From NCBI GenBank assembly GCA_949317995.1, contig OX439041.1, positions 16,709,501-16,773,500 on the forward strand: DNA of 64,000 bases, read 5' to 3'. The position numbers and the translations under genes were made by a program. The DNA comes from Acholoe squamosa (lineage: Eukaryota > Annelida > Polychaeta > Phyllodocida > Polynoidae). The notes under the pieces are model-generated. The model had not been told where the DNA came from. It searched no databases and was given only the letters and a program-made list of their open reading frames with translations. Shown piece after piece: positions 1 through 64,000 of this stretch. The first letter of the stretch is position 1. Every line of letters begins with the position of its first letter.

Positions 1-146
1 CATTTTGTAAGCCACTCTCTGACTTTGTAAATAAGAAACATATTTATATTAAAGTAACAGCATGGTCTAAAGGCACAGACAAGCCACTGCTTATACGCAG
101 GGTTTTATGGCATTTCTTTGTTTAAACATTCCTTGTTTAGAACATA

Positions 147-379
147 CCGTAATCTCCCGCGTAGAAGACGCGCTGTGCATATAAGACGCACCCCAAACTT
201 AGCAAATGCATTTACGTGTATAAGACGCACATTTTAAGGCTCAATTTTGTAAATTCAGTACATTTCTATAGTAAAATTACCCCTCGTATAAGACGCACCC
301 CCAATTTCAGTACATCCTAGAAGACTCCCCAGCATTTTGTTTGGCGTAGAGGACGCGTCTTATACGCGGGAGATTACGG
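147..379. mobile_element. MITE with TA target duplication (CCGTAATCTC ends)
   Basis: The ends are inverted repeats: CCGTAATCTCCCGCGTA on the left and its near-exact complement on the right. TA flanks both sides (145-146 and 380-381). The interior repeats a TATAAGACGCAC motif. Length is 233 bp and there is no coding capacity. The TA duplication points to a Tc1/mariner/pogo-type non-autonomous element. It shares its terminal design with the elements at 10163-10397 and 26402-26867. Confidence 0.8.
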
Positions 380-473
380 TACTACCGATATTCTTTTTGA
401 ACAAATGGTGCATCTGGGGCTGAATAGGTTGCATTCGCATATTCTATCTAAGACCCTATCAACAGCAATAGTA

Positions 474-681
474 TGGGTGTGGACCACTAAAATCGACATG
501 GTGACATGGGTTATTTTAGGCTATGTGACATGGGACATGAACAATTTCTTAAAATTGACATGGTGACATGAATAATTTCTTAAAATTGACATGGTGACAT
601 GACCATTTCTTAAAATTGACATTGGGACATGGCCATTTTTTAGAATCGACATGTGACATGGGGGACCCCCATCCACACCCC
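474..681. mobile_element. MITE with 8-bp duplication CAATAGTA, filled by a minisatellite
   Basis: CAATAGTA occurs at 466-473 and again at 682-689. Between the copies the ends are GGGTGTGGA and its complement. The interior is 4-5 imperfect copies of a roughly 35-bp unit around AAATTGACATGGTGACATG. An 8-bp duplication fits hAT-type transposition. The antisense reading frames here are repeat translation, not genes. Confidence 0.7.
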
Positions 682-689
682 CAATAGTA

Positions 690-3299
690 CCATTTTCGCG
701 TATCATAAGCCACACAGTGAGTTCGGGACAACCCTATAAGTCACACCCTGAAAGCTGTTTTGCATATGAGCCACAGTTTATATGGAGGCGTTTATGGTAC
801 ATCAAATATGGTCAATGGCCAGAACTGGATCTAGAACTCGGTTAGGGGAGTGAAGCTATATATAGTAATAGGGTGAGGCACTCTGAAGGGCCACCATATT
901 GACAGTAGGCTCAAAGCAGACATGGAACATTGCAGACACAGTGCAAATCCTATGGGCTCAAAGCAGACATGGAACTACAGTGACTGACACTTTCTACCCT
1001 ACTCCCCACAACCTCTGCATGGAAATTGGCTCAAGTTGGCACGCATGAATATGGTAGATGGAATTGTAGCTTACTGCGAACTCATCTCATACAATATTAA
1101 TTCACTGCTCGGGTGATAGATTACTTGTTTGTGTATCAAATGAGCCCAAAGGTTAGAGTGGAGAAAGTTTTCTTCATGACTTTCGACAATTATCAACCCA
1201 AGTCTGGTTGCACTGAACAAATTAACTCTTAACCGACTGGGGTGTATAATGTCTTATAATCATGAGAATTTGTTTATGATTATATTTACCCTTTTGCCAT
1301 TGGGAATTAAATCTCATTAAAGAGGTATGGAATAACGATAGCATTCATATGTAAAAAGGCATGCTGGTTTGTTCATGCCCTGCATTATAGCCTTTCAAAT
1401 GCCAGGGTGGATAAAGAATTGAAAAAAAAATTAAAGGATTCAGGGATATTTATAATTTTTTAGAATTTTGTCTGATTTCAGAATTTTCTCAGTTCTTTTT
1501 GCCTGTAACTCAAAGTTCAAAACTCTGAACGGTGTTTTGTGGCATGTTACACCGAATACAGACACCCTGACTTACACATCCCTGGGGGTAAAACTCATCC
1601 ATCCAATCAAGTTCTCTACATGGTCCAGTTCAAAGTTCTTTGTCAAGTTTGAGAGCAAATAGGATTAAACCCTGGCCTAATTTATTCCAGCCTAGTCTTT
1701 GCCAAGATACTAACTTTTATGGCACCATAAACTAAATAGGCCAGTCCCAAGTTATGAATAAAGGCACGATTTATGGGTCCCATAAGCTGCACAATGGTAC
1801 TTATCAGGGATATCTCCGACACATTTTCAGATTAGTGGAGTGCTGTATTGGCATGTAGAAAAAGAATAAAACTTCTTGTAAGGTGTAAAAGTTATACGAT
1901 GGGATTTTATGGGTTCTTTTTTGTTAGGGTAAACTTAGCATACATGCTAAGTATACTATAGAACATGAATGGAGGGCCAAGGAATAAGTGCATAGTCATC
2001 GACCAATCAACTGAGGGGGAGAGAGAGAGATTGAGGATATTCTGCCACTCAACCACATTCTATGTGCCTGATCAAGTATGAGTCAGATTAGAAATCCTAG
2101 AGATGGATTCAGTGAAGGAGCCTATAATAAAGTAGGGTACTTAACATTAAGCGATGTACTCGCTGCAGTCTCACACTTGTACCTTACTGCTTCTCACCAT
2201 TGAGAGTTTATTTGAGTGGATGATTCATACAAAGCATTGATTGTACTGGTTAATGTTGTAGATTATTAGCGCGGCGACTCTAAGTCCTACTAGTGAGACT
2301 TGTAGACTAGTCAATGGTTCAGAGTCGCCACGGTGTAAGGGATAGGGGAGCCCTGATTTCTATTTTTTCACTGTTCTTCTCCTATGGACTATTTTGGCAC
2401 AATATTGAGGCATTGTTATCAGCATATGTATGTACTAATGGTAGATAACTTGTTTTTGTGATATATGTTTAGTTTGGGTTTTATGATTAGATTAGACATT
2501 TCAGCTCCTGGAGCTCTATGGAAGATTAGCATAAGACAAAATTAAGATTCACCAATACATCTCTGTAGGCTTTATCTGATAATTCTGTGGTCTGAAATTG
2601 CTGTATATATGTACTAAAGGTTTTATCTCACGGGGTTATGGTACATTTGGATCATATATTCTGTATTTGAAGAAGATATTTACTGTTTAGAATCTCTATA
2701 AATCTCTATGGAGAGACAAATGCTAAACTTGGTGTACCCTGTCTACAGAGGGGAGGGGGTTACCAGTTTGGTGGGGAGGGGGTTGTGACCAGCTGTATGC
2801 TGTTGGGGTTGGTAAGACTGCCACACACAACCCTAGTCATTCTGGGGTCCTTGGTGCATATGGTTCTGGGTCATTGAACATGCCCACCTCTACCATTTGT
2901 AGTGGTCATCTATGGGCAGGCAGAACTTCTCGGTAGTAGACCTAGTAGTACAAGGCAGCACAAGAGTTACAGGGTGAGCCAGATGGTACAACCTTTAATT
3001 GCCTTTGAAGTTAGCTTTCTTATTATTCTATCACTAGACACAAGATTACAAGTTGCCGCGCTATGTCTCACAGGTCTATTCTCTACTATTCTATTAAAAT
3101 CTACAACACTATGGTTTTATATAATTAGAATAACAGTCCATCAAGGTTAACAAGGTTCACCCTTAGTGTTAAATATAATGTGTGTACAGAGCTCCACTTT
3201 AGACCATGTCACACTCTAACTTCCCAGTGTAAAGTGATATCAAAAAGATGTGTGATTTGGGTGAGTCACACGCCAAATCAGCGATAAGATCATTGAGGA
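690..3299. other. Non-coding spacer
   Basis: I see no convincing gene or exon. A 9-bp perfect hairpin (GGCGACTCT at 2273-2281 and AGAGTCGCC at 2331-2339) is the only clear structure. The short open frames (for example 1468-1662 and 2902-3150) have no family signature. Undetected 5' exons of the WD40 gene could lie here or before the window. Confidence 0.5.
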
Positions 3300-3545
3300 T
3301 GCTTCAGGTGGATGCTTTTTCTACATCCACTTCTTTGACTCCAAAAAGAGTTTTGATGACAGGAGCCAGCGTTGTCTTGCAAAGGTATATGTTTATTGAT
3401 CCTTGACTGAGACCTCAATCTTTTCCTACTTTAGATTAACTTCTTGTCAGGAGTTAGATGGTCAAACCGTTGGTTAATATCGTGGCTGCACATAATGGAG
3501 TTCCTCAAGGCTCAGTAGTTGGACCCTCATGTTTCCCAATGTCAT
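3300..3545 (+). pseudogene. Non-LTR (LINE) reverse-transcriptase relic
   Basis: Two LINE RT signatures occur in order. FDSKKSFDD at 3334-3360 resembles the DFxKAFD motif A. NGVPQGSVVGP at 3493-3525 is the GxPQGxxxxP motif. They are only about 44 codons apart and not continuously open, so this is a decayed, internally deleted fragment. It lies upstream of the recognised WD40 exons and is unrelated to them. Confidence 0.6.
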
Positions 3546-3864
3546 TTACTTTGCAGTGAGGACATGGCCCATAATTTAACAGGAATCAATTCCCACCCAG
3601 AATTTCAGAGCCTGTGAGCGTGTGTAATTGCTTAACCAAACAAGTCTCAACAAATCACATTGAGACATGATTTAGATGTAACATCAAACGTTTTGGAATA
3701 TCTATTTGCCTTTAGCTCAGAATTATAATGGATGCAAAGGGTAGATATATTACATGATTTTACTTTGTACATCACTATTTTCGACATTATTGTTTTTCAT
3801 GCGCTCTTCTATATCACATAATTGTATTCATACTTATTTCACATTATTGTACTTTGTCATACAG

Positions 3865-6800
3865 ATGTACAGTACAGACACAGGCCAGGTCCTCTACAGT
3901 CTGACAGACTCCGATACCAACAAGCGCCATCTGTCTGTTACCTCCGTCCGCTTCTGTCCCGCTGAGTCTAATGATGCAAAAGTAGAACACCACCACATGC
4001 TAATGGTTACATGTAAGTGAAACCACTAGACTCTTTATGGGTTGTGGCATGATTTTTAAAGGGTTTCAAATTCATTTATCGTTGTGTGGGACACAAGCTA
4101 TTAACTTACTGCTGTCAAAGTGGTGCATCCCGACAAATCATAACAAGTATATCAACTGCTTAGTTCAACAGGACACATTGAATGTGCACAGTTGTGCTAT
4201 TTGAAAAGGCTACTTTCATGTATCATGCTCGCAAAAGCATGATGCATGAATCATGACAAACTATTCAAAAGTGATTTTGACATAAATGATGACACTTAGA
4301 AACTGGTCTATTTAACCTGGGGTACATGTTGTCTTCACACACTACAATGGCACTTTTGCAGTATAATTAAATATATAACATTTTCACTATCGAATACTGA
4401 TACTTGTATATTAGTTAATTCAAGTTGCCAAATTTTCTCTTTGCTAGCAAACATTAAACCATAACTCTCATCATCTGCTTATCTTTGCCCAAAATAACAA
4501 AACCTTATGTCTCATAACAGATGCATCAGGCCTCATAAAGTTCTGGCACTACCCTTCACAATCTTGTCTCTCCACAATCCACGACCGCAAACAAATTGAC
4601 GAGTACTTGACAAACGACCAAAATGACTCCTCCAACTGGAAGGATGACCGACAGACACTGGCCTCAGCCATCAGTATACCTACAATGAGGTTTGCCACAA
4701 CAGGGGCAGACCCCGGCATTAACATCTATGACTTAAATACCAAGAAGATCATTACAACCTGTGGGCCAAGGTGAGTTTACTCTACTCATAGAGGATTTCT
4801 TTTAGAAGTAACATTCAGTGACCTTTTGGAGAAGTTATCTCTTAATGTATCAATTAAGAACATAAATAGTGAAAGGAAACCTTCTAGGAAAGAATACACA
4901 GAAATAAACCTCATGTAGTATTTTTAAACATCAGTTTGAAAGGGTGCTGCGCAATACTGATCTGATAAAGGAGTATAAAAATTATCATATTAATTTTTCT
5001 TATGTCATAAAAGTCATAAAACATTTTTAACCCCCAAAAAAATCACTTTTTGAATAATAATTGCAAAAATAATGGTTTCTTTTTTTGTTTAAAAAAGAAC
5101 GCTTTTTTCTGACAATTGGGGTACCTCATTTAAAGTATTCCTTCTGTTCTAGTGACTCCCGTGATGTTATGAACGGACACCGGGCGCGTGTGTTTGCCAT
5201 CCAGTACCACCCGACAGACCCACACCTCTTTGTGACAGGCGGCTGGGACGACACTGTACAGGTATAGCTTGCTCTTCTATTTACTTAGGGTATATAGTTT
5301 TTATTACCTTCTCACGGCACTAAGGCCACACCAAATTAAAAGATGGATTTCCCGCACCTGTTTTTCAGAAATTAGAATTTTATTTTTATTTGAAAAATAA
5401 TATTTATTTTTATTTGAAAAATAATATGTCTATGGATCCCGCCCGCCTCATTTTCTGTGATTTTCACTTTTTTTTGGGATCAAGCTAGAAGTACATGTAT
5501 ATGATTGATCATTAAGGTACAGGAAGGACAGACCCTCATTGAATAGTCATAACTGTGCAGATTTTCCTAATGCCAAACACTGTTGCCCATATACGATATT
5601 CAACCAAGCATGGCTTACATAAGGACCATAATATCTACCAAAGCCTGAATCACTAATGGCAAAAGAAAAGTCACCCTCTCCATATATTTGATATTAAGAA
5701 TCCATAGACAATATTTTATTTCAAGAAAATAAAAATAAAAACTTTGCCCTCCCGCACCATATTTTCAAAATGAAAATCCATAGACGAACTTTTTTATTTG
5801 GTGTGGCCTAACCGAGTATAGAATCTCCATTCCCTATATAGAAACAAAGAAGACCATTTCAACTGAAAACCCCTGGCTACATGCAATAGAGCTAGACTGC
5901 TTTGTTGAAATTCATAGATATTGTGCAAAGTCAATTTATCAAATCCAAACTTGTGCACCATGCCATAGGCTTCCTGGATATTGAAACTAGCCACGTTTGA
6001 TAAGAATTATATGGAGCCAATCGCCTTATAAAATGAAGTACAGGATATCAATGTTCATCGTTTTTGTCTTGTTTATTTAAGATCTGGGATGACAGAAAAA
6101 GACACTCAGTTCGGTAAGTAGGGACAGGTAATTCAGTGGTCTTACAAAGTGATGTAAGGAATTTGGAAATCATATAAGGTATTCTTTAGTTTAGAAAGGA
6201 GCTGCAGAACTCCTACCTTGTTCAGATCATTTCAAATTTAAGCCCCCCCCCCAACTGCTGCCTAAAGGATAGATTCTATAGTATTAACCTGTTGCATGCT
6301 CTTCTCGTATAGGAAAATATTTGGTCCACATGTTTGCGGAGATTCGCTGGATATAGACAGTAACCACAACCACCTTCTAACGGGGTCATGGCGGAAAGCG
6401 GAAGTCCTGCAGGTAAGCTATCCAAAATTTAGTTCATTTTAAAAAGGAAATAGTGAATATGTTCAGGCTAGAGCATAAATTGTCTTTTAATAGAGAAATT
6501 GGCCCTAGGTAATTGTTTTCCTATAGATATTCATTTAATATGCTGTACAAAATTTTTAGTTCCATTTAAGAACGAAGCACAAAATAGGGTTGTGTTATAA
6601 TTATTTTGTGAAATATCCAAAAATATGAATTTGATTTGCTAGATATGGGACTTTACAACTGGTGAGAAAATCAAAGACGTACCTCAGGATCACATGCACG
6701 GCAGTCTGGTAGGTCCTACCATTTCTTGATAATTTATCTTTGACATAGATCACAAAACAAAGAAGTTAATGATGAAGTTTTTTTAAACAATTTAAAAAAC

Positions 6801-7591
6801 TTGACTTGGGTGTATATGTTAAGCGATAAAATTTCTCTTGTGTTCTCTGAAATAAGCAGAGATATATCATTGAATATTTTTTTATTATAAAATATATGAT
6901 AATTATCATGCATCGTATATAATAATGCCAAGTTTTAAATGCTGTAGCCATAGGCACTGTGCCATATAATAAGTAAAACAAGAATTAGAAACATTGTTAT
7001 ATAGACTTGTAGACTTGATTTTAGACATGTGAATAAAAGTTTATTTGCTGAATGTTTCACACAGGATCCTGAATACGTATGATGCTTTCAGACAGCAATT
7101 CTGTATTTTTAACACCCTGCTCAGACATCCACCCAAAAAGTCAATGTTTTTACTTATTGTCATCCATGCATTCAATTTACCCACCCCATGTCATCTTAGA
7201 GTGTCTACAATCCTCCCAGTTTATCTACTGTAAAACCCAGCATAAAAGCTGCAGCTATTTCAGAGGCCTACAACATTTTATAAAGCCTTCTGGAATGCCA
7301 ATTCTAGATGTGGTTTTAAGATAATAGAACAGATATAAACGTGTGTTTTTCAAGCCACTGTGGCCTTTAAATAGCGTGTATCTAGGTGTGGCATATACGC
7401 TTGGTTTTACAGTATCCCAGTGCCTGGACTCATTCAGAGATTGAGATCCAATCATTTGTCACAAATATGCAACTCTTTAAAGATCATAAAATAGAAACAC
7501 AATTTACCGTATGTAATCCCTTTAAGAATACCCACCCACCCAACCCAATATGTGCTCCTGTTTTTCTTTCAGATTGATATTGCATCACTTT

Positions 7592-7673
<82 letters not shown>

Positions 7674-10600
7674 GTGTGTGTTCATCATATTACCCTTTTC
7701 CTTAGGTCAAGAGAATTACAATGCAATCAAAGTTTAAAAGTCCAATTACATGTACTATGTTTAGAAACTAGACATTGGTGTATTTTATTATGGAGAGATG
7801 TTCATTGGTAGTTATCCTTGTTGGTTGTTTGACAGACCGAAGTTAAGGTAAACTTTACTCCATGCACATTAGATAACTTAGTATAATCTCATAAAAGATA
7901 TGGTGCTACTGGTATGCTGCATTTTATGCATAATGTATGAATGTTATAAACCTGGGGTTATAAAAGCATATGTGCACAAATTGATAAAAAGAAAAACCAT
8001 TGATTTTGGTTCTGTCAATAGTGTAGAATTAGTCTTCATATTTCTTTTTTTGTTGCTTATTATAAACAAGTACCAAGTATCACACTGATGAAATTATTTT
8101 AATGAAATGATAGTTTGCAGATAGAAATATCACTAAAAGGTACTCACATATCATCAACTAAATCAGTCCTTATCAGGGTATGGTCACATTATTACTTACC
8201 GGTAATCATTTAATTCACTCTTAATATTATGGTTCATATCACGTTCTTTTGATGATGCTCATACATTGACATGTTTTAAATAAAACTTTTTCTTTTAGTG
8301 AATTTTTTTTTAAAAAAGATATTTTGGTATAAGGCGATTCACAAGTAATTGTAATGAATGCTCACTTTCACAATGTTAGTGCATTCACCGTTTTTCAATT
8401 TTCATGATATAATTTTGTCATTGATATGAAGTACATATACCATGTGTGTACCGGTATGTGTTTAAGTTTACAAATTTAGTAATTGCGTCAATGCCTTTGT
8501 CACAGAGATCCTTGCGTTATGTAAGTAAAGGATAGAAAATAAGGCGTGGACACCTAAAACATTCAAAATTTTTGTCTTTTCATCTAGAAAGTACATTGTT
8601 TATTGAATAACGCTCTATTTACTGCAAAAACTGTACTATGATTATTTTGTTATATTGTTTTTCATTTGTATTTTCTTCTTCTATTTGTGTTTCTGCTATC
8701 TAAAATGATTCAATTCTGATATATTTTTTAAATTCTCATTGAGTTCTCTTTGTTTCTCTTGAGTTCCATGTATTTTCTGTACATCTCTAAGTTTCTTGTA
8801 CTATATAGTCTGCATTTTGTGTTGTCAGAAATTTCTGTCAAACCTTTTTTATCCTTTTTTTATTGATTTGTTTTGAACTGTGCCAAAGATATAAAGTGTT
8901 GAACAGTTTCCTCTCCTAAAACTAAATAGCTAGTCTACAAAAGCTCATGTAATCTTGAGATTATGTTCAGCTGCCTCGAGTCTTTAAGGTAGTTTTTAAT
9001 CATAGCACATTTTCTAAATTGTCACTTTAACCAATACAAACAGTTAAATTATTAGCCTAAATTATATGATAGAAATAGAGATAGTCACTGCATGAATCAT
9101 GATGTACCAATATTATACACTGCTTAATTGTTGGTACAATGTTAATATTTAGATAAACTAGAAATAGTATTGTATGTCACCCAGTAGGATAGAAGTAGCC
9201 CAAACAGATGAGACATGAAATGAAGATATAAAATCATTTCAATCATGAGGGATAGTATAATGCCTAGAATAAATTTTATGGTCATACTTTTAGTTCAAAA
9301 GGGAATTCTAGTCCTCCTGTTGAAGCTTTTGAATACTTTCCACTAGAAAATATTTATACGATTCCAAAGTTTTTATCTTACACTTTGATAGAAATGCTAA
9401 AACTGTGATTGCTGGTGTAAAGAGAAAAATACAACTGTACAATTCACAGTGGATCAGATTTGATCTCCATGCAACATGGAAGTATTTATACTAGATGTGT
9501 TAGGTCATGGATGGTAGCAAGCATGTATAACCTGTATATGATTTATCGAATTTAGGGTTGAGTCAGAAAAATAGTTCTCAAAAAACTTTTGTCAGCAAAA
9601 GATGACAAAGCTCACTCTCTTATAGTCTAGGTGAAATATAAAGCCCAAGAAAAAGAAAAATCAAAAGAAAAAATAGTGATAAAAGGGTAGCTGTGATTTA
9701 ACTTGTAAAACAGTATATCTATAATACTATTATACATATACTGTTATTATTATTAGTGTGATGATTATCTAATAAAAGTGGTCGATCAATGGAGTTTAAA
9801 ACCTCCAACCATGTTGAGGACATGAAATAATCTTAAAAGGTGTAAGTGAAAATAAATATCAATAAATTATAAGAACACTGTTAGATAAAATCTAATGCAT
9901 ATACAACTGCCTTTTTCAATATATTGGTTAGCACCCAGCATTTACTCAAATAATGCTCACCTTACTATTTTAAGAAAAGATATGATTGACATTTAAATAT
10001 CATTTTATTTAAAATAATAAATTTCTGCTTGTGTTTTATTAGTTATACAGTGCACAGTGGTTGGGACGTGACCACATTGTGTGTGGAGGATGTGAGCAGA
10101 ACATGGCACGCATCATTGACCGCGGAACTCTGAACGTAAGTGGTTCAAGGCTTTTCTATATACCGTATTCATTCTAATAAGCGCACCTGCTCTAATAAGC
10201 GCACCCCCTTCTTTTGGGCCATAAGCACACCCTCCCTGGTCTCAAATCATTCAAATGAAGCCTAAAATTCAAGATTTTTAGGGCAAAAACAATGACTTCA
10301 AGAGGGGGTGCGCTTATTAGAATTTATTTTTCTATTAAGGATTTGAGCATCCAACAATTAATTTTCCGCACAGGTGCGCTTATTAGAATGAATACAGTAG
10401 TTTACACACAGTTTTGGTAGGATTCTGCCCATGATATAGCAGCAAACAAAAACCTGCAATTCCAATTCTTGTAATATCCTTTATGCATTTATTGTAGCAT
10501 TGTCAATATCTTGTTATCCTCATGTGATAATGAATAACCTAATTTCACCCAATATTTTCAGACTGTTGGACAGTTGGTTGACCTTCCTGCGGGAGTTTTC

Positions 10601-10708
10601 TCCATTGACCACGAGAGATCACCGGCCCACCACCGACAGCCACGTATCATCATAGCTGCTGGCAAGAAGATCTATACTGTCCGCATTGACAGTGGCAAGC
10701 GCCAATAG
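3865..10708 (+). CDS. WD40-repeat protein, 3' eight exons (5' end not seen)
   Basis: Eight exons with GT-AG borders join in phase: 3865-4012, 4521-4770, 5153-5261, 6082-6113, 6313-6412, 6644-6708, 10043-10135 and 10562-10708 (stop TAG 10706-10708). They give about 314 codons. WD hallmarks are visible: LIKFWHY in exon 2, a GH...GGWDDTVQ/IWDD unit spanning exons 3-4, LLTGSWRKAEVLQ/IWDF spanning exons 5-6, and LYSAQWLGRDHIVCGG in exon 7. Such proteins fold as beta-propellers that scaffold other proteins; no enzymatic role is evident. Exon 3865 starts with ATG but follows a good acceptor (ttgtcatacag) and begins within a repeat, so upstream exons are likely. I do not recognise the orthologue. The intron between 6708 and 10043 is 3.3 kb. 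Confidence 0.85.
5323..5809. mobile_element. MITE in WD40 intron (AGGCCACACCAAAT ends)
   Basis: The 487-bp element ends in AGGCCACACCAAAT and the inverted ATTTGGTGTGGCCT. Inside, the phrases CCATAGAC and AAAATAAAAATAAAA recur in inverted order. It lies wholly in the intron between exons 3 and 4. Related ends occur at 11958-12359. No transposase is encoded and the target duplication is unclear. Confidence 0.65.
6709..10042 (+). other. Long intron of the WD40 gene
   Basis: This AT-rich intron holds the dinucleotide repeat at 7598-7671. I saw no exon with WD40 character and no RNA gene. Short open frames here have no support. Confidence 0.6.
7598..7671. repeat. (TA)n microsatellite
   Basis: About 37 uninterrupted TA units lie in the 3.3-kb intron of the WD40 gene. 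They create an artefactual Tyr/Ile open frame. Confidence 0.95.
10163..10397. mobile_element. MITE in WD40 intron, TA duplication (CCGTATTCATT ends)
   Basis: The left end CCGTATTCATTCTAATAAGC is mirrored at the right (GCTTATTAGAATGAATACAG). TA lies on each side (10161-10162 and 10398-10399). The internal motif AATAAGCGCACC recurs. At 235 bp it is almost the same length as the element at 147-379. It sits in the last intron. Confidence 0.85.
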
Positions 10709-11280
10709 ATATTGTCTATTAATTTCACACATTCCTCTTTGCACTTTTGTCTTTAACTTTAAAATTCACCAGTAACTTATATAGAAAATCTAATAAAATT
10801 CATCTCTCTTTATACTATTGGACATTGCTATACTTCCCAAAGAATTTGATCATCTCTAGTTCATTCAAATATCTTTGTATAAATATTTGTACTGTCAGAA
10901 AACTTCCCAAAGATTTGGACCGTATCCATTATAATGTCATTATCATTTTGAAATCTTCTATGTCCTCTTGACAATTTTTCTATTTTCTTTATATATATTC
11001 TTTATGTAAACAGGATTTTTTTTTCATTTTTCAATACAACCTCTAAATAACCTTTTCACAAAATGTACAAGGAAAGACTCTGCATCACGGTGACACATTG
11101 TGGTTTGTTTTTCACAAGAATGGTATTGTTCAAAATATTGATGTGGTTTTTGCATCATTGCATTATACACTTGTTGTTATTGCTGAGATTTGTGGTGTGA
11201 GATTCTAGAAGTGGGGTATGATTCACTTCTATTTACAAAGCAATATCTATGCACTTAAAATATCTCCACCAGTAATTTAA

Positions 11281-11508
11281 CCTTTATAGGCCGCTAGTGC
11301 ATTAATGCATCATGTCCATTGGTCATCATGATGCACCAATGAAGTGCTAGCGAGCATCATGTCGACCCTCCGGGAGCATACATATGTATCAACCCCATAG
11401 GGTCGGTGTGATGCTTCAGTGCTGGAATGCAGTCTCACCAGCACTTCATTGGTGCATCATGACGACCAATGGGCATGATTCACTTCTGCATCAACGGCCT
11501 TTATTGGG
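11281..11508. mobile_element. piggyBac-like MITE (TTAA duplication)
   Basis: TTAA flanks both ends (11277-11280 and 11509-11512). The inverted arms of about 90 bp contain CCATTGGTCRTCATGATGCACC and GAAGTGCTRG. The TTAA duplication and CCYWWTAAAGGCCG-like ends suggest a piggyBac-derived non-autonomous family. Relatives lie at 22576-22857, 23383-23585 and 57836-58015. Confidence 0.75.
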
Positions 11509-11957
11509 TTAAAGGTGCTGTTTTTGTTATTATTCTTGTTAGAAATTCCGTCCAGGCATATCCTCTTTCATTGCAGTTAAGTGTGGCTATGCATATGTAA
11601 CTTGCCTTACTTTTGCATGAATATGGCCACTTATTTGGCTTTTTTTCATGAATGCGCTTTAATCAAATGTTAGGTAGTCAATGCTAAATTAGTGATTACA
11701 TTGAACTTATATACTAGTATGTCTTCAAGACAATATAGAAGTAAGGCTGAGGCCAGTGATGTGTGGTATTATGAATATATCCATGCCACAAACCAATACA
11801 ACACTACATATTTCAGCATAATAAAGTTAAAACCATTTGATGGTTCTTTTCAAACTTGATGTTCTTGTGTAAGATTTAATTATTGCTCTGTAGCGATCCA
11901 AGTGCTTTGAACCCATCAATAGCATTCAAAAATGGTTTGGATTAAAAAACTTAGATT

Positions 11958-12359
11958 AGGCCACTCCAAAAAAACAACTATGTTTCTCATCACCAAGTCA
12001 TGAAAAATGCGATGAGGGAGGACATTGATTTTTTTTTTGCCTAAGCAGTTCATTAGTATCGTCATTGGGCCTGATATCTGCACTTTGGGCGTGTCACGGA
12101 GAGCCGTGCAAGAAAAACTGCATTATAATAGTAACAGACTTGTGACATGATCTGCAAAAAGGGGGCTTAGTGCAGGGGATACTAAGACCCCTTCTCCCAG
12201 CACATGCCACAGTTATTATTGGCATTTCAATAGACTTTACTATCTTTGTTCATTTTGTTGTACATCTTTCTCAGAAAGTTCTCTAAAGAAAATCTCAAAT
12301 GACGATTTTTCTGATGAGGGCAGGGATGAAAAACAAGTTTGTTTTCTTTGGACTGGCCT
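11958..12359. mobile_element. MITE (AGGCCACTCCAAA ends)
   Basis: The left end AGGCCACTCCAAAAAAACAA pairs with the right TTGTTTTCTTTGGACTGGCCT. It resembles the ends of the intronic element at 5323-5809. There is no coding content. Confidence 0.6.
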
Positions 12360-13017
12360 ATGTATAAGTTCCCAAAAGTGGGATGGGGGTGGGGTAGCAC
12401 CTTATAAAAGGGATATAATTACATCTAGATAGAACTTAACTGTTCAAAATCAGGCATCAGATGTAACTTTAACTTTATCTGGGGGTGTACCCTGTATGCA
12501 TTCACCATTGTACTTTAATACATGGTAATGATGGCAGGAGACAGACATGGTGATTCTTAAAGCAGTTCTTTTAATTTACCTACTGCCTACACCATTGGTG
12601 GTAGATTATTATCAACCCTTCCTACGGCCATATCTTGTAGTCGAAAAATCAATTACTTCTTCAATTCAAGTGCTTTATAGTTTTTTTTTTTTTTAATTTT
12701 TGGAAAGACTTTTTCTTAATTGTCATTGGCTTGATACCAATATTCAATATACTAAGTGTAGTATTTCACACAAAATCCAGACATGGTCCAATCAATTTTG
12801 ATGAAGATAAATTTATTAAATGCATGGCAGTCTTACAAGACAGAAAAGGCAAGGCAACTCCATCGATAACTGAGTAAGAAAAAAGTAATCATGTTATCCA
12901 CTTATAACCTCAGTGCCATCAAGAGATATCAGATGAAATGTGCCATAGCACATTTACTATGTTAAAGATGATACATTAATATTCCATCATAACATATCAT
13001 ATTTGATATTATAGTAT
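12360..13017. other. Non-coding spacer
   Basis: AT-rich sequence with no gene, RNA or clear repeat structure recognised. Confidence 0.5.
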
Positions 13018-13097
13018 CATCAATTGATATCTTCTTATACAATGTCGTTGTATACAATGCTATTTATACACTTAGGCTAAGTATGGATTGTTCATAG

Positions 13098-13099
<2 letters not shown>

Positions 13100-13146
<47 letters not shown>
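13100..13146. repeat. (TA)n microsatellite
   Basis: About 23 TA units follow GGAA. The second duplicate copy has only a few TA units at the same place. Confidence 0.95.
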
Positions 13147-13150
<4 letters not shown>

Positions 13151-13220
13151 TAAATGAAGCATAGATATGAATAGTATCATATTATATGCATAAGTGAAAT
13201 TGGCATTTATTTTGAATACA

Positions 13221-13224
<4 letters not shown>

Positions 13225-13279
<55 letters not shown>
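13225..13279. repeat. (CT)n microsatellite
   Basis: About 27 CT units. The minus-strand Arg-Glu open frame over it is an artefact. Confidence 0.95.
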
Positions 13280-13281
<2 letters not shown>

Positions 13282-14601
13282 GTGCCAACGTTAATGTCAT
13301 GCCCTGTTTGCGTATATCATTATTATATCAACAGCTACTTTAGTATAGTTCGGGCTGAGATAATGACCCATCAAGGATCCAAACACATATGCAGTTTAAC
13401 ATACAAATGTATCATATGATAATATCATCAACTCATATTTTTATTCTTAAACAATGTCTGTGTATACAATACTTACACACTTAAGGAAGTATTGATTGTT
13501 CATAGGAATATATGTGATGAAGCATATAGATATGAATAATAGCATATACATTTATAAGTGAAATTGTCAGTCATTTCCAATGCAATTCATCTTTCCCTTG
13601 CCAACATTTCTGTTAGACCCCATTTGAGTACATCATTATCAGATACTTTTGTATAGTTAGCGATTAAATGCAAAATGTGTATGTAGTCATTGGTCTACAG
13701 TAATGTATATGGCGTTATACATGTATCAGTGAGCATGGAAAACAAGGCCTTCATACCATGTATATAGTGCATGCCACTGGAGTTATAAGCTGCTTACTAT
13801 GTTGAAAGGGGCCTATGAGGCTGCCTGGAGTTTACATCACTTAATGCTTAGTAGGTACTCGTCATATAATCAGTACTACTAACCACAATGATATGACATT
13901 TAACTGATTTAGCCAGATTTATATCCTACTAGTGACCTTCGTACCTCCACAGATACGAAGGTTGAGTGCTCAAATGCATTGCAACACCATCTAAATAAAA
14001 GCAGAATATCTATGAATCAGTCATTATAGGTCTAAGGGTAAGTTGCATTATTAAAGTAAACCTATAAACAAGGACATGAAAGATGTTGCAAATGCACATT
14101 CTACATCTCCAGCCGCACATCTCTGCTGAAATAGATAAATCTCGACTGATATCAGCATATCAATATAATATAAAAGCCTGCAGTTATGAACATGTTCAAG
14201 ACATGTTCATGTATTTCCGATACCCATATGAATCAAGTTAGGTCGAAGTGTCAAAATTATATATATTTGGCATGGTCAACCAAGGTGGTGGACTCACTGA
14301 CACAGGCCAGCCAGTACCCCTGGGCATACCCTTTGTACCACTGACTCCTTAGTATTATATCCATAACTAGTGGTATATGACAAGAGATATCTTTGTACAT
14401 ACATAGGTACTAATATCTCTACCAATTTAAACTAAGCAACTATAATTATCAATAATTGGTGCACACACTATATATTACCAATGTACGATATCAAGATCAG
14501 CAAAGATGTATGTCTAGATAGTCTCAATGCTAGTCTTTTTGCTACAGGCCGGACCAAATGTGACATCAGATTGACCTCTGGGGTTGAAGACCTAATGGTC
14601 A

Positions 14602-15879
14602 TCAGTCATAGACATGAAGACTGTCCTTTGCCTTGAGTTTTGTGACATTATACCATGATTTTGGTATGTCTGTGACTCTCAAATTTCTTTCCTTTACCAT
14701 CTCCTTTTCATAAATGCAGAAGCACCACTTCCAGTAGTCAGCAGAGGCCATGTCTGGACTCGGGTGAATATGCCAGTTTTTCACATACATTTTGTACTTC
14801 TTGTATGGATGGTAGATTTCCATTGGGTCACCCTTGCTGTTACACTTGTGTATTGTTCCACTACATCTGAACTTCCTATCAGACTGTACCTCAAAGTTAC
14901 AATTTTCTACCACTAGCTTTTTTGTGAATATCCAATGCCAGAATGCAATCCCTGATGGTCTGTGCTGAATGACCTCATGGCAGGTTCCTGAGGCAGCATG
15001 GTTTGGGTCTGAATTGATACAAGGTTCTTTGCAGAACGGGCATACCTCCTCGCAACCCCACAGTGATTCAAAAATCTGCAGGTAGGGTGGGTTTCCATCC
15101 CATGTGACTGTTTCAGGTTTTTCATCCATGAAGTGTTGCAGCACCTTTTCCTGCAGTACTCGTATATTCCTGGCAAAGAGCTTGACTAGATTGTCGAAAT
15201 CCTCCACCTCATACTCATTAATATCAGGAAGGCTCATACTAGTGAAGACAATTGTCTGATATTTGTCTGGCAGGGTCTTTGAGAAGCATCCAATGAAATT
15301 CCCAATGGTCCTCTTCTCATAGGTTTTGGTAGCTGTATCCATACTGCCCTTCAGTTCTTCTAATAATTCTTGGAGGAATCCCCCGGCTTTACCCGCATAC
15401 CATGAAGATTGATTTTGGATACGGAAGATAAAGTCATTTGTATATGCTTTAATCCAGGAGAGGAGATACTCTTTGGGATTCTGTGTATAACGTTTATGAT
15501 CCACAAAAGATTGCTTGTCTGCCAAGTCTTCCAGTACAACTTTGATCAATTTCTTCTTTGTATAGAAGTGTGGGACGATTTCTTTGAAGACCGCAATATG
15601 AACACAGTCCTTAACTTGTTTTTTGATCAGTGGTTCCAACTCATCACACATCATCTTAACGGCAACAACTTCTTTTTCCGTTTGTTCCACAGTAAGGAAG
15701 AAGAGATTCCTACAAGTCCTTTTGTAGTCCTTCAACTGGGCTGTAGCACTGTGTTTTTTGTCATAATTATCTTGCACCTCATTGAATATTCTCATTGCAA
15801 ACCTAGCAATGTGCACAACCAATTGCACCTCATCATAAGTCGTAAACATGACTGGTAAATTAGGCACTTTGTTCAGCAT
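14602..15879 (-). CDS. VLIG-type very large GTPase, segment 4 (C-terminal)
   Basis: This 425-residue frame is the C-terminal part of the interferon-induced very large GTPase (VLIG/GVIN) type protein that runs from 20961 to 14602. It continues segment 3 after a -1-type shift; only a few bases overlap at 15873-15879. It has a helical region with Lys-rich stretches, then a Cys/His-rich tail (CPFCKEPC near residue 280, with further Cys and His downstream) that could bind zinc, as in the C-terminal region of this family. Just before the zero-frame stop of segment 3 the sequence A AAG GGA (complement of 15879-15885) matches a canonical slippery heptamer. An indel from assembly or mutation is the simpler explanation. 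Confidence 0.75.
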   Translation of the reverse strand: MLNKVPNLPVMFTTYDEVQLVVHIARFAMRIFNEVQDNYDKKHSATAQLKDYKRTCRNLFFLTVEQTEKEVVAVKMMCDELEPLIKKQVKDCVHIAVFKEIVPHFYTKKKLIKVVLEDLADKQSFVDHKRYTQNPKEYLLSWIKAYTNDFIFRIQNQSSWYAGKAGGFLQELLEELKGSMDTATKTYEKRTIGNFIGCFSKTLPDKYQTIVFTSMSLPDINEYEVEDFDNLVKLFARNIRVLQEKVLQHFMDEKPETVTWDGNPPYLQIFESLWGCEEVCPFCKEPCINSDPNHAASGTCHEVIQHRPSGIAFWHWIFTKKLVVENCNFEVQSDRKFRCSGTIHKCNSKGDPMEIYHPYKKYKMYVKNWHIHPSPDMASADYWKWCFCIYEKEMVKERNLRVTDIPKSWYNVTKLKAKDSLHVYD

Positions 15880-18788
15880 CCCTTTTGCAGTATTTTCTTC
15901 GCGCCAAGAGGCTGAAATCCAGAGTCCTGCCCGGAGAGACGTCCTAGATGCAAATCACAATCCTTGAGAATTTGGTCAATGACAGAAACTGCCTTTGACT
16001 TGTCCTTGCAGATGCCTCTCAGAACGTTTTCATTCATGCTTCCCTCAAGGCTGCTTAGTGCTAGTCCTTTGTTTAACTCTTTGTCAAGATGAATAGTTTG
16101 ATTTACTTCTGGGTAAAACTGATGAAGCAGGTTAACTATAGCAGCGCTTACGTCTCTGCCTGTGATGGGACTTTGTAGGAGATACTTTGCTACATGTGCG
16201 ACTAGTCGTATTTCCAAACATTTGGTCATAGTTACTGACCTGTTTTCTAAATTGTTGAATACATGGATTTCCTTGATGACTAGCTGCAACAACCCCTCGG
16301 CATCTCCAAAGTTGAATCCATCAGGCAGTCCCCTTAGGTAAACATCAGCTTTCCTGAAGATGTCATTGATTTTTGTAATCACTTCTGCCTTTAGCTTTTT
16401 CTCATGACTTTTGTTCACTTTGGACACAATTTTTTCATATCTTGTGAAATCAAGATCATCTTTATTGATTTCAATTTCTTTGATACTGCCTTCCAGAATT
16501 GGAAAATCACTTAATGGCCTATCTCGAAGTGCACTTGCAATGAATGGGTGGTGTGCTCGGAATAAGTCATACAACAAATCAGTAACACTGCCCTCAATGT
16601 CAACCTTTGCCTTTTCATGACAAACATTGCCAATCCACTCAGTCCACACGTTTTCAAACTCAGATGAAAGGATTTGCTTATCTGTTGTTTTCAGATTTTC
16701 TGCTAGTCTCTGAACCTTTTTTAGGATTTCCTGCTTGTGATTATGCTGCTGTTTCTTCTTCTGCATCTTCACTTCATGATTGGCTTTGACTCGGTTGATG
16801 TCCTGTCTCATTCGGTCACAGAGGGTGTTAGCTGTGCTCTCTAGAGCAGATGTCTTTTCCTCCCTCCATAATTTTTCCATGATTCTCTTTTGGCTGTCGC
16901 TTTTTATGAAATCATTCAGTTCTTCTGTTACAACCTTTTGCATTCCACGGATGACAGCAATGGCTTCTCTTTTCAGATTTTCACATTGCTGATGCACATT
17001 AGCTTCTGCATCACTCAGTTGAATTGTTCTAAACCAATCAAATGCAGACACCTCAAGTTCATATTTCAGTTGGGAATATTTCTTCTCTAGATGGCTATAT
17101 GCTTTTGTCACAAGGCTGTTCTGAAACCCAAACACAAAGTCCTCAGCCAAAACACTGTTCCACATGTTTTCAATGAATAATTTCATTTCAGTCAGTCCAA
17201 AATATATTGGCCTTTGCTCAACCTGTTCTTTCATAAGGGTTTCCCTCGGTAATATGATGTGTTGATGATAGCCATTGTTGATGGATGCCATTGGAGGGTC
17301 ACCACACCAGAGGTGAGGGAAGCACCAGATGTGTTCCTGGTTGTCAAATTTAATGACCTGATCAAAGGAGTATATATCTGTAATGTTTTCCAAATCTGCT
17401 GCCTCCTTTGTTTTCTGGTCTAGGGTTTCTTGAAGCTTCTGAGCTTCTTTCCTCATTTTCTGTTTCGCATCATCTGCAGAAACATTCTGATGAATGAACA
17501 CACAGGATCTATCTTTTTGGATATAGCCGTTCACCATTTTCATTCTGAGAAAGGCATGGGACACAATCTGGAGAATGTCGTTGATTTCAGCATCAATCTC
17601 TCCTTTGATGTTGATCAATGTCACATTGCCCAGACCTATGACAAATGTTGCCAGCTCATTATCATGATCATACTTGGAGTCGCCCAATTCTGTAGCACGG
17701 AGACCCTCACTATCCAGGATAGCAGCATAGTTGAAAGGAAGACCACTGTCCTCCCTCACCTTCACAAGCTGCATGTAGACACCTCGTGTGCACCGACCAG
17801 CACTGACCGGGAACTGCAGCCCAAACATTGTATTGAGTAAAGTTGATTTTCCTGTGCTCTGTATTCCAAGAACTGATAGGCTGAGCAATTTCTTGTCTCC
17901 TAGTATTTTATCTAGTTCGGTATAAACGGCTTGTACCCAGATTAGTGGGACACCAGATGCGTCTCCATCCATTTTTTCCAGAGCATGTCCCTTTAGAAGA
18001 AGCTTTGCAGCTAGCAGAGGAAGGTTATCAAATCTTTTACACAGTTCCTCATTTTTGCTTTCAATGGCTGCCTCGTACATCTGACCAATTTCACGCATGA
18101 GGTGTTCCATTCCAAAAGTAACACTGGATATTTCTGTTTCAATATCCTGCTTTTCTTTTTGGTATTCTATGCTAGTTCTGTCAACACTTTTGTTCTTCAC
18201 CAATATCTCATATTTTCTATCTAGAGTAGGCAGCACCTTACGGGAAATGTCATTGATGTACATCTCTAGCCAACGCATGTAGAAGTCTATGCAGGGATTG
18301 TCAATACCTGACATTAGCCCATCAATAAAGGACTTGATAAAGTTATTGGGACTTTTACAAAGTTCTTCTTGTTTGGCGCGGTACTGTCTCATCCTTTCTT
18401 CTATTTCCCCTACTGCTTGAATTGATGTTGATTCTCCTGATACCTTCTTTGATCTTCTTTTTTCTTTCAGAAGTTTGCACCATTCTTTCCAACACTTTTG
18501 CTGCAAGGGAAGGAGTTCTGATTTTGTATGTCCTTCAGAATTAGACATGACATTGTCTGCCAGTTTCTTTCCCTTCTGACAAAACTCATTCATCTCATCT
18601 ATGATGATATCAGAAGTGACTTCATGTATCTTCTCCTTCAACACAGAGTATTCATCTCCGGTGGAGCTTTTTCTAATTGCTTTCTTTACATCTTCCCTCA
18701 ACTGAGAAGCATTTTTTTCCATATATTGGAAGTAAAGGAGAACACCCTTGTAGCATTTGCCCCTACCCTTTGTTTGTATTCTTGCCAT
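15873..18788 (-). CDS. VLIG-type very large GTPase, segment 3 (GTPase domain)
   Basis: This 971-residue frame holds the large G domain. The P-loop GIQSTGKST is at residues 308-316, followed by a CTRG switch-I-like Thr near 334 and DSEG (DxxG, G3) at 359-362. The IKGE around 394-397 lies after a conserved hydrophobic strand. Long charged alpha-helical segments follow. The sequence motifs are those of VLIG/URGCP-family GTPases, implicated in cytosolic, interferon-linked responses in vertebrates; a role here is inferred. The ORF start (18788) lies inside the overlap with segment 2. True coding probably enters this frame near 18720, at an A7 run (GGAAAAAAATG on the minus strand). The antisense frames on the plus strand are shadows. 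Confidence 0.9.
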   Translation of the reverse strand: MARIQTKGRGKCYKGVLLYFQYMEKNASQLREDVKKAIRKSSTGDEYSVLKEKIHEVTSDIIIDEMNEFCQKGKKLADNVMSNSEGHTKSELLPLQQKCWKEWCKLLKEKRRSKKVSGESTSIQAVGEIEERMRQYRAKQEELCKSPNNFIKSFIDGLMSGIDNPCIDFYMRWLEMYINDISRKVLPTLDRKYEILVKNKSVDRTSIEYQKEKQDIETEISSVTFGMEHLMREIGQMYEAAIESKNEELCKRFDNLPLLAAKLLLKGHALEKMDGDASGVPLIWVQAVYTELDKILGDKKLLSLSVLGIQSTGKSTLLNTMFGLQFPVSAGRCTRGVYMQLVKVREDSGLPFNYAAILDSEGLRATELGDSKYDHDNELATFVIGLGNVTLINIKGEIDAEINDILQIVSHAFLRMKMVNGYIQKDRSCVFIHQNVSADDAKQKMRKEAQKLQETLDQKTKEAADLENITDIYSFDQVIKFDNQEHIWCFPHLWCGDPPMASINNGYHQHIILPRETLMKEQVEQRPIYFGLTEMKLFIENMWNSVLAEDFVFGFQNSLVTKAYSHLEKKYSQLKYELEVSAFDWFRTIQLSDAEANVHQQCENLKREAIAVIRGMQKVVTEELNDFIKSDSQKRIMEKLWREEKTSALESTANTLCDRMRQDINRVKANHEVKMQKKKQQHNHKQEILKKVQRLAENLKTTDKQILSSEFENVWTEWIGNVCHEKAKVDIEGSVTDLLYDLFRAHHPFIASALRDRPLSDFPILEGSIKEIEINKDDLDFTRYEKIVSKVNKSHEKKLKAEVITKINDIFRKADVYLRGLPDGFNFGDAEGLLQLVIKEIHVFNNLENRSVTMTKCLEIRLVAHVAKYLLQSPITGRDVSAAIVNLLHQFYPEVNQTIHLDKELNKGLALSSLEGSMNENVLRGICKDKSKAVSVIDQILKDCDLHLGRLSGQDSGFQPLGAKKILQKGC

Positions 18789-20104
18789 TGCGTAAATATT
18801 TCTTCCTTTGAGAGCATCTTTCCACCAGATAGTACCAAAATGACATTCTTACAGAGTTGGTGAATATGCTTCATCTGGCTGACGACGACATCAATGCTCA
18901 GGTCTGCAATCTCTACACATACAACAACCACATTGGAAAGAGAACTGAGTGTCGTCAGCTGTTTGTCATGTTCTATCCCATCACCTCTTAAGTTCAGGAA
19001 CATGGTAACATCTGAAAGGGTATCTGATACACTCGATCCCTTACCATTTGGGAGGTGGAATGATGCCTCTACCAAACCCCTTGACATTGATCTTTCCTTA
19101 TCCCCATTTGGGGAGTCAACATCTAAAAATGTGTCATCAACTTGATCATTGATGACCTTATTCAGGAGTTTGGATTTGGAGAGCTGTGGACGTCCTAATC
19201 GTAGGCATGAAACAATTTTGAGTTTAGTGTTTACTGCTAATGCTTCATTGACTATATCTGAAGCATCATGCCAAGACAGTACTGTGCTTCGTAAAGCCCA
19301 GAGACTGAGTGTCAGGTTCTGTCCTGATCTATCAGGAATTAGGAAAGGGACAGCTAACCGACACTGGTTCATCTTCTCCACGATTGTTTGTCTCATGTTC
19401 AGATCACAGCAGCAGAATATGGCAAGAAACACATCTGCTGGATTAATTTGACAGTCATCTGCACACAAATCTGTCAAACTATCAAGACTGGTATTCTGAT
19501 TGTCATCATCATCTTTCTGTGAATCACAAACCTTTGGCTTTGCACAACTACGAATCTGGCTGATGATGGCTTTGCGATCAAGCATTATGATTTTCTGTAA
19601 GATAATCCAAGGAATGTCACGAATTTCAATTTCATCCTTTTTCTTGAATTCACCTATTGTCATGACCTCTGAAAATGAGATCTTCTCTGGATAATATCTG
19701 TCAAGGCCAAGATGCTTCACAATATCAAATTCCGCAGCTGGAGGGTACGAGATGTTAAGATCTGCTTCACTTATATTGTTATTGTGACCAGTCCTGTCAT
19801 GATCCATCGTTTCAAGATGGGAATTCTGTGTCTTGGGACATTCCATGCTTCTGTCATAATGTTCTGGTTCTAACTGAATGCAAATCTTTGGCTCTCGGAC
19901 CTGTGGGAGATTTGTTGCTGCAATTCCTTTCTTTTCAACTCCTAGGAGTGGAGCCACTTTCTCGTTTCTAGGATGATAACTTACGCTGTCTTGTGCAGTT
20001 TGTTTATAATCCTCAGTAACCTCTTCACAAAGCTCAGTAGATAAAAGATCTACAACAACAAAGTCATCTAATTTCTCATCTGGATGACCTGTTTTTGCTT
20101 TCAT
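18698..20104 (-). CDS. VLIG-type very large GTPase, segment 2
   Basis: This 468-residue segment lies between the N-terminal domain and the G domain. It contains a stretch around HLGLDRYYPEKISFSEVM followed by IPWIILQKIIMLD, which matches the CARD-like/linker region preceding the G domain in VLIG proteins. It then has a Rossmann-like region ending ...NVVVVCVEIADLS and NVILVLSGGK. It overlaps segment 3 by 91 bp because of a shift. The frame is open upstream of its first ATG back to about 20140, so the ATG is not a real start. Confidence 0.8.
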   Translation of the reverse strand: MKAKTGHPDEKLDDFVVVDLLSTELCEEVTEDYKQTAQDSVSYHPRNEKVAPLLGVEKKGIAATNLPQVREPKICIQLEPEHYDRSMECPKTQNSHLETMDHDRTGHNNNISEADLNISYPPAAEFDIVKHLGLDRYYPEKISFSEVMTIGEFKKKDEIEIRDIPWIILQKIIMLDRKAIISQIRSCAKPKVCDSQKDDDDNQNTSLDSLTDLCADDCQINPADVFLAIFCCCDLNMRQTIVEKMNQCRLAVPFLIPDRSGQNLTLSLWALRSTVLSWHDASDIVNEALAVNTKLKIVSCLRLGRPQLSKSKLLNKVINDQVDDTFLDVDSPNGDKERSMSRGLVEASFHLPNGKGSSVSDTLSDVTMFLNLRGDGIEHDKQLTTLSSLSNVVVVCVEIADLSIDVVVSQMKHIHQLCKNVILVLSGGKMLSKEEIFTQWQEYKQRVGANATRVFSFTSNIWKKMLLS

Positions 20105-20115
20105 TATAGGCCCAG

Positions 20116-20961
20116 CTATGGTGTTATACTGAACACCTTCAACCTAAACTTCCAAGCCTTTTCCAGCATTTCACTCAAATCCTCAACATTGATGAAATCA
20201 TCTCTGTGATTCAAAAGTATTTCCCAAATACCGACACATTTCCTTCCCCTATCCACCACAGTTCCCTCCTCCCAATCATCATCAAACTCAGAAAGTTTCT
20301 CTCTCATATCAAAAGAAGTTGCACTTTTTTTGTTGCCAATACTGTTTTTGAAAACCACTACATCCTCGGGATATGCAGTAGGATTGTTAACCCCAGCAGT
20401 AAATGCTTCGTCCACTGCTTGTTTGACAGTGCAGGCATCTTTCCTCACACCAGAATACTCAGCCCCTAATGAATGTATTTCACCAAAATGGATGTCGCCA
20501 ACATACACATGGGAGCCATACCTTCCAAATAGTGCCTGACAACTAGACTGAATCTGTTCTCTGTCATTTGAATTTGATACCTGTAACTGTAGTGCCTTTA
20601 AATCAACTAAAAGACCTTTTGACAAACGGATGCAACCCTCATCGAACAAACATCGATAACTTGGTACAACAGTGTGAAGACTGCAATGGTAGAAATCAGT
20701 TTCTGATGGTACAACCTCTTCAGATTGATCAAGCGCAGAATATGCTTTGCTTGAATCTATGCTAAGTCTCAAATGGTTTAATGCATGGTTAAATTTATCT
20801 ACCTTCTGCTTACAATAAGTCTTTATGTAAACCGTATTCTTTTCAATCAATGGAGGCAGTGATCTCACATTAGGTTTCACCTCAATTGCAACATCACACA
20901 ACTCAGACCTATCTTTGTATATATCTATCCCTTGGAGAGTGCGTCTCAGCATTTTCTCCAT
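20116..20961 (-). CDS. VLIG-type very large GTPase, segment 1 (N-terminal, MACPF-like region)
   Basis: This 281-residue frame contains GRYGSHVYVGDIHFGEIHSLG near residue 148, matching the FGSH...LHxGG signature seen in the MACPF-like N-terminal region of VLIG proteins, and an IWEILLNHRDDF motif near its end. The frame stays open upstream of the ATG at 20961 to a TGA about 60 bp away. A possible splice acceptor (TTTAG) lies in that stretch, so a further upstream exon is possible. It ends at a TAG, after which reading continues in the -1 frame (segment 2). All four segments together give about 2,100 residues, a little shorter than typical vertebrate members. Confidence 0.75.
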   Translation of the reverse strand: MEKMLRRTLQGIDIYKDRSELCDVAIEVKPNVRSLPPLIEKNTVYIKTYCKQKVDKFNHALNHLRLSIDSSKAYSALDQSEEVVPSETDFYHCSLHTVVPSYRCLFDEGCIRLSKGLLVDLKALQLQVSNSNDREQIQSSCQALFGRYGSHVYVGDIHFGEIHSLGAEYSGVRKDACTVKQAVDEAFTAGVNNPTAYPEDVVVFKNSIGNKKSATSFDMREKLSEFDDDWEEGTVVDRGRKCVGIWEILLNHRDDFINVEDLSEMLEKAWKFRLKVFSITP

Positions 20962-21189
20962 GGTCCCCTCCAGATCCTCACAACCGGTAACTTGGTAGCC
21001 TTCTGCTGTTCCTTCTAAATATCACTTGACAACAGTGAAAGAAGGCCTTGTCGCCTGAACGAAGAATGGAGGATATCACTTCATATCAACGTCTTGCCTT
21101 TATCAACATACTTCACGAATCTGTCCTGAAATGTAGACAATCTTCATGTGAGAGACTTTGCGACTTATAATTTTGGCATAGGGGGTGGA

Positions 21190-22190
21190 GAGAAGACACC
21201 CACCTTGTCAAACACCTTATGAAATATCATATCACCCTCCTTGTCAAACATGTTGTCATCCATCTTGCCAAACACCTTGTCAGCCCCCTTGGCAAACACT
21301 CAGTCACCCAGCTTTTCACCCACCTTTCCATCCACCTTGCCAAACACTTGGTCACCCACTCACCTTGTCAAACATGTCACCCACTTTGTCACACAGCTCT
21401 CAACAACCTTGTCAAAATCTTTGTTAGCCACCTTGGCAAATACTAAGTCTTTGTCAGCCACCTTGTCAAACACCTTATATCCCACCTTGTCACCCACTTT
21501 GTCACACACCTTGTCAAACACCTTATCACCCACCTTGTCACTCACCTTGTCACCCACCTTGTCACTCACCTTGTCAAACACTTTATGTCCAACCTTATCA
21601 CTCACTTTGTCACCCACCTTGTCACTCATCTTGTCTCACCCTCTCAAACACTTTGTTACCCACCTTGTCAAACATGTCAGCCACCTTGTAAAACACTTTG
21701 TCACCCACCTTGTCAAACACTTTGTCATCCACCTTGTCACCACCTTGTCAAACACCTTATCACCCACCTTGTCGCTCACCTTATCACTTACCTTATCACT
21801 TACCTTGTCACTCCCCTTGTCACTCACCTTGTTGCTAACCCTCTCAAACACTTTGTTACCTGCTTTGTCAGACATGTTGTCAGCCACCTTGTAAAACACT
21901 TTGTCACCTACCCTGTCAAACACTTTGTCACCCACCTTGTCAAACACTTTGTCACCCATCTTGTCACTCACCTTGTCATCCAGCTTGTCAAACATTTTGT
22001 CACACACCTTGTCATCCACCTAGTCACACACCTTGTCAAACACCTTGTTGAACACTTTGTCAAATACCCTGTCACCCACCTTGGTCGAACACTTTCTCAC
22101 CCACCTTATCAAATATGTCATCCACCTTTCCAAACACCTTATCAAACACTTGCTCACCCACTTTGTCAACCATCATGTCACCAACCTTAA
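21190..22190. repeat. 12-bp-unit minisatellite (ACCTTGTCAxxC)
   Basis: About 1 kb of degenerate tandem repeats of a 12-bp unit, plus-strand ACCTTGTCA followed by three variable bases. On the minus strand it reads as Asp-Lys-Val plus one variable residue, repeated. It is open in several frames on both strands, which is expected from a 12-bp period and is not evidence for a protein. It begins about 230 bp upstream of the first VLIG codon. Confidence 0.9.
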
Positions 22191-22575
22191 TTAGGCCTAA
22201 AAAAAGCTATGTTCAGGTAACCCTACCTACTCTATTTTTTTGTCCTACCCTAACTTTTGGTGGGCCTTTTATGAAAGATATTCCGGGATTTTGACCCTTA
22301 TAGACACATGGAAGTTTCTATTTTACCATCCCACACGTCTAGAGAAGCCATGAAGGGCCACGCATTCAAGAGAGATCAACATGAAAAAAACACTATTTCC
22401 ATCCAAAATATAAAGCTGAAAAGGATATTGGTGTCAAACTGTTAATCTGTCAAGTTAACAAAAAGGATTTACTGTCAACCCCGTTTTTTTGCCACTGTCA
22501 ATCTGTCAGTTGACACTGATTTTTCCACAGTCAATCTGTCAACTAGAAATTGTACATCTATGACAGCTGACCTGA

Positions 22576-22751
22576 ACCCTTTAAAGGCCAATGATGCATG
22601 AATGGATCGTGTCAATTGGTCATCACGATGCATCAATGCATGGTGAGTCATGGCTAGTAGCTCACCAGGACTATGGGGTTGATACATTCCCTGACAGTCG
22701 CCCTGATACCAATGGGCATGATGAACTCATGTATCAGCATTCCTTAATGGA
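22576..22751. mobile_element. piggyBac-like MITE copy
   Basis: The left end CCCTTTAAAGGCC follows TGAA, a degraded TTAA. The right end CCTTAATGGA precedes TTAA at 22752-22755. The interior TCAATTGGTCATCACGATGCA matches the 11281-11508 family. Confidence 0.6.
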
Positions 22752-22768
22752 TTAAGCAGTAATATTAA

Positions 22769-22857
22769 CCCTTTAAGGACCGTTAACACATTGAGACTTC
22801 ATTAGAGTGTATCATGTCAACCAGTGGGCACGATGTGCATTAGCAGCCATAAAAGGG
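22769..22857. mobile_element. Short piggyBac-like MITE derivative
   Basis: TTAA at 22765-22768 precedes CCCTTTAAGGACCG, and the right end is CCATAAAAGGG. At 89 bp it is less than half the length of its relatives. It lies 13 bp from the previous copy. Confidence 0.45.
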
Positions 22858-23382
22858 CCAATGCTTATGCTGAATAACAGCTGTCACAATTAAGATTCTC
22901 AAAGTTGACAGATTGACAGGAGAAAAATCAGTGTTGACAGATTGACAGTGAAAAGTCAATGTTGACAGCAAAATGTTCTACCTTGACGGATTAACAGGGG
23001 AAATTTCCACAGTTGACAGCAAGTTCATTTTCAGTCATATCTTCTTTCCATCTTAGGGATGGGAAACATTGTTCATTTTTTAAGGTGTAGCCCTTCACGG
23101 CTTCTGTACACATCAAATTCAGGTCGCATAGGCGGTCTTAAAAAGTTCAACAACAAATAATTTTTTTCCACACTCAGGTAGGACCTCCATGGTGGACATC
23201 GAGTTTAGAAATAAAAAGTAAGTCTATTATTTCCTCTATGCCAGCCTGTCTCACACACAAAGAGATAAAAAAATTAAGAAAAAACAGAAATAAAAATTTC
23301 CCTTCTTACCTATCCTAATTTGACCTCGTTAACTGAACACACCATTTTGTTAGGCCTTATCAAACATTATGACAGTCGGTAA

Positions 23383-23585
23383 CCCTTTAATGGTCCAATG
23401 CAGAAGTTCATCATGCACAGAGGTTGTTGTGATGCATCATTTGTCTTCTGGCGAGTCTGGTTGCCAGTACATCATTGCTGCATCAGTAATACCATCCGCG
23501 AGTATTTATGCACCACTGGGCTGGCCGATACATCTATATATGTAGCTAATTTATGCACAATCTATCTTGTCAGGTTGTAAAGGCA
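23383..23585. mobile_element. Probable piggyBac-like MITE, diverged
   Basis: Starts CCCTTTAATGGTCCAATGCA and ends near GTTGTAAAGG. Internal TCATCATGCA and TGATGCATCA phrases fit the family. The flanking duplication is not clear. Confidence 0.4.
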
Positions 23586-23711
23586 CTTACAGGTGTGGCC
23601 TCATTTCGGTGTAATTGCTTGAAATGTAGCCCTCTTTGCCATTCCGCTCGGCCTTTGTTTCAATTTCTGTCTTCAACTGTGCTTAAACCTGCGATTGAAG
23701 AAGAAGGCATT

Positions 23712-24177
23712 TGTGACCCATCCTAACAAAGTGGTACTGAAGTCGCACATTTAGAAGCCTAGATATAGGCTTCTCAAGTGGTATAGTGTCAAAAATATCA
23801 GATTTTTTAAAATTGATATTTTAGCATTTTTCTAACCTATGGGTAGATATCTTTCAGAATCCTTGCCTACTAAACTGAATTTAAGCCCCAAATGCATAAA
23901 AGACATAGCTATAGTTTTCTTGGTTATGTAGAATTACATGGGAATTATATAGGATTCATAAATTATTATATGTTTAAAATGTCAATTATCTCAGTTTAAA
24001 CGATTTTTAATTCATCCGACTAAATTTACCGACAGCAGATCCTTAGAGAACCACCTGGTTCAAATATGGAAGTGTTATATACCAAATGAAAGCTCTTGAT
24101 GAGCTGTAAATGAATATGCCAATAACTAAACATTTTGTATGTGCGACTTCCGTACCATTTTGTAAGGATGGGTCACA
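23712..24177. mobile_element. MITE with 35-bp terminal inverted repeats (TGTGACCCATCC ends)
   Basis: The left arm TGTGACCCATCCTAACAAAG, continuing GGTACTGAAGTCGCACAT, is mirrored almost exactly at 24143-24177. No coding capacity. The target duplication is uncertain. Confidence 0.7.
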
Positions 24178-24479
24178 TTTGGCTACACATTTGAATGGTT
24201 TTGAACAATTACTTCACTGTTAGAAAGCTGAGATCATGGCCAGTCAATATATCATAGTCTGTGAGTATCTAGACTAGAGTCCTGAAATGCTTTCAACTCT
24301 TTTTTACAAAAAGAACTCATGATTGATATATCCTCAAGGACCGATCAGACTGGCCGTAGAAGATCTACAGCTACGAAGGCAAATCCACAACTAAGACTAA
24401 GATTTGATCACGATGTCTTGCATACTAAGTATAATTGTATACTTTTTCAACATTTTATTCTTCCCATCAAAACCCCAAC

Positions 24480-25180
24480 TGACAATCTACCTTTGGCATA
24501 TTATATACTTTTTTCCTCTGGGTAAAATTGTGACCCTTCTTGTGAAATTTATGATTTTACCCTTTTGCTAAATCTGACTCTTCCCATCAGACCTTGACCT
24601 AGCACTCGATGTCTGTTGATTGTGCAAAATATATATTTTTGCTAAATAAAATGACCCTTCTTGTAAAATTTCACTTTATGTCAACTGAATGTACATTTAT
24701 TTGTGATCTTTAAATTCTGATCCTTCTCACTACACGTTTTCTTTCTTTTTTTTTTTCTAGTAAAATATGATTATATTGGGGAAGATTTAGAAGTGCAGAC
24801 TGATCTTTCTCATCAAACCCTGTAACTCCATATCTGCCAGATTGTACACTTCTGTGAAATGTGACCCGTTTCTGAATAATTGTACATGTTTGCTTAATCT
24901 GACCCCATTGTGTGGAATTTTGAAATTTCCCCTCCTAATTGTACATTTTCACAAAATCCGACTATATTTTGTGGAATGACTTTTTGTCACCTAACTGCAC
25001 TTTTGGAATAACTGACATTTTAAGAAATTTGCAACTGCACACAATTTTCAAAATCCGACTCTTATTGTGCAATTATACACATCTTCAAAAAAACAACCTT
25101 TCATACCAAACCACTGCCCGGTACAACATATCTGTCAAGTTGTGCATTTTTTTTTTTAATTGATCCTTTGTCACCCAATT
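24480..25180. repeat. T-rich degenerate repeat tract
   Basis: Phrases such as GACCCTTCTTGT, AATTGTACATTTT and TTTGTCACCCAATTGTAC recur irregularly every 60-110 bp and reappear at 25330-25570. I see no gene; it looks like an old, low-complexity repeat. Confidence 0.4.
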
Positions 25181-25188
25181 GTACCCTT

Positions 25189-25330
25189 CAGGGATGAAAG
25201 TCACAGAGCACAAAACTCCCTGAAATAGTAAAATATTCGCTCAAAAACCTGGTTTTTTATATGAATGTACAGGTCCTTGTAACTTCAAAATCCTTGAATT
25301 CAGGGAAATCCCTGATGACTTTCATCCCTG
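25189..25330. mobile_element. hAT-like MITE (CAGGGATGAAAGTC ends)
   Basis: The perfect inverted ends CAGGGATGAAAGTC and GACTTTCATCCCTG bound a 142-bp AT-rich core. ACCCTT borders both sides, but the surrounding tract repeats that phrase, so the duplication is not decisive. Confidence 0.65.
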
Positions 25331-25977
25331 ACCCTTTTGCATAATTTGACTATTTTTGAAAATTTTTGCAAGTGCCATTCCCACATTCCCACAGTACCCC
25401 GACCACGCACTCTAGATATCTCTACCATGTTGTACATTTTTTCTTCAAAATAATACCCTTTTTGTGCAATTTCACTTTTTGTTACCCAATTATACTTAAA
25501 AAAAAACAACTTTTTTAGGGCATGACTTTTTGTCACTTTTTTTTTCAAAATTTGACCCTTCTCGCCAAACCCCCACCTGGCCACTTTATCCTTTGCTCAT
25601 GATTTCATTTCTCCCAAAGAATTAATTTCTTACATATACTTATGGAATAAAGGATAATAAAGCACTTCTAAATGACCAGAGGGACCATTTTGGTCATCTT
25701 GAGGAGTCACTCTCACAATGGCATGTTAAATATTCAACTTAAAGTCACAATTTAAACAAATGCTTCTGCTTGTTTTGACATACTATATACTGCTACACAT
25801 GCATATACCAATCACCTGCTCAAGCAGTTCTCAAAGTAACACTGTAGATCTATTACATCTATGTATATCTACTTGACATACCAACGGGGGTATTGTCCTT
25901 TGTGTCTCAGCACCGGAGAAAGTGTTAAAGCTCTTTAGAAATTAACCGAAATAATCCGAATCAGTATTGTAGTATAT

Positions 25978-27001
25978 AGTGTATGGAACGGGACTATAGC
26001 TAATCAAAGGAAATTGCTCACCTGGGATGCAGCCAATCAGAGGCCTCCCTTTTGGCGAAAAATTCAAAAAGGGGGGTCATGTGACCTAGACCCCTGTGGT
26101 GTGGTGCCAAAATGGACCAATCAGAACCCTCCCTTTTGGCGGGAAATTCAAAATGGTCACGTAACCCAGATGTGGCGTGCCTCCAAAATGACGCCCTCTG
26201 ATTGGCTGGCTGTTTAGGTCATGTGACCTCTATTATGACCCTAATTTTGGTGGGAAATTTGAAATTTGGTTGACTTTATTTTTAAATTTTCTGCCAAAAT
26301 GGAGACCTCTGATTGGTTGGCTGTCCACACATCATACCATCAGCTGTATACAAGCGGTCACGTGACCTTATTAGCATAAAGAGCATGTGGTTTATTATGT
26401 ACCATAAATCTCTGGTCATAAGCCAGATTTTTTTTCTATTTTTGACCAAAACCGGCTTATAAATTTCTCCCAAAGTCTACCCCCGGCTTATGACCGGGGT
26501 TTTTAAAAGTTTGAATTATTTTTAACCATATTTCAATAGTATACAATAGAAAATAACAGCTTAAAAACCAGAGACCCTCTATTACTTTAATATGTACGAT
26601 TTGTTATCATACAAGTTCATTTCAATGTGTTTTCTATAAGAAATCAATAAAATATTGATTGAAATATGGCTAATTTTCCTTAAAAATTGGTGAGATTTTT
26701 TGGTTTTAGGGGGGGTAAGGCGGGGTCAGGAGGCTCAACTCACCCCCCGCCTTATGACCGGGGTTTTTGCAAAAGACTAAAATGGACCAAAACCAGCTTC
26801 TATATTTCTGCTGGACTCACCCACCCCCGCTTATGACCGGGGCCGGCTTGTGACCGGGGATTTACAGTAGATGAGGGCGTGACTATAGTGAGATATTTTT
26901 TTATAAATAAAAAAAAGGCCAGCTGAAAGCTTGCCAAAAAAATTAAAAAAAAATTTAAAAACATTTGGGGGGCTTTTGGGGGGGGGCCTTTTTTGGGGAG
27001 T
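25978..27001 (+). repeat. Left terminal inverted repeat of element 1
   Basis: Matches the complement of 36889-37601 from AGTGTATGGAACGGGAC inward. Excluding the MITE at 26402-26867 it is about 556 bp. It holds four CCAAT boxes in CCAATCAGA/TGATTGG context (near 26034, 26115, 26199 and 26310). These alternate with GTCAYGTGACC-like palindromes (near 26078, 26156, 26219 and 26358) and CCAAAATGG or CCTCCCTTTTGGC blocks. The modular promoter-like layout suggests transcriptional or replication control at the ends (inference). Confidence 0.85.
26402..26867. mobile_element. MITE inserted in left TIR of element 1 (TA duplication)
   Basis: TA at 26400-26401 and 26868-26869; the ends CCATAAATCTCTGG and CCGGGGATTTACAG are inverted. 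It is absent from the right TIR, where ATGTAGATGAGGG is contiguous, so the empty site is preserved in the same window. CGGCTTATGACCGGGG-like motifs repeat inside. Length 466 bp. Confidence 0.85.
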
Positions 27002-27356
27002 AGTTCACATTCCACTTTTATTTGTCATAATTTCATTTTCAAGCGATTATATTTACACATCATTAAATACAAGTCCACACTCTCTACATATCATAGTTGA
27101 ATATAGGATAGGAATACGATAGAACATACACATGGAGCAGTACACATTTAACTTTTATTTGTCATAATTTTATTTCATATTTTTCATTTTATTCAATTAC
27201 ATTTACAAGTCGGTGAATACCAGCTTACATACAAACTACCTTGGTGTCTTATCTATACATGAATCGTGATACATTGTGGGAGGTCCTTGTCCGGTTCATA
27301 TATGTTGTCCCTGGTGAATCTATGGTGGTGTCTGGTGTATATATGTTGTTCCTCAT

Positions 27357-27740
27357 TTATCTACTGTGTCGTCCGACGCTGGTTGTCCAAAAGGAAAGAC
27401 GTATTTCCCCACTTCTCGGTTCATTCTGAGAAGCTGCAACTCGTTGTCCAGAGAGTTTAATTTCTTTAGGATTTACGTCAGCAAATTTTTGCTCAGTGGA
27501 CTTAGGTTCATACCTTCCGAGGCCAACGGGCAGGTAGGAGAATGTCTGAAATGTTCCACTTTCTAACCATGTGTGTATAGTGACTCCACATTGGTAGCAT
27601 TGAACAACGTCCTTACCTCTGATGTAAAAGAATCCGTGGGTGGCGAGTTTCTCTGAGAAAGGACGGGGTTTATTCCACATAAATGAGTTAAAAGTGTTGA
27701 GTCTCCTCGATAAATCGGCGAAACGTATGTACTTGGTCAT
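27357..27740 (-). pseudogene. BIR-domain (inhibitor-of-apoptosis-like) protein, frameshifted
   Basis: The frame opens with a BIR-type start: R-x2-TF...W then LATHGFFYIRGKDVVQCYQC, with zinc ligands Cys48 and Cys51. After W58 the frame loses BIR character. The matching second half, with the expected His and Cys ligands (EH...H..C), lies in an adjacent frame at about 27530-27556, so a frameshift has broken the zinc fold. BIR proteins bind caspases or related partners and block cell death; viruses and mobile elements sometimes carry them. The protein is transcribed away from the polymerase side. A TATA box lies at 27891-27899. No RING domain is seen. Confidence 0.75.
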
Positions 27741-27890
27741 TCTCCTGTCGCACGTAGGCAGAAAGGTAGGTAGGTGGGTAGGTAGGTAGGTAACGTGGTG
27801 GGGACAGTGACGACGGTGGTAGTAGCTGTGTCGAGTGTGGATGTACCAGTGCCAGGCGAGGTGGTAAATGTGTCACCACAGTCGTGAGTG

Positions 27891-27899
27891 CTTTATATA
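27891..27899 (-). promoter_or_regulatory. TATA box upstream of BIR gene
   Basis: TATATAAAG on the minus strand, about 150 bp before the BIR ATG. The same CCTATATAAAGCAC context recurs 1 kb away before the death-domain gene. Confidence 0.6.
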
Positions 27900-28117
27900 G
27901 GTGTGTTTAATCTGCTTTCCAGCTGCATACTCCCCGTCTCCATCACGACCACCACGTTCCTGTGTAGCAACTTAGGATCCGGATCCCCGTGGTGCACACC
28001 TCCGCCTCCTTCACATAATACACCACTCCCTTCCCACAGGTAGAAACTGTCTGCGGTTACTGTATTAGAAGGGTGTGCTTGATATATGTAAGTACGCCTT
28101 AAATCATGAAAATCGAT

Positions 28118-28864
28118 TTACTTTCCACAATCATCCATCAGCACTCGAATGAGCTGATGTTGTGTACTGCTGGTTTCAGCTTGCCACATTTTCAACACTT
28201 TAAAGGAGTGTAGAGATAGATCTTGTTCCGGTTGTTGAGCGATGGTAGTTAGTTTCTCAGACATCAATCCTAAATACAACTCCATATCTTTCCACTCCCT
28301 GGATAGATATTCAGACATGGTGATAAAGTACCTCTCCATTAAAAACAGGTCGGAGTTGTTGTAATCCAAGTTGTACATCTTGAAAAAGTTCTGCGACTGA
28401 AGCAACCGATCTTGTCGATGAACACTGATGTAGGCATGGTGGTGTTCTCCCCATCTGGCATGAGGCGTAGTTTCAGACCACCAAGTTTTGAACATCTCCA
28501 TACACATCTCCTGCACCGTCTTGATAACGACCAGCTTCTCCAGATGATCATAGGAAATCCCCAAATAGATTCCCAATTTCCTCCAAGATCCAACTAGCTT
28601 TCTTCCTATTTTATGAAGCAAATGGTCACTGTATCAAAAATTCATCTCGCCCATGATACCTTCAGCATGTACACTCACTTCACATACATCAGAGGAAGAC
28701 AGGGAGGAAGGATTTTCAAGACTCATCTCGTCTGCAAAAACTTCAGAAAGCACTCGATGAAGGTCGGTAGGCAGGCAGGTAGGCAGGCAGCCGGTGGGTA
28801 GGTGACATGGCGGCATTGGTGATGGTGGATAAATGGTGGTAGGCGCAGTAGTCATAGTGGTCAA
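28118..28864 (-). pseudogene. Death-domain protein with tandem death-fold repeats, one in-frame stop
   Basis: The frame from an ATG at 28864 to the stop at 28118 (248 codons plus stop) is interrupted only by TGA at 28634-28636. It starts with a Pro/Thr-rich leader. Downstream of the stop are two related units. One is SWRKLGIYLGISYDHLEKL...VQEMCMEMFKTWW; the other is EWKDMELYLGLMSEKLTTI...HSFKVLKMWQ. Both have the W..L...LG....L..I....C/K.ML..W pattern of death domains. Death folds assemble apoptotic and innate immune signalling complexes, so a decoy or adaptor role in the host cell is plausible. It neighbours the BIR gene on the same strand. Confidence 0.65.
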
Positions 28865-28897
28865 CAGTGATATATCCTTTCAAGAGAAATCAGGGTG

Positions 28898-28906
28898 CTT
28901 TATATA
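28898..28906 (-). promoter_or_regulatory. TATA box upstream of death-domain gene
   Basis: TATATAAAG on the minus strand lies 34 bp upstream of the ATG at 28864, in the same CCTATATAAAGCACYC context as the BIR promoter. Confidence 0.6.
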
Positions 28907-28964
28907 GGGTGATTTAATCCTATTTCCAGCTAGATACTCCCCACCGCCTTTACCTTTCTGTGTA

Positions 28965-29744
28965 GCAACTTTTCAGCATGACCCTTTGGATCTGTTGACA
29001 TCAAACAGGAGGAGAGACACTGTGACAAGCCTATTTGGTGGGATTATGGGTGATTGCTTCCATTCTGTGTAGCGACTTATCTTTAGATCTGTTGACATAA
29101 AACAGGTGGAAAGGTATTGTGATAACTGTATTTAGGTGGGATTACAGGGAGTTAAAACCTGTGATAATTATCTTAATGTGCTTAACAGGTGTAAGGCAGG
29201 CTCGCCCGTTAAGTTATTATGAGATTCCTTAATTTCTACTCCTCCCCTTGTTAACAGGGGGTGTGTAAATGGGACCAACTACTCTTTGAAGTTTTCTGAT
29301 CCTATTCAGACGAACTTTCTTCTGGATCCTCCTACGGTTTGGTTCACCTGTGGAGGGCAGGTGAAATCAGATTTATAGATACCCTACCGAGTGAGGATCT
29401 CTGTGATCATAGGATTAGAGCTCTTTTCTAAAAGATATCAAAAGCCGACTTTGATCCTGCTGGAACTCTTTTTTCTCTGGACGGCCTTTCCTTTGATGAT
29501 CTAAGAGTGGAGTGTTTTCTATTTTTTTTTTCATCTGGATTCTCCTATTGTTTATTTCCCCTGTGGAGGACAGGTGAAATAGGATTTATAGGAGTCTCTT
29601 TGACTACAGGATTAGACCTCTTTTCTAAGAGACGTCAAAGCCACCTTTCATCTATTCAAACTGCAATAAGGGGTTTATCTCCAGAGGAGTATACAAGGGA
29701 GGGAGAAAATTTCATTCACTCACACCTTCTCTGCAACCCTCACC
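28965..29744. promoter_or_regulatory. Divergent intergenic region with duplicated block
   Basis: No gene is seen. A block at about 29325-29460 (GGATCCTCCTACGG... CACCTGTGGAGGGCAGGTGA... CTCTTTTCTAAAAGA) is repeated in diverged form at about 29537-29660. It lies between the minus-strand apoptosis genes and the plus-strand genes, so it probably contains the plus-strand promoter. Another repeated phrase, TGTGTAGCRACTT followed by GGATCTGTTGACAT, occurs at about 28968 and 29066. Confidence 0.5.
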
Positions 29745-31031
29745 ATGAGTAGAAGACAGACTAAGCTACAGCTCTTGAGAAAGATGAGAAGGATCAAGAG
29801 TGTATTGTCTTCTCCTGCTGCTGAAGATGCTACGGCAGCTGCTCCTGCTTACGACCCACGTGGTGTAGCGGGTGGTGGTGTTACTGCTCCTGCTACTGTT
29901 GCTGCTGCTGCTACTGCTACTACTGCTGATGACGACGGCGCTACTGTTGACGGAGAGTCTCATACATCTCCTTACTGGTCACCGATGTTTTATGCCCCCG
30001 CTGGTGCTGGTGCTGCTGCTGCTGATGCAGGTGTTACTACTACTGCTGCTGATGCTGATCATCATCATCCTCACACTGGAGAAGACCATGCTGGTGCAAC
30101 TACAGCTGACACAGACACTGACGATTGCAGTGATACGGATTATTTGGAGACCCATAAAGATCAGCAGACCCAGTACGTGGCAGGAATAGAGGGAGAGGAG
30201 GAAGAGACGGAGGGGGAGTTGACTTCTCCAGCAGTTGCTCAAAGATCACCCGATCTACTCACCACTGCTATCCTAAAGGCTCTGAGAACCAACGGCTTCT
30301 GCTATCCACCAGGGGACACCGACGTCGAGCAGAGCCGGAGCAAGTTTTTTCCTAGCTCCCCGACTTAATCCCCCTCCACGAACGACGGCGTCTGGTTATC
30401 CTATTCCAAGAAGTCCCAAGATACCGACGTGTGCGTTGCTCCTGTTGCTGGTTCTGCTGTTGATTCAGCTCACACTGATGGCCCTACTCTTCTTACTTTG
30501 AAACCCTCTACGGGCATCAAGAGGAGTTTTACCAAGAGTGGCAACCAGGCGTCCAAGAAGAGAAAACCGCTAGTGAAATGAGTACCACCACCACCTTCCA
30601 CAGTCCCCAGATTGGAGTTCTTCGTTGACAGTTTGAAGCTGGAGATCTGGCTCGACGGGGTTAGGCTCTCCAAGGAATGCTACAGCACCATAAAGAGCAC
30701 CTCAACGCCCACCAGGGAAGTGACCTTCACCACTGACGCACTCCTCAAGCTAATAGCGAACATCACTGACGTGCAAGAGGAGGTACGGATACGCCACAGA
30801 TCGGTCTCCGAAGGACTTCCAAATCACATCACATGGTTCGTCGTCCTGGATCTGGAAAGCGAGATGTATGTAGCTGTCAGCTACTACAAGGGTAAGAACG
30901 TCATCCACATGCACAGGTACGAAGGACCCCAGAAAACTCGGACACAGGACGGTGTGACGCTTTCGACCAAGGCGCTGAAAGAACTGGGTAACAAAAAAGA
31001 GATTATTCTTGAATTTCTTGACAGAATTTGA
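29745..31031 (+). pseudogene. PC4-like (ssDNA-binding coactivator-type) protein with long disordered N-terminus, two in-frame stops
   Basis: One frame runs 428 codons from ATG 29745 to the stop at 31029-31031. It is interrupted only by TAA (30366-30368) and TGA (30579-30581). The start is Arg/Lys-rich (MSRRQTKLQLLRKMRRIK). Then comes an Ala/Thr/Asp/Gly-rich acidic region, a KKRKP nuclear-signal-like patch, and a globular C-terminus after 30612. The end reads YYKGKNVIHMHRYEGPQ, then KTRTQDGVTLSTKALKEL. This resembles the strand-strand-helix pattern of PC4/p15 ssDNA-binding domains (known of that family: dimeric, binds single-stranded DNA). Beside a DNA polymerase, a single-strand-binding role is attractive but unproven. 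Confidence 0.5.
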
Positions 31032-31130
31032 TTGAGACGTGTGTGAGATAGTGTTGATGTATGTTTTATATGTCGTGTATGTAGGTGTATATACTTTGTG
31101 TAGATATGTTGTGTATATAGGTGTACAGGT

Positions 31131-31138
31131 AGATAGAT

Positions 31139-31173
<35 letters not shown>

Positions 31174-31180
31174 AAGATAA

Positions 31181-31229
<49 letters not shown>
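31131..31229. repeat. (GATA)n microsatellite
   Basis: About 24 GATA units with a few GAAA variants, downstream of the PC4-like gene. Minus-strand YLSI frames are artefacts. Confidence 0.95.
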
Positions 31230-31230
<1 letters not shown>

Positions 31231-31335
31231 GAAAAATATTGAAAAAAAAATTCTCTTTACATATAAGTGAAAATGGATCAACATGAAGGAAGTGTTTCAA
31301 AAAATTTAAAAGGGTGTGCAATTACGACAGACACA

Positions 31336-34100
31336 TGGAAAAATGTAGGGTAATACCTAAATTTTGTCCTCTATGCGGCGAAGGTAATTGCAAAAAATTA
31401 CCTGTCGACGCGAATCTCTGGATGGAGTGACTATTCCTCCGATAATATGCACTATACCGCAGGGTGAGGAAATATTCACCAGGAATTAGCCCGCAATACA
31501 ACCAGGAGTCAGGACACACAAGGCTTGCGTGAGTGTAACAAACTTAAGACTACCAACCGGTGAGTTGAGTGACACTGTAGATACTATGCGTCAGATTCAC
31601 GTCATGCAAAGATTCAGATACAAAGTGGGTTTATCAGTAGGGTTAATTTTACAACACAGAGAAAACAGAAACAAACTACGCTACTTTCACACCTCCCAAA
31701 ACAACGCAACTCTTTTACATCCCCTCCCCACCATAACTAATTCAGAAACTTTGGAAGAGTTCCTCTTCCTCATGAAAACACTATCACTTCCGAAGAAGTA
31801 CAGAAACTTTGCGACTCTGACACCAAGTGGAAAGTTCTTTTTTTCCACCAGTTTGAACGTTTGCATTTACATGTAACCCAGAGCATTCCCCATAGGGGGT
31901 AGGGTTACCCAATTGGGTCGACTTAAAAAGAGAAGAGGTGTGTTAGATTTTCCCAACAGGGACACGTTATGCGTCTTTCGCTGCATATCCTTTCACTTAT
32001 ACAAGACCGGCAAACATGCTTCAAAATTGTTGTGTCAGTTTGATTCCACTGCGAAACCTGAAACCTTCCCAGGCTTGATCATCAGGGACTTACCCACGTT
32101 AGAGAACTTGTTTGATATACAAATAGCGGTTTACACCACCCATAAAGTGAGAGGTCAAAACCTGAAAAACGGAGTTACCTTCTTCAGACCGCCTTCCAAA
32201 ACTTCGGCCACCCGAGGTAAAGTCAACCTACACCTGTCCGCGAAACACGGCTTGCACATATCCCTTGTTACAGATTTCGATGAATACGCTGGCATCTACA
32301 AATGTCCCGAGTGTAAGTCGGCTTTCACGACTAAGTTCTTTTTCGAAGCTCTAGCAGATTTTTCCAATTTTCCTCCCGACGGAAATTCAAAAAAGTACCC
32401 TTACAAAATTACTTTTGATTACGAAGCTTTCTTCAGACCGTCCAAATAACTGTCGACCGAACCCGTGTCAGTCCTGTGGGAACACGCCCCTCTGTCGGCT
32501 AGCGTTTGCATCCGACTTTCCAGGACGCAAAGGTCCAGTCTGCTTCGTGAGACAATCTGACGCAGATTCCGACCCCTTGTTGAATAGGGTTTTGAATTAC
32601 ATATGTTTTCACCCATCCTCTAATACCGTTTTCCAATTTCACGTTTGGTGGTTCTACGCTCACGAGTGCATACTGCTGCGCAGATATCCGTGTGCTTCAG
32701 ACAGGGACGAGAGACATGACAGAACAGCTATAGTAAGCGCTTACTTAAAAGCTCTAGGTCAAAAGTTGATCATCGTATGGGAGTGTGAATGGAGGAAGAT
32801 GAAACGCCAGGATCTGCAGCTTATGGCATCCGAACAACAATGGAAGGTCAACAACTTGAAAGTGCTTCGAAATCCCATGACAGAGAGTGACATCATATCC
32901 TCTGTGAAAGACGGGAAAATGTTCGGTTTGATTCAGGTAGACATCACTACTCCTCCTCACCTACGTGAATACTTCGAAGAAATGACTCCTCTTTTCAAGA
33001 ACGTGACCATTTCAAAATCCGACATAGGAACTCACATGTCAGACTTGAAAACCTATTGAACGCTCCTCAGAGATCCTTGATAGGTAGTTACCACGGAAAA
33101 AAGGTTCTCTTGGGAACACCTCTTCGTAAGTGGTATTTGGATCACGGTTTGATAGTCACCGAAGTGCAGATGTTCATAGAATACTTTCCTAGACAACCCT
33201 TCGCCGGTTTCGCAGATGAAGTAACCACGGCGCGAAGATGTAGTGATGTGTACCCAAACGAGAAAATTCTGTCAGACTGTTACAAGTTAAGGGGAACACC
33301 ACATACGGTAAAACAATTTGCAACAAAGAAATACACTAGAGGTCGAACCTTCGAATTATTAACTAATTCATGGCGGTTCAAAAAGGGTACAGAGTTGACT
33401 ACAGATCTCTTTGAAGTCTAACTGCAACTGAAAACAGTCAGGAACAATCTTCCTATTCAAATATGGTTCATGGTGTACCAGTACGCCAAGTTGAAAATTC
33501 GACTTTTTGGATAAATTTATCGATCGGCGCGATTATGCTCTTTGTCAAATGGACACTGACAGTCTTTACATGGCTCTCAGCGGTGAAACATTGGACCAAC
33601 TCGTGAAACCCAACCTGAGAGAATCGTATTTTAGAGAGAAACGGAACTGGATTCCAACAGCGGTGTGCGATGATCACTTACACCCTTTCGTAAAGATAAA
33701 AACCGAAGGTTTGCAAGAATGGACCCCCCTCACTTCTTGTCAGAGACGATACGTTCACGATCAGAGAACTCCTGGTCTTTTCAAATCCGAGTGGGAGGGT
33801 GATGGGATTCTAAGTCTCAACTCCAAGACTTACATTTGCTACGATAAAGACTCAATAGGTGAAAGAAAATCCAAAAAAAAGGAGTGCAAAGGGGGTCATG
33901 AAAAAACAAAGGTTCAAGAACCCAAAGACTTCTTGGATGTTCTTTTGAAACTAAAAACTATCCATACCATTAATACAAATTTCAAAGTAATAGGAAACAA
34001 AATGCACACTTACACGATAGAGAAAAAGGGACTGAGTTACTTATATGTGAAACGTCGCATACATTCTGACCGAGTGACAACGAGTCCTTTAGAGTTATGA
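31336..34100 (+). pseudogene. Family-B (protein-primed type) DNA polymerase of element 1, fragmented
   Basis: Open pieces: a possible Cys-rich start at 31336 (CPLCGEGNC), 31529-32449 with a TAA at 31874-31876, 32415-33059, 33056-33421 and 33507-34100. The N-terminal region (from 31925) has a D-x2-C-x2-R-C...I...YT pattern like the OTU-like or zinc segment preceding polymerases of Polinton/adintovirus type, then YKCPECKSAF. Exo I is FDYEAFF near 32416. The palm C motif is MDTDSLYMALSG near 33550. TPGLFKSEWEGDG is shared with element 2. Motif B is reduced to KLRGT at 33287-33301. It would copy the element from its ends with a protein primer. At least three shifts and one stop inactivate it. Final residues are SPLEL. 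Confidence 0.8.
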
Positions 34101-34300
34101 AAAGGAAAAAAAAGAAAAAAAAATATGATAAAAAAATTAAATAACTGTAAAGGAAAAAAAAATAAAATTAGATGTAGATAAGCCGGTGAGATAATGTCCT
34201 TTGTTGTTGTGTTAACTTCATCTACTACATCCACTGGCTTACCTCGTTTATCAGTATTGAAAAAAAAACAAGACACCACCACAGATAGAGCTATAAGACC

Positions 34301-34682
34301 CACTTGGCAAAAAAAGTGTTTGTAACGTTTGCAAACGTTTTTATTTGGTTTGGGTAAAAAACGTTTAAAAAAACCCGTTATTTTGACGTTGAAAAAACGT
34401 TTTTAAATGTTTTTTCAATCAATTTTCAACCAAATAGAAACGTTTGCTTTTTCAACCAATTTTCAACCAAATAAAAACGTTTTTTATTTACGTTTCTTTT
34501 ACGTTAAAAAAAACGTTTTTTTAACCTGATATAAAAACGTTTTTATAAAAACGTCAAAATAACGTTTTTTTGAGTACATGTAAAAACGTTATTTTGACGT
34601 TTAAAAAAAAAGCGTTTTGCAAACTTAGGAATCAAAATAAAACGTTTTTTTTGACGTCAAAAAAACGTTTTTCTGCCAAGTG
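34301..34682. mobile_element. MITE inserted in zinc-ribbon gene of element 1 (CACTTGGCA ends)
   Basis: CACTTGGCAAAAAA at the left mirrors TTTTTCTGCCAAGTG at the right. The interior is many AACGTT-centred palindromic phrases (AAAAACGTTTTT). A fragment of the same family ends at 59425 (AAAAACGTTTTTTGCCAAGTG). Coding of the zinc-ribbon gene resumes exactly at its right edge. Confidence 0.7.
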
Positions 34683-34683
34683 G

Positions 34684-35200
34684 GGAGTATATCAATTTCA
34701 TATTGAGAACACATGTGCTTTCATCAAAAGGTGGTATACGTTAGAATCGATCAACACGTTGCTTTCTCTTCTAGAAGAGAACTCAGACTTCTTGAGAAAG
34801 ATGTGTCATTACTCAAAGAAAACATTCGACTCCTTTTGTCAAGAGTGTGTCAACCGAATGTTGTGTAGCAAAGTTCCTTACCCCGGTGTACCAGCTGCTT
34901 AACTGAGAAGTATCATGTCCAGAAAAACTGAATGGAGTACTTGGTATAGTTCTTCAGTGGATTTCACTTGTAATATTGATGAGATGTGGATGGGGATGGG
35001 GGAATACGCCTTACACCTATCCTTTATTTCAAGAGGGTACTTGCTCCAAAGTTGTACACCAAGATTACACCATATACAGTCTGAATTATGACAAACAAAA
35101 GTTGAATGTGTACAGCTCAATGTGTGGGTTCTGTCATGTTCCTCTCCGATATTCAACTATGTTATGTAGAGAGTGTGGACTTGTATTCAGCGACTTGTAA
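34684..35200 (+). pseudogene. Cys-rich zinc-ribbon protein of element 1, 5'-truncated and frameshifted
   Basis: Pieces in different frames align in order with the intact 290-residue protein of element 2 (48515-47643). They are GVYQFH...YTLES...LLEENSDF..MC, then C-x2-C...PGV (34684-34902), then a middle segment, then CGFCHVPL...LCRECGLVF at the C-terminus (to stop 35198-35200). The last part is a CxxC-x11-CxxC zinc ribbon. Its N-terminal half is not found upstream of the MITE. Position just downstream of the polymerase is the same in both elements. No function is known. Confidence 0.65.
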
Positions 35201-35505
35201 ATATTATTGAACGAAATAAAAAAATATGAAATAAAATTATGACAAATAAAAGTTGAATGGGTACTGCTCCATGTGTGGGTTCTATCATATTTCTATCCTA
35301 TATTCATATATGTTATGTAGAAAGTGTGGACTTGTATTTAATGATGTGTAAATATAATTGCTCGAAATGAAAAAAAAATGAAATGAAAATTATGATAAAT
35401 AAAAGTGGAATGGAGTACTACTCCATATGTAGGTTCTATCGTATTACTATCCAATATCTAACTACCTCATGTAAAAAATAAAATGTGAACTTGTATAAGG
35501 TCAGT
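35085..35505 (+). repeat. Triplicated 3' end of the zinc-ribbon gene
   Basis: Three tandem, progressively diverged copies of about 152 bp start at 35085, 35236 and 35389. Each carries ATTATGAYAAAYAAAAGT, GAATG, TACTRCTCCATRTG and TGTGGACTTGTAT or derivatives. Only the first keeps the coding frame. Confidence 0.75.
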
Positions 35506-35679
35506 TCTCATGAAAATGGAGCACATGGCCCAGGAGAAGAAAAGATCTGAAGTACTCAGATGTCTTTTATTTCTTATGTGCTGAAAGGCAGTATGTAAAG
35601 TTAATTACTCACAAAATTAGGAACACTAATTATGAAAATTAACAATTTTATGACAGTTTTAGGAAGAAAACTGTAGGAC

Positions 35680-36396
35680 CTACGTACGGTGATGAATCTT
35701 GTATATGAACATGTTACATGGATTGCTATAAAATAGAATGATATGTAAAAAAACTGATATATTTTGTTCATACAGTCATATAAATATGTTGGCTAGGTGT
35801 CTTTATCATGTATGTCAATGGTAAGAATAGATTATGCTGCAATCAATTATACCTCTTTATGGTGCTGGACCTATGTACGGTGATGTCTATGCATTGCAGT
35901 CATTATCTTAACATATTTATTGATTTCTGGTATTGTAACTTCCTCATAGTACTGTTCTTTAGTCAATTGAAGTATATCAACTGGCTAATAGATAGCATTA
36001 GCTATCTTTATCATTCTATGGCATAGGTTTCAATCATAGACCTATGCATGGTGATGTACCTATGTACGGTGATATTTCCATGATTTCTCCCCATAGATCA
36101 TAATGTATTCATCCAATTATGACAATATTTTGCCTGTATATTCCCTGGACCACATGTATTAACATGTTCTAAAATAATTTACTAATCATTGAGCACTCTT
36201 CTTCAATCAATGATGTAATGTATCTACGTACGGTCATGCTAAGAGGTACACCACATGCTTGTCAGTCCTATAGGTCATTGACATGTGCATGTTGGAAATA
36301 TTCTATATTGACATTACATTACCCTTATTGAGCCATAAAAACTGAGACATCTATATATCTCTAGAGGAGATATATAGATGTCTACGTACGGTGATG
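35680..36396 (+). repeat. Six spaced copies of CTAYGTACGGTGATG
   Basis: The 15-mer or close variants occur at 35680, 35871, 36042, 36060, 36224 and 36382. Spacing is about 160-190 bp, apart from one 18-bp pair. All are on the same strand, between the zinc-ribbon gene and the right TIR. This may be a decayed tandem array of about 175 bp or an iteron-like binding-site cluster. Confidence 0.6.
36345..36383. other. Perfect 17-bp hairpin next to the last 15-mer copy
   Basis: AGACATCTATATATCTC (36345-36361), loop TAGAG, then the exact complement to 36383. It touches the 15-mer at 36382-36396. Confidence 0.75.
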
Positions 36397-36888
36397 CAAA
36401 TGATAAACAACTACATTTTTCCCTATAGATAACAAGAAAATAATAGAAAATGAGCTGTGATGATGTCAAAATTTTCGTTTTTCATTTCTACAATAGTCCA
36501 TATGAAAAGTGTTATCATGCACCTTATTTTACTTCAAATAAATCACATAATGTGTTTTACTTATATTTTTTCCAGTTGAAAACCTTTAAAATATCCACCC
36601 CTTACCCTCTTATCACTACATAGGTAAAAGTGGGTACCCATGGTATGATAATGTTAGCAGCAATGTGAATGTATCAATAGCAAAGCAGTTAGACCTCCTG
36701 TTAAGTGTACATTGGCAGGGGAAGGTATGGTGAGCCCGGGCTCCATTTTCGTGAGAATTGACCATAATTATAATGACGTGTAAATATTATTAATGAAAAT
36801 AAAAAATTAAAAATTTGTTCGTAAAGTTTTATTTCCAGTGGACCCGCCCCTGCCCCAAGGGGTCGGTCTTTGGTTAAAATAATTAATT

Positions 36889-37601
36889 TCCCCCCCAAAA
36901 AAGGGCCCCCTAAAACCCCCCCAATGTTTTTCAAATTTTTTTTTGGCAAGCTTTCAGCTTCCCTTTTTTTTTATTTATAAAGAAATATCTCATTATAGTC
37001 ACACCCTCATCTACATAATTAACTACACCTCTTTATGCTAATAAGATCACGTGACTACTTGCATACAGCTGATGGTATGACGTGTGGACAGCCAACCAAT
37101 CAGAGGTCTCCATTTTGGCAGAAAATTTAAAAATAAAGTCATGTAACCAAATTTCAAATTTCCCACCAAAATGACGACCTCTGATTGGTCCATTCAAATT
37201 AGGGTCATGTGACCTTATTTGCGGCCACGCTTTTAAGGTAAATGACGGGGGACCAGTCCCAAAAGCAGGTCATGAACGGTGCATTCGGTACCATTCATTT
37301 ACCCCCGTCATTTACCAATTAGCTTTTAGCTTATTTGCATAATAGAGGTCACGTGACCTAAACAGCCAGCCAATCAGAGGACGCCATTTTGGCAGCACAC
37401 CACAGGGGTCTGGGTCACGTGACCATTTTGAATTTCCAGCCAAAAGGGAGGGTTCTGATTGGTCCATTTTGGCGCCACACCGCGGGGATCTAGGTCACGT
37501 GACCCCCCATTTGAATTTCCTGCCAAAAGGGAGGTCTCTGATTGGCTGTATCCCGGGTGAGCAATTTCCTTAGATTAGCTATAGTCCCGTTCCAATACAC
37601 T
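36889..37601 (-). repeat. Right terminal inverted repeat of element 1
   Basis: Complement of the left TIR, with the same order of CCAAT boxes and GTCACGTGACC palindromes, ending CCCGTTCCAATACACT. It carries an extra segment around 37220-37330 not present in the left copy, which includes the 80-bp palindromic insert at 37237-37316. Confidence 0.85.
37237..37316. mobile_element. Small palindromic insert in right TIR
   Basis: Perfect 15-bp inverted ends GGTAAATGACGGGGG and CCCCCGTCATTTACC. It is missing from the left TIR. Only 80 bp long and non-coding. Confidence 0.6.
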
Positions 37602-37854
37602 CCATCATCAAATATGTCACTCTCAGTTTCATATCTGCTGTTATACCACGATTTCTTGGTCACTCAGTGCTTTTTGGTGGCTATTCCCATACACATATCT
37701 GTCGTTATTGCACACCCTACAGGCTGTAACATCAATTTTGTAAGGCGTGCTGTTATCCATGTAAGGCGTGCTGTTCTCCATGTAAGGCGTGCTGTTATCC
37801 AGGATAACAGCACGCCTCTCATGTCATACGTTACATGTTAAAACCCACGAAATT

Positions 37855-37931
37855 TTCCAGGCCAGGGTAGGGATCGAACCTGCAGCTTCACATCCCAAAT
37901 CCAACTCCCTATGCACTGCGCCACAGGGACT
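37855..37931 (-). repeat. tRNA-derived SINE head
   Basis: The minus strand reads TCCCTGTGGCGCAGTGCAT with a Pol III A box (TGGCGCAGTGC), then GGTTCGATCCC (B box) about 45 nt later. The acceptor arms do not pair, so it is a tRNA-like SINE rather than a working tRNA. Confidence 0.55.
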
Positions 37932-37935
37932 GACG

Positions 37936-38533
37936 AGAGGTGGTTGGCTAGAACTAAACCAAGCAAAGGAATCCTAGCCGGGCCCCGAGGCGTGTGTACC
38001 GATCGTGTCGCTGTCCGCTGCTGGGCGAGGAGGTGTATTCTACACAAACATAACCGCGAGAAGCTTCTTTTTTCGCCGTGTGCGCTGTCGCTGTCTGCTG
38101 CCGGGCGAGGAGGTGTATGTACCGATCGTGTACACACAATGGCTGGCATCGAGTCCCGGGGAGGGGGAATAATTTTTGTTTTCAACTTGAATTTATTGGT
38201 ATAATATTGATTATTTATTGGTTTCGTGGTATAAAATAAGTAGTCAATGGATAACTCATGACTTGTGTGTGTTAGCAAAGGCTAATAACACTCGGCCTAC
38301 GGCCTCGTGTCATTATCCTTCACTAACACACACGCGTCATGAGTTATCCATTGATTACTTGTTCAGTGCAGAATCGTCACCACACCCACATCAGGTGATG
38401 GTTTCAGTTTCACTTCCATATTATAGAAGCAGTCACCCTATGAAACTACTGGTAGGCTTGATCCAAATACATTCCTATCTCCAAAATCACTGTCTGCAGT
38501 CCTATATTGGCACACCCTCCCCTTAGTACATGT
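37936..38533. other. Spacer with short tandem duplication and a large palindrome
   Basis: CGCTGTCYGCTGCYGGGCGAGGAGGTGTA occurs twice (about 38007 and 38088) in a GC-rich stretch. At 38239-38362 the arms AAGTAGTCAATGGATAACTCATGAC and GTCATGAGTTATCCATTGATTACTT form a palindrome around a CTCGGCCTACGGCCTCG core, likely a MITE. No gene is seen. Confidence 0.5.
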
Positions 38534-38835
38534 TTTAGTATAGTCATGGTGTAGTATAGTCATAAAGGTAGAGGGCGCCACCGCATGGGAGTAGAATAGG
38601 GAGATGGCTCTGTTTGCTGCTGAGCGCCCCCTATAGGCCGTAGGGTGCCCGTGTCAGCAGTCAGCAGACTCATCGACAGACGAAGGCGGAGGGGGCGTGA
38701 GAGGAGGACGTGCTGTTGGCAGCTCCCTGTCCACACCAGACCAGTGAATATAAATCAACGAGTGAATACAAGACCTACAAGAAAAGAACCTGAGTTGCTC
38801 TTTATTAATGGGGACATACCATCGACAACCCCACA
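38534..38835 (+). repeat. 5' LTR
   Basis: 302 bp, ending ...CAACCCCACA; nearly identical to 56049-56350. Its second base differs (TT against TG in the 3' copy). It begins with a doubled TAGTATAGTCAT phrase and holds a TATA-like AATATAAATC. Confidence 0.9.
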
Positions 38836-38836
38836 G

Positions 38837-38854
38837 TGGTGCCTTATGACCAGG
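38837..38854 (+). other. Primer binding site
   Basis: TGGTGCCTTATGACC begins one base after the 5' LTR. TGG matches the CCA end of a tRNA primer; the tRNA identity was not determined. Confidence 0.55.
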
Positions 38855-39918
38855 ATCTTGTTAATTAGGTCAGCTCGTTAATCACTGGCTGGTGTGGCTG
38901 AAGAAGAGAAGGAAGAGCAAAATAACCCGACGAGACTCGCACGTGGCTCGTGGAATATTCAAGTCCTTCGTATAATAAGATGGCTGTGTCGGAATTCACA
39001 AAGAAGTGAGTAGGAAACACATTAATTAAGTGCCTAATTAGTAAATGAGAGAGTAAGTGCCAAGTAATTGAAGTGAAGTGCCATTAGCAACAAGTAACCA
39101 AAGTGCTATAAGTGACTGAAACTGTCTCAGAAGTCTATTCACGTGGAGCTGTACTGTAAATTGAAAATCTAAAGTCTTCTCTCTCTGTTCTATAGTAAAG
39201 GGAGGTTGATATGTTTTATGTATAAAAAGTATTGGGTGTGTCCCTGACTGAAGGTCAAACTTCCTTTGTTGCTGCACCGCTGTTATCAGAAGCAGACGGC
39301 AAGCACCGGGTCAGCTATCTGGATGCCATGGTAACAGTACTAAGGTTACCCAGACCGGGGACTGTATTGTAGTAAACACCCAACCACTTTAGCTGTTTGT
39401 TTCAAGTAACCTGTATCTTGGATATAACAAGTGACTAAGGACCATTCATTTAAAATTTGGTTTCATTCAATTGTCCAATTAAAGGTGTTATTAGTAGAGT
39501 GCTGTGCGCTATTTATTATGAAATATTGTAAGTGTGTTATTATAAGGACAATATTGAGAAATTAGTGTCCCTTTGTTAAGAAGTTGAGTGATAATTATCT
39601 AATGGGTAGTACTGATGTATGCAGTGAGATGTGGTATTGGAATTAAATGTTTAAGGGGCTGGATTACTATATAGTGGACTGTAGAGGCCTTTACACTGTA
39701 CAAATTGGTCCTAGCTGAGAAGCTCAAAGCTAGCCCTTTCCAGCTGTGTAGACTGGCTAAATAATTCTATTTCACTGAGTAGCTGACTCAATGTTAAAAA
39801 GTGTCTCTGCTAGTAATCAGATCTGGGCCACTACTTCCTCAAACACGGAATGGATATATCACTTGTGGGCTGGTGGTTGTCTTAGCAACCAGTACAAGTT
39901 CAGACACGTACCATATCA

Positions 39919-40222
39919 CACTGAAAACATGGAAGATCTGAAACTAGTCAGTGGTGACCACTTTAGGTCCTCAAGTTGACGATACCTAAAACTACAGCTT
40001 TAGGTAGTCAAAATGACGACTTTAGGTCGTCATCCTGACGACCTGAGTCATCAGGATGACAATACTGACAGTACAGAGTCGTCATATTGATGACTCAGGT
40101 CATCAGGATGACGACCTAAAGTCGTCATTTTGACTACCTAAAGCTGTAGTTTTAGGTATCGTCAACTTGAGGACCTAAAGTGGTCACCGCTGACTAGTTT
40201 CAGAACTTCTAGGTTTTCAGTG
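39919..40222. mobile_element. 304-bp near-perfect foldback element
   Basis: The arms of about 140 bp run from CACTGAAAAC to GTTTTCAGTG and match at nearly every base. Each arm is itself made of GACGACTTTAGGTCGTCATC-like palindromic phrases. A diverged partial copy lies at 46346-46490. No coding. Confidence 0.85.
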
Positions 40223-40938
40223 CAGGGGTAGACTTGAATAGTGCCTTGTTGTCTCACTGTGTGTATACATGTATGCATGCCGACTAATTTTGACTTCTAT
40301 TGCAGGGTTTTGTTTATGATTTCTGTCAACTGTGGTTATGTAATTAATAATCGTTAAGCATATTGGGGCTAATTGACATTAATTAGTGATAATTGGTGTT
40401 AAAATCAATAATTGCATAAAATGAGAAAAACGGGTTCAGCTTTTTCATAATTGAGCCTACATGCAAAAGTAAAATGAGATAAAGTAATTATTTATAAAAA
40501 CTAGGTCAATTAGACCCCAAAAATTACGGACTCGTCAAGCTCGTTTTTCATAATTATTGGATAGTATATCATTCGTAGATCACAAATACATATAGCATGG
40601 TACACTCTGGCAAAGGTTAAAGTTTAATTTGGCACTAACGAGCTGGCAGGGTGGAGCTGTAACGTTTGCCTGCGATCAATGGTGAGTGAAGTTTCATATT
40701 AAGGTGATCATCCCAAGCCAATATTTAATAAAAGTGGATGATTGCCAAGGGGTGGATAAGCATTGATGAAGTAGCAGAGTCATCTGGTGGCAGAATCTAA
40801 AAGTAAGAGTTAGAGTGTAACAAACTCAAGGGGTTGGGTTAGCTAGGTAAGTCTGTTAGTTTGAGTAAGCTGCTTAGTCTGTGTAGAGTAGAGATTGGGA
40901 AGGATGGCGGCCAGCTTGTTCCTGCAGGTCTGGTCAGG

Positions 40939-42748
40939 TTGCAGAACACCAATTGACGGGAGGTGGCAGCAGGAGACACTTTGTAGGTCCGCACTGAAGG
41001 GTGTTGTACAATGATAATTGGTCTAAAATCTGACAGTGGGTAGGCAAACCAGGTATCAAATTAATCCTTAGGGTGTATATTAATCGATTTGAGTGTTATT
41101 TGGGCTGATATTTGAGGGTAAGTTGAGGGGGGTGCACTCTTTTCAATTACAGAATTTATTGTAATCATTCACTGCAAAACCCCCAAATCTGGGTATGTCC
41201 GCACTCTACGGACGATAGCAGAAAAGTTAATTACATTGTACCACATCTCATGGCCCTAAATTAATGGGAAAAATGTGTGCCTACATGAAAATAACAGTGG
41301 CTAATCCCAGAAATTCGCACAAATATTTTATTTTCGCCCATATGCTATATAAGCCAACAGTGAGAAAATAATTAGTGTCCTGCAGCCTCTACAGGCTATA
41401 TAGGGCCTTCTACCAAGTTTGTCAAATTTCGCTAAAATGTGTTTATTTTGCTTAGGGTAAGTCAGTTTGACAATGTTATGGTGAGAAAGGGCAAGGGAAT
41501 CAATAAAATTAATAAGAAATCACTGAAAATCGTAGTAGCGGAGTTTCGGCCTTGGAGAGGTTTATGAGAAATATTCTGGTGTCAATCCGCAAGCCTGATA
41601 CTTCTCTCTTGGGGGTGCCAGGTAACCAAAATTATGGTTTTCAGGGTCAGAATGACCTAAATTTTACATTCTCAGCTGTTTCCATCTATTTCTATCGTTC
41701 TCAGTGCTCTATGGGAGGCCTTTTCATGCATCGGGGGAAAACATCATTTTTCTCTCCCCGAGCTATGCAGCCAATGAATGTCTATTGACACTTAATAAAA
41801 TGTCCTTGTATTCACCATATCTGGTTTATTTTTTCGTCCTCACATGGGGGAGCTTGAATAATGTGTAAATAGGGCCATCTAAGCCATTACACATGGAGTT
41901 AAGATGCATTTTGTTGAATTTATTCCTTTATAACATTATATTTCTGAGGGTTTTTCATACATTTTAGCCAGATATTTCTGTGAATTATAGCACCTAGAGA
42001 GAGAATAACACTCAGCACCTCAGGTGGTGCCCCTTGGCTATCAGCATGTCAAATTTCTTGGCCCTGTGACCATTTTTTCTATGGGAAAGGACCATACCTC
42101 CATGTCAATGCTAGAAATCGATGAAATCTACTGAGAGCGCACAGACTGATACCCGCTATGGGAATTGATTCTCAGAGAGATTTGAGGGGCCTGAGGGGCA
42201 TAAAAGTAAAAGATTCTGGATAAGACATTACTGGGCCAGTGAATATAAGCTTTCCAAGCTATTTCATTGACCACCAAGATTCCAACCCAGGCCTTTAGGT
42301 TGCAGAACACCAATTGACGGGAGGTGGCAGCAGGAGACACTTTGTAGGTCCGCACTGAAGGGTGTTGTACAATGATAATTGGTCTAAAATCTGACAGTGG
42401 GTAGGCAAACCTGGTATCAAATTAATCCTTAGGGTGTATATTAATCGATTTGAGTGTTATTTGGGCTGATATTTGAGGGTAAGTTGAGGGGGGTGCACTC
42501 TTTTCAATTACAGAATTTATTGTAATCATTCACTGCAAAACCCCCAAATCTGGGTATGTCCGCACTCTACGGACGATAGCAGAAAAGTTAATTACATTGT
42601 ACCACATCTCATGGCCCTAAATTAATGGGAAAAATGTGTGCCTACATGAAAATAACAGTGGCTAATCCCAGAAATTCGCACAAATATTTTATTTTCGCCC
42701 ATATGCTATATAAGCCAACAGTGAGAAAATAATTAGTGTCCTGCAGCC
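40939..42748. mobile_element. Nested terminal-repeat element (TRIM-like)
   Basis: Two direct 449-bp repeats (40939-41387 and 42300-42748) differ at about one base and enclose 912 bp without a coding region. GTCAGG flanks the whole unit (40933-40938 and 42749-42754). Direct terminal repeats plus a 6-bp duplication fit a terminal-repeat retrotransposon in miniature; primer site and polypurine tract are not obvious. Confidence 0.75.
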
Positions 42749-43122
42749 GTCAGGCATACAGCTCGGCCATCTAGGAGTCTAGGCTAGAAGTAGGAATGGC
42801 CAGAAGCTTGGAGCTCTCTGGTGAGTAAGTGTAGCGTAAGGGTTGGGTTGATGAAGGTCTCCTGGAACCAAGACTAAAGTCCATAGTGCTACTGCCACCA
42901 CCTGGTAGGAAGGGTATGAACTAGAACAGTTGAGACTAGTGGTTCCAGCTTTTGCTGCTAGGGGAGGCTCTGTGTATGATGATGTCAATAGTGGCACTGG
43001 TAAGCACTAGGGGTCTCTTGTGCTACCTGGTGTCTGTGTGTGAGGCACATAGGCTTAATTAGAGAAGAAGTTAGGAACATTTTAGATCGAGATAGATTAA
43101 AGTATAGTGAAAATAAACTACA

Positions 43123-44235
43123 ATGGAGGAGCTACAGAGACTTCTTGCGGATCGGGAGGCCCGCCTGAACCAACAGCAAGGGGCTATGAATATGCTACAG
43201 CAGAGTGTAACGCAGCTGCAAGGGCAGTTGGCGGCTGCACAGGCCCCTGGCGAGGGAGAGGTTGTGCGATCAATATATCGCATGAGCAAGGAGCTAGTGG
43301 TCTCTCAGTTGCTTTCGGGGGTACCTCAGTACAAAGGCGATCCACGAGGATACAGGGACTGGGTACGAACCATCGAACGGGCAGGAGTTGCTACAGAGGA
43401 TGCCGATGAGATGAGGATCCGCCTGGCTGTATGTTCTGCTAAAGGTCCTGTCGGTGACTTCATTACTCGATATATGAGGGACGACCGAGTGACCACGTGG
43501 GCCGAACTCAAAGAAGAGATAAAACTCCGATTCCCAGACGAACCAGATGAGAGTATATCCGCTGGGTTGCTAAGAAGAATCAAGCAACGTACTGGAGAGA
43601 GTGCTGCCCTCTTCGGAGAGAGGATAGTGACAGTGGCTTCTGAGGCATTCCCAGAGCATGCCATCGATAACCTGATCATAACCACCATGATGATAGAGGC
43701 TTTCATCGATGGGGTATTGGACTCTGGGACATCTAAGAAAGTTCTTAGACTAAAAAAGGATGGCAAAATAAAGAGGATAGAAGACGCTGTAAGGGTGGCC
43801 AAAGATGATGTTGACGTGGCGCAGCGGATAAAAGCGCGAAGGGGGGATATTCCCACACCAATGGACGTTGACCCCATACAAGGCCAGGGTAGAGGTCAAA
43901 ATTCGTCATGGAATCAAGGTCAAGGTCAAGTTGAAGGACAGTCTTGGAGTCGAGGTCAAGGAAAAACAACCTTGGCATGTTACCAGTGTGGACAGAAGGG
44001 TCATATGAGAAAGGATTGTCATAGCATTATGTGCTACGCGTGTAATGGGTATGGCCATATGGCGCGAAACTGTCCTGTGCTTAAGGAAAGGTGGCAACAA
44101 CCACAACAAGGATGGCGTCAACAACAGCCACAACAACAGGCTCAGTACAGGCAGCCACAAGAGCAAGCACATTATCAACAGCCGTTAAACATTCAGGGGA
44201 CCCGTCAGCCGCCGGTACAGGGTCCGAGGTTGTAA
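43123..44235 (+). CDS. gag: Gag polyprotein (370 aa, intact)
   Basis: Coiled-coil N-terminus (Leu/Gln-rich, residues 1-40), a central retrotransposon-gag capsid region (about 60-235; [13 protein letters not shown] and W-x2-L-x3-I-x2-RF patterns), then a Gly/Gln-rich linker. Two CCHC zinc knuckles follow, [14 protein letters not shown] (286-299) and [14 protein letters not shown] (304-317), which bind RNA. A Gln-rich tail contains the frameshift site near its end. This is the only intact gene of the element. Confidence 0.92.
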
Positions 44236-44241
44236 GGCGGC
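44184..44241 (+). promoter_or_regulatory. -1 ribosomal frameshift signal between gag and pol
   Basis: Heptamer G TTA AAC (44184-44190) is exactly in the gag zero frame. After a 7-nt spacer, GGACCC (44198-44203) pairs with GGGTCC (44220-44225). GCCGCC (44208-44213) pairs with GGCGGC (44236-44241). The stems interleave as an H-type pseudoknot. The gag stop (44233-44235) lies in the last loop. A -1 shift enters the protease-RT frame. Pairing was read by eye, not computed. Confidence 0.85.
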
Positions 44242-46332
44242 CTGGCCATAGTAAAAAGAGAATCCGAGAGAGAAACGAGGGCGACAATGAGATTTTATGT
44301 AAAGACAAGGGTGGGGTCGCATTAATAAATAGTTCAGAGGAAAAGGCGACATGTCAAATTAAAATGGGAAGAATGCGAACACGGGCGCTTGTGGACACTG
44401 GTGCTCAGGTTTCCTTAGTCTCGTCTCTATTTTTTGGACAAATAAAGAAACGGCGGGGCATAGTTGTACGTCCTAGCAGTATTGTTTTGAATGCTGCCAA
44501 TCAAAGTACAATAAATAATCTTGGGCAGTGTCAGATGACAGTTGACCTGGGAGAAGAAGTCTCAAGGACGCATAGCTTTATCATTGCCGAGGAACTGAAT
44601 AACCCAGTCATCTTAGGGTGGGATTTCATAACAGATCAGGGCATTATCATAGATGGGGAACATAAGCAAATGCGATGCGGCGATGTAGTCATACCTCTTC
44701 AGGTATTGGTGAGAATAACCTGTGATGTAGAATTGTACCCCTACAGTGTGACTTATACCCCAGTAAAGAAGGCTAGGACTTTGGGACACAAAGATGGTAT
44801 TTATGTTTGTGAGTCACCTAAGAACGGGGCGCTTGCTGAGGAGCCTGGGGTAGACATTGTTAATTCTATTTGTGAGGTTAAGAAGGGTCGGAAATTTATG
44901 GTCAGTTTGATTAACGAGACAGGTAGATTAATCAAACTCAAGAAGGGTAACGTAGTGGGCGTGTTGAAAGAAGTTCAAGAGGTAGAAGCAGATGCATTAG
45001 ACATCAAGTTGCCCAATAAGAGAAGTGTGACTGTAACCTCCAGTATTGGCCATGGTCAGATGATGAGTAAGAAACCCCAGAGTCTAGAGGAATTGTTGGA
45101 GGCGAACAGAGATCTTTTTGCTGAGTCAGAAGAAGAACTTGGCAGGACACATCTCATGGAGATAGGAATAGACACCCAGAGTAGTCCACCTATAGGTTTA
45201 AGGGCCTATAGAGTGCCCTTGGGGAAGAGAAAATTCATTGAGGAGCGAGTGGAAGAGCTCCTAAGGGCAGGTGTTATAAGACCTAGTCGATCTCCATGGT
45301 CTGCCCCAGTAGTGATAGTTAAGAAGAAGGATGGCACAGAAAGGCTGTGTGTGGACTATAGGCAGCTTAATGACGTTACTGTGAAATATACGTGGCCTCT
45401 TCCTCACATAGATGATCTTTTGAGCTCGTTCCATGGAGCCAGGTTCTTCAGTTGTCTCGACCTCCGCTCTGGCTACCATCAAATTCCTGTCCAGGAGGGA
45501 GACAAAGAAAAAACGGCGTTTACCACCCATATTGGTAACTATGAGTACAACGTTATGCCGTTTGGTTTGTGCAATGCACCCTCAGTATTTTCTGAGCTTA
45601 TGTATAAGGTGGACTGGACAATTGTACTAATTATCTTGATGACGTACTTGTCTATTCATCCACCGAGACAGAACATCTAGAGGATCTGGAAAGAGTGATG
45701 GAACGTCTAAGAAAGGCTGGGCTGAAGCTCAAAAGGAAAAAGTGTGAATTTTTCAAGGATTCGTTAGATTTCTTAGGACACACTGTCACCGCTAGTGGAA
45801 TAACACCTCAAACCAAGAAGATCGAGGCCATAACTGGAATGGAGAGACCGCGAACAGTGACTGATGTAAGGTCATTTCTGGGAATGACCTCATACTATAG
45901 AAGATACATCCCTCACTACACAGAGCGGGCTCGTCCATTAATAGATCTCACCAAGAAGAAGAAACCATTTGAATGGACTGTGGAGGTGGAGGATCATTCC
46001 AGTTTCTGAAGAAAGCCTTGACTTCTCAGCCCGTCTTAGCATACCCTGACCTGAATAAGGCATTTGGTTTGCAAACAGATGCATCAAAGGAAAGAGTGGG
46101 TGCTGTCTTGCTCCAAGAACAAGATGAAAAAGTAAGAGCTATAGAATTTATGAGCGGAAGCTTATCTGACTCTCAGCGACGATGGGGTACTATTTAATGG
46201 GAAGCTTATGCTATTTTGCAGGCTGTGCATAAATTTAAACCCTATCTATATGGACACAGGTTTGTTGTAAAAACCGACCACAAGCCTCTAGTCCATATGT
46301 TCAAAGCTGAGCTTGAGAATGAACAGCTTAAA
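44190..46332 (+). pseudogene. pol: Pol: protease, reverse transcriptase, RNase H (C-terminally cut)
   Basis: Frame -1 to gag. Retropepsin active site is [12 protein letters not shown] near 44389. RT motifs: [32 protein letters not shown], and [10 protein letters not shown] near 45630, which needs a frameshift at about 45612. FLGHTV and SFLGMTSYYRRYI follow. Another shift near 45990 leads to RNase H with TDASKERVGAVLLQ and TDHKPLVHMF. A TAA lies at 46195-46197. Homology stops at about 46332, where element 2 and its foldback fragment begin. Inactive. Confidence 0.9.
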
Positions 46333-46345
46333 GGGTGGCCATACT

Positions 46346-46490
46346 GACAACTTTAGGTTGTCAGTGACGACCCTAAGTTGTCACCTATGACTACCCCATG
46401 ACGACCTAAAGCTGTAGATTTAGGTATTGTCAACCTGAGGACCTAAAGTCGTCAGTATTGACGAGTTTGGGTTCCCGTAGGTTTTCAGTG
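46346..46490. repeat. Partial foldback copy at the pol breakpoint
   Basis: ACCTAAAGCTGTAGATTTAGGTATTG, then GAGGACCTAAAGTCGTCAGT...GTTTTCAGTG, matches the right arm of 39919-40222 with divergence. It lies directly at the left breakpoint in pol. Confidence 0.65.
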
Positions 46491-47194
46491 TTGTACATAT
46501 ATGTAGGTGGCCTGTTAAATGCTTTAGGATTACCCAGAGGTGAGACAACATCAATACTCTATTCCCATGTGTAAATAATTGGCTAGTAGCCCTCTTAATA
46601 TGCCTTGTCAGCACAATAGATTTATACAGGGTCCCCATCCTATAAGGTAACAGCTTTGCAATGCTTATGGAGACACTGTATCTGCAAAATATGGTAAGGT
46701 TTAGATAGAAGTAAATACTTGATTGACATCTAGTCAATCAATTAAAAATAAAAAATTTATCTGACATATGGACCCTAGATAATTGAGGCATGTAACTGGA
46801 AAGACAGTTCTTCGTTTTTGCCTAAATACAGTCTGGAAGTGCAGCCTAGCTAAGGCTACATTCGTGCATCATGATGACCAAGGGATGTGATCAATCAATG
46901 TACCACTACTAGCCGTTAGAAGAGTAAACCCCCTATTTTCACCTACAGAGCCTTTAGGCTTTATTGATAACTGGGGGGAGCAAAGAGGGACGCCATGGTT
47001 CTAGATACCAGCTTCAGGGCTGGCTGCTAGTAGATGGGAGTTAGAAGGACTAGGACAAAAGATTTCACAAGATTTCTACATGATGTGGTGTAAGACCACC
47101 CCTAGATCCTTTCCATTTCAAACTATACTGTAGGCATGGGGGGTTATTGGATGGGAGTAGTATATGCATGCAAACTGAGCGCAATGCTTCAGCT
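46491..47194. other. Unassigned sequence in element 2
   Basis: No gene, RNA or obvious repeat seen. Confidence 0.4.
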
Positions 47195-47440
47195 ACTAAC
47201 TAGGTCATGACCTACTGGTAGACCGGAAGTGACCTAGTTTCAGCCAATCAGAGGGCTGGATTTGACAGGAAGTGACGTCATAAGGTCATGACCTAGTTTT
47301 TCCGACCAATCAGAGAGCTGGATTCTATTTGACCTAGTGACTTGACCTAGTTGCATAAATTAAGAGAATTGCGCAATATCTAGGGTTGACCTACTTGCAA
47401 ACTGGAAGTGACCTACTAACCTACTTGCAAAATGTATGAC
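47195..47440. promoter_or_regulatory. CCAAT/palindrome-rich terminal region of element 2
   Basis: Contains AGGTCATGACCTA palindromes (47202 and 47285), CCAATCAGAG twice, TGACGTCA, GGAAGTGACCTA repeats and CTAGTTGCATAAATTAAG. Composition and motif mix parallel the element-1 TIRs. It is downstream of the minus-strand zinc-ribbon gene, the position of the right TIR in element 1. Confidence 0.5.
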
Positions 47441-47642
47441 CTACGTATGAAGGTGTATTGCGCAATGCTTGTAAGAAATTACACAATAGCCATGACTCAT
47501 GTTCTGATGCAATATTTCTATGGATTTACGCAATACTTATGACTCTTTTTGATATCAGGCCGGGAGTGCAGTTCTCTCTGTTTATTTTATACATTAAAAT
47601 AAAACACAACTCATTCAATTCACATAACAGATTATATTTTTA

Positions 47643-48515
47643 TTAGACACAATATTTACAGATGAAGACAGATTTTCCATTCATGGGACGTGCACATATA
47701 CAACAGAAACATTTGTTGTGTGTGAATTTACTTGCTTGATACCAGCTTTGACCAGTAAGACTAGTTTTCCATGTGTTGTGGAAACAATAACTGTTAAGTT
47801 TGGCTATGTTAGATATAGCATGCTCAAACAAAGCCTGGGCCAGGAAGTAAGTTTGGCTGTTTTTGGGTCCAGGTAAAAGACCAGATAAAAATCCATCCTT
47901 AAAGTTTACCTCGAAAGAGAAATGATTTCTCACTCCAGGTATACTTAAGGCGTGAAGTTCCAGTGAGACCTGTAGACATGTGAAACAAATAGTTTTAGCA
48001 ATAGCAGATACTTCCAGTTTACAGTTACACTGACAAAACACTCCTACTATGGGATTACATTCTAACTCTTGGAGAGTAACAGCAAACTTTCTTACACTTC
48101 CTAAAGTGTACCTTGTGTAGTGTCTTGGGCAGCCAGGTTCAGTGTGCAATTGATATACTCCTATACACCAATCATGCCATATCAAGTTAACTTTTTTCAC
48201 TCGACAATAGTACATGCAGTTTCTGTAGGCGTCCCAAAAAGCTGAAGAGAAATATTTGTACATTTTAACACTAGTTATACAGTGGTCAACAGTGTCTGGT
48301 TCAGCTCCTCTAAAATAACCGATGTTTTCTGCAGGTATTATTTCCCAAAAGAAATTCTCTGTACATCCACATGCTATAGAACTTATATCATTGTCCGGCA
48401 TTATAGAAGAAGCTTGACTATATGAAGCAACACTTTGTAAAACTGGACGCATGTAATAGTCATAAGGTGGAGTTTCTGTGGTTTGCTCCACAAGCATAGG
48501 TTCTAAACTTTCCAT
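47643..48515 (-). CDS. Cys-rich zinc-ribbon protein of element 2 (290 aa, unknown function)
   Basis: An intact 290-residue frame. Cys and His are frequent (CGCTENFFW, CMYYC, CQCNC, CFTC). The C-terminus is CFCCICARPM...FICKYC, a CxxC/CxxC zinc-ribbon type end. It aligns through GVYQxH, YTL, C-x-C, PGV and the terminal ribbon with the broken gene in element 1 (34684-35200). It lies downstream of the polymerase in the same direction, as in element 1. The intact frame inside otherwise broken surroundings suggests a conserved element function, but none is recognised. Confidence 0.65.
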   Translation of the reverse strand: MESLEPMLVEQTTETPPYDYYMRPVLQSVASYSQASSIMPDNDISSIACGCTENFFWEIIPAENIGYFRGAEPDTVDHCITSVKMYKYFSSAFWDAYRNCMYYCRVKKVNLIWHDWCIGVYQLHTEPGCPRHYTRYTLGSVRKFAVTLQELECNPIVGVFCQCNCKLEVSAIAKTICFTCLQVSLELHALSIPGVRNHFSFEVNFKDGFLSGLLPGPKNSQTYFLAQALFEHAISNIAKLNSYCFHNTWKTSLTGQSWYQASKFTHNKCFCCICARPMNGKSVFICKYCV

Positions 48516-48764
48516 GTTAAATGGTAACTTAAATCTAACCAGATACTGAAAATCTGGTGAATGTGACGCAATGAGTAAAGAAATCTGGTACCACTTTCTT
48601 TAATTCCAAGTTAATTTCTTTAGCGTCGAATTTTTATTTTCTGTGGTGAACATGTATAGTATTCACTTTTGTGAAAAGTTTTTTGGATTTTTTGGGGTGA
48701 TACAGTTCACGTCTTTTACTTTTGTCAGTTTTTTTTCATGATTCAGTACACATTTTTAACTTTT

Positions 48765-49735
48765 TGTTCATTAGAACAAATGTTCATTTGAACAAAAAAC
48801 ATTTTCCAGTTTAACACTGTTTACTATGGGAAAAAATGTTCATTTGAACAATTGTGGGCAGATGAGGGGAAAGGGCCCTCCCTGTGGGATTTTTAGTACT
48901 AGATTTGGCCACTAGGGGAACTACAAAGGCTAATAATGTGAAAAATAGACCAAAAATAGCTTTTATATCCTTTTTTACACAGAAATAGGTGGTTTTCTCA
49001 AAAACGTTCTATTTCCAGGCACTTCCTGTATATTTGGAAAGTAAATGGAAAGTTTTGAATCCAAAACAAGGCCTAAATAAGAGGTTTCAAAATTTTATTC
49101 GAAATAGAAAAAGTAATAATGTCAACTGATGGAATCATTCATAGAGATTCACATGCTGAAAAAAGCATAAAGATACCATTTCTAGATACAAAGTTATGCC
49201 CAAATGTATGGAAAGGGATGGTCATTTTTAATTGATTATTTAAATTATTATGCTAATTAGATGCCTGATTTGATTTAAACAATGAATGATAGAGCTTATT
49301 GGCTGTTTTGATACAGTCATGTCATTACATTTTCGTAAAGCAATATCTCCAAGACTAGAAGGGCTGTGTACAAGTGTAATACCTCATTTTAAAGCTGATA
49401 ACATCAATTTCAAATTTCACATTTAACCTTGGAGGACCCTTTCCCCTTATCTGTCAACAATTGTTCAAAAAAACATTTTCTAGTTTAACACTGTTTTCTA
49501 TGGGGAAAAAATGTTTATTTGAACAAATGTTCACTTGAACAATTGTTCAAAAAAACATTTTCCAGTTTAACACTGTTTTCTATGGGGAAAAATGTTCATT
49601 TGAACAAATGTTCATTTGAACAATTGTTCAAAGAAAACATTTTTCAGTTTAACACTGTTTTCTATGGAGAAAAATGTTCATTTGAACAACTTTTTCTTTC
49701 AACAAAATGTACAACTGGAAGTGAAACTAGAAAAA
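48765..49735. repeat. Palindromic tandem repeat, about 80-bp unit
   Basis: Unit contains AACATTTTCCAGTTTAACACTGTTTTCTATGGGGAAAAATGTTCATTTG, then GAACAATTGTTC. Copies at about 48770, 49470, 49550 and 49630, with the MITE 48856-49456 inserted between the first and second. It lies between polymerase and zinc-ribbon genes. Confidence 0.8.
48856..49456. mobile_element. 601-bp MITE with 8-bp duplication ACAATTGT
   Basis: Ends GGGCAGATGAGGGGAAAGGG and CCCTTTCCCCTTATCTGTCA are inverted. ACAATTGT lies at 48848-48855 and 49457-49464. The empty target phrase GAACAATTGTTC is present in neighbouring repeat units. No transposase. Confidence 0.75.
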
Positions 49736-49747
49736 GAAACCATTTTT

Positions 49748-51632
49748 TTACATAGAAAGGGGTAGGGTGCTTACACCGTCTTCACACACTTGTCTCTTTA
49801 TGTACTGATAGGTTAGACCTTGTTTTCTTTGAGAGTAAGTGGTAACGCTGTGGTTAACTACTCTAAATCCTTTGTTGACTACTGTGACAACATTTTCACT
49901 GTCCAGTACTTCTTTGTACTTGTCAGTGGTTAGGGGGTTTTGTTTTTGAATTACACCTTTGCAACTCATTTTAACGGGCACGTTCACTCCTGTGCCTATG
50001 TAACATTTGGAGTTCAAGGCAGTCATTTCATCACCTTCCCACTCCACTTTGAACAACCCGGGGGTTCTCTTGCCAAACGCCAGACGGCTCTTACAGCATG
50101 GTTGAGGTAACCACAGGTCACCCAACACTTTGGTCTGAACATAGGTCTCTCTGTGGTGACTGTTGTCACATGATTCCGAGGGCAACCATTTGTGACGTTC
50201 TCTGAAGAAAGCTTCACGTTTCTCAGGAATAATGACATCTTCTATGTTCCCTGCACTTAAAGCAAAGTAAAAACTGTCAGTGTCCATTTCACACATTTCC
50301 AAATCTTTCTCATCTATGTATTCAAGGAGAAAGTCGTAATAGAAGGCCAACATTTTAAGTTTGGCGTATTGGTATACCATGAAACCTATTTGAACTTGGA
50401 GGTCGTGGGTGATGGAGGTGGGCAAACAGGACAGTTCTACCGTGTTGTCGCTTATGTCTTGCACGTCTTGCACTGACCAGTGCATGGCCAAACGTCTTGC
50501 CTTAGAGGGGTGAAGATACTTTGTTTGAACAAAGTTTTGTTTTTTGCATATGGTTTTACCCTATGAACCATTTCCCAAAAGTTTGTAGAGATCTGACAGA
50601 ATCTTACAGTCAATGTTTTCGTCACCCTTCCTCCTAGCTTTGGTGACTTCATCCATGAAGGGTAAAAAAGTCTGTTCTGGTGTGTATTCTATCAGAAGGT
50701 GTACTGTCGTAACTACCAAACCTTTCTCCAGGTACCACTTCAAGAGAGGAGTTCCCAACAAAATTCCCTCAGCATGGTAGCTGCCTATCAGTTGGCGTTG
50801 TGGTTGCTTCAGCTTACCTGCTGCTTCCAAGTAACGTTTCATATGTTCACCTACGTCATTTTTTCCAACTAGACAGTTTTTGAATATAGGTGTCATTTCG
50901 CTGAATTTTTCTTTCAAAGATTCAGGTGTTTTTATGTCTACTTGGATAAGTCCAAAAGTTGTTCCTTTTGAAACCCCTCTACGTATTTCATCCTGACTTT
51001 TCCTACCTTGGCACGATGGTCTTTTAATTTCCCATTCACTTTTTGTTTTTTTACACGAGCTTTCAGTTTTTTCTTTGATCCACAAACACTCATACTTTTC
51101 CTCTACTTCGTAACCCAATGATTGAAGATATAGGGTAGTCAAGACCGTATTTTGTTTTTTTTCTTCTAACCATGCCTTTCCGTTGGATATTTTCAAAACG
51201 GATTTAGTGAGGTGACACATGTGGCCATGCCAGTAGCACCCGTGAAACTGGTATACTTTTTTTGAAGCTGGATCATATCCGTCCACTTTTATTATTCTTG
51301 AACCTAATACAACCTCCCCGTAGTTGTATTGGTGTAATATTTTCACATTGTCTGTGACAGCTTTGTAGCGCAACCATTCTGTTGACTGCAGACAGCTTGA
51401 AAATCCTCTTTTCTTTCCTGCGCACTACATAATAACCTGTGCAGTGTTCTTCGCCCATGCACTTGAGGTACAAGCTGTTAGCATCTAACCCTACTATGTG
51501 CCTGCATACTTTGCTTTGTGGCCCGTATTTTTTTTGTCTTATTCTTGTTTCTCCACTTTTGTGATGTCTGTGAAATATAATAGAGGGACCCCCTACTAAG
51601 TTGCGTCTGAGCAAGGAGTGAACATATGTCAA
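49748..51632 (-). pseudogene. Family-B (protein-primed type) DNA polymerase of element 2, 5'-truncated
   Basis: Three open pieces: 51632-51273, 51373-50561 and 50491-49748. Motif A is GLDANSLYLKCM (about 51488). VYQFHGCYWHGHMCHLT is the GCYWHG signature of Polinton/adintovirus-type polymerases. Motif B (KLLGNGS) is interrupted by the frame end near 50565. Motif C is MDTDSFYFALSA (about 50285). The N-terminal OTU-like and exonuclease parts are lost at the integrase junction. It shares GLIQVDIxTP, QRxLIGSYH, LLGTPLxKWYL and TPGLFKxEWEGD with element 1. Confidence 0.85.
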
Positions 51633-52887
51633 TCATGAGGATGATTGGGATAAGGCAGTCCCTGCGGCGCTTTTGGCCATGCGCACAGCCAAGAGTAAGC
51701 GGACGGGGTTCTCACCATTTTATTTGTTGCACTTGCGGGACCCAGTCCTTCCATTGGACACCTTGTTGAAACCCAGACGCCGGTATTTAGGAGAACAACA
51801 GCATTTGAAGTCATTGGAAAAGTACCATCAGGCTATGAACACCGTACGTAAGAACATGAAAAAGGCAAGAGAGAGAAAGAAGAGGTATCATGATAGAAAA
51901 GCGAAAGAGGAGGACATAAAAGTGGGAGATCCTGTTTATCTGTACAACTACGCCAAAAAGAATAAACTTGAAAGACCTTTCAAGGCATACTACAGGGTCG
52001 TAGAGAAACTCAGCCCTGTAAACTTCAGAGTGAGGAATGAACTCACAGGAGAGTTGTTTAAAATCCATAAGTTGCACATGAGAAAAAGTCAGGAGGAATG
52101 GAAAGTGCCTGCAATAGGAAAGAACATTCGTCGTGCTGCACTCGCTGCCTCACCGTTGGGGGAAGACGTTCCTACCGGCGATGATAATAGTGATTGGAGT
52201 GACCGCGACTGTATACCCCTCTCAAGGTGGCGAGATACAGGGAATAGTTCTAGTGACTGGAATAGTTCAGAGTGTGTGCCTCTTGCACGTCTTGCAGAGC
52301 CAGAAGCAGTGACTAATACTGCACCGGAAGTAGTGGAGGGAACTGATCAACCCTCTACTCTTCCACTGCCTTCATCATCTGGAGAAAGTGTAAGCATGGG
52401 AGAACAAAGTGGAGCAGTAGGTGGTAGTACCATTGGAAATAAGAGAAGAAGAAGCTCTTCTAGTGGAGAGGAAACAAGGAGTACAGAATCTAAATATCGT
52501 ATAGTGGAGAGTGAACCTACGTCAGGTTCTTGCAGTGAAAAGAGGCCTAGAAGCCATACTGCAAGCCCTGAAGAAGAGAGTCCTGATAAAATTAGAAGGA
52601 TAGAAGAGATAGAGGAGATGAGAGAACAAGGAGAAGAGAATATTCACATAAGTAAATTTGAAGAGGGAGAAAATCAAAATAAATCTATCGCAGCGGATGA
52701 AATTTCCAACAAGCCCAATATTATGAGTGGAGTAGAAGGTGGAGAAGAAGCCAAAGAAGTAGAAATTATGGAGAGCAAGAGAGAAGGAGAGAAAAGAGAA
52801 AATGAGAGCAGAGAGAGAGAGGTGAATTCAATAGGAAATTATAAAATTCGCAACAGTAGGCTGAGAGTCTACTACTGCACCCAATAG
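51633..52887 (+). pseudogene. pol: Integrase C-terminal fragment of the retroelement
   Basis: Reading resumes at HEDDWDKAVP and continues with AMRTAKSKRTGFSPFYLL, the segment just after the catalytic Glu of gypsy integrases. A basic helical stretch and a GDPVYLYN...HKLHMRK motif (C-terminal DNA-binding SH3/GPY-F type) follow. A long Ser/Glu-rich tail runs to the stop at 52885-52887. The catalytic DDE core is absent. Confidence 0.85.
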
Positions 52888-52930
52888 AATAGCAGGCTGG
52901 GAGCCTACTATTACATACAATAGCAGATAG

Positions 52931-53782
52931 GTGTGTCTGATCAGAGTGTTATGTCTTTGCAGATTCCTACTCATTATCGTGTTGTCCGCTGACGTGCTAG
53001 GAATTCGAGGAGAAAGAGAGACCCAGAACATAGAACATGTGTTCTTCAGAGACAAGGCTGAGGTTTATACCACTAGGTCGAGGTGGATCGTTGGCCTAGT
53101 CATCGATTTCCAGGCATACGAACGGTATATGATATTCACAAACAAAACCTTAGAGGAAACTTTTAGGGTAACCCAGAGAGGAAAACTACATTTCGATGGC
53201 TTGTACTTCAGTAGTGCATACAGGAAGAAGGAATTAAGCACGATCAATGCCACTGTTACAGCAGAGAGAGATAAGATGGCCCAGTATTATATCACTCTGA
53301 GGTCACAACTCCAAGAGCTCATTATGCTCCAAGAACTACATAATAGAAATTGGCTTGACTTCACAGAGATTAAGAAAATAGGGCACAGTGAACTTGAGGT
53401 TATTAGAAATGAAAACAGACAGACAGCTAGGGAGAAAAGATCACTTGCCATTCTGGCAGGTATATTTAGTGGGGTCGCTTTCTATAGAACAGAACAGTTG
53501 AGGTCAGAGGTGAACAATCTGAGAGATAATCAAGAAACAATTAGAACAGTTCTTAAAGAGAGCCTCTCATTGATAAACCTGACTAGACTTGAAGTAAGAC
53601 AAAATCGCTTGGCGATAAATAAGGTCATAGAAGGCTTAGGAGAACTAGTCGAGGTTGTAAATAAGGCTTTGTTACCTATGCAGAGATTCCTTGTTGTCTA
53701 CCCACAAATCCAGACAAATATAAATAGGGTACGAGATTTGATATCTGCTGAAACAGCTATGATCTCAGAGCTACATAGATAA
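52931..53782 (+). pseudogene. env: Envelope glycoprotein, N-terminal part (premature stop)
   Basis: A 283-residue frame with a signal peptide (hydrophobic residues 11-24), N-glycosylation sequons (NKT, NAT) and a furin-type site REKR ending at residue 170. A hydrophobic fusion-peptide-like stretch follows directly (172-185), then heptad-rich coiled-coil sequence. This is the layout of the baculovirus F-related envelopes of errantiviruses, which mediate membrane fusion. The frame ends at TAA 53780-53782; env-like coding continues beyond, with further stops and shifts to about 54020. Confidence 0.8.
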
Positions 53783-54057
53783 ATCACCAAATTATCGACA
53801 GGCGAATTGTCTCCTACCATTCTTCCAGCTCCTGAACTTATTGAACAGCTTAAGACCTGAAGTCGAAATTCCACCCCAGTTAATGTTACCTCAGGACCCA
53901 AGAAAAACCCTTTTATTATTATACCATTCTTAAAACTAACACTTTGGCATTAGAAGATAAACTTATTGTTGCAATTGATATACCTTTGCTGGATGTATCT
54001 AGGAAATTAAGAGTATAACAGGGTATTATATTACCTGTACCTTATGAATCGACCAAC

Positions 54058-55104
54058 TTGACGGCTCACTATGATCTTGAATTCGAACATTTCGCTGTGT
54101 CAGAGGATGGTAGACAATATGTGGTGTTGTCATTGTTAGACCAGTTAAAATGTGGCCAACCAAATATAAATTACTGTAGTCTGACATCCGCAATAGAAGA
54201 AACCAATAGACATCGATATTGTACATTAGCATTGTATCAACGCGACAATAGAAGAATAAAAGAATTGTGTACAGTTAAGGTTACAAACAAGGTAAAATTA
54301 CCAATAGCTAGATATGTATCGAAAGGTGAATGGCTCGTGGCAACAGATAAATCATTTAATATTAGAAAACTGTGTGTTGGACAAAAGGAAGAAGTGTATC
54401 TTAGTGTTGCGCCGCCATATAGTGTTGTATCTCAGGAAACAGGTTGCCGAGCATTGTCTGATCTGTTGGAATTACCCATTTATTTTGAAGAGCGCACAGA
54501 ATATTCAGTAGCCCGCGAAACTCGAATAACTACACCTCCTAAAAATTTCAAAATGCAGGACATGACGATCTGGAAGCCTATTCTTGATAAAGGTTTTAAA
54601 TTGGAAATTGATATAGAAAAATTAAGACCTGTTGATGATAAATCTATAGAAGACTTGGTAGACCAATTAGATAATATTAAGTATATAGACACTTCCTATG
54701 TTCCATATATCATAATAGCTGTCATAATTGTTGTAATATTGATTATAATCGCCATATTAGGCTGTAAAAGACAATGGCTATTAAGAATGTTGGTAAATAG
54801 CATACAAGGACGACTCAACAACAAACCTGAGGGTCAACAAGGAAGGGCTGATTATGTAGAACTGGGTTATTTACAGCCACCAGTGCCGAGGCCCAGAGGC
54901 ACTCAATCGCTGGCCTCTGTGTATAATGAACATTCATCCCCCAGAGACCCTGAGGTATTGACGAGACAAGGAAGGAGTCTCCCTGTGCCTCCAGAAGTCA
55001 CTTCTCTCGTGATTGCAGGAGCTGAGGCACTCTACCAACCTAAATCTACAGCTCCACAACCTCAACCTAAGCGTAGAACTACTCTTACCATGAGGAAGCA
55101 GTGA
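54058..55104 (+). pseudogene. env: Envelope glycoprotein, C-terminal part
   Basis: A 348-residue frame: Cys-containing ectodomain, a strong transmembrane segment at residues 214-235 (Ile/Val only) and a 113-residue Pro/Arg-rich cytoplasmic tail. It is separated from the N-terminal part by several lesions, so no full envelope can be made. The ATG is internal. Confidence 0.75.
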
Positions 55105-56048
55105 TTTAACATTGTATGGCACTAATAACTTGTGTGAGCTTTGTGTTCTCTTCACTATATGGCACTGATAACTCTCATGTGTTCCCTCTCAGTGGCACTT
55201 ATTAACAATGGTGATCATGTGTTCCCTACAGTGGCACTTATTAACAATAGTGATATTTTGGCACTAAATGACAATATGGCACTTTTAATGTGAACTGATG
55301 AGTGTTGCAGGAGATGAGTACTGGGTACGTCACGGAAATACAGCGCACAGTGGACAATGACGATAACAAGCCGCACCAGAGCATGAGTATGCTGTTGTGC
55401 GTATATCTGGCGACTATTGAAATATAGGACCCGAAACATGCATGGGAAATGCATATGGAACTCTTATTACAGACTGTGAACTGAGTATTATATAGAGAAC
55501 TTTTATTGCAGAAGAGATGTTGAGAGTGGTGTTGAAGATTGTGATGATTGTTATAGTGAGAAGTTTATTTTATATGAAGTGGTGGATCCAATATATATTC
55601 CAGTATATGACGTCATATATATCTATTGCTTGACATACCACTGATGATGTGACCTAATGGGTCACTATGTATATTGAGATTGGTGTGATCTCACTTGTAT
55701 TATATATGAATTCACATGATCCACTCATTATTCAGCTTGAGATGTCATTATATGTCTTGAGATGACAATATGTGAAATGATGATGTATTATTCATATCTA
55801 CTATTGGTAATGTGGACACATATATATTATCAATGTATCGGTGACGATTTATTATCCACATATCAATCTATTCATTTATTGGTGACGATGATATGTAACA
55901 AGAGTTCTTCACATGAAGATATGATTTATCATTTTCATGACTGTATACAATGTTATGACAACAAATATTATTGTATATGGTTTGGTGTGGATATGGCTGA
56001 GTATAAACGTTTTTAACTGATGTTAAAAACTAGTGGGTAGGGAAGGGG
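55105..56048 (+). other. Retroelement 3' untranslated region and polypurine tract
   Basis: AT-rich and non-coding; TGGCACTAATAAC-like phrases recur at 55119-55280. The purine-rich GTGGGTAGGGAAGGGG (56033-56048) immediately precedes the 3' LTR and is the likely plus-strand primer. Confidence 0.65.
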
Positions 56049-56350
56049 TGTAGTATAGTCATGGTGTAGTATAGTCATAAAGGTAGAGGGCGCCACCGCA
56101 TGGGAGTAGAATAGGGTAATGGCTCTGTTTGCTGCTGAGCGCCCCCTATAGGCCGTAAGGTGCCCGTGTCAGCAGTCAGCAGACTCATCGACAGACGAAG
56201 GCGGAGGGGGCATGAGAGGAGGACGTGCTGTTGGCAGCTCCCTGTCCACACCAGACCAGTAAATATAAATCAACGAGTGAATACAAGACCTACAAGAAAA
56301 GAACCTGAGTTGCTCTTTATTAATGGGGACATACCATCGGCAACCCCACA
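56049..56350 (+). repeat. 3' LTR
   Basis: 302 bp, TGTAGTATAG...CCCCACA. Matches 38534-38835 with about seven differences, followed by ATGT(TT). Confidence 0.92.
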
Positions 56351-56796
56351 ATGTTTATAGGTAACAACTATGCAGACTCAACTAGGTGCCGCCAGGAAAA
56401 CATTTCTCAAATCTTATTTGGATCCCATTAGGCCATTTGACTAAGACATCTAGGGGGTCACTAATGATTACACTGGTACGACTGCCCTACAAAAGCCTAT
56501 GTAATTCTTACATTATCAGGAAGTTCAGAAAAAAAGTTTATAGCATACAGCTTTAACACGATCATGGATGACAAATCATGGAAAATAATTTTTAAGAATA
56601 TCCAAATTTCTAAAAGAACAAAAAAAAAAACAAAAAAACATCTACGGTCGGCCCTGTTTTCCTGGGTTGGTCAGGTGACTGGAAACAGACCTTTTTATTA
56701 GGATCAAACTAACCTCCCTGAAAATTATTCAGAGGAAATATTGGTTAATCTGGAATTAGCCAGATTGTATTTTTTAGCCTTTAGGCTAATCAAGTG

Positions 56797-57675
56797 AAGA
56801 GTTTGGTTCCAAAACGCAATAAACACCATTTTGGAAAAAAAAATGGAGTTAAGATAAAAAAAAAACAATAGTTTGGGGTAAGTGAAAAAATGTTGCAAAA
56901 TCATTTTTTCCAAAACAGTCACCATTTAGCACCTAGGGCCCAGTTAAAATCCACTTTTTTTTCCAAAATGACATAAATCCCACACCTCTTCTGTTCCAAA
57001 ACGCAACAAATTCACTCAGGCAAACATTGTCAAGATGTGTATGTTCATTACTAACCATATTTCCATGGTTTGAATGATCTATTAATGTCATATCATTGTG
57101 TTTTGTAAGTTTTATAACTTTATTCCCAATAAAAAACAACTTTGCTGGTGAGGAGAAAGGTATATAGATGTGAAAGCTGTTGTGATGGATTTATTTCATT
57201 TTGAAACAAAACAGTGTGGATTTATTGCTTTTTGGAACAAAACAGGATTTATTGTATTTTGCAAAGAAATATATGATAAATCACCTTTTGTCTGTGAAAG
57301 AACCATCAGTGTTAAAAAAGTACTTGAAAATATATCCAACTAATTAAGAAAAGTCAATTATAGAAAAGAAAACTAACTTTTGTGGCTATTATGTGGATAC
57401 AAAAAAAGGGTCGTGCTGGATTTATTGCATTTTGGAACAAAACGGTTTGTGGATTTATTGCGTTTTGGCAAAAATTGTGATTAAACCACTTAATTTATCC
57501 ATAAAGGAAGACTCAAGGATTTCAAAACGAAATGTGGAGGGGTTTTATTTATGGTCCCCTAGATATTGGAACTCACAAAAATGGCCACCCCGTCTTCAAT
57601 ATTTTGCAGTGATAAATGTGTCATTATCTCAAAACACCCAAAATGGATTTGTTGTGTTTTGGAACCAAACTCTTC
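56797..57675. mobile_element. TIR element with repeated GGATTTATTGCRTTTTGGAAC
   Basis: Ends GAAGAGTTTGGTTCCAAAAC and GTTTTGGAACCAAACTCTTC are inverted; AAGT flanks both. GGATTTATTGCATTTTGGAAC recurs near 57186, 57217 and 57418, and inverted near 56990. No transposase frame. Confidence 0.6.
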
Positions 57676-57835
57676 AAGTGATACATCAAGACAGTTTTAT
57701 GGAAATGGGCATGCAGCCAAGGAAACAACAGTCATCACTAGGGAAAGCAGGGTTTTAAATGTTTAATGAAATGCCTTCAACAGTGCTCAGTATTTTGATT
57801 TTGTTAACAACCGTTAAGGAATTAACACTTTAAGT

Positions 57836-58015
57836 GCCGCCATCATGCCCATTGGTCGGCATGATGTACCTGCTGGCGTATACAAATGTATGTATCAACC
57901 CCGAAGGGTTGGCATGATGCTCCAATGAAGCTCCTCGTGAGCAGACTCGCCAGCACTTTATTAGTGCATCATGACGACCAATGGGCATGCTGTATCAGCG
58001 GCCCTGAAAGTAGGC
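57836..58015. mobile_element. piggyBac-like MITE copy
   Basis: TTAA at 57832-57835 precedes CACTTTAAGTGCCG. Internal arms CCCATTGGTCGGCATGATG and CATGACGACCAATGGGCATG match the 11281-11508 family. The right flank has lost TTAA. Confidence 0.6.
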
Positions 58016-58077
58016 ACTCTAAAGTCACGCACCATTGGCTTCAAAGCAGCAGTCATGGGAGAGAGTGAGGAATTGAC

Positions 58078-58172
58078 CTGGGTCTGAAATGACCATGGGT
58101 CTGAAATGACTTGGGTCTGAAATGAATTTGGGTCTGAAATGACCGGGTCTGAACTGACTTTGGGTCTGAAAT
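58078..58172. repeat. 16-18-bp minisatellite (TGGGTCTGAAATGACT)
   Basis: About six imperfect tandem units. Minus-strand frames over it are artefacts. Confidence 0.85.
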
Positions 58173-59057
58173 GACTTGTATTCCTCAGATACATGTACAT
58201 TCTGGCATATATATTCTGTCTATATTCATCGACATATGAGGTTGAGATTAGGTTATGTATTATTATCTCTTATAGCATATATCAATGATACCATGCACAA
58301 CCTCTGCTGAGAGGCCTGAATGAATAGGATTGATAGTTTGCAAGCAATCATGGTGGTTCCAATTTCTAATGGCAGTCCACATACATTTCCATAGAAGGAA
58401 CTGACTTTTACAACACTGCACATTTTCATCCATTTCTCCACTGTTGGAAGTCTTAGGATCATAATTAAAGATGTTATGAAAAGGGATCAGCCTGGTATAT
58501 CGTGTGAAATAGAAAACTCTAAAATCTAAAATTATATCCAAGTGCCTACTTAAAGGGTTAAAGAATATATGATCAGAATAGTCACCAGATGGTAGAACTG
58601 GGTGCTGCACTGCTGCAGTACCACAGCTCTTTGGGGGAGAGAGAATAGTTTTACAGTGGTCCATTTCAGAACAATCAACGACTTTTGCCTTACTGTAGAT
58701 TTAAACATTCACTGAATATATGAGTTTGTAAAGTCGTTCACAAGTGTTATGAACTGGACTCTTAGTACGACCATATGAGCTAATATAAATAGAGTGAGTA
58801 TTTGGCTGTTTTTGATAAACTGGTATTGCCCTGGCATTTTGTTGGCTGGAGTAGAGAGGCAAGATAATGTTTCAGTGAAATACAGGTTTCTTCTCACGTG
58901 GAGCCAAACATAGACAGTATAACTATTGTAGGGGACCAGAAATCCCCGTACCTGGTAGATTGACCCTCAGGGGCCAGTTACCTTGTAATCACTGAGCACT
59001 CCCCTAGTGTGTATCATACCGATCCAGGTGTAGTTGGAAGGTGGAAATATCAGGTAA
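58173..59057. other. Spacer
   Basis: No supported gene. A 133-codon minus-strand frame (58263-58664) lacks any family signature or splice context. Confidence 0.4.
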
Positions 59058-59129
59058 GGGATCGTGGTGTAATGGTTAGCATGCTGGAATGTCATGCCAG
59101 AGATCCGGGTTCGAGTCCCGGTGATCCTA
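59058..59129 (+). tRNA. tRNA-Asp(GTC)-like gene
   Basis: 72 nt folds as a cloverleaf. The acceptor GGGATCG pairs with TGATCCT (two G-U pairs). The D-arm loop contains GG; the anticodon loop ATGTCAT gives GTC. T-arm CCGGG-TTCGAGT-CCCGG is perfect. The A31-G39 pair in the anticodon stem is a mismatch. B box GGTTCGAGTCC is consensus and TTTT follows within 10 nt. GGTGGAAATATC and GATATTTTCACC flank it as an inverted repeat, and an A11 run lies at about 59200, so a tRNA-derived repeat cannot be excluded. Confidence 0.6.
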
Positions 59130-59194
59130 GATATTTTCACCGTCCTCTACCATTGGGGACACAAAACTCACTTGTCATAAAAGGCCTTTAGTTT

Positions 59195-59425
59195 AAAAAA
59201 AAAAACACTGTTCATTTCTGATAGTAAGGTTTCCCATTGTTTATCTTAAGAAACGTTTCTTTAACACCCGGGGCTCTTTTGGTATTTTTGACGTAGAAAA
59301 CATAATTTACAAACATTAAAAAACAATGTTTTATGGAATGTGATGAAAATGTTTTCACATTTATTTTACCCAATCATTTTACAAACCTTCCCTCATTAAA
59401 AAAACGTTTTTTGCCAAGTGTAAAT
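59195..59425. repeat. Relic of the CACTTGGCA-type MITE
   Basis: AAACGTTTCTTTAAC and a terminal AAAAAACGTTTTTTGCCAAGTG match the 34301-34682 element. The left end is eroded into the A-rich tract. Confidence 0.5.
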
Positions 59426-60175
59426 TGAAAAGCATTGACATCATCGGTCATCATGATGAATAAATTCAGCCCTTTTATTTATTATTCATTTCTATATTTT
59501 GTATGTAGCACATAGTTGATGCGAATTTCTCCACTGAAGTTTTTATGAATAAAGCATGCCCAAACCTTAGTCCCGATCGTTGCTGTCAATTACATACCTA
59601 CTACTGAAATGATAAGTATATACAAGTGTACTCACTTAGTGACCTCTACAGGTCTATTTGCTCTAGTTTTATAAACCACAAAAAAAAATCATCTCCGGGG
59701 GATACAATCATGCACTTGGTTTTCATGGTTCACATTGTTGCTTTGACTGTCATAACATTTCTGGTAAAAACTAAATCATTTAGACCTAGTGAATGAGACC
59801 AAATATCAGGTGAACACAGAGACACGTCACACCGATGATATAAATGACTAACAGAGTGATCTCCATGTGCAGATGTTTGTTAGTTTTTTCCTTCTGCCAA
59901 TAATGCCTTGGTTGTGGCTCTCCCTGAAATATTCAAGAAATAAGTGTTATGAAAATCACATGTCTATCTGCACATACATAACATTGGTTTCTTTTGTCCA
60001 TGCAGATATGACCCTCGTGATCCTTCAAGTAGTTACCACAATACCCCCTGTATACAGAGTGGCTTATGCAGTGACAGACTTCCATGCACCTTATAAGATT
60101 GGCCAAATTCTGGGGATGCATCTTATAAGTGAGGACACTGTAATGTAAAAGAGTGTTATCCTGCCTCAAATCAAG

Positions 60176-60285
60176 TCATAGGTGGTTGTCCTTTGACTCA
60201 GGATTCACCTTATATTTTGGGTGTACAGGGATTGTGCCCACATTATATGGTTCATAGTCTGGGTATGGTGTGAACTTGTCTGACC
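60176..60285 (-). CDS. Candidate terminal exon of the b561-type gene
   Basis: After a TGCCAATAG acceptor, the frame SDKFTPYPDYEPYNVGT runs to TGA at 60176. It looks protein-like (Pro/Tyr-rich tail). Its phase (two leading bases) does not match the exon ending at 60619, so an extra small exon or another gene is needed. Confidence 0.35.
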
Positions 60286-60618
60286 CTATTGGCAAAGAAT
60301 TATTTTTTGTTGTTGTAAAAATGGAGGTTTTCAATAATAATAATAAAAAAAAACACACACACACACAAAAGCCCAGAGTTTTGACAATTTGTAAAAAAAA
60401 GTTTTCATAAAACAAAGTATTTGATGTCTTTTTGTTAATGTTGACAAAAAAGTCTATGTCTTAAGTTCATCTAGCTTGTCCAGTATGCTGAACAACCCAG
60501 CATTTTTAGTTGATGTCCAAGATCATTCTTTCTTCTGTATCTAGGCGTGTTTCAGGTAGGTGTGCATTCATAACTGATCATCCCTGTAATTATAGAGTTT
60601 AGAGATAGAATACTGTAC

Positions 60619-63600
60619 CTGCGGAACTACATAGATCATGCGATGCTTATCATCTTTCCGAGGAACATAAGGCATCACCTTTGCTGCCAATGATGAACAA
60701 AAAAGGTGTATAATTGTTAGCTGTAAATTGTAATGCTTATTTACAGAATGCAAATAGGTGCATATTCTTTTTCACCTGGGGTTGGGTAAATTCAGTGGCG
60801 GCTTTGGGGGGGGGCGCGGGGGTGCGCACCCCCCCCCCCTTTTACCTAGTACTTAAGAGTTTAACTACATATCTTGGACCCCAAAATTTGTCCAAAAAGA
60901 GGGGGTGCGCCCCCTCCTTTTGGGCCGCATCCCCCCTTTTACAAATCCTGGATCCGCCACTGGTGAAGGCTTTGAGAGGACCAATTCTCTAGACCGGAGG
61001 GTGGGGAGACGGAAATATTTTACTCCTATATGTATTTGTGTGGATTATTCATCCGTGTCCACTTCACGGTAAACAGACAGCTTTAGTTTACAGGAATATT
61101 TTACCAAGTCAACTTCAAGCAGTGGATCAACAAGGTAAAAGGTACACCCACGAGGGGGTGCCCGGGTGTACCTTTTACTGTGTTGATCCACAGCACTTGC
61201 TGAAGCAAAATATAAATGGTTCAGACAAAAAGGAAAAGAAAAGTGTGTGTACAACTTCATCACCCATGTAAATTCTACATACCTGTCAGACCTTTAGATT
61301 TAAATATCACTTTGTCCACTTTAATCCATATGAGTAGTAGCTCTGTCAGAGTGTGCCACACTATGTATGCAAATACTGACGAGAGCATACTGCCATCCTG
61401 GCCTGGCATGGTGGTCGAAATTAGGATATTCAAGGCTGATTATCAAAAAGAAAACATGTTGTTTATACTGAATTATGTCCTATATGTCAATATTTCATTG
61501 ATACCTCTATTCCTTCAGAGAGATTGTCACACTAATATATTTCTATTTCAGCACTTTCTTTAGAGTTTATGCCCCAGTTCATCTAGCTGGTACAATACAC
61601 TAATGTATCTCAGACGTCCAGTAGTCTCTTTTTGTTAAAAAAAGAAGCCATATATAGAGCTATGAAGGCCATTTTCTTGATTCAAAAAAGGTTATTCTTG
61701 CACAACTACCATTTTTACAAGGGGTAACAATATCCGCTTATCTAGACCTAAAGACATATTGCTCTCTTGGCATGCAAAAGTAGTCAATTCCGAAATTTCT
61801 TTTAGTAACCTTTTTTGGTGAAAGACAAAAATTTCCAAAACACAATTCTGAAATGACTTACCTGATGAAATAAAGGCCAGTTGTCCTGTTAGAAAATGCA
61901 GCCAACTCATAAACTTATTGAATGGTCTGTTTGAAGTGCCACGACATACGCCCAATAGGAACTATGAAGGAATAAAATAAACAACATTTTGGCAATGTTC
62001 ATCCATCACACACAGAGCATCCCATTCAATTCGTTCAAGTATAAGTTAAAAATATGGTACAATATAGGTGGCAAAAATAAATAAGGTTACTTTAATCATT
62101 TGTTAAGTGATAGCCCTAGTGCGTTGATATAGGTTTATATAAAAAGAAATAAACGGTTGACGCATTCACAGCCCTGTTTTGTTTTGTGTATCAAAGCTTG
62201 AGGTATGAATAATGAAGGATTGTTCAAGAGAAAACTATAGAAAATATTATTCATAGCACATTCCTCATAGTAGTGCCTATACAGTAAGGCTATATGTGTT
62301 GCTACCAAGCTGACAGAAATAAGTTATATTTGGGTATGATAGAGACCATAGAGAAAATTAATGTTCTGAAAAGGGTCTAGTGCCGCACATGCAATGTGAA
62401 CCAGCATATAAAGCACAGCATGATTTTATGCTTATTAGGCAAACAAGTGTATAGACCACACTTTTTACTTTGGGGTATTACAGTACCTTTGAATGAAGAC
62501 GGGTTTTAAAGGCAGATATAGCATGTAGGCAGTGAATGCTAATAAGTCAGAATGGAGGAAGGACAGCACAACTTACAGAGAGGCATACAAGGCCCACAAC
62601 AACGAGTCCCATAATAGGGTGAACATTCTGGGGGAAATGAGGAAACTGAAATGTAAAGGAAGCATGTTTTAAAAACCCATATGATCTATGACAGTTCGTC
62701 ACCTTCATCAGACTCCCAAGATGTTGGTAGATATAAAAAGCAAATATGATATACCAACAGTTAGGAGGTTTTGTAATATCTTGTCACAACCCAGCTGTAT
62801 GTACATATGAACATGAATAAGCATGACTAGAATACAACTATTTAGGTGATAAGCCAACCCTTCTCTAACCTACAGAATTAAGAGTAATCACAAAATTATT
62901 ATTGCTGATATATTCTGCTTTGTTGCATCAATACATCATATATAAGCATAAACATCATAAAAATGACATTAGAAGGTAAGATTCCAATATCCCACCTTGA
63001 CAATGTGCCAATTATTGCGTAGAAATATGAAGACAAAGCCAGTGATAGTCAATGCAGTAGTAAAGAACATACTGACCAAGTGCATCTGGAAAAATTGAAA
63101 AAAACAAACCTGTCATCATGAATCTTGATCAATACATTTGTGTAGAGTTATTAATGACTAGACTGGGGCCCGTCTTTCCCTATGTTAAAATATATAAAAA
63201 TGATACAAAATCATATCAGATACAGACAATACATACAGACACATACGGACCTCTGTATGTCACATATAGAGGTCCGTATGTCACTTTTAGGATACCACCT
63301 GGTACCTCCCGTATGTGATTTTCACACATATATGGCAGTCCGTATGTAACATACGAAAGTCCGTATGTGTCCGTAAGATAGGGAAAAATACAGCACAGAA
63401 AGCATGAAAGAGCCTAGTGATAACAATGCAGTGGGGCCATGATACTTCTTGATAATGAACAGAAAATGCCATCTATGTAATCGTGGAATATGGAGAGCAC
63501 ACTGAGGAATTTCGGAGACACTTTTTATACATTGTATTTTTGCTCCATATTTGTTTCATGTATTGGGTCCATATGTTATATGTCTCATTTTTATGTAGTG

Positions 63601-64000
63601 AAACCAAGTCCAGTGTTTCTATAACTCTAAGTGTTGCATAGTCCTGACAGATGGCCTTAATATAGACATATATGTTGTTGACGCATATAGAAAGGCAAGT
63701 TGCAGCTAATAATGTGATTTGCTGAGGATGATATATACTGGTTTCAGATTATGATATCATCTACTTTAAAATGAAAAATACACTGTAATGTCTTGGTGTT
63801 AACCTTGGTTCACATTCATGTAGGTAATAAAATAAAATTTGATTTATACCATGCTATGTTTACTCACCCACCACCATGATGTGTTTGTCATTGAGCTTCG
63901 AGATGGGGATCTGTAATACCTTGAGATGAGGACCCCAGGACCAGCAAACACAACCCATGCTATGATCATCATCATACCTGATGGTCAAACAGGTATAATC
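60619..64000 (-). CDS. DOMON/cytochrome b561-type transmembrane protein (ferric-chelate-reductase-like), 3' exons; 5' end outside window
   Basis: Five exons join with GT-AG borders and consistent phase: 64000-63868 (window edge; acceptor not determined), 63085-62996, 62627-62577, 61961-61862 and 60683-60619. Their conceptual products form cytochrome b561 helices: AWVVFAGPGVLISRYYR, then MHLVSMFFTTALTITGFVFIF, then NVHPIMGLVVVGLVCLS, then NRPFNKFMSWLHFLTGQLAF. His in MHLV, VHPI and WLH sit where the haem ligands and conserved His lie in the family. Such proteins move electrons across membranes, often to ferric iron or ascorbate radicals. The end is uncertain: either the last exon reads on to a stop at 60568 or further exons follow. 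Confidence 0.7.
60793..60962. mobile_element. hAT-like MITE (CAGTGGCGG ends) in b561 gene
   Basis: Starts CAGTGGCGGCTTTGG and ends CCTGGATCCGCCACTG. The core has G- and C-runs with inverted GGGTGCGC. It lies in the intron between 60683 and 61862. The 8-bp duplication is not preserved. Confidence 0.65.
61112..61206. other. 95-bp near-perfect palindrome in b561 intron
   Basis: CAGTGGATCAACAAGGTAAAAGGTACACCC is mirrored by GGGTGTACCTTTTACTGTGTTGATCCACAG around a GC-rich loop. Likely a tiny MITE. Confidence 0.7.
63165..63390. repeat. Cluster of GTCCGTATGT motifs within an inverted repeat
   Basis: GTCCGTATGT or its complement occurs about six times from 63240 to 63375. Outer phrases GTCTTTCCCTATGTT and AAGATAGGGAAA are inverted. 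It lies in the first visible b561 intron. Confidence 0.6.

What the first reader, a model, noticed from the sequence alone, without database searches (positions are those of the whole stretch)
25978..37601. TIR-bounded polymerase-B element carrying BIR and death-domain genes
Seen: about 560-bp inverted ends (after removing insertions) enclose a family-B polymerase, a BIR gene, a tandem death-domain gene, a PC4-like gene and a zinc-ribbon gene. Known: Polintons/adintoviruses pair such polymerases with integrase, ATPase and capsid genes; none is recognisable here. Inference: a separate lineage of linear DNA virus-like elements that manipulated host cell death from both the caspase (BIR) and the adaptor (death-fold) side.
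Basis: partly seen in the sequence, partly recalled or inferred. Interest (0 to 1): 0.9.

Follow-up and report, generated by a model that had tools for sequence, protein, structure and literature searches.

The report
Capsid-less Maverick-type element, cell-death cargo
A repeated mobile DNA element in an animal genome has the ends and 6-base insertion scars of Maverick virus-like transposons but no recognisable capsid or integrase gene, and carries a polymerase gene together with two cell-death-type genes, which may offer a new way to explain scattered intronless death-inhibitor genes.

Summary
Window 25968-37601 is one decayed copy of a genome-wide repeat family. Searches with polymerase, BIR, death-domain and PC4 pieces each list about 150 matches, and where the genes co-occur they keep one order: BIR(-), tandem death domain(-), acidic/PC4(+), family-B polymerase(+), Cys-rich 'CxC' gene(+). 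In 18 of 20 copies read, the right TIR lies within 5 kb of the polymerase piece. No integrase, ATPase or capsid gene was recognised in the window copy. But the element is not foreign to Mavericks: 19 of 25 ends begin AGTAGT, the published (AGT)2 Maverick end motif, and both copies tested have exact 6-bp target duplications (GTCGCT, GTACTT); one copy spans 10,957 bp. Best reading: a Maverick-type element that keeps a polymerase, lacks virion and integrase genes, is probably integrated in trans, and carries two likely cell-death modulators. A second, diverged relative lies at 47156-51615. Trans-integration and the function of the BIR and death-domain genes are inferred, not shown; close copies show no codon-level constraint on the death-domain gene.

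The parts
25968..26998 (.). left terminal inverted repeat with an insertion at about 26384-26866; terminus reads TGTAGTATATAG (family: AGTAGTATA)
27357..27872 (-). BIR gene ORF, BIR domain cut short
   Evidence: PF00653 E 1.1e-9; complete BIR in copy L022, E 5.6e-18
28118..28879 (-). tandem death-domain gene, in two ORF pieces in one frame (28118-28633 and 28634-28879) and cut short at its C-terminal end
   Evidence: PF00531 E 1.4e-6, two stretches; copy L022 E 2.9e-9
29748..30368 (+). acidic low-complexity ORF, probably the N-terminal part of the PC4-like gene
   Evidence: other copies have PC4 matches in open frames up to 483 aa
30582..31031 (+). PC4-like part
   Evidence: PF02229 E 0.0032, under cut-off; 150 matches in the genome
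31490..34100 (+). family-B DNA polymerase in five ORF pieces; D-T-D-S motif in 33495-34100
34684..35200 (+).
   Evidence: region present in 17 of 20 copies
35498..36768 (.). insertion in this copy, absent from copy L029
36891..37601 (.). right terminal inverted repeat, with about 100 bp of insertion near 37225-37330; last ~10 bp diverged
47156..51615 (-). second, diverged relative: AGTAGTATA end at 47156, CxC ORF 47643-48599, polymerase ORFs 49748-50560 and 50561-51424; other side truncated (51615 approximate)

Best explanation
The element is a capsid-less, integrase-less offshoot or variant of the Maverick/Polinton kind. Shown: a repeated family with TIRs, (AGT)2 ends, 6-bp target duplications in both copies tested, and a recurring order BIR, death domain, acidic/PC4, PolB, CxC. 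Inferred: its PolB (perhaps with the PC4-like protein on single strands) copies the linear element from its TIRs; a Maverick-type rve integrase supplied in trans joins it to the chromosome; the BIR and tandem death-domain proteins damp death signalling of the cell in which it replicates, at the caspase and at the adaptor step.
For: Family and order: (151, 155, 150 and 150 matches; 2013, 1342, 2098 and 634 first-look candidates, 150 scored each); of 150 typed polB matches 33 have DD (33 of 34 placements upstream on the opposite strand) and 30 have BIR (29 of 30 likewise) within 15 kb; of 150 PC4 matches 36 have polB (35 of 36 placements downstream, same strand), 38 DD (37 of 39 opposite, upstream) and 41 BIR (40 of 41 opposite, upstream). 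Ends: 19 of 25 exactly AGTAGT, no marked preference outside (at most 0.30 bits). 6-bp duplications: GTCGCT (with L013) and GTACTT (with L029), two of two tested. Published hallmarks (AGT)2 and 6-bp TSD: PMC8097293. Compactness: right TIR within 5 kb of the polB piece in 18 of 20 copies. Capsid-less Polintons have precedent: nine elements without MCP, PRO and ATPase in a set of 72 (PMC4028283).
Against: No integrase source was found: the rve search (PF00665) did not complete, 16 rva_4 matches and the single A32-type ATPase match lie over 20 kb from every listed gene of the family and from the other polymerase ORFs. Among close copies DD shows no third-codon-position excess (2188/1834/2189) and BIR only a deficit at position 2 (2067/1261/1779), whereas polB does show one (4027/2872/5880), so recent constraint on the cell-death genes is not shown. 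PC4 is under Pfam's cut-off. 84 of 150 polB matches have no DD, BIR or PC4 partner in the capped lists and only 7 of 150 have all three; list caps and decay may explain this, but it was not shown.
Confidence: 0.6

Rival explanations
1. It is an internally deleted derivative of an ordinary, complete Maverick: the parent carries integrase and capsid genes plus the same accessory genes, and the deleted form amplified.
For: Maverick ends and 6-bp duplications; most published vertebrate Mavericks have accessory regions beside the core modules. Shorter derivatives exist here (C17 copy of 6,857 bp).
Against: No complete parent was seen. The gene order recurs in many copies and the right side is short in 18 of 20. 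The 71 other polymerase ORFs scored lie over 20 kb from the listed genes of this family. Keeping PolB would be unusual for a plain deletion derivative (inference).
Confidence: 0.25
2. The element integrates by itself: the Vsr-like nuclease stretch inside the polymerase, not an rve integrase, cuts the target.
For: Vsr-like stretch in polymerase ORFs of two families: PHROG endonuclease E 3.3e-5, PDB Vsr E 5.1e-4, TIGR00632 E 6.4e-4 and 0.0018.
Against: All Vsr model scores are far under the curated cut-offs; the matching window piece gave no such hit. A 6-bp duplication with (AGT)2 ends is the signature published for Mavericks, which encode an rve integrase.
Confidence: 0.1
3. Composite: host BIR and death-domain genes merely happened to be caught between unrelated repeats.
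For: The window copy is decayed and holds several insertions.
Against: Recurring order and strand in many copies against 0.46 pairs expected; paired ends with matching 6-bp duplications around the whole unit in C2.
Confidence: 0.03

Closest known systems
Maverick/Polinton elements
   Same: TIRs of several hundred bp, (AGT)2 end motif, 6-bp target duplication, a polymerase whose relatives match DNA_pol_B_2, accessory genes (published features: PMC8097293).
   Different: No integrase, ATPase, protease or capsid gene recognised; the measured copy is 10,957 bp against 12,723-24,620 bp for intact vertebrate Mavericks; gene blocks point outward, whereas the two modules of most vertebrate Mavericks point to the centre (which names the cane toad as an exception).
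Polintons without MCP, protease and ATPase (nine of a set of 72)
   Same: Loss or lack of the virion gene set (PMC4028283, section 4).
   Different: The section read does not say whether those keep their integrase, and mentions no BIR or death-domain genes.
Adintoviruses
   Same: Animal-associated PolB elements of similar kind (recalled).
   Different: Integrase and adenovirus-like virion genes that define them (recalled) were not recognised here.
Intronless single-BIR IAP genes of bivalves
   Same: Single-exon BIR genes scattered over chromosomes (PMC7831173, passages; PMC8917759, passages).
   Different: There ascribed to retroposition; here the BIR gene travels on a TIR-bounded DNA element. 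No homology between the two sets was tested.

Membership tests
Maverick/Polinton | long terminal inverted repeats | tested here: met
   right TIR within 5 kb in 18 of 20 copies, terminus placed in 17 of 20
Maverick/Polinton | (AGT)2 end motif | tested here: met
   19 of 25 ends exact; motif as published in PMC8097293
Maverick/Polinton | 6-bp target site duplication | tested here: met
   two of two copies tested; not visible in the window copy
Maverick/Polinton | family-B DNA polymerase | tested here: met
   relatives: 7 of 24 match PF03175, names; window pieces alone do not match
Maverick/Polinton | protein priming of the polymerase | not testable with these tools
   -
Maverick/Polinton | rve integrase in the element | tested here: not met
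   no Pfam integrase hit in 25 of 26 ORFs of the window copy; that copy is decayed, and about 3 kb of the C2 copy was not read
Maverick/Polinton | packaging ATPase | tested here: inconclusive
   no hit in the same ORFs; one PF04665 match in the genome, over 20 kb from listed copies; model may miss Maverick ATPases
Maverick/Polinton | major and minor capsid proteins, protease | tested here: inconclusive
   no Pfam hit in the same ORFs; no dedicated Polinton capsid model was used
Adintovirus | integrase plus adenovirus-like virion genes (definition recalled) | tested here: not met
   integrase not found, as above; virion genes inconclusive; five IMG/VR scans found no relative

The most novel reading that the evidence does not exclude
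A satellite of Mavericks in animals: it brings its own replicase and two death-damping genes but borrows integrase (and perhaps capsids) from co-resident Mavericks; elements of this kind, rather than retroposition, seeded part of the intronless single-BIR gene expansions of molluscs and other marine animals.
Probability: 0.3. Interest if true: 0.85.

Novelty: new variant of a known kind. Interest (0 to 1): 0.62.

Why it matters
It points to an abundant animal element with Maverick ends and target duplications but without recognised capsid or integrase genes, which makes trans-mobilisation of virus-like elements a testable question. It also offers a DNA-based vehicle for intronless BIR genes, whose spread in bivalves has been put down to retroposition (PMC7831173, PMC8917759; passages only), and it ties a tandem death-domain gene to a mobile element.

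Tried and rejected
IMG/VR scans with a polB piece, two polB alignments, the DD alignment and the CxC alignment found no relative; that collection may hold few integrated animal elements, so this says little. AlphaFold of the CxC protein was weak (mean pLDDT 55.8), and its fold search gave no match at E <= 0.001; AlphaFold of the DD protein was too poor to use (41.3). The polB alignment has no PDB match at E <= 0.1; the DD alignment has only weak ones, best FADD at E 0.043. The rva_4 integrase search gave 16 matches, none within 20 kb of listed family genes. A polB tree of 24 rows puts the window polymerase beside the six-row group that holds the second window element, support 91/91, unstarred and on a long branch. 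A first script on the ends stopped with an error and was rerun in mended form. I dropped the idea of separate PC4 and zinc-ribbon genes, and that of an unrelated new class of element once the end motif and duplications were found.

In print: searches listed no paper that I recognised as describing a PolB element with BIR plus death-domain genes. I saw listings, and passages of six papers (PMC11071296, PMC7831173, PMC12721341, PMC8097293, PMC4028283, PMC8917759), with one section each of PMC8097293 and PMC4028283; subscription journals are mostly not held.
Full report
What was checked. The inverted ends are real: arms 25984-26383 and 37029-37594 at 86-96%, further arms inside, and a subterminal pair. 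By comparison with other copies the left end lies at about 25968, and the right end has lost or changed its last ~10 bp.

Genes. Between the ends lie a BIR ORF (27357-27872, minus; PF00653 E 1.1e-9), a tandem death-domain gene (28118-28879, minus, two pieces; PF00531 E 1.4e-6), an acidic ORF and a PC4-like ORF (29748-31031, plus; PC4 E 0.0032, under cut-off), five polymerase pieces (31490-34100, plus) and CxC pieces (34684-35200, plus). The BIR, DD, polymerase and CxC genes are broken in this copy. Longer ORFs in copy L022 give BIR E 5.6e-18 and Death E 2.9e-9; that BIR aligns with NAIP (BIRC1), cIAP and XIAP chains. PC4 matches elsewhere lie in open frames up to 483 aa, so I read the acidic and PC4 ORFs as one gene (inference). 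The 'zinc ribbon' is the C-terminal Cys part of the CxC gene: the relative at 47643-48599 has 18 homologues at E <= 0.001, aligned, with no Pfam, PHROG or viral-fold match.

Polymerase. Window pieces do not reach a polymerase model alone, nor do pieces of other copies, but a 270-aa ORF of the second window element has 420 relatives at E <= 0.001, two of those listed named DNA-directed DNA polymerase (Littorina, Holothuria), and 7 of 24 aligned members match PF03175, best E 1e-5. The motifs D-T-D-S and K-L-x-G-N-S-x-Y-G are visible in the alignment (their meaning is recalled). Upstream of the second motif, ORFs of two families hold a Vsr-like nuclease stretch: PHROG endonuclease E 3.3e-5, Vsr in the PDB E 5.1e-4, TIGR00632 E 6.4e-4 in L002 and 0.0018 in the second element, both far under its cut-off. 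The corresponding window piece gave no such hit.

A genome-wide family with a recurring order. Whole-genome protein searches gave 151 matches for polB (2013 first-look candidates), 155 for BIR (1342), 150 for DD (2098) and 150 for PC4 (634); only 150 candidates are scored each time, so these are lower bounds. Of 150 polB matches, 33 have DD, 30 BIR and 16 both within 15 kb; 33 of 34 DD placements and 29 of 30 BIR placements are upstream on the opposite strand; 0.46 polB-DD pairs are expected by chance. Of 150 PC4 matches, 36 have polB (35 of 36 placements downstream, same strand), 38 DD and 41 BIR, 82 any of the three and 7 all three. Seen from polB, 66 of 150 have at least one partner and 7 of 150 all three. 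The rest have no partner in these capped lists.

Size and what is missing. I read 10 kb from the polB piece onward for 20 of the 150 listed copies, mostly the best-scoring. The CxC region is in 17 of 20, the right TIR within 5 kb in 18 of 20, and the terminus was placed in 17 of 20, 11 of them at 1.8-2.5 kb. In seven of nine non-window BIR loci (L010-L016 of L010-L018) a left end lies within the fetched flank of about 1.5 kb. For the C2 copy both ends are fixed: C2:91902942-91913898, 10,957 bp, with polB, PC4, DD and BIR matches inside; about 3 kb in its middle and its last 0.5 kb were not read. No integrase, ATPase or capsid hit came from 25 of 26 ORFs of at least 80 aa in the window element. 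No other copy was read from end to end, so absence in the family rests on the window copy and on spacing.

Ends and target duplications. Of 25 ends (23 other loci and the two window ends; repeat loci of one place and one partial end were dropped first), 19 begin exactly AGTAGT and 20 match AGTAGTATA with at most one mismatch; outside positions carry at most 0.30 bits. In print, vertebrate Mavericks most often end in (AGT)2//(ACT)2, and those called intact have 6-bp target duplications (PMC8097293; passages and section 7). I tested two copies. C17: left flank GTCGCT (L013); a right end followed by GTCGCT lies at C17:47128822-47128836, where the polB match predicted it, one of 40 places for the pattern in the genome, the reversed control giving 30; that copy spans 6,857 bp. 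C2: right flank GTACTT (L029); a left end preceded by GTACTT lies at C2:91913890-91913904, one of 7 places, control 18. Genome-wide counts are no higher than the controls allow; the evidence is the position, within about a kilobase of the expected place in both cases. So the unit was inserted as one piece, in the Maverick manner.

Age and selection. Copies differ by 8-11% in coding and non-coding parts alike (PC4 had only two rows and is left out; the copies are mostly those closest to the window, and two places, L016/L021 and L017/L025, may be counted twice). Third codon positions are enriched for changes in polB (4027/2872/5880) but not in DD (2188/1834/2189); BIR shows a deficit at position 2 only (2067/1261/1779). 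Recent constraint on the cell-death genes is therefore not shown. Longer conservation is suggested: three tandem-DD proteins from unnamed sources share 51-66% identity over 71-79% of the query.

Second relative. At 47156-51615 (minus) lies a diverged, truncated relative inside an LTR retroelement region, with the same AGTAGTATA end, a CxC ORF and polymerase ORFs. A CxC homologue (P0008) and a polymerase homologue (P0027) both list 21,164 bases as longest contig, so the two are probably linked elsewhere too (the contig was not seen).

Helpers. PF03175 finds 71 scored polymerase ORFs of other families, 59 with open frames of 1400 aa or more and recurring lengths (13 of 1426, 15 of 1430, 9 of 1440), none within 20 kb of the typed genes of this family. 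One A32-type ATPase match and 16 rva_4 matches lie over 20 kb from all of these. The rve search did not complete. Whether the genome holds a working Maverick integrase is open.

Reading. The element works like a Maverick at its ends and probably in replication, yet no integrase was found in it, so I do not file it as a member but as an integrase-less, capsid-less variant of the Maverick kind. Polintons without MCP, protease and ATPase are on record (nine, in a set of 72; PMC4028283, section 4). The cell-death role rests on domain identity alone. In hard clam, 42 of 49 IAPs of one clade are intronless with one BIR exon and were read as a retroposition burst, with DNA transposons enriched around IAP genes (PMC7831173, passages); intronless eastern-oyster IAPs lack retroposition machinery (PMC8917759, passages). 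An element such as this one is an untested alternative vehicle.

Noticed in passing
genome-wide; ORF groups of 1426, 1430 and 1440 aa: 71 scored DNA_pol_B_2 ORFs of other families, 59 open over 1400 aa or more with recurring lengths, suggest much younger polymerase-B families in this genome; their gene content is unknown.
   Followed up: partly
window 50561-51424 (minus); L002:2534-3037 (minus): A Vsr-like endonuclease stretch is embedded in polymerase ORFs of two diverged families, under curated cut-offs.
   Followed up: partly
window 47643-48599 (minus); P0004-P0021: The CxC protein is an orphan family with conserved Cys positions found beside these polymerases; no Pfam, PHROG or fold match.
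   Followed up: partly
window 43117-55104: LTR retroelement region with gag-like, protease, RT and integrase C-terminal parts and downstream ORFs in env position, interrupted by the second polymerase element.
   Followed up: no
window 14602-21021 (minus): Large GTPase-type gene in several ORFs; URGCP_GTPase PF25683 E 1.5e-114 in 15873-18848.
   Followed up: no
L027:3-1279 (minus): A CxC-type ORF like that of the second family lies next to BIR and DD ORFs, so gene combinations may vary between families.
   Followed up: no
C7:23954737-23955234 of the genome: The only A32-type ATPase match found (PF04665 E 1.1e-8, open frame 218 aa), with none of the polymerase ORFs within 50 kb.
   Followed up: partly
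window 27016-27184 and 35084-35473: A piece of the CxC gene's 3' end is repeated in tandem on the right and present inverted next to the BIR gene on the left.
   Followed up: no
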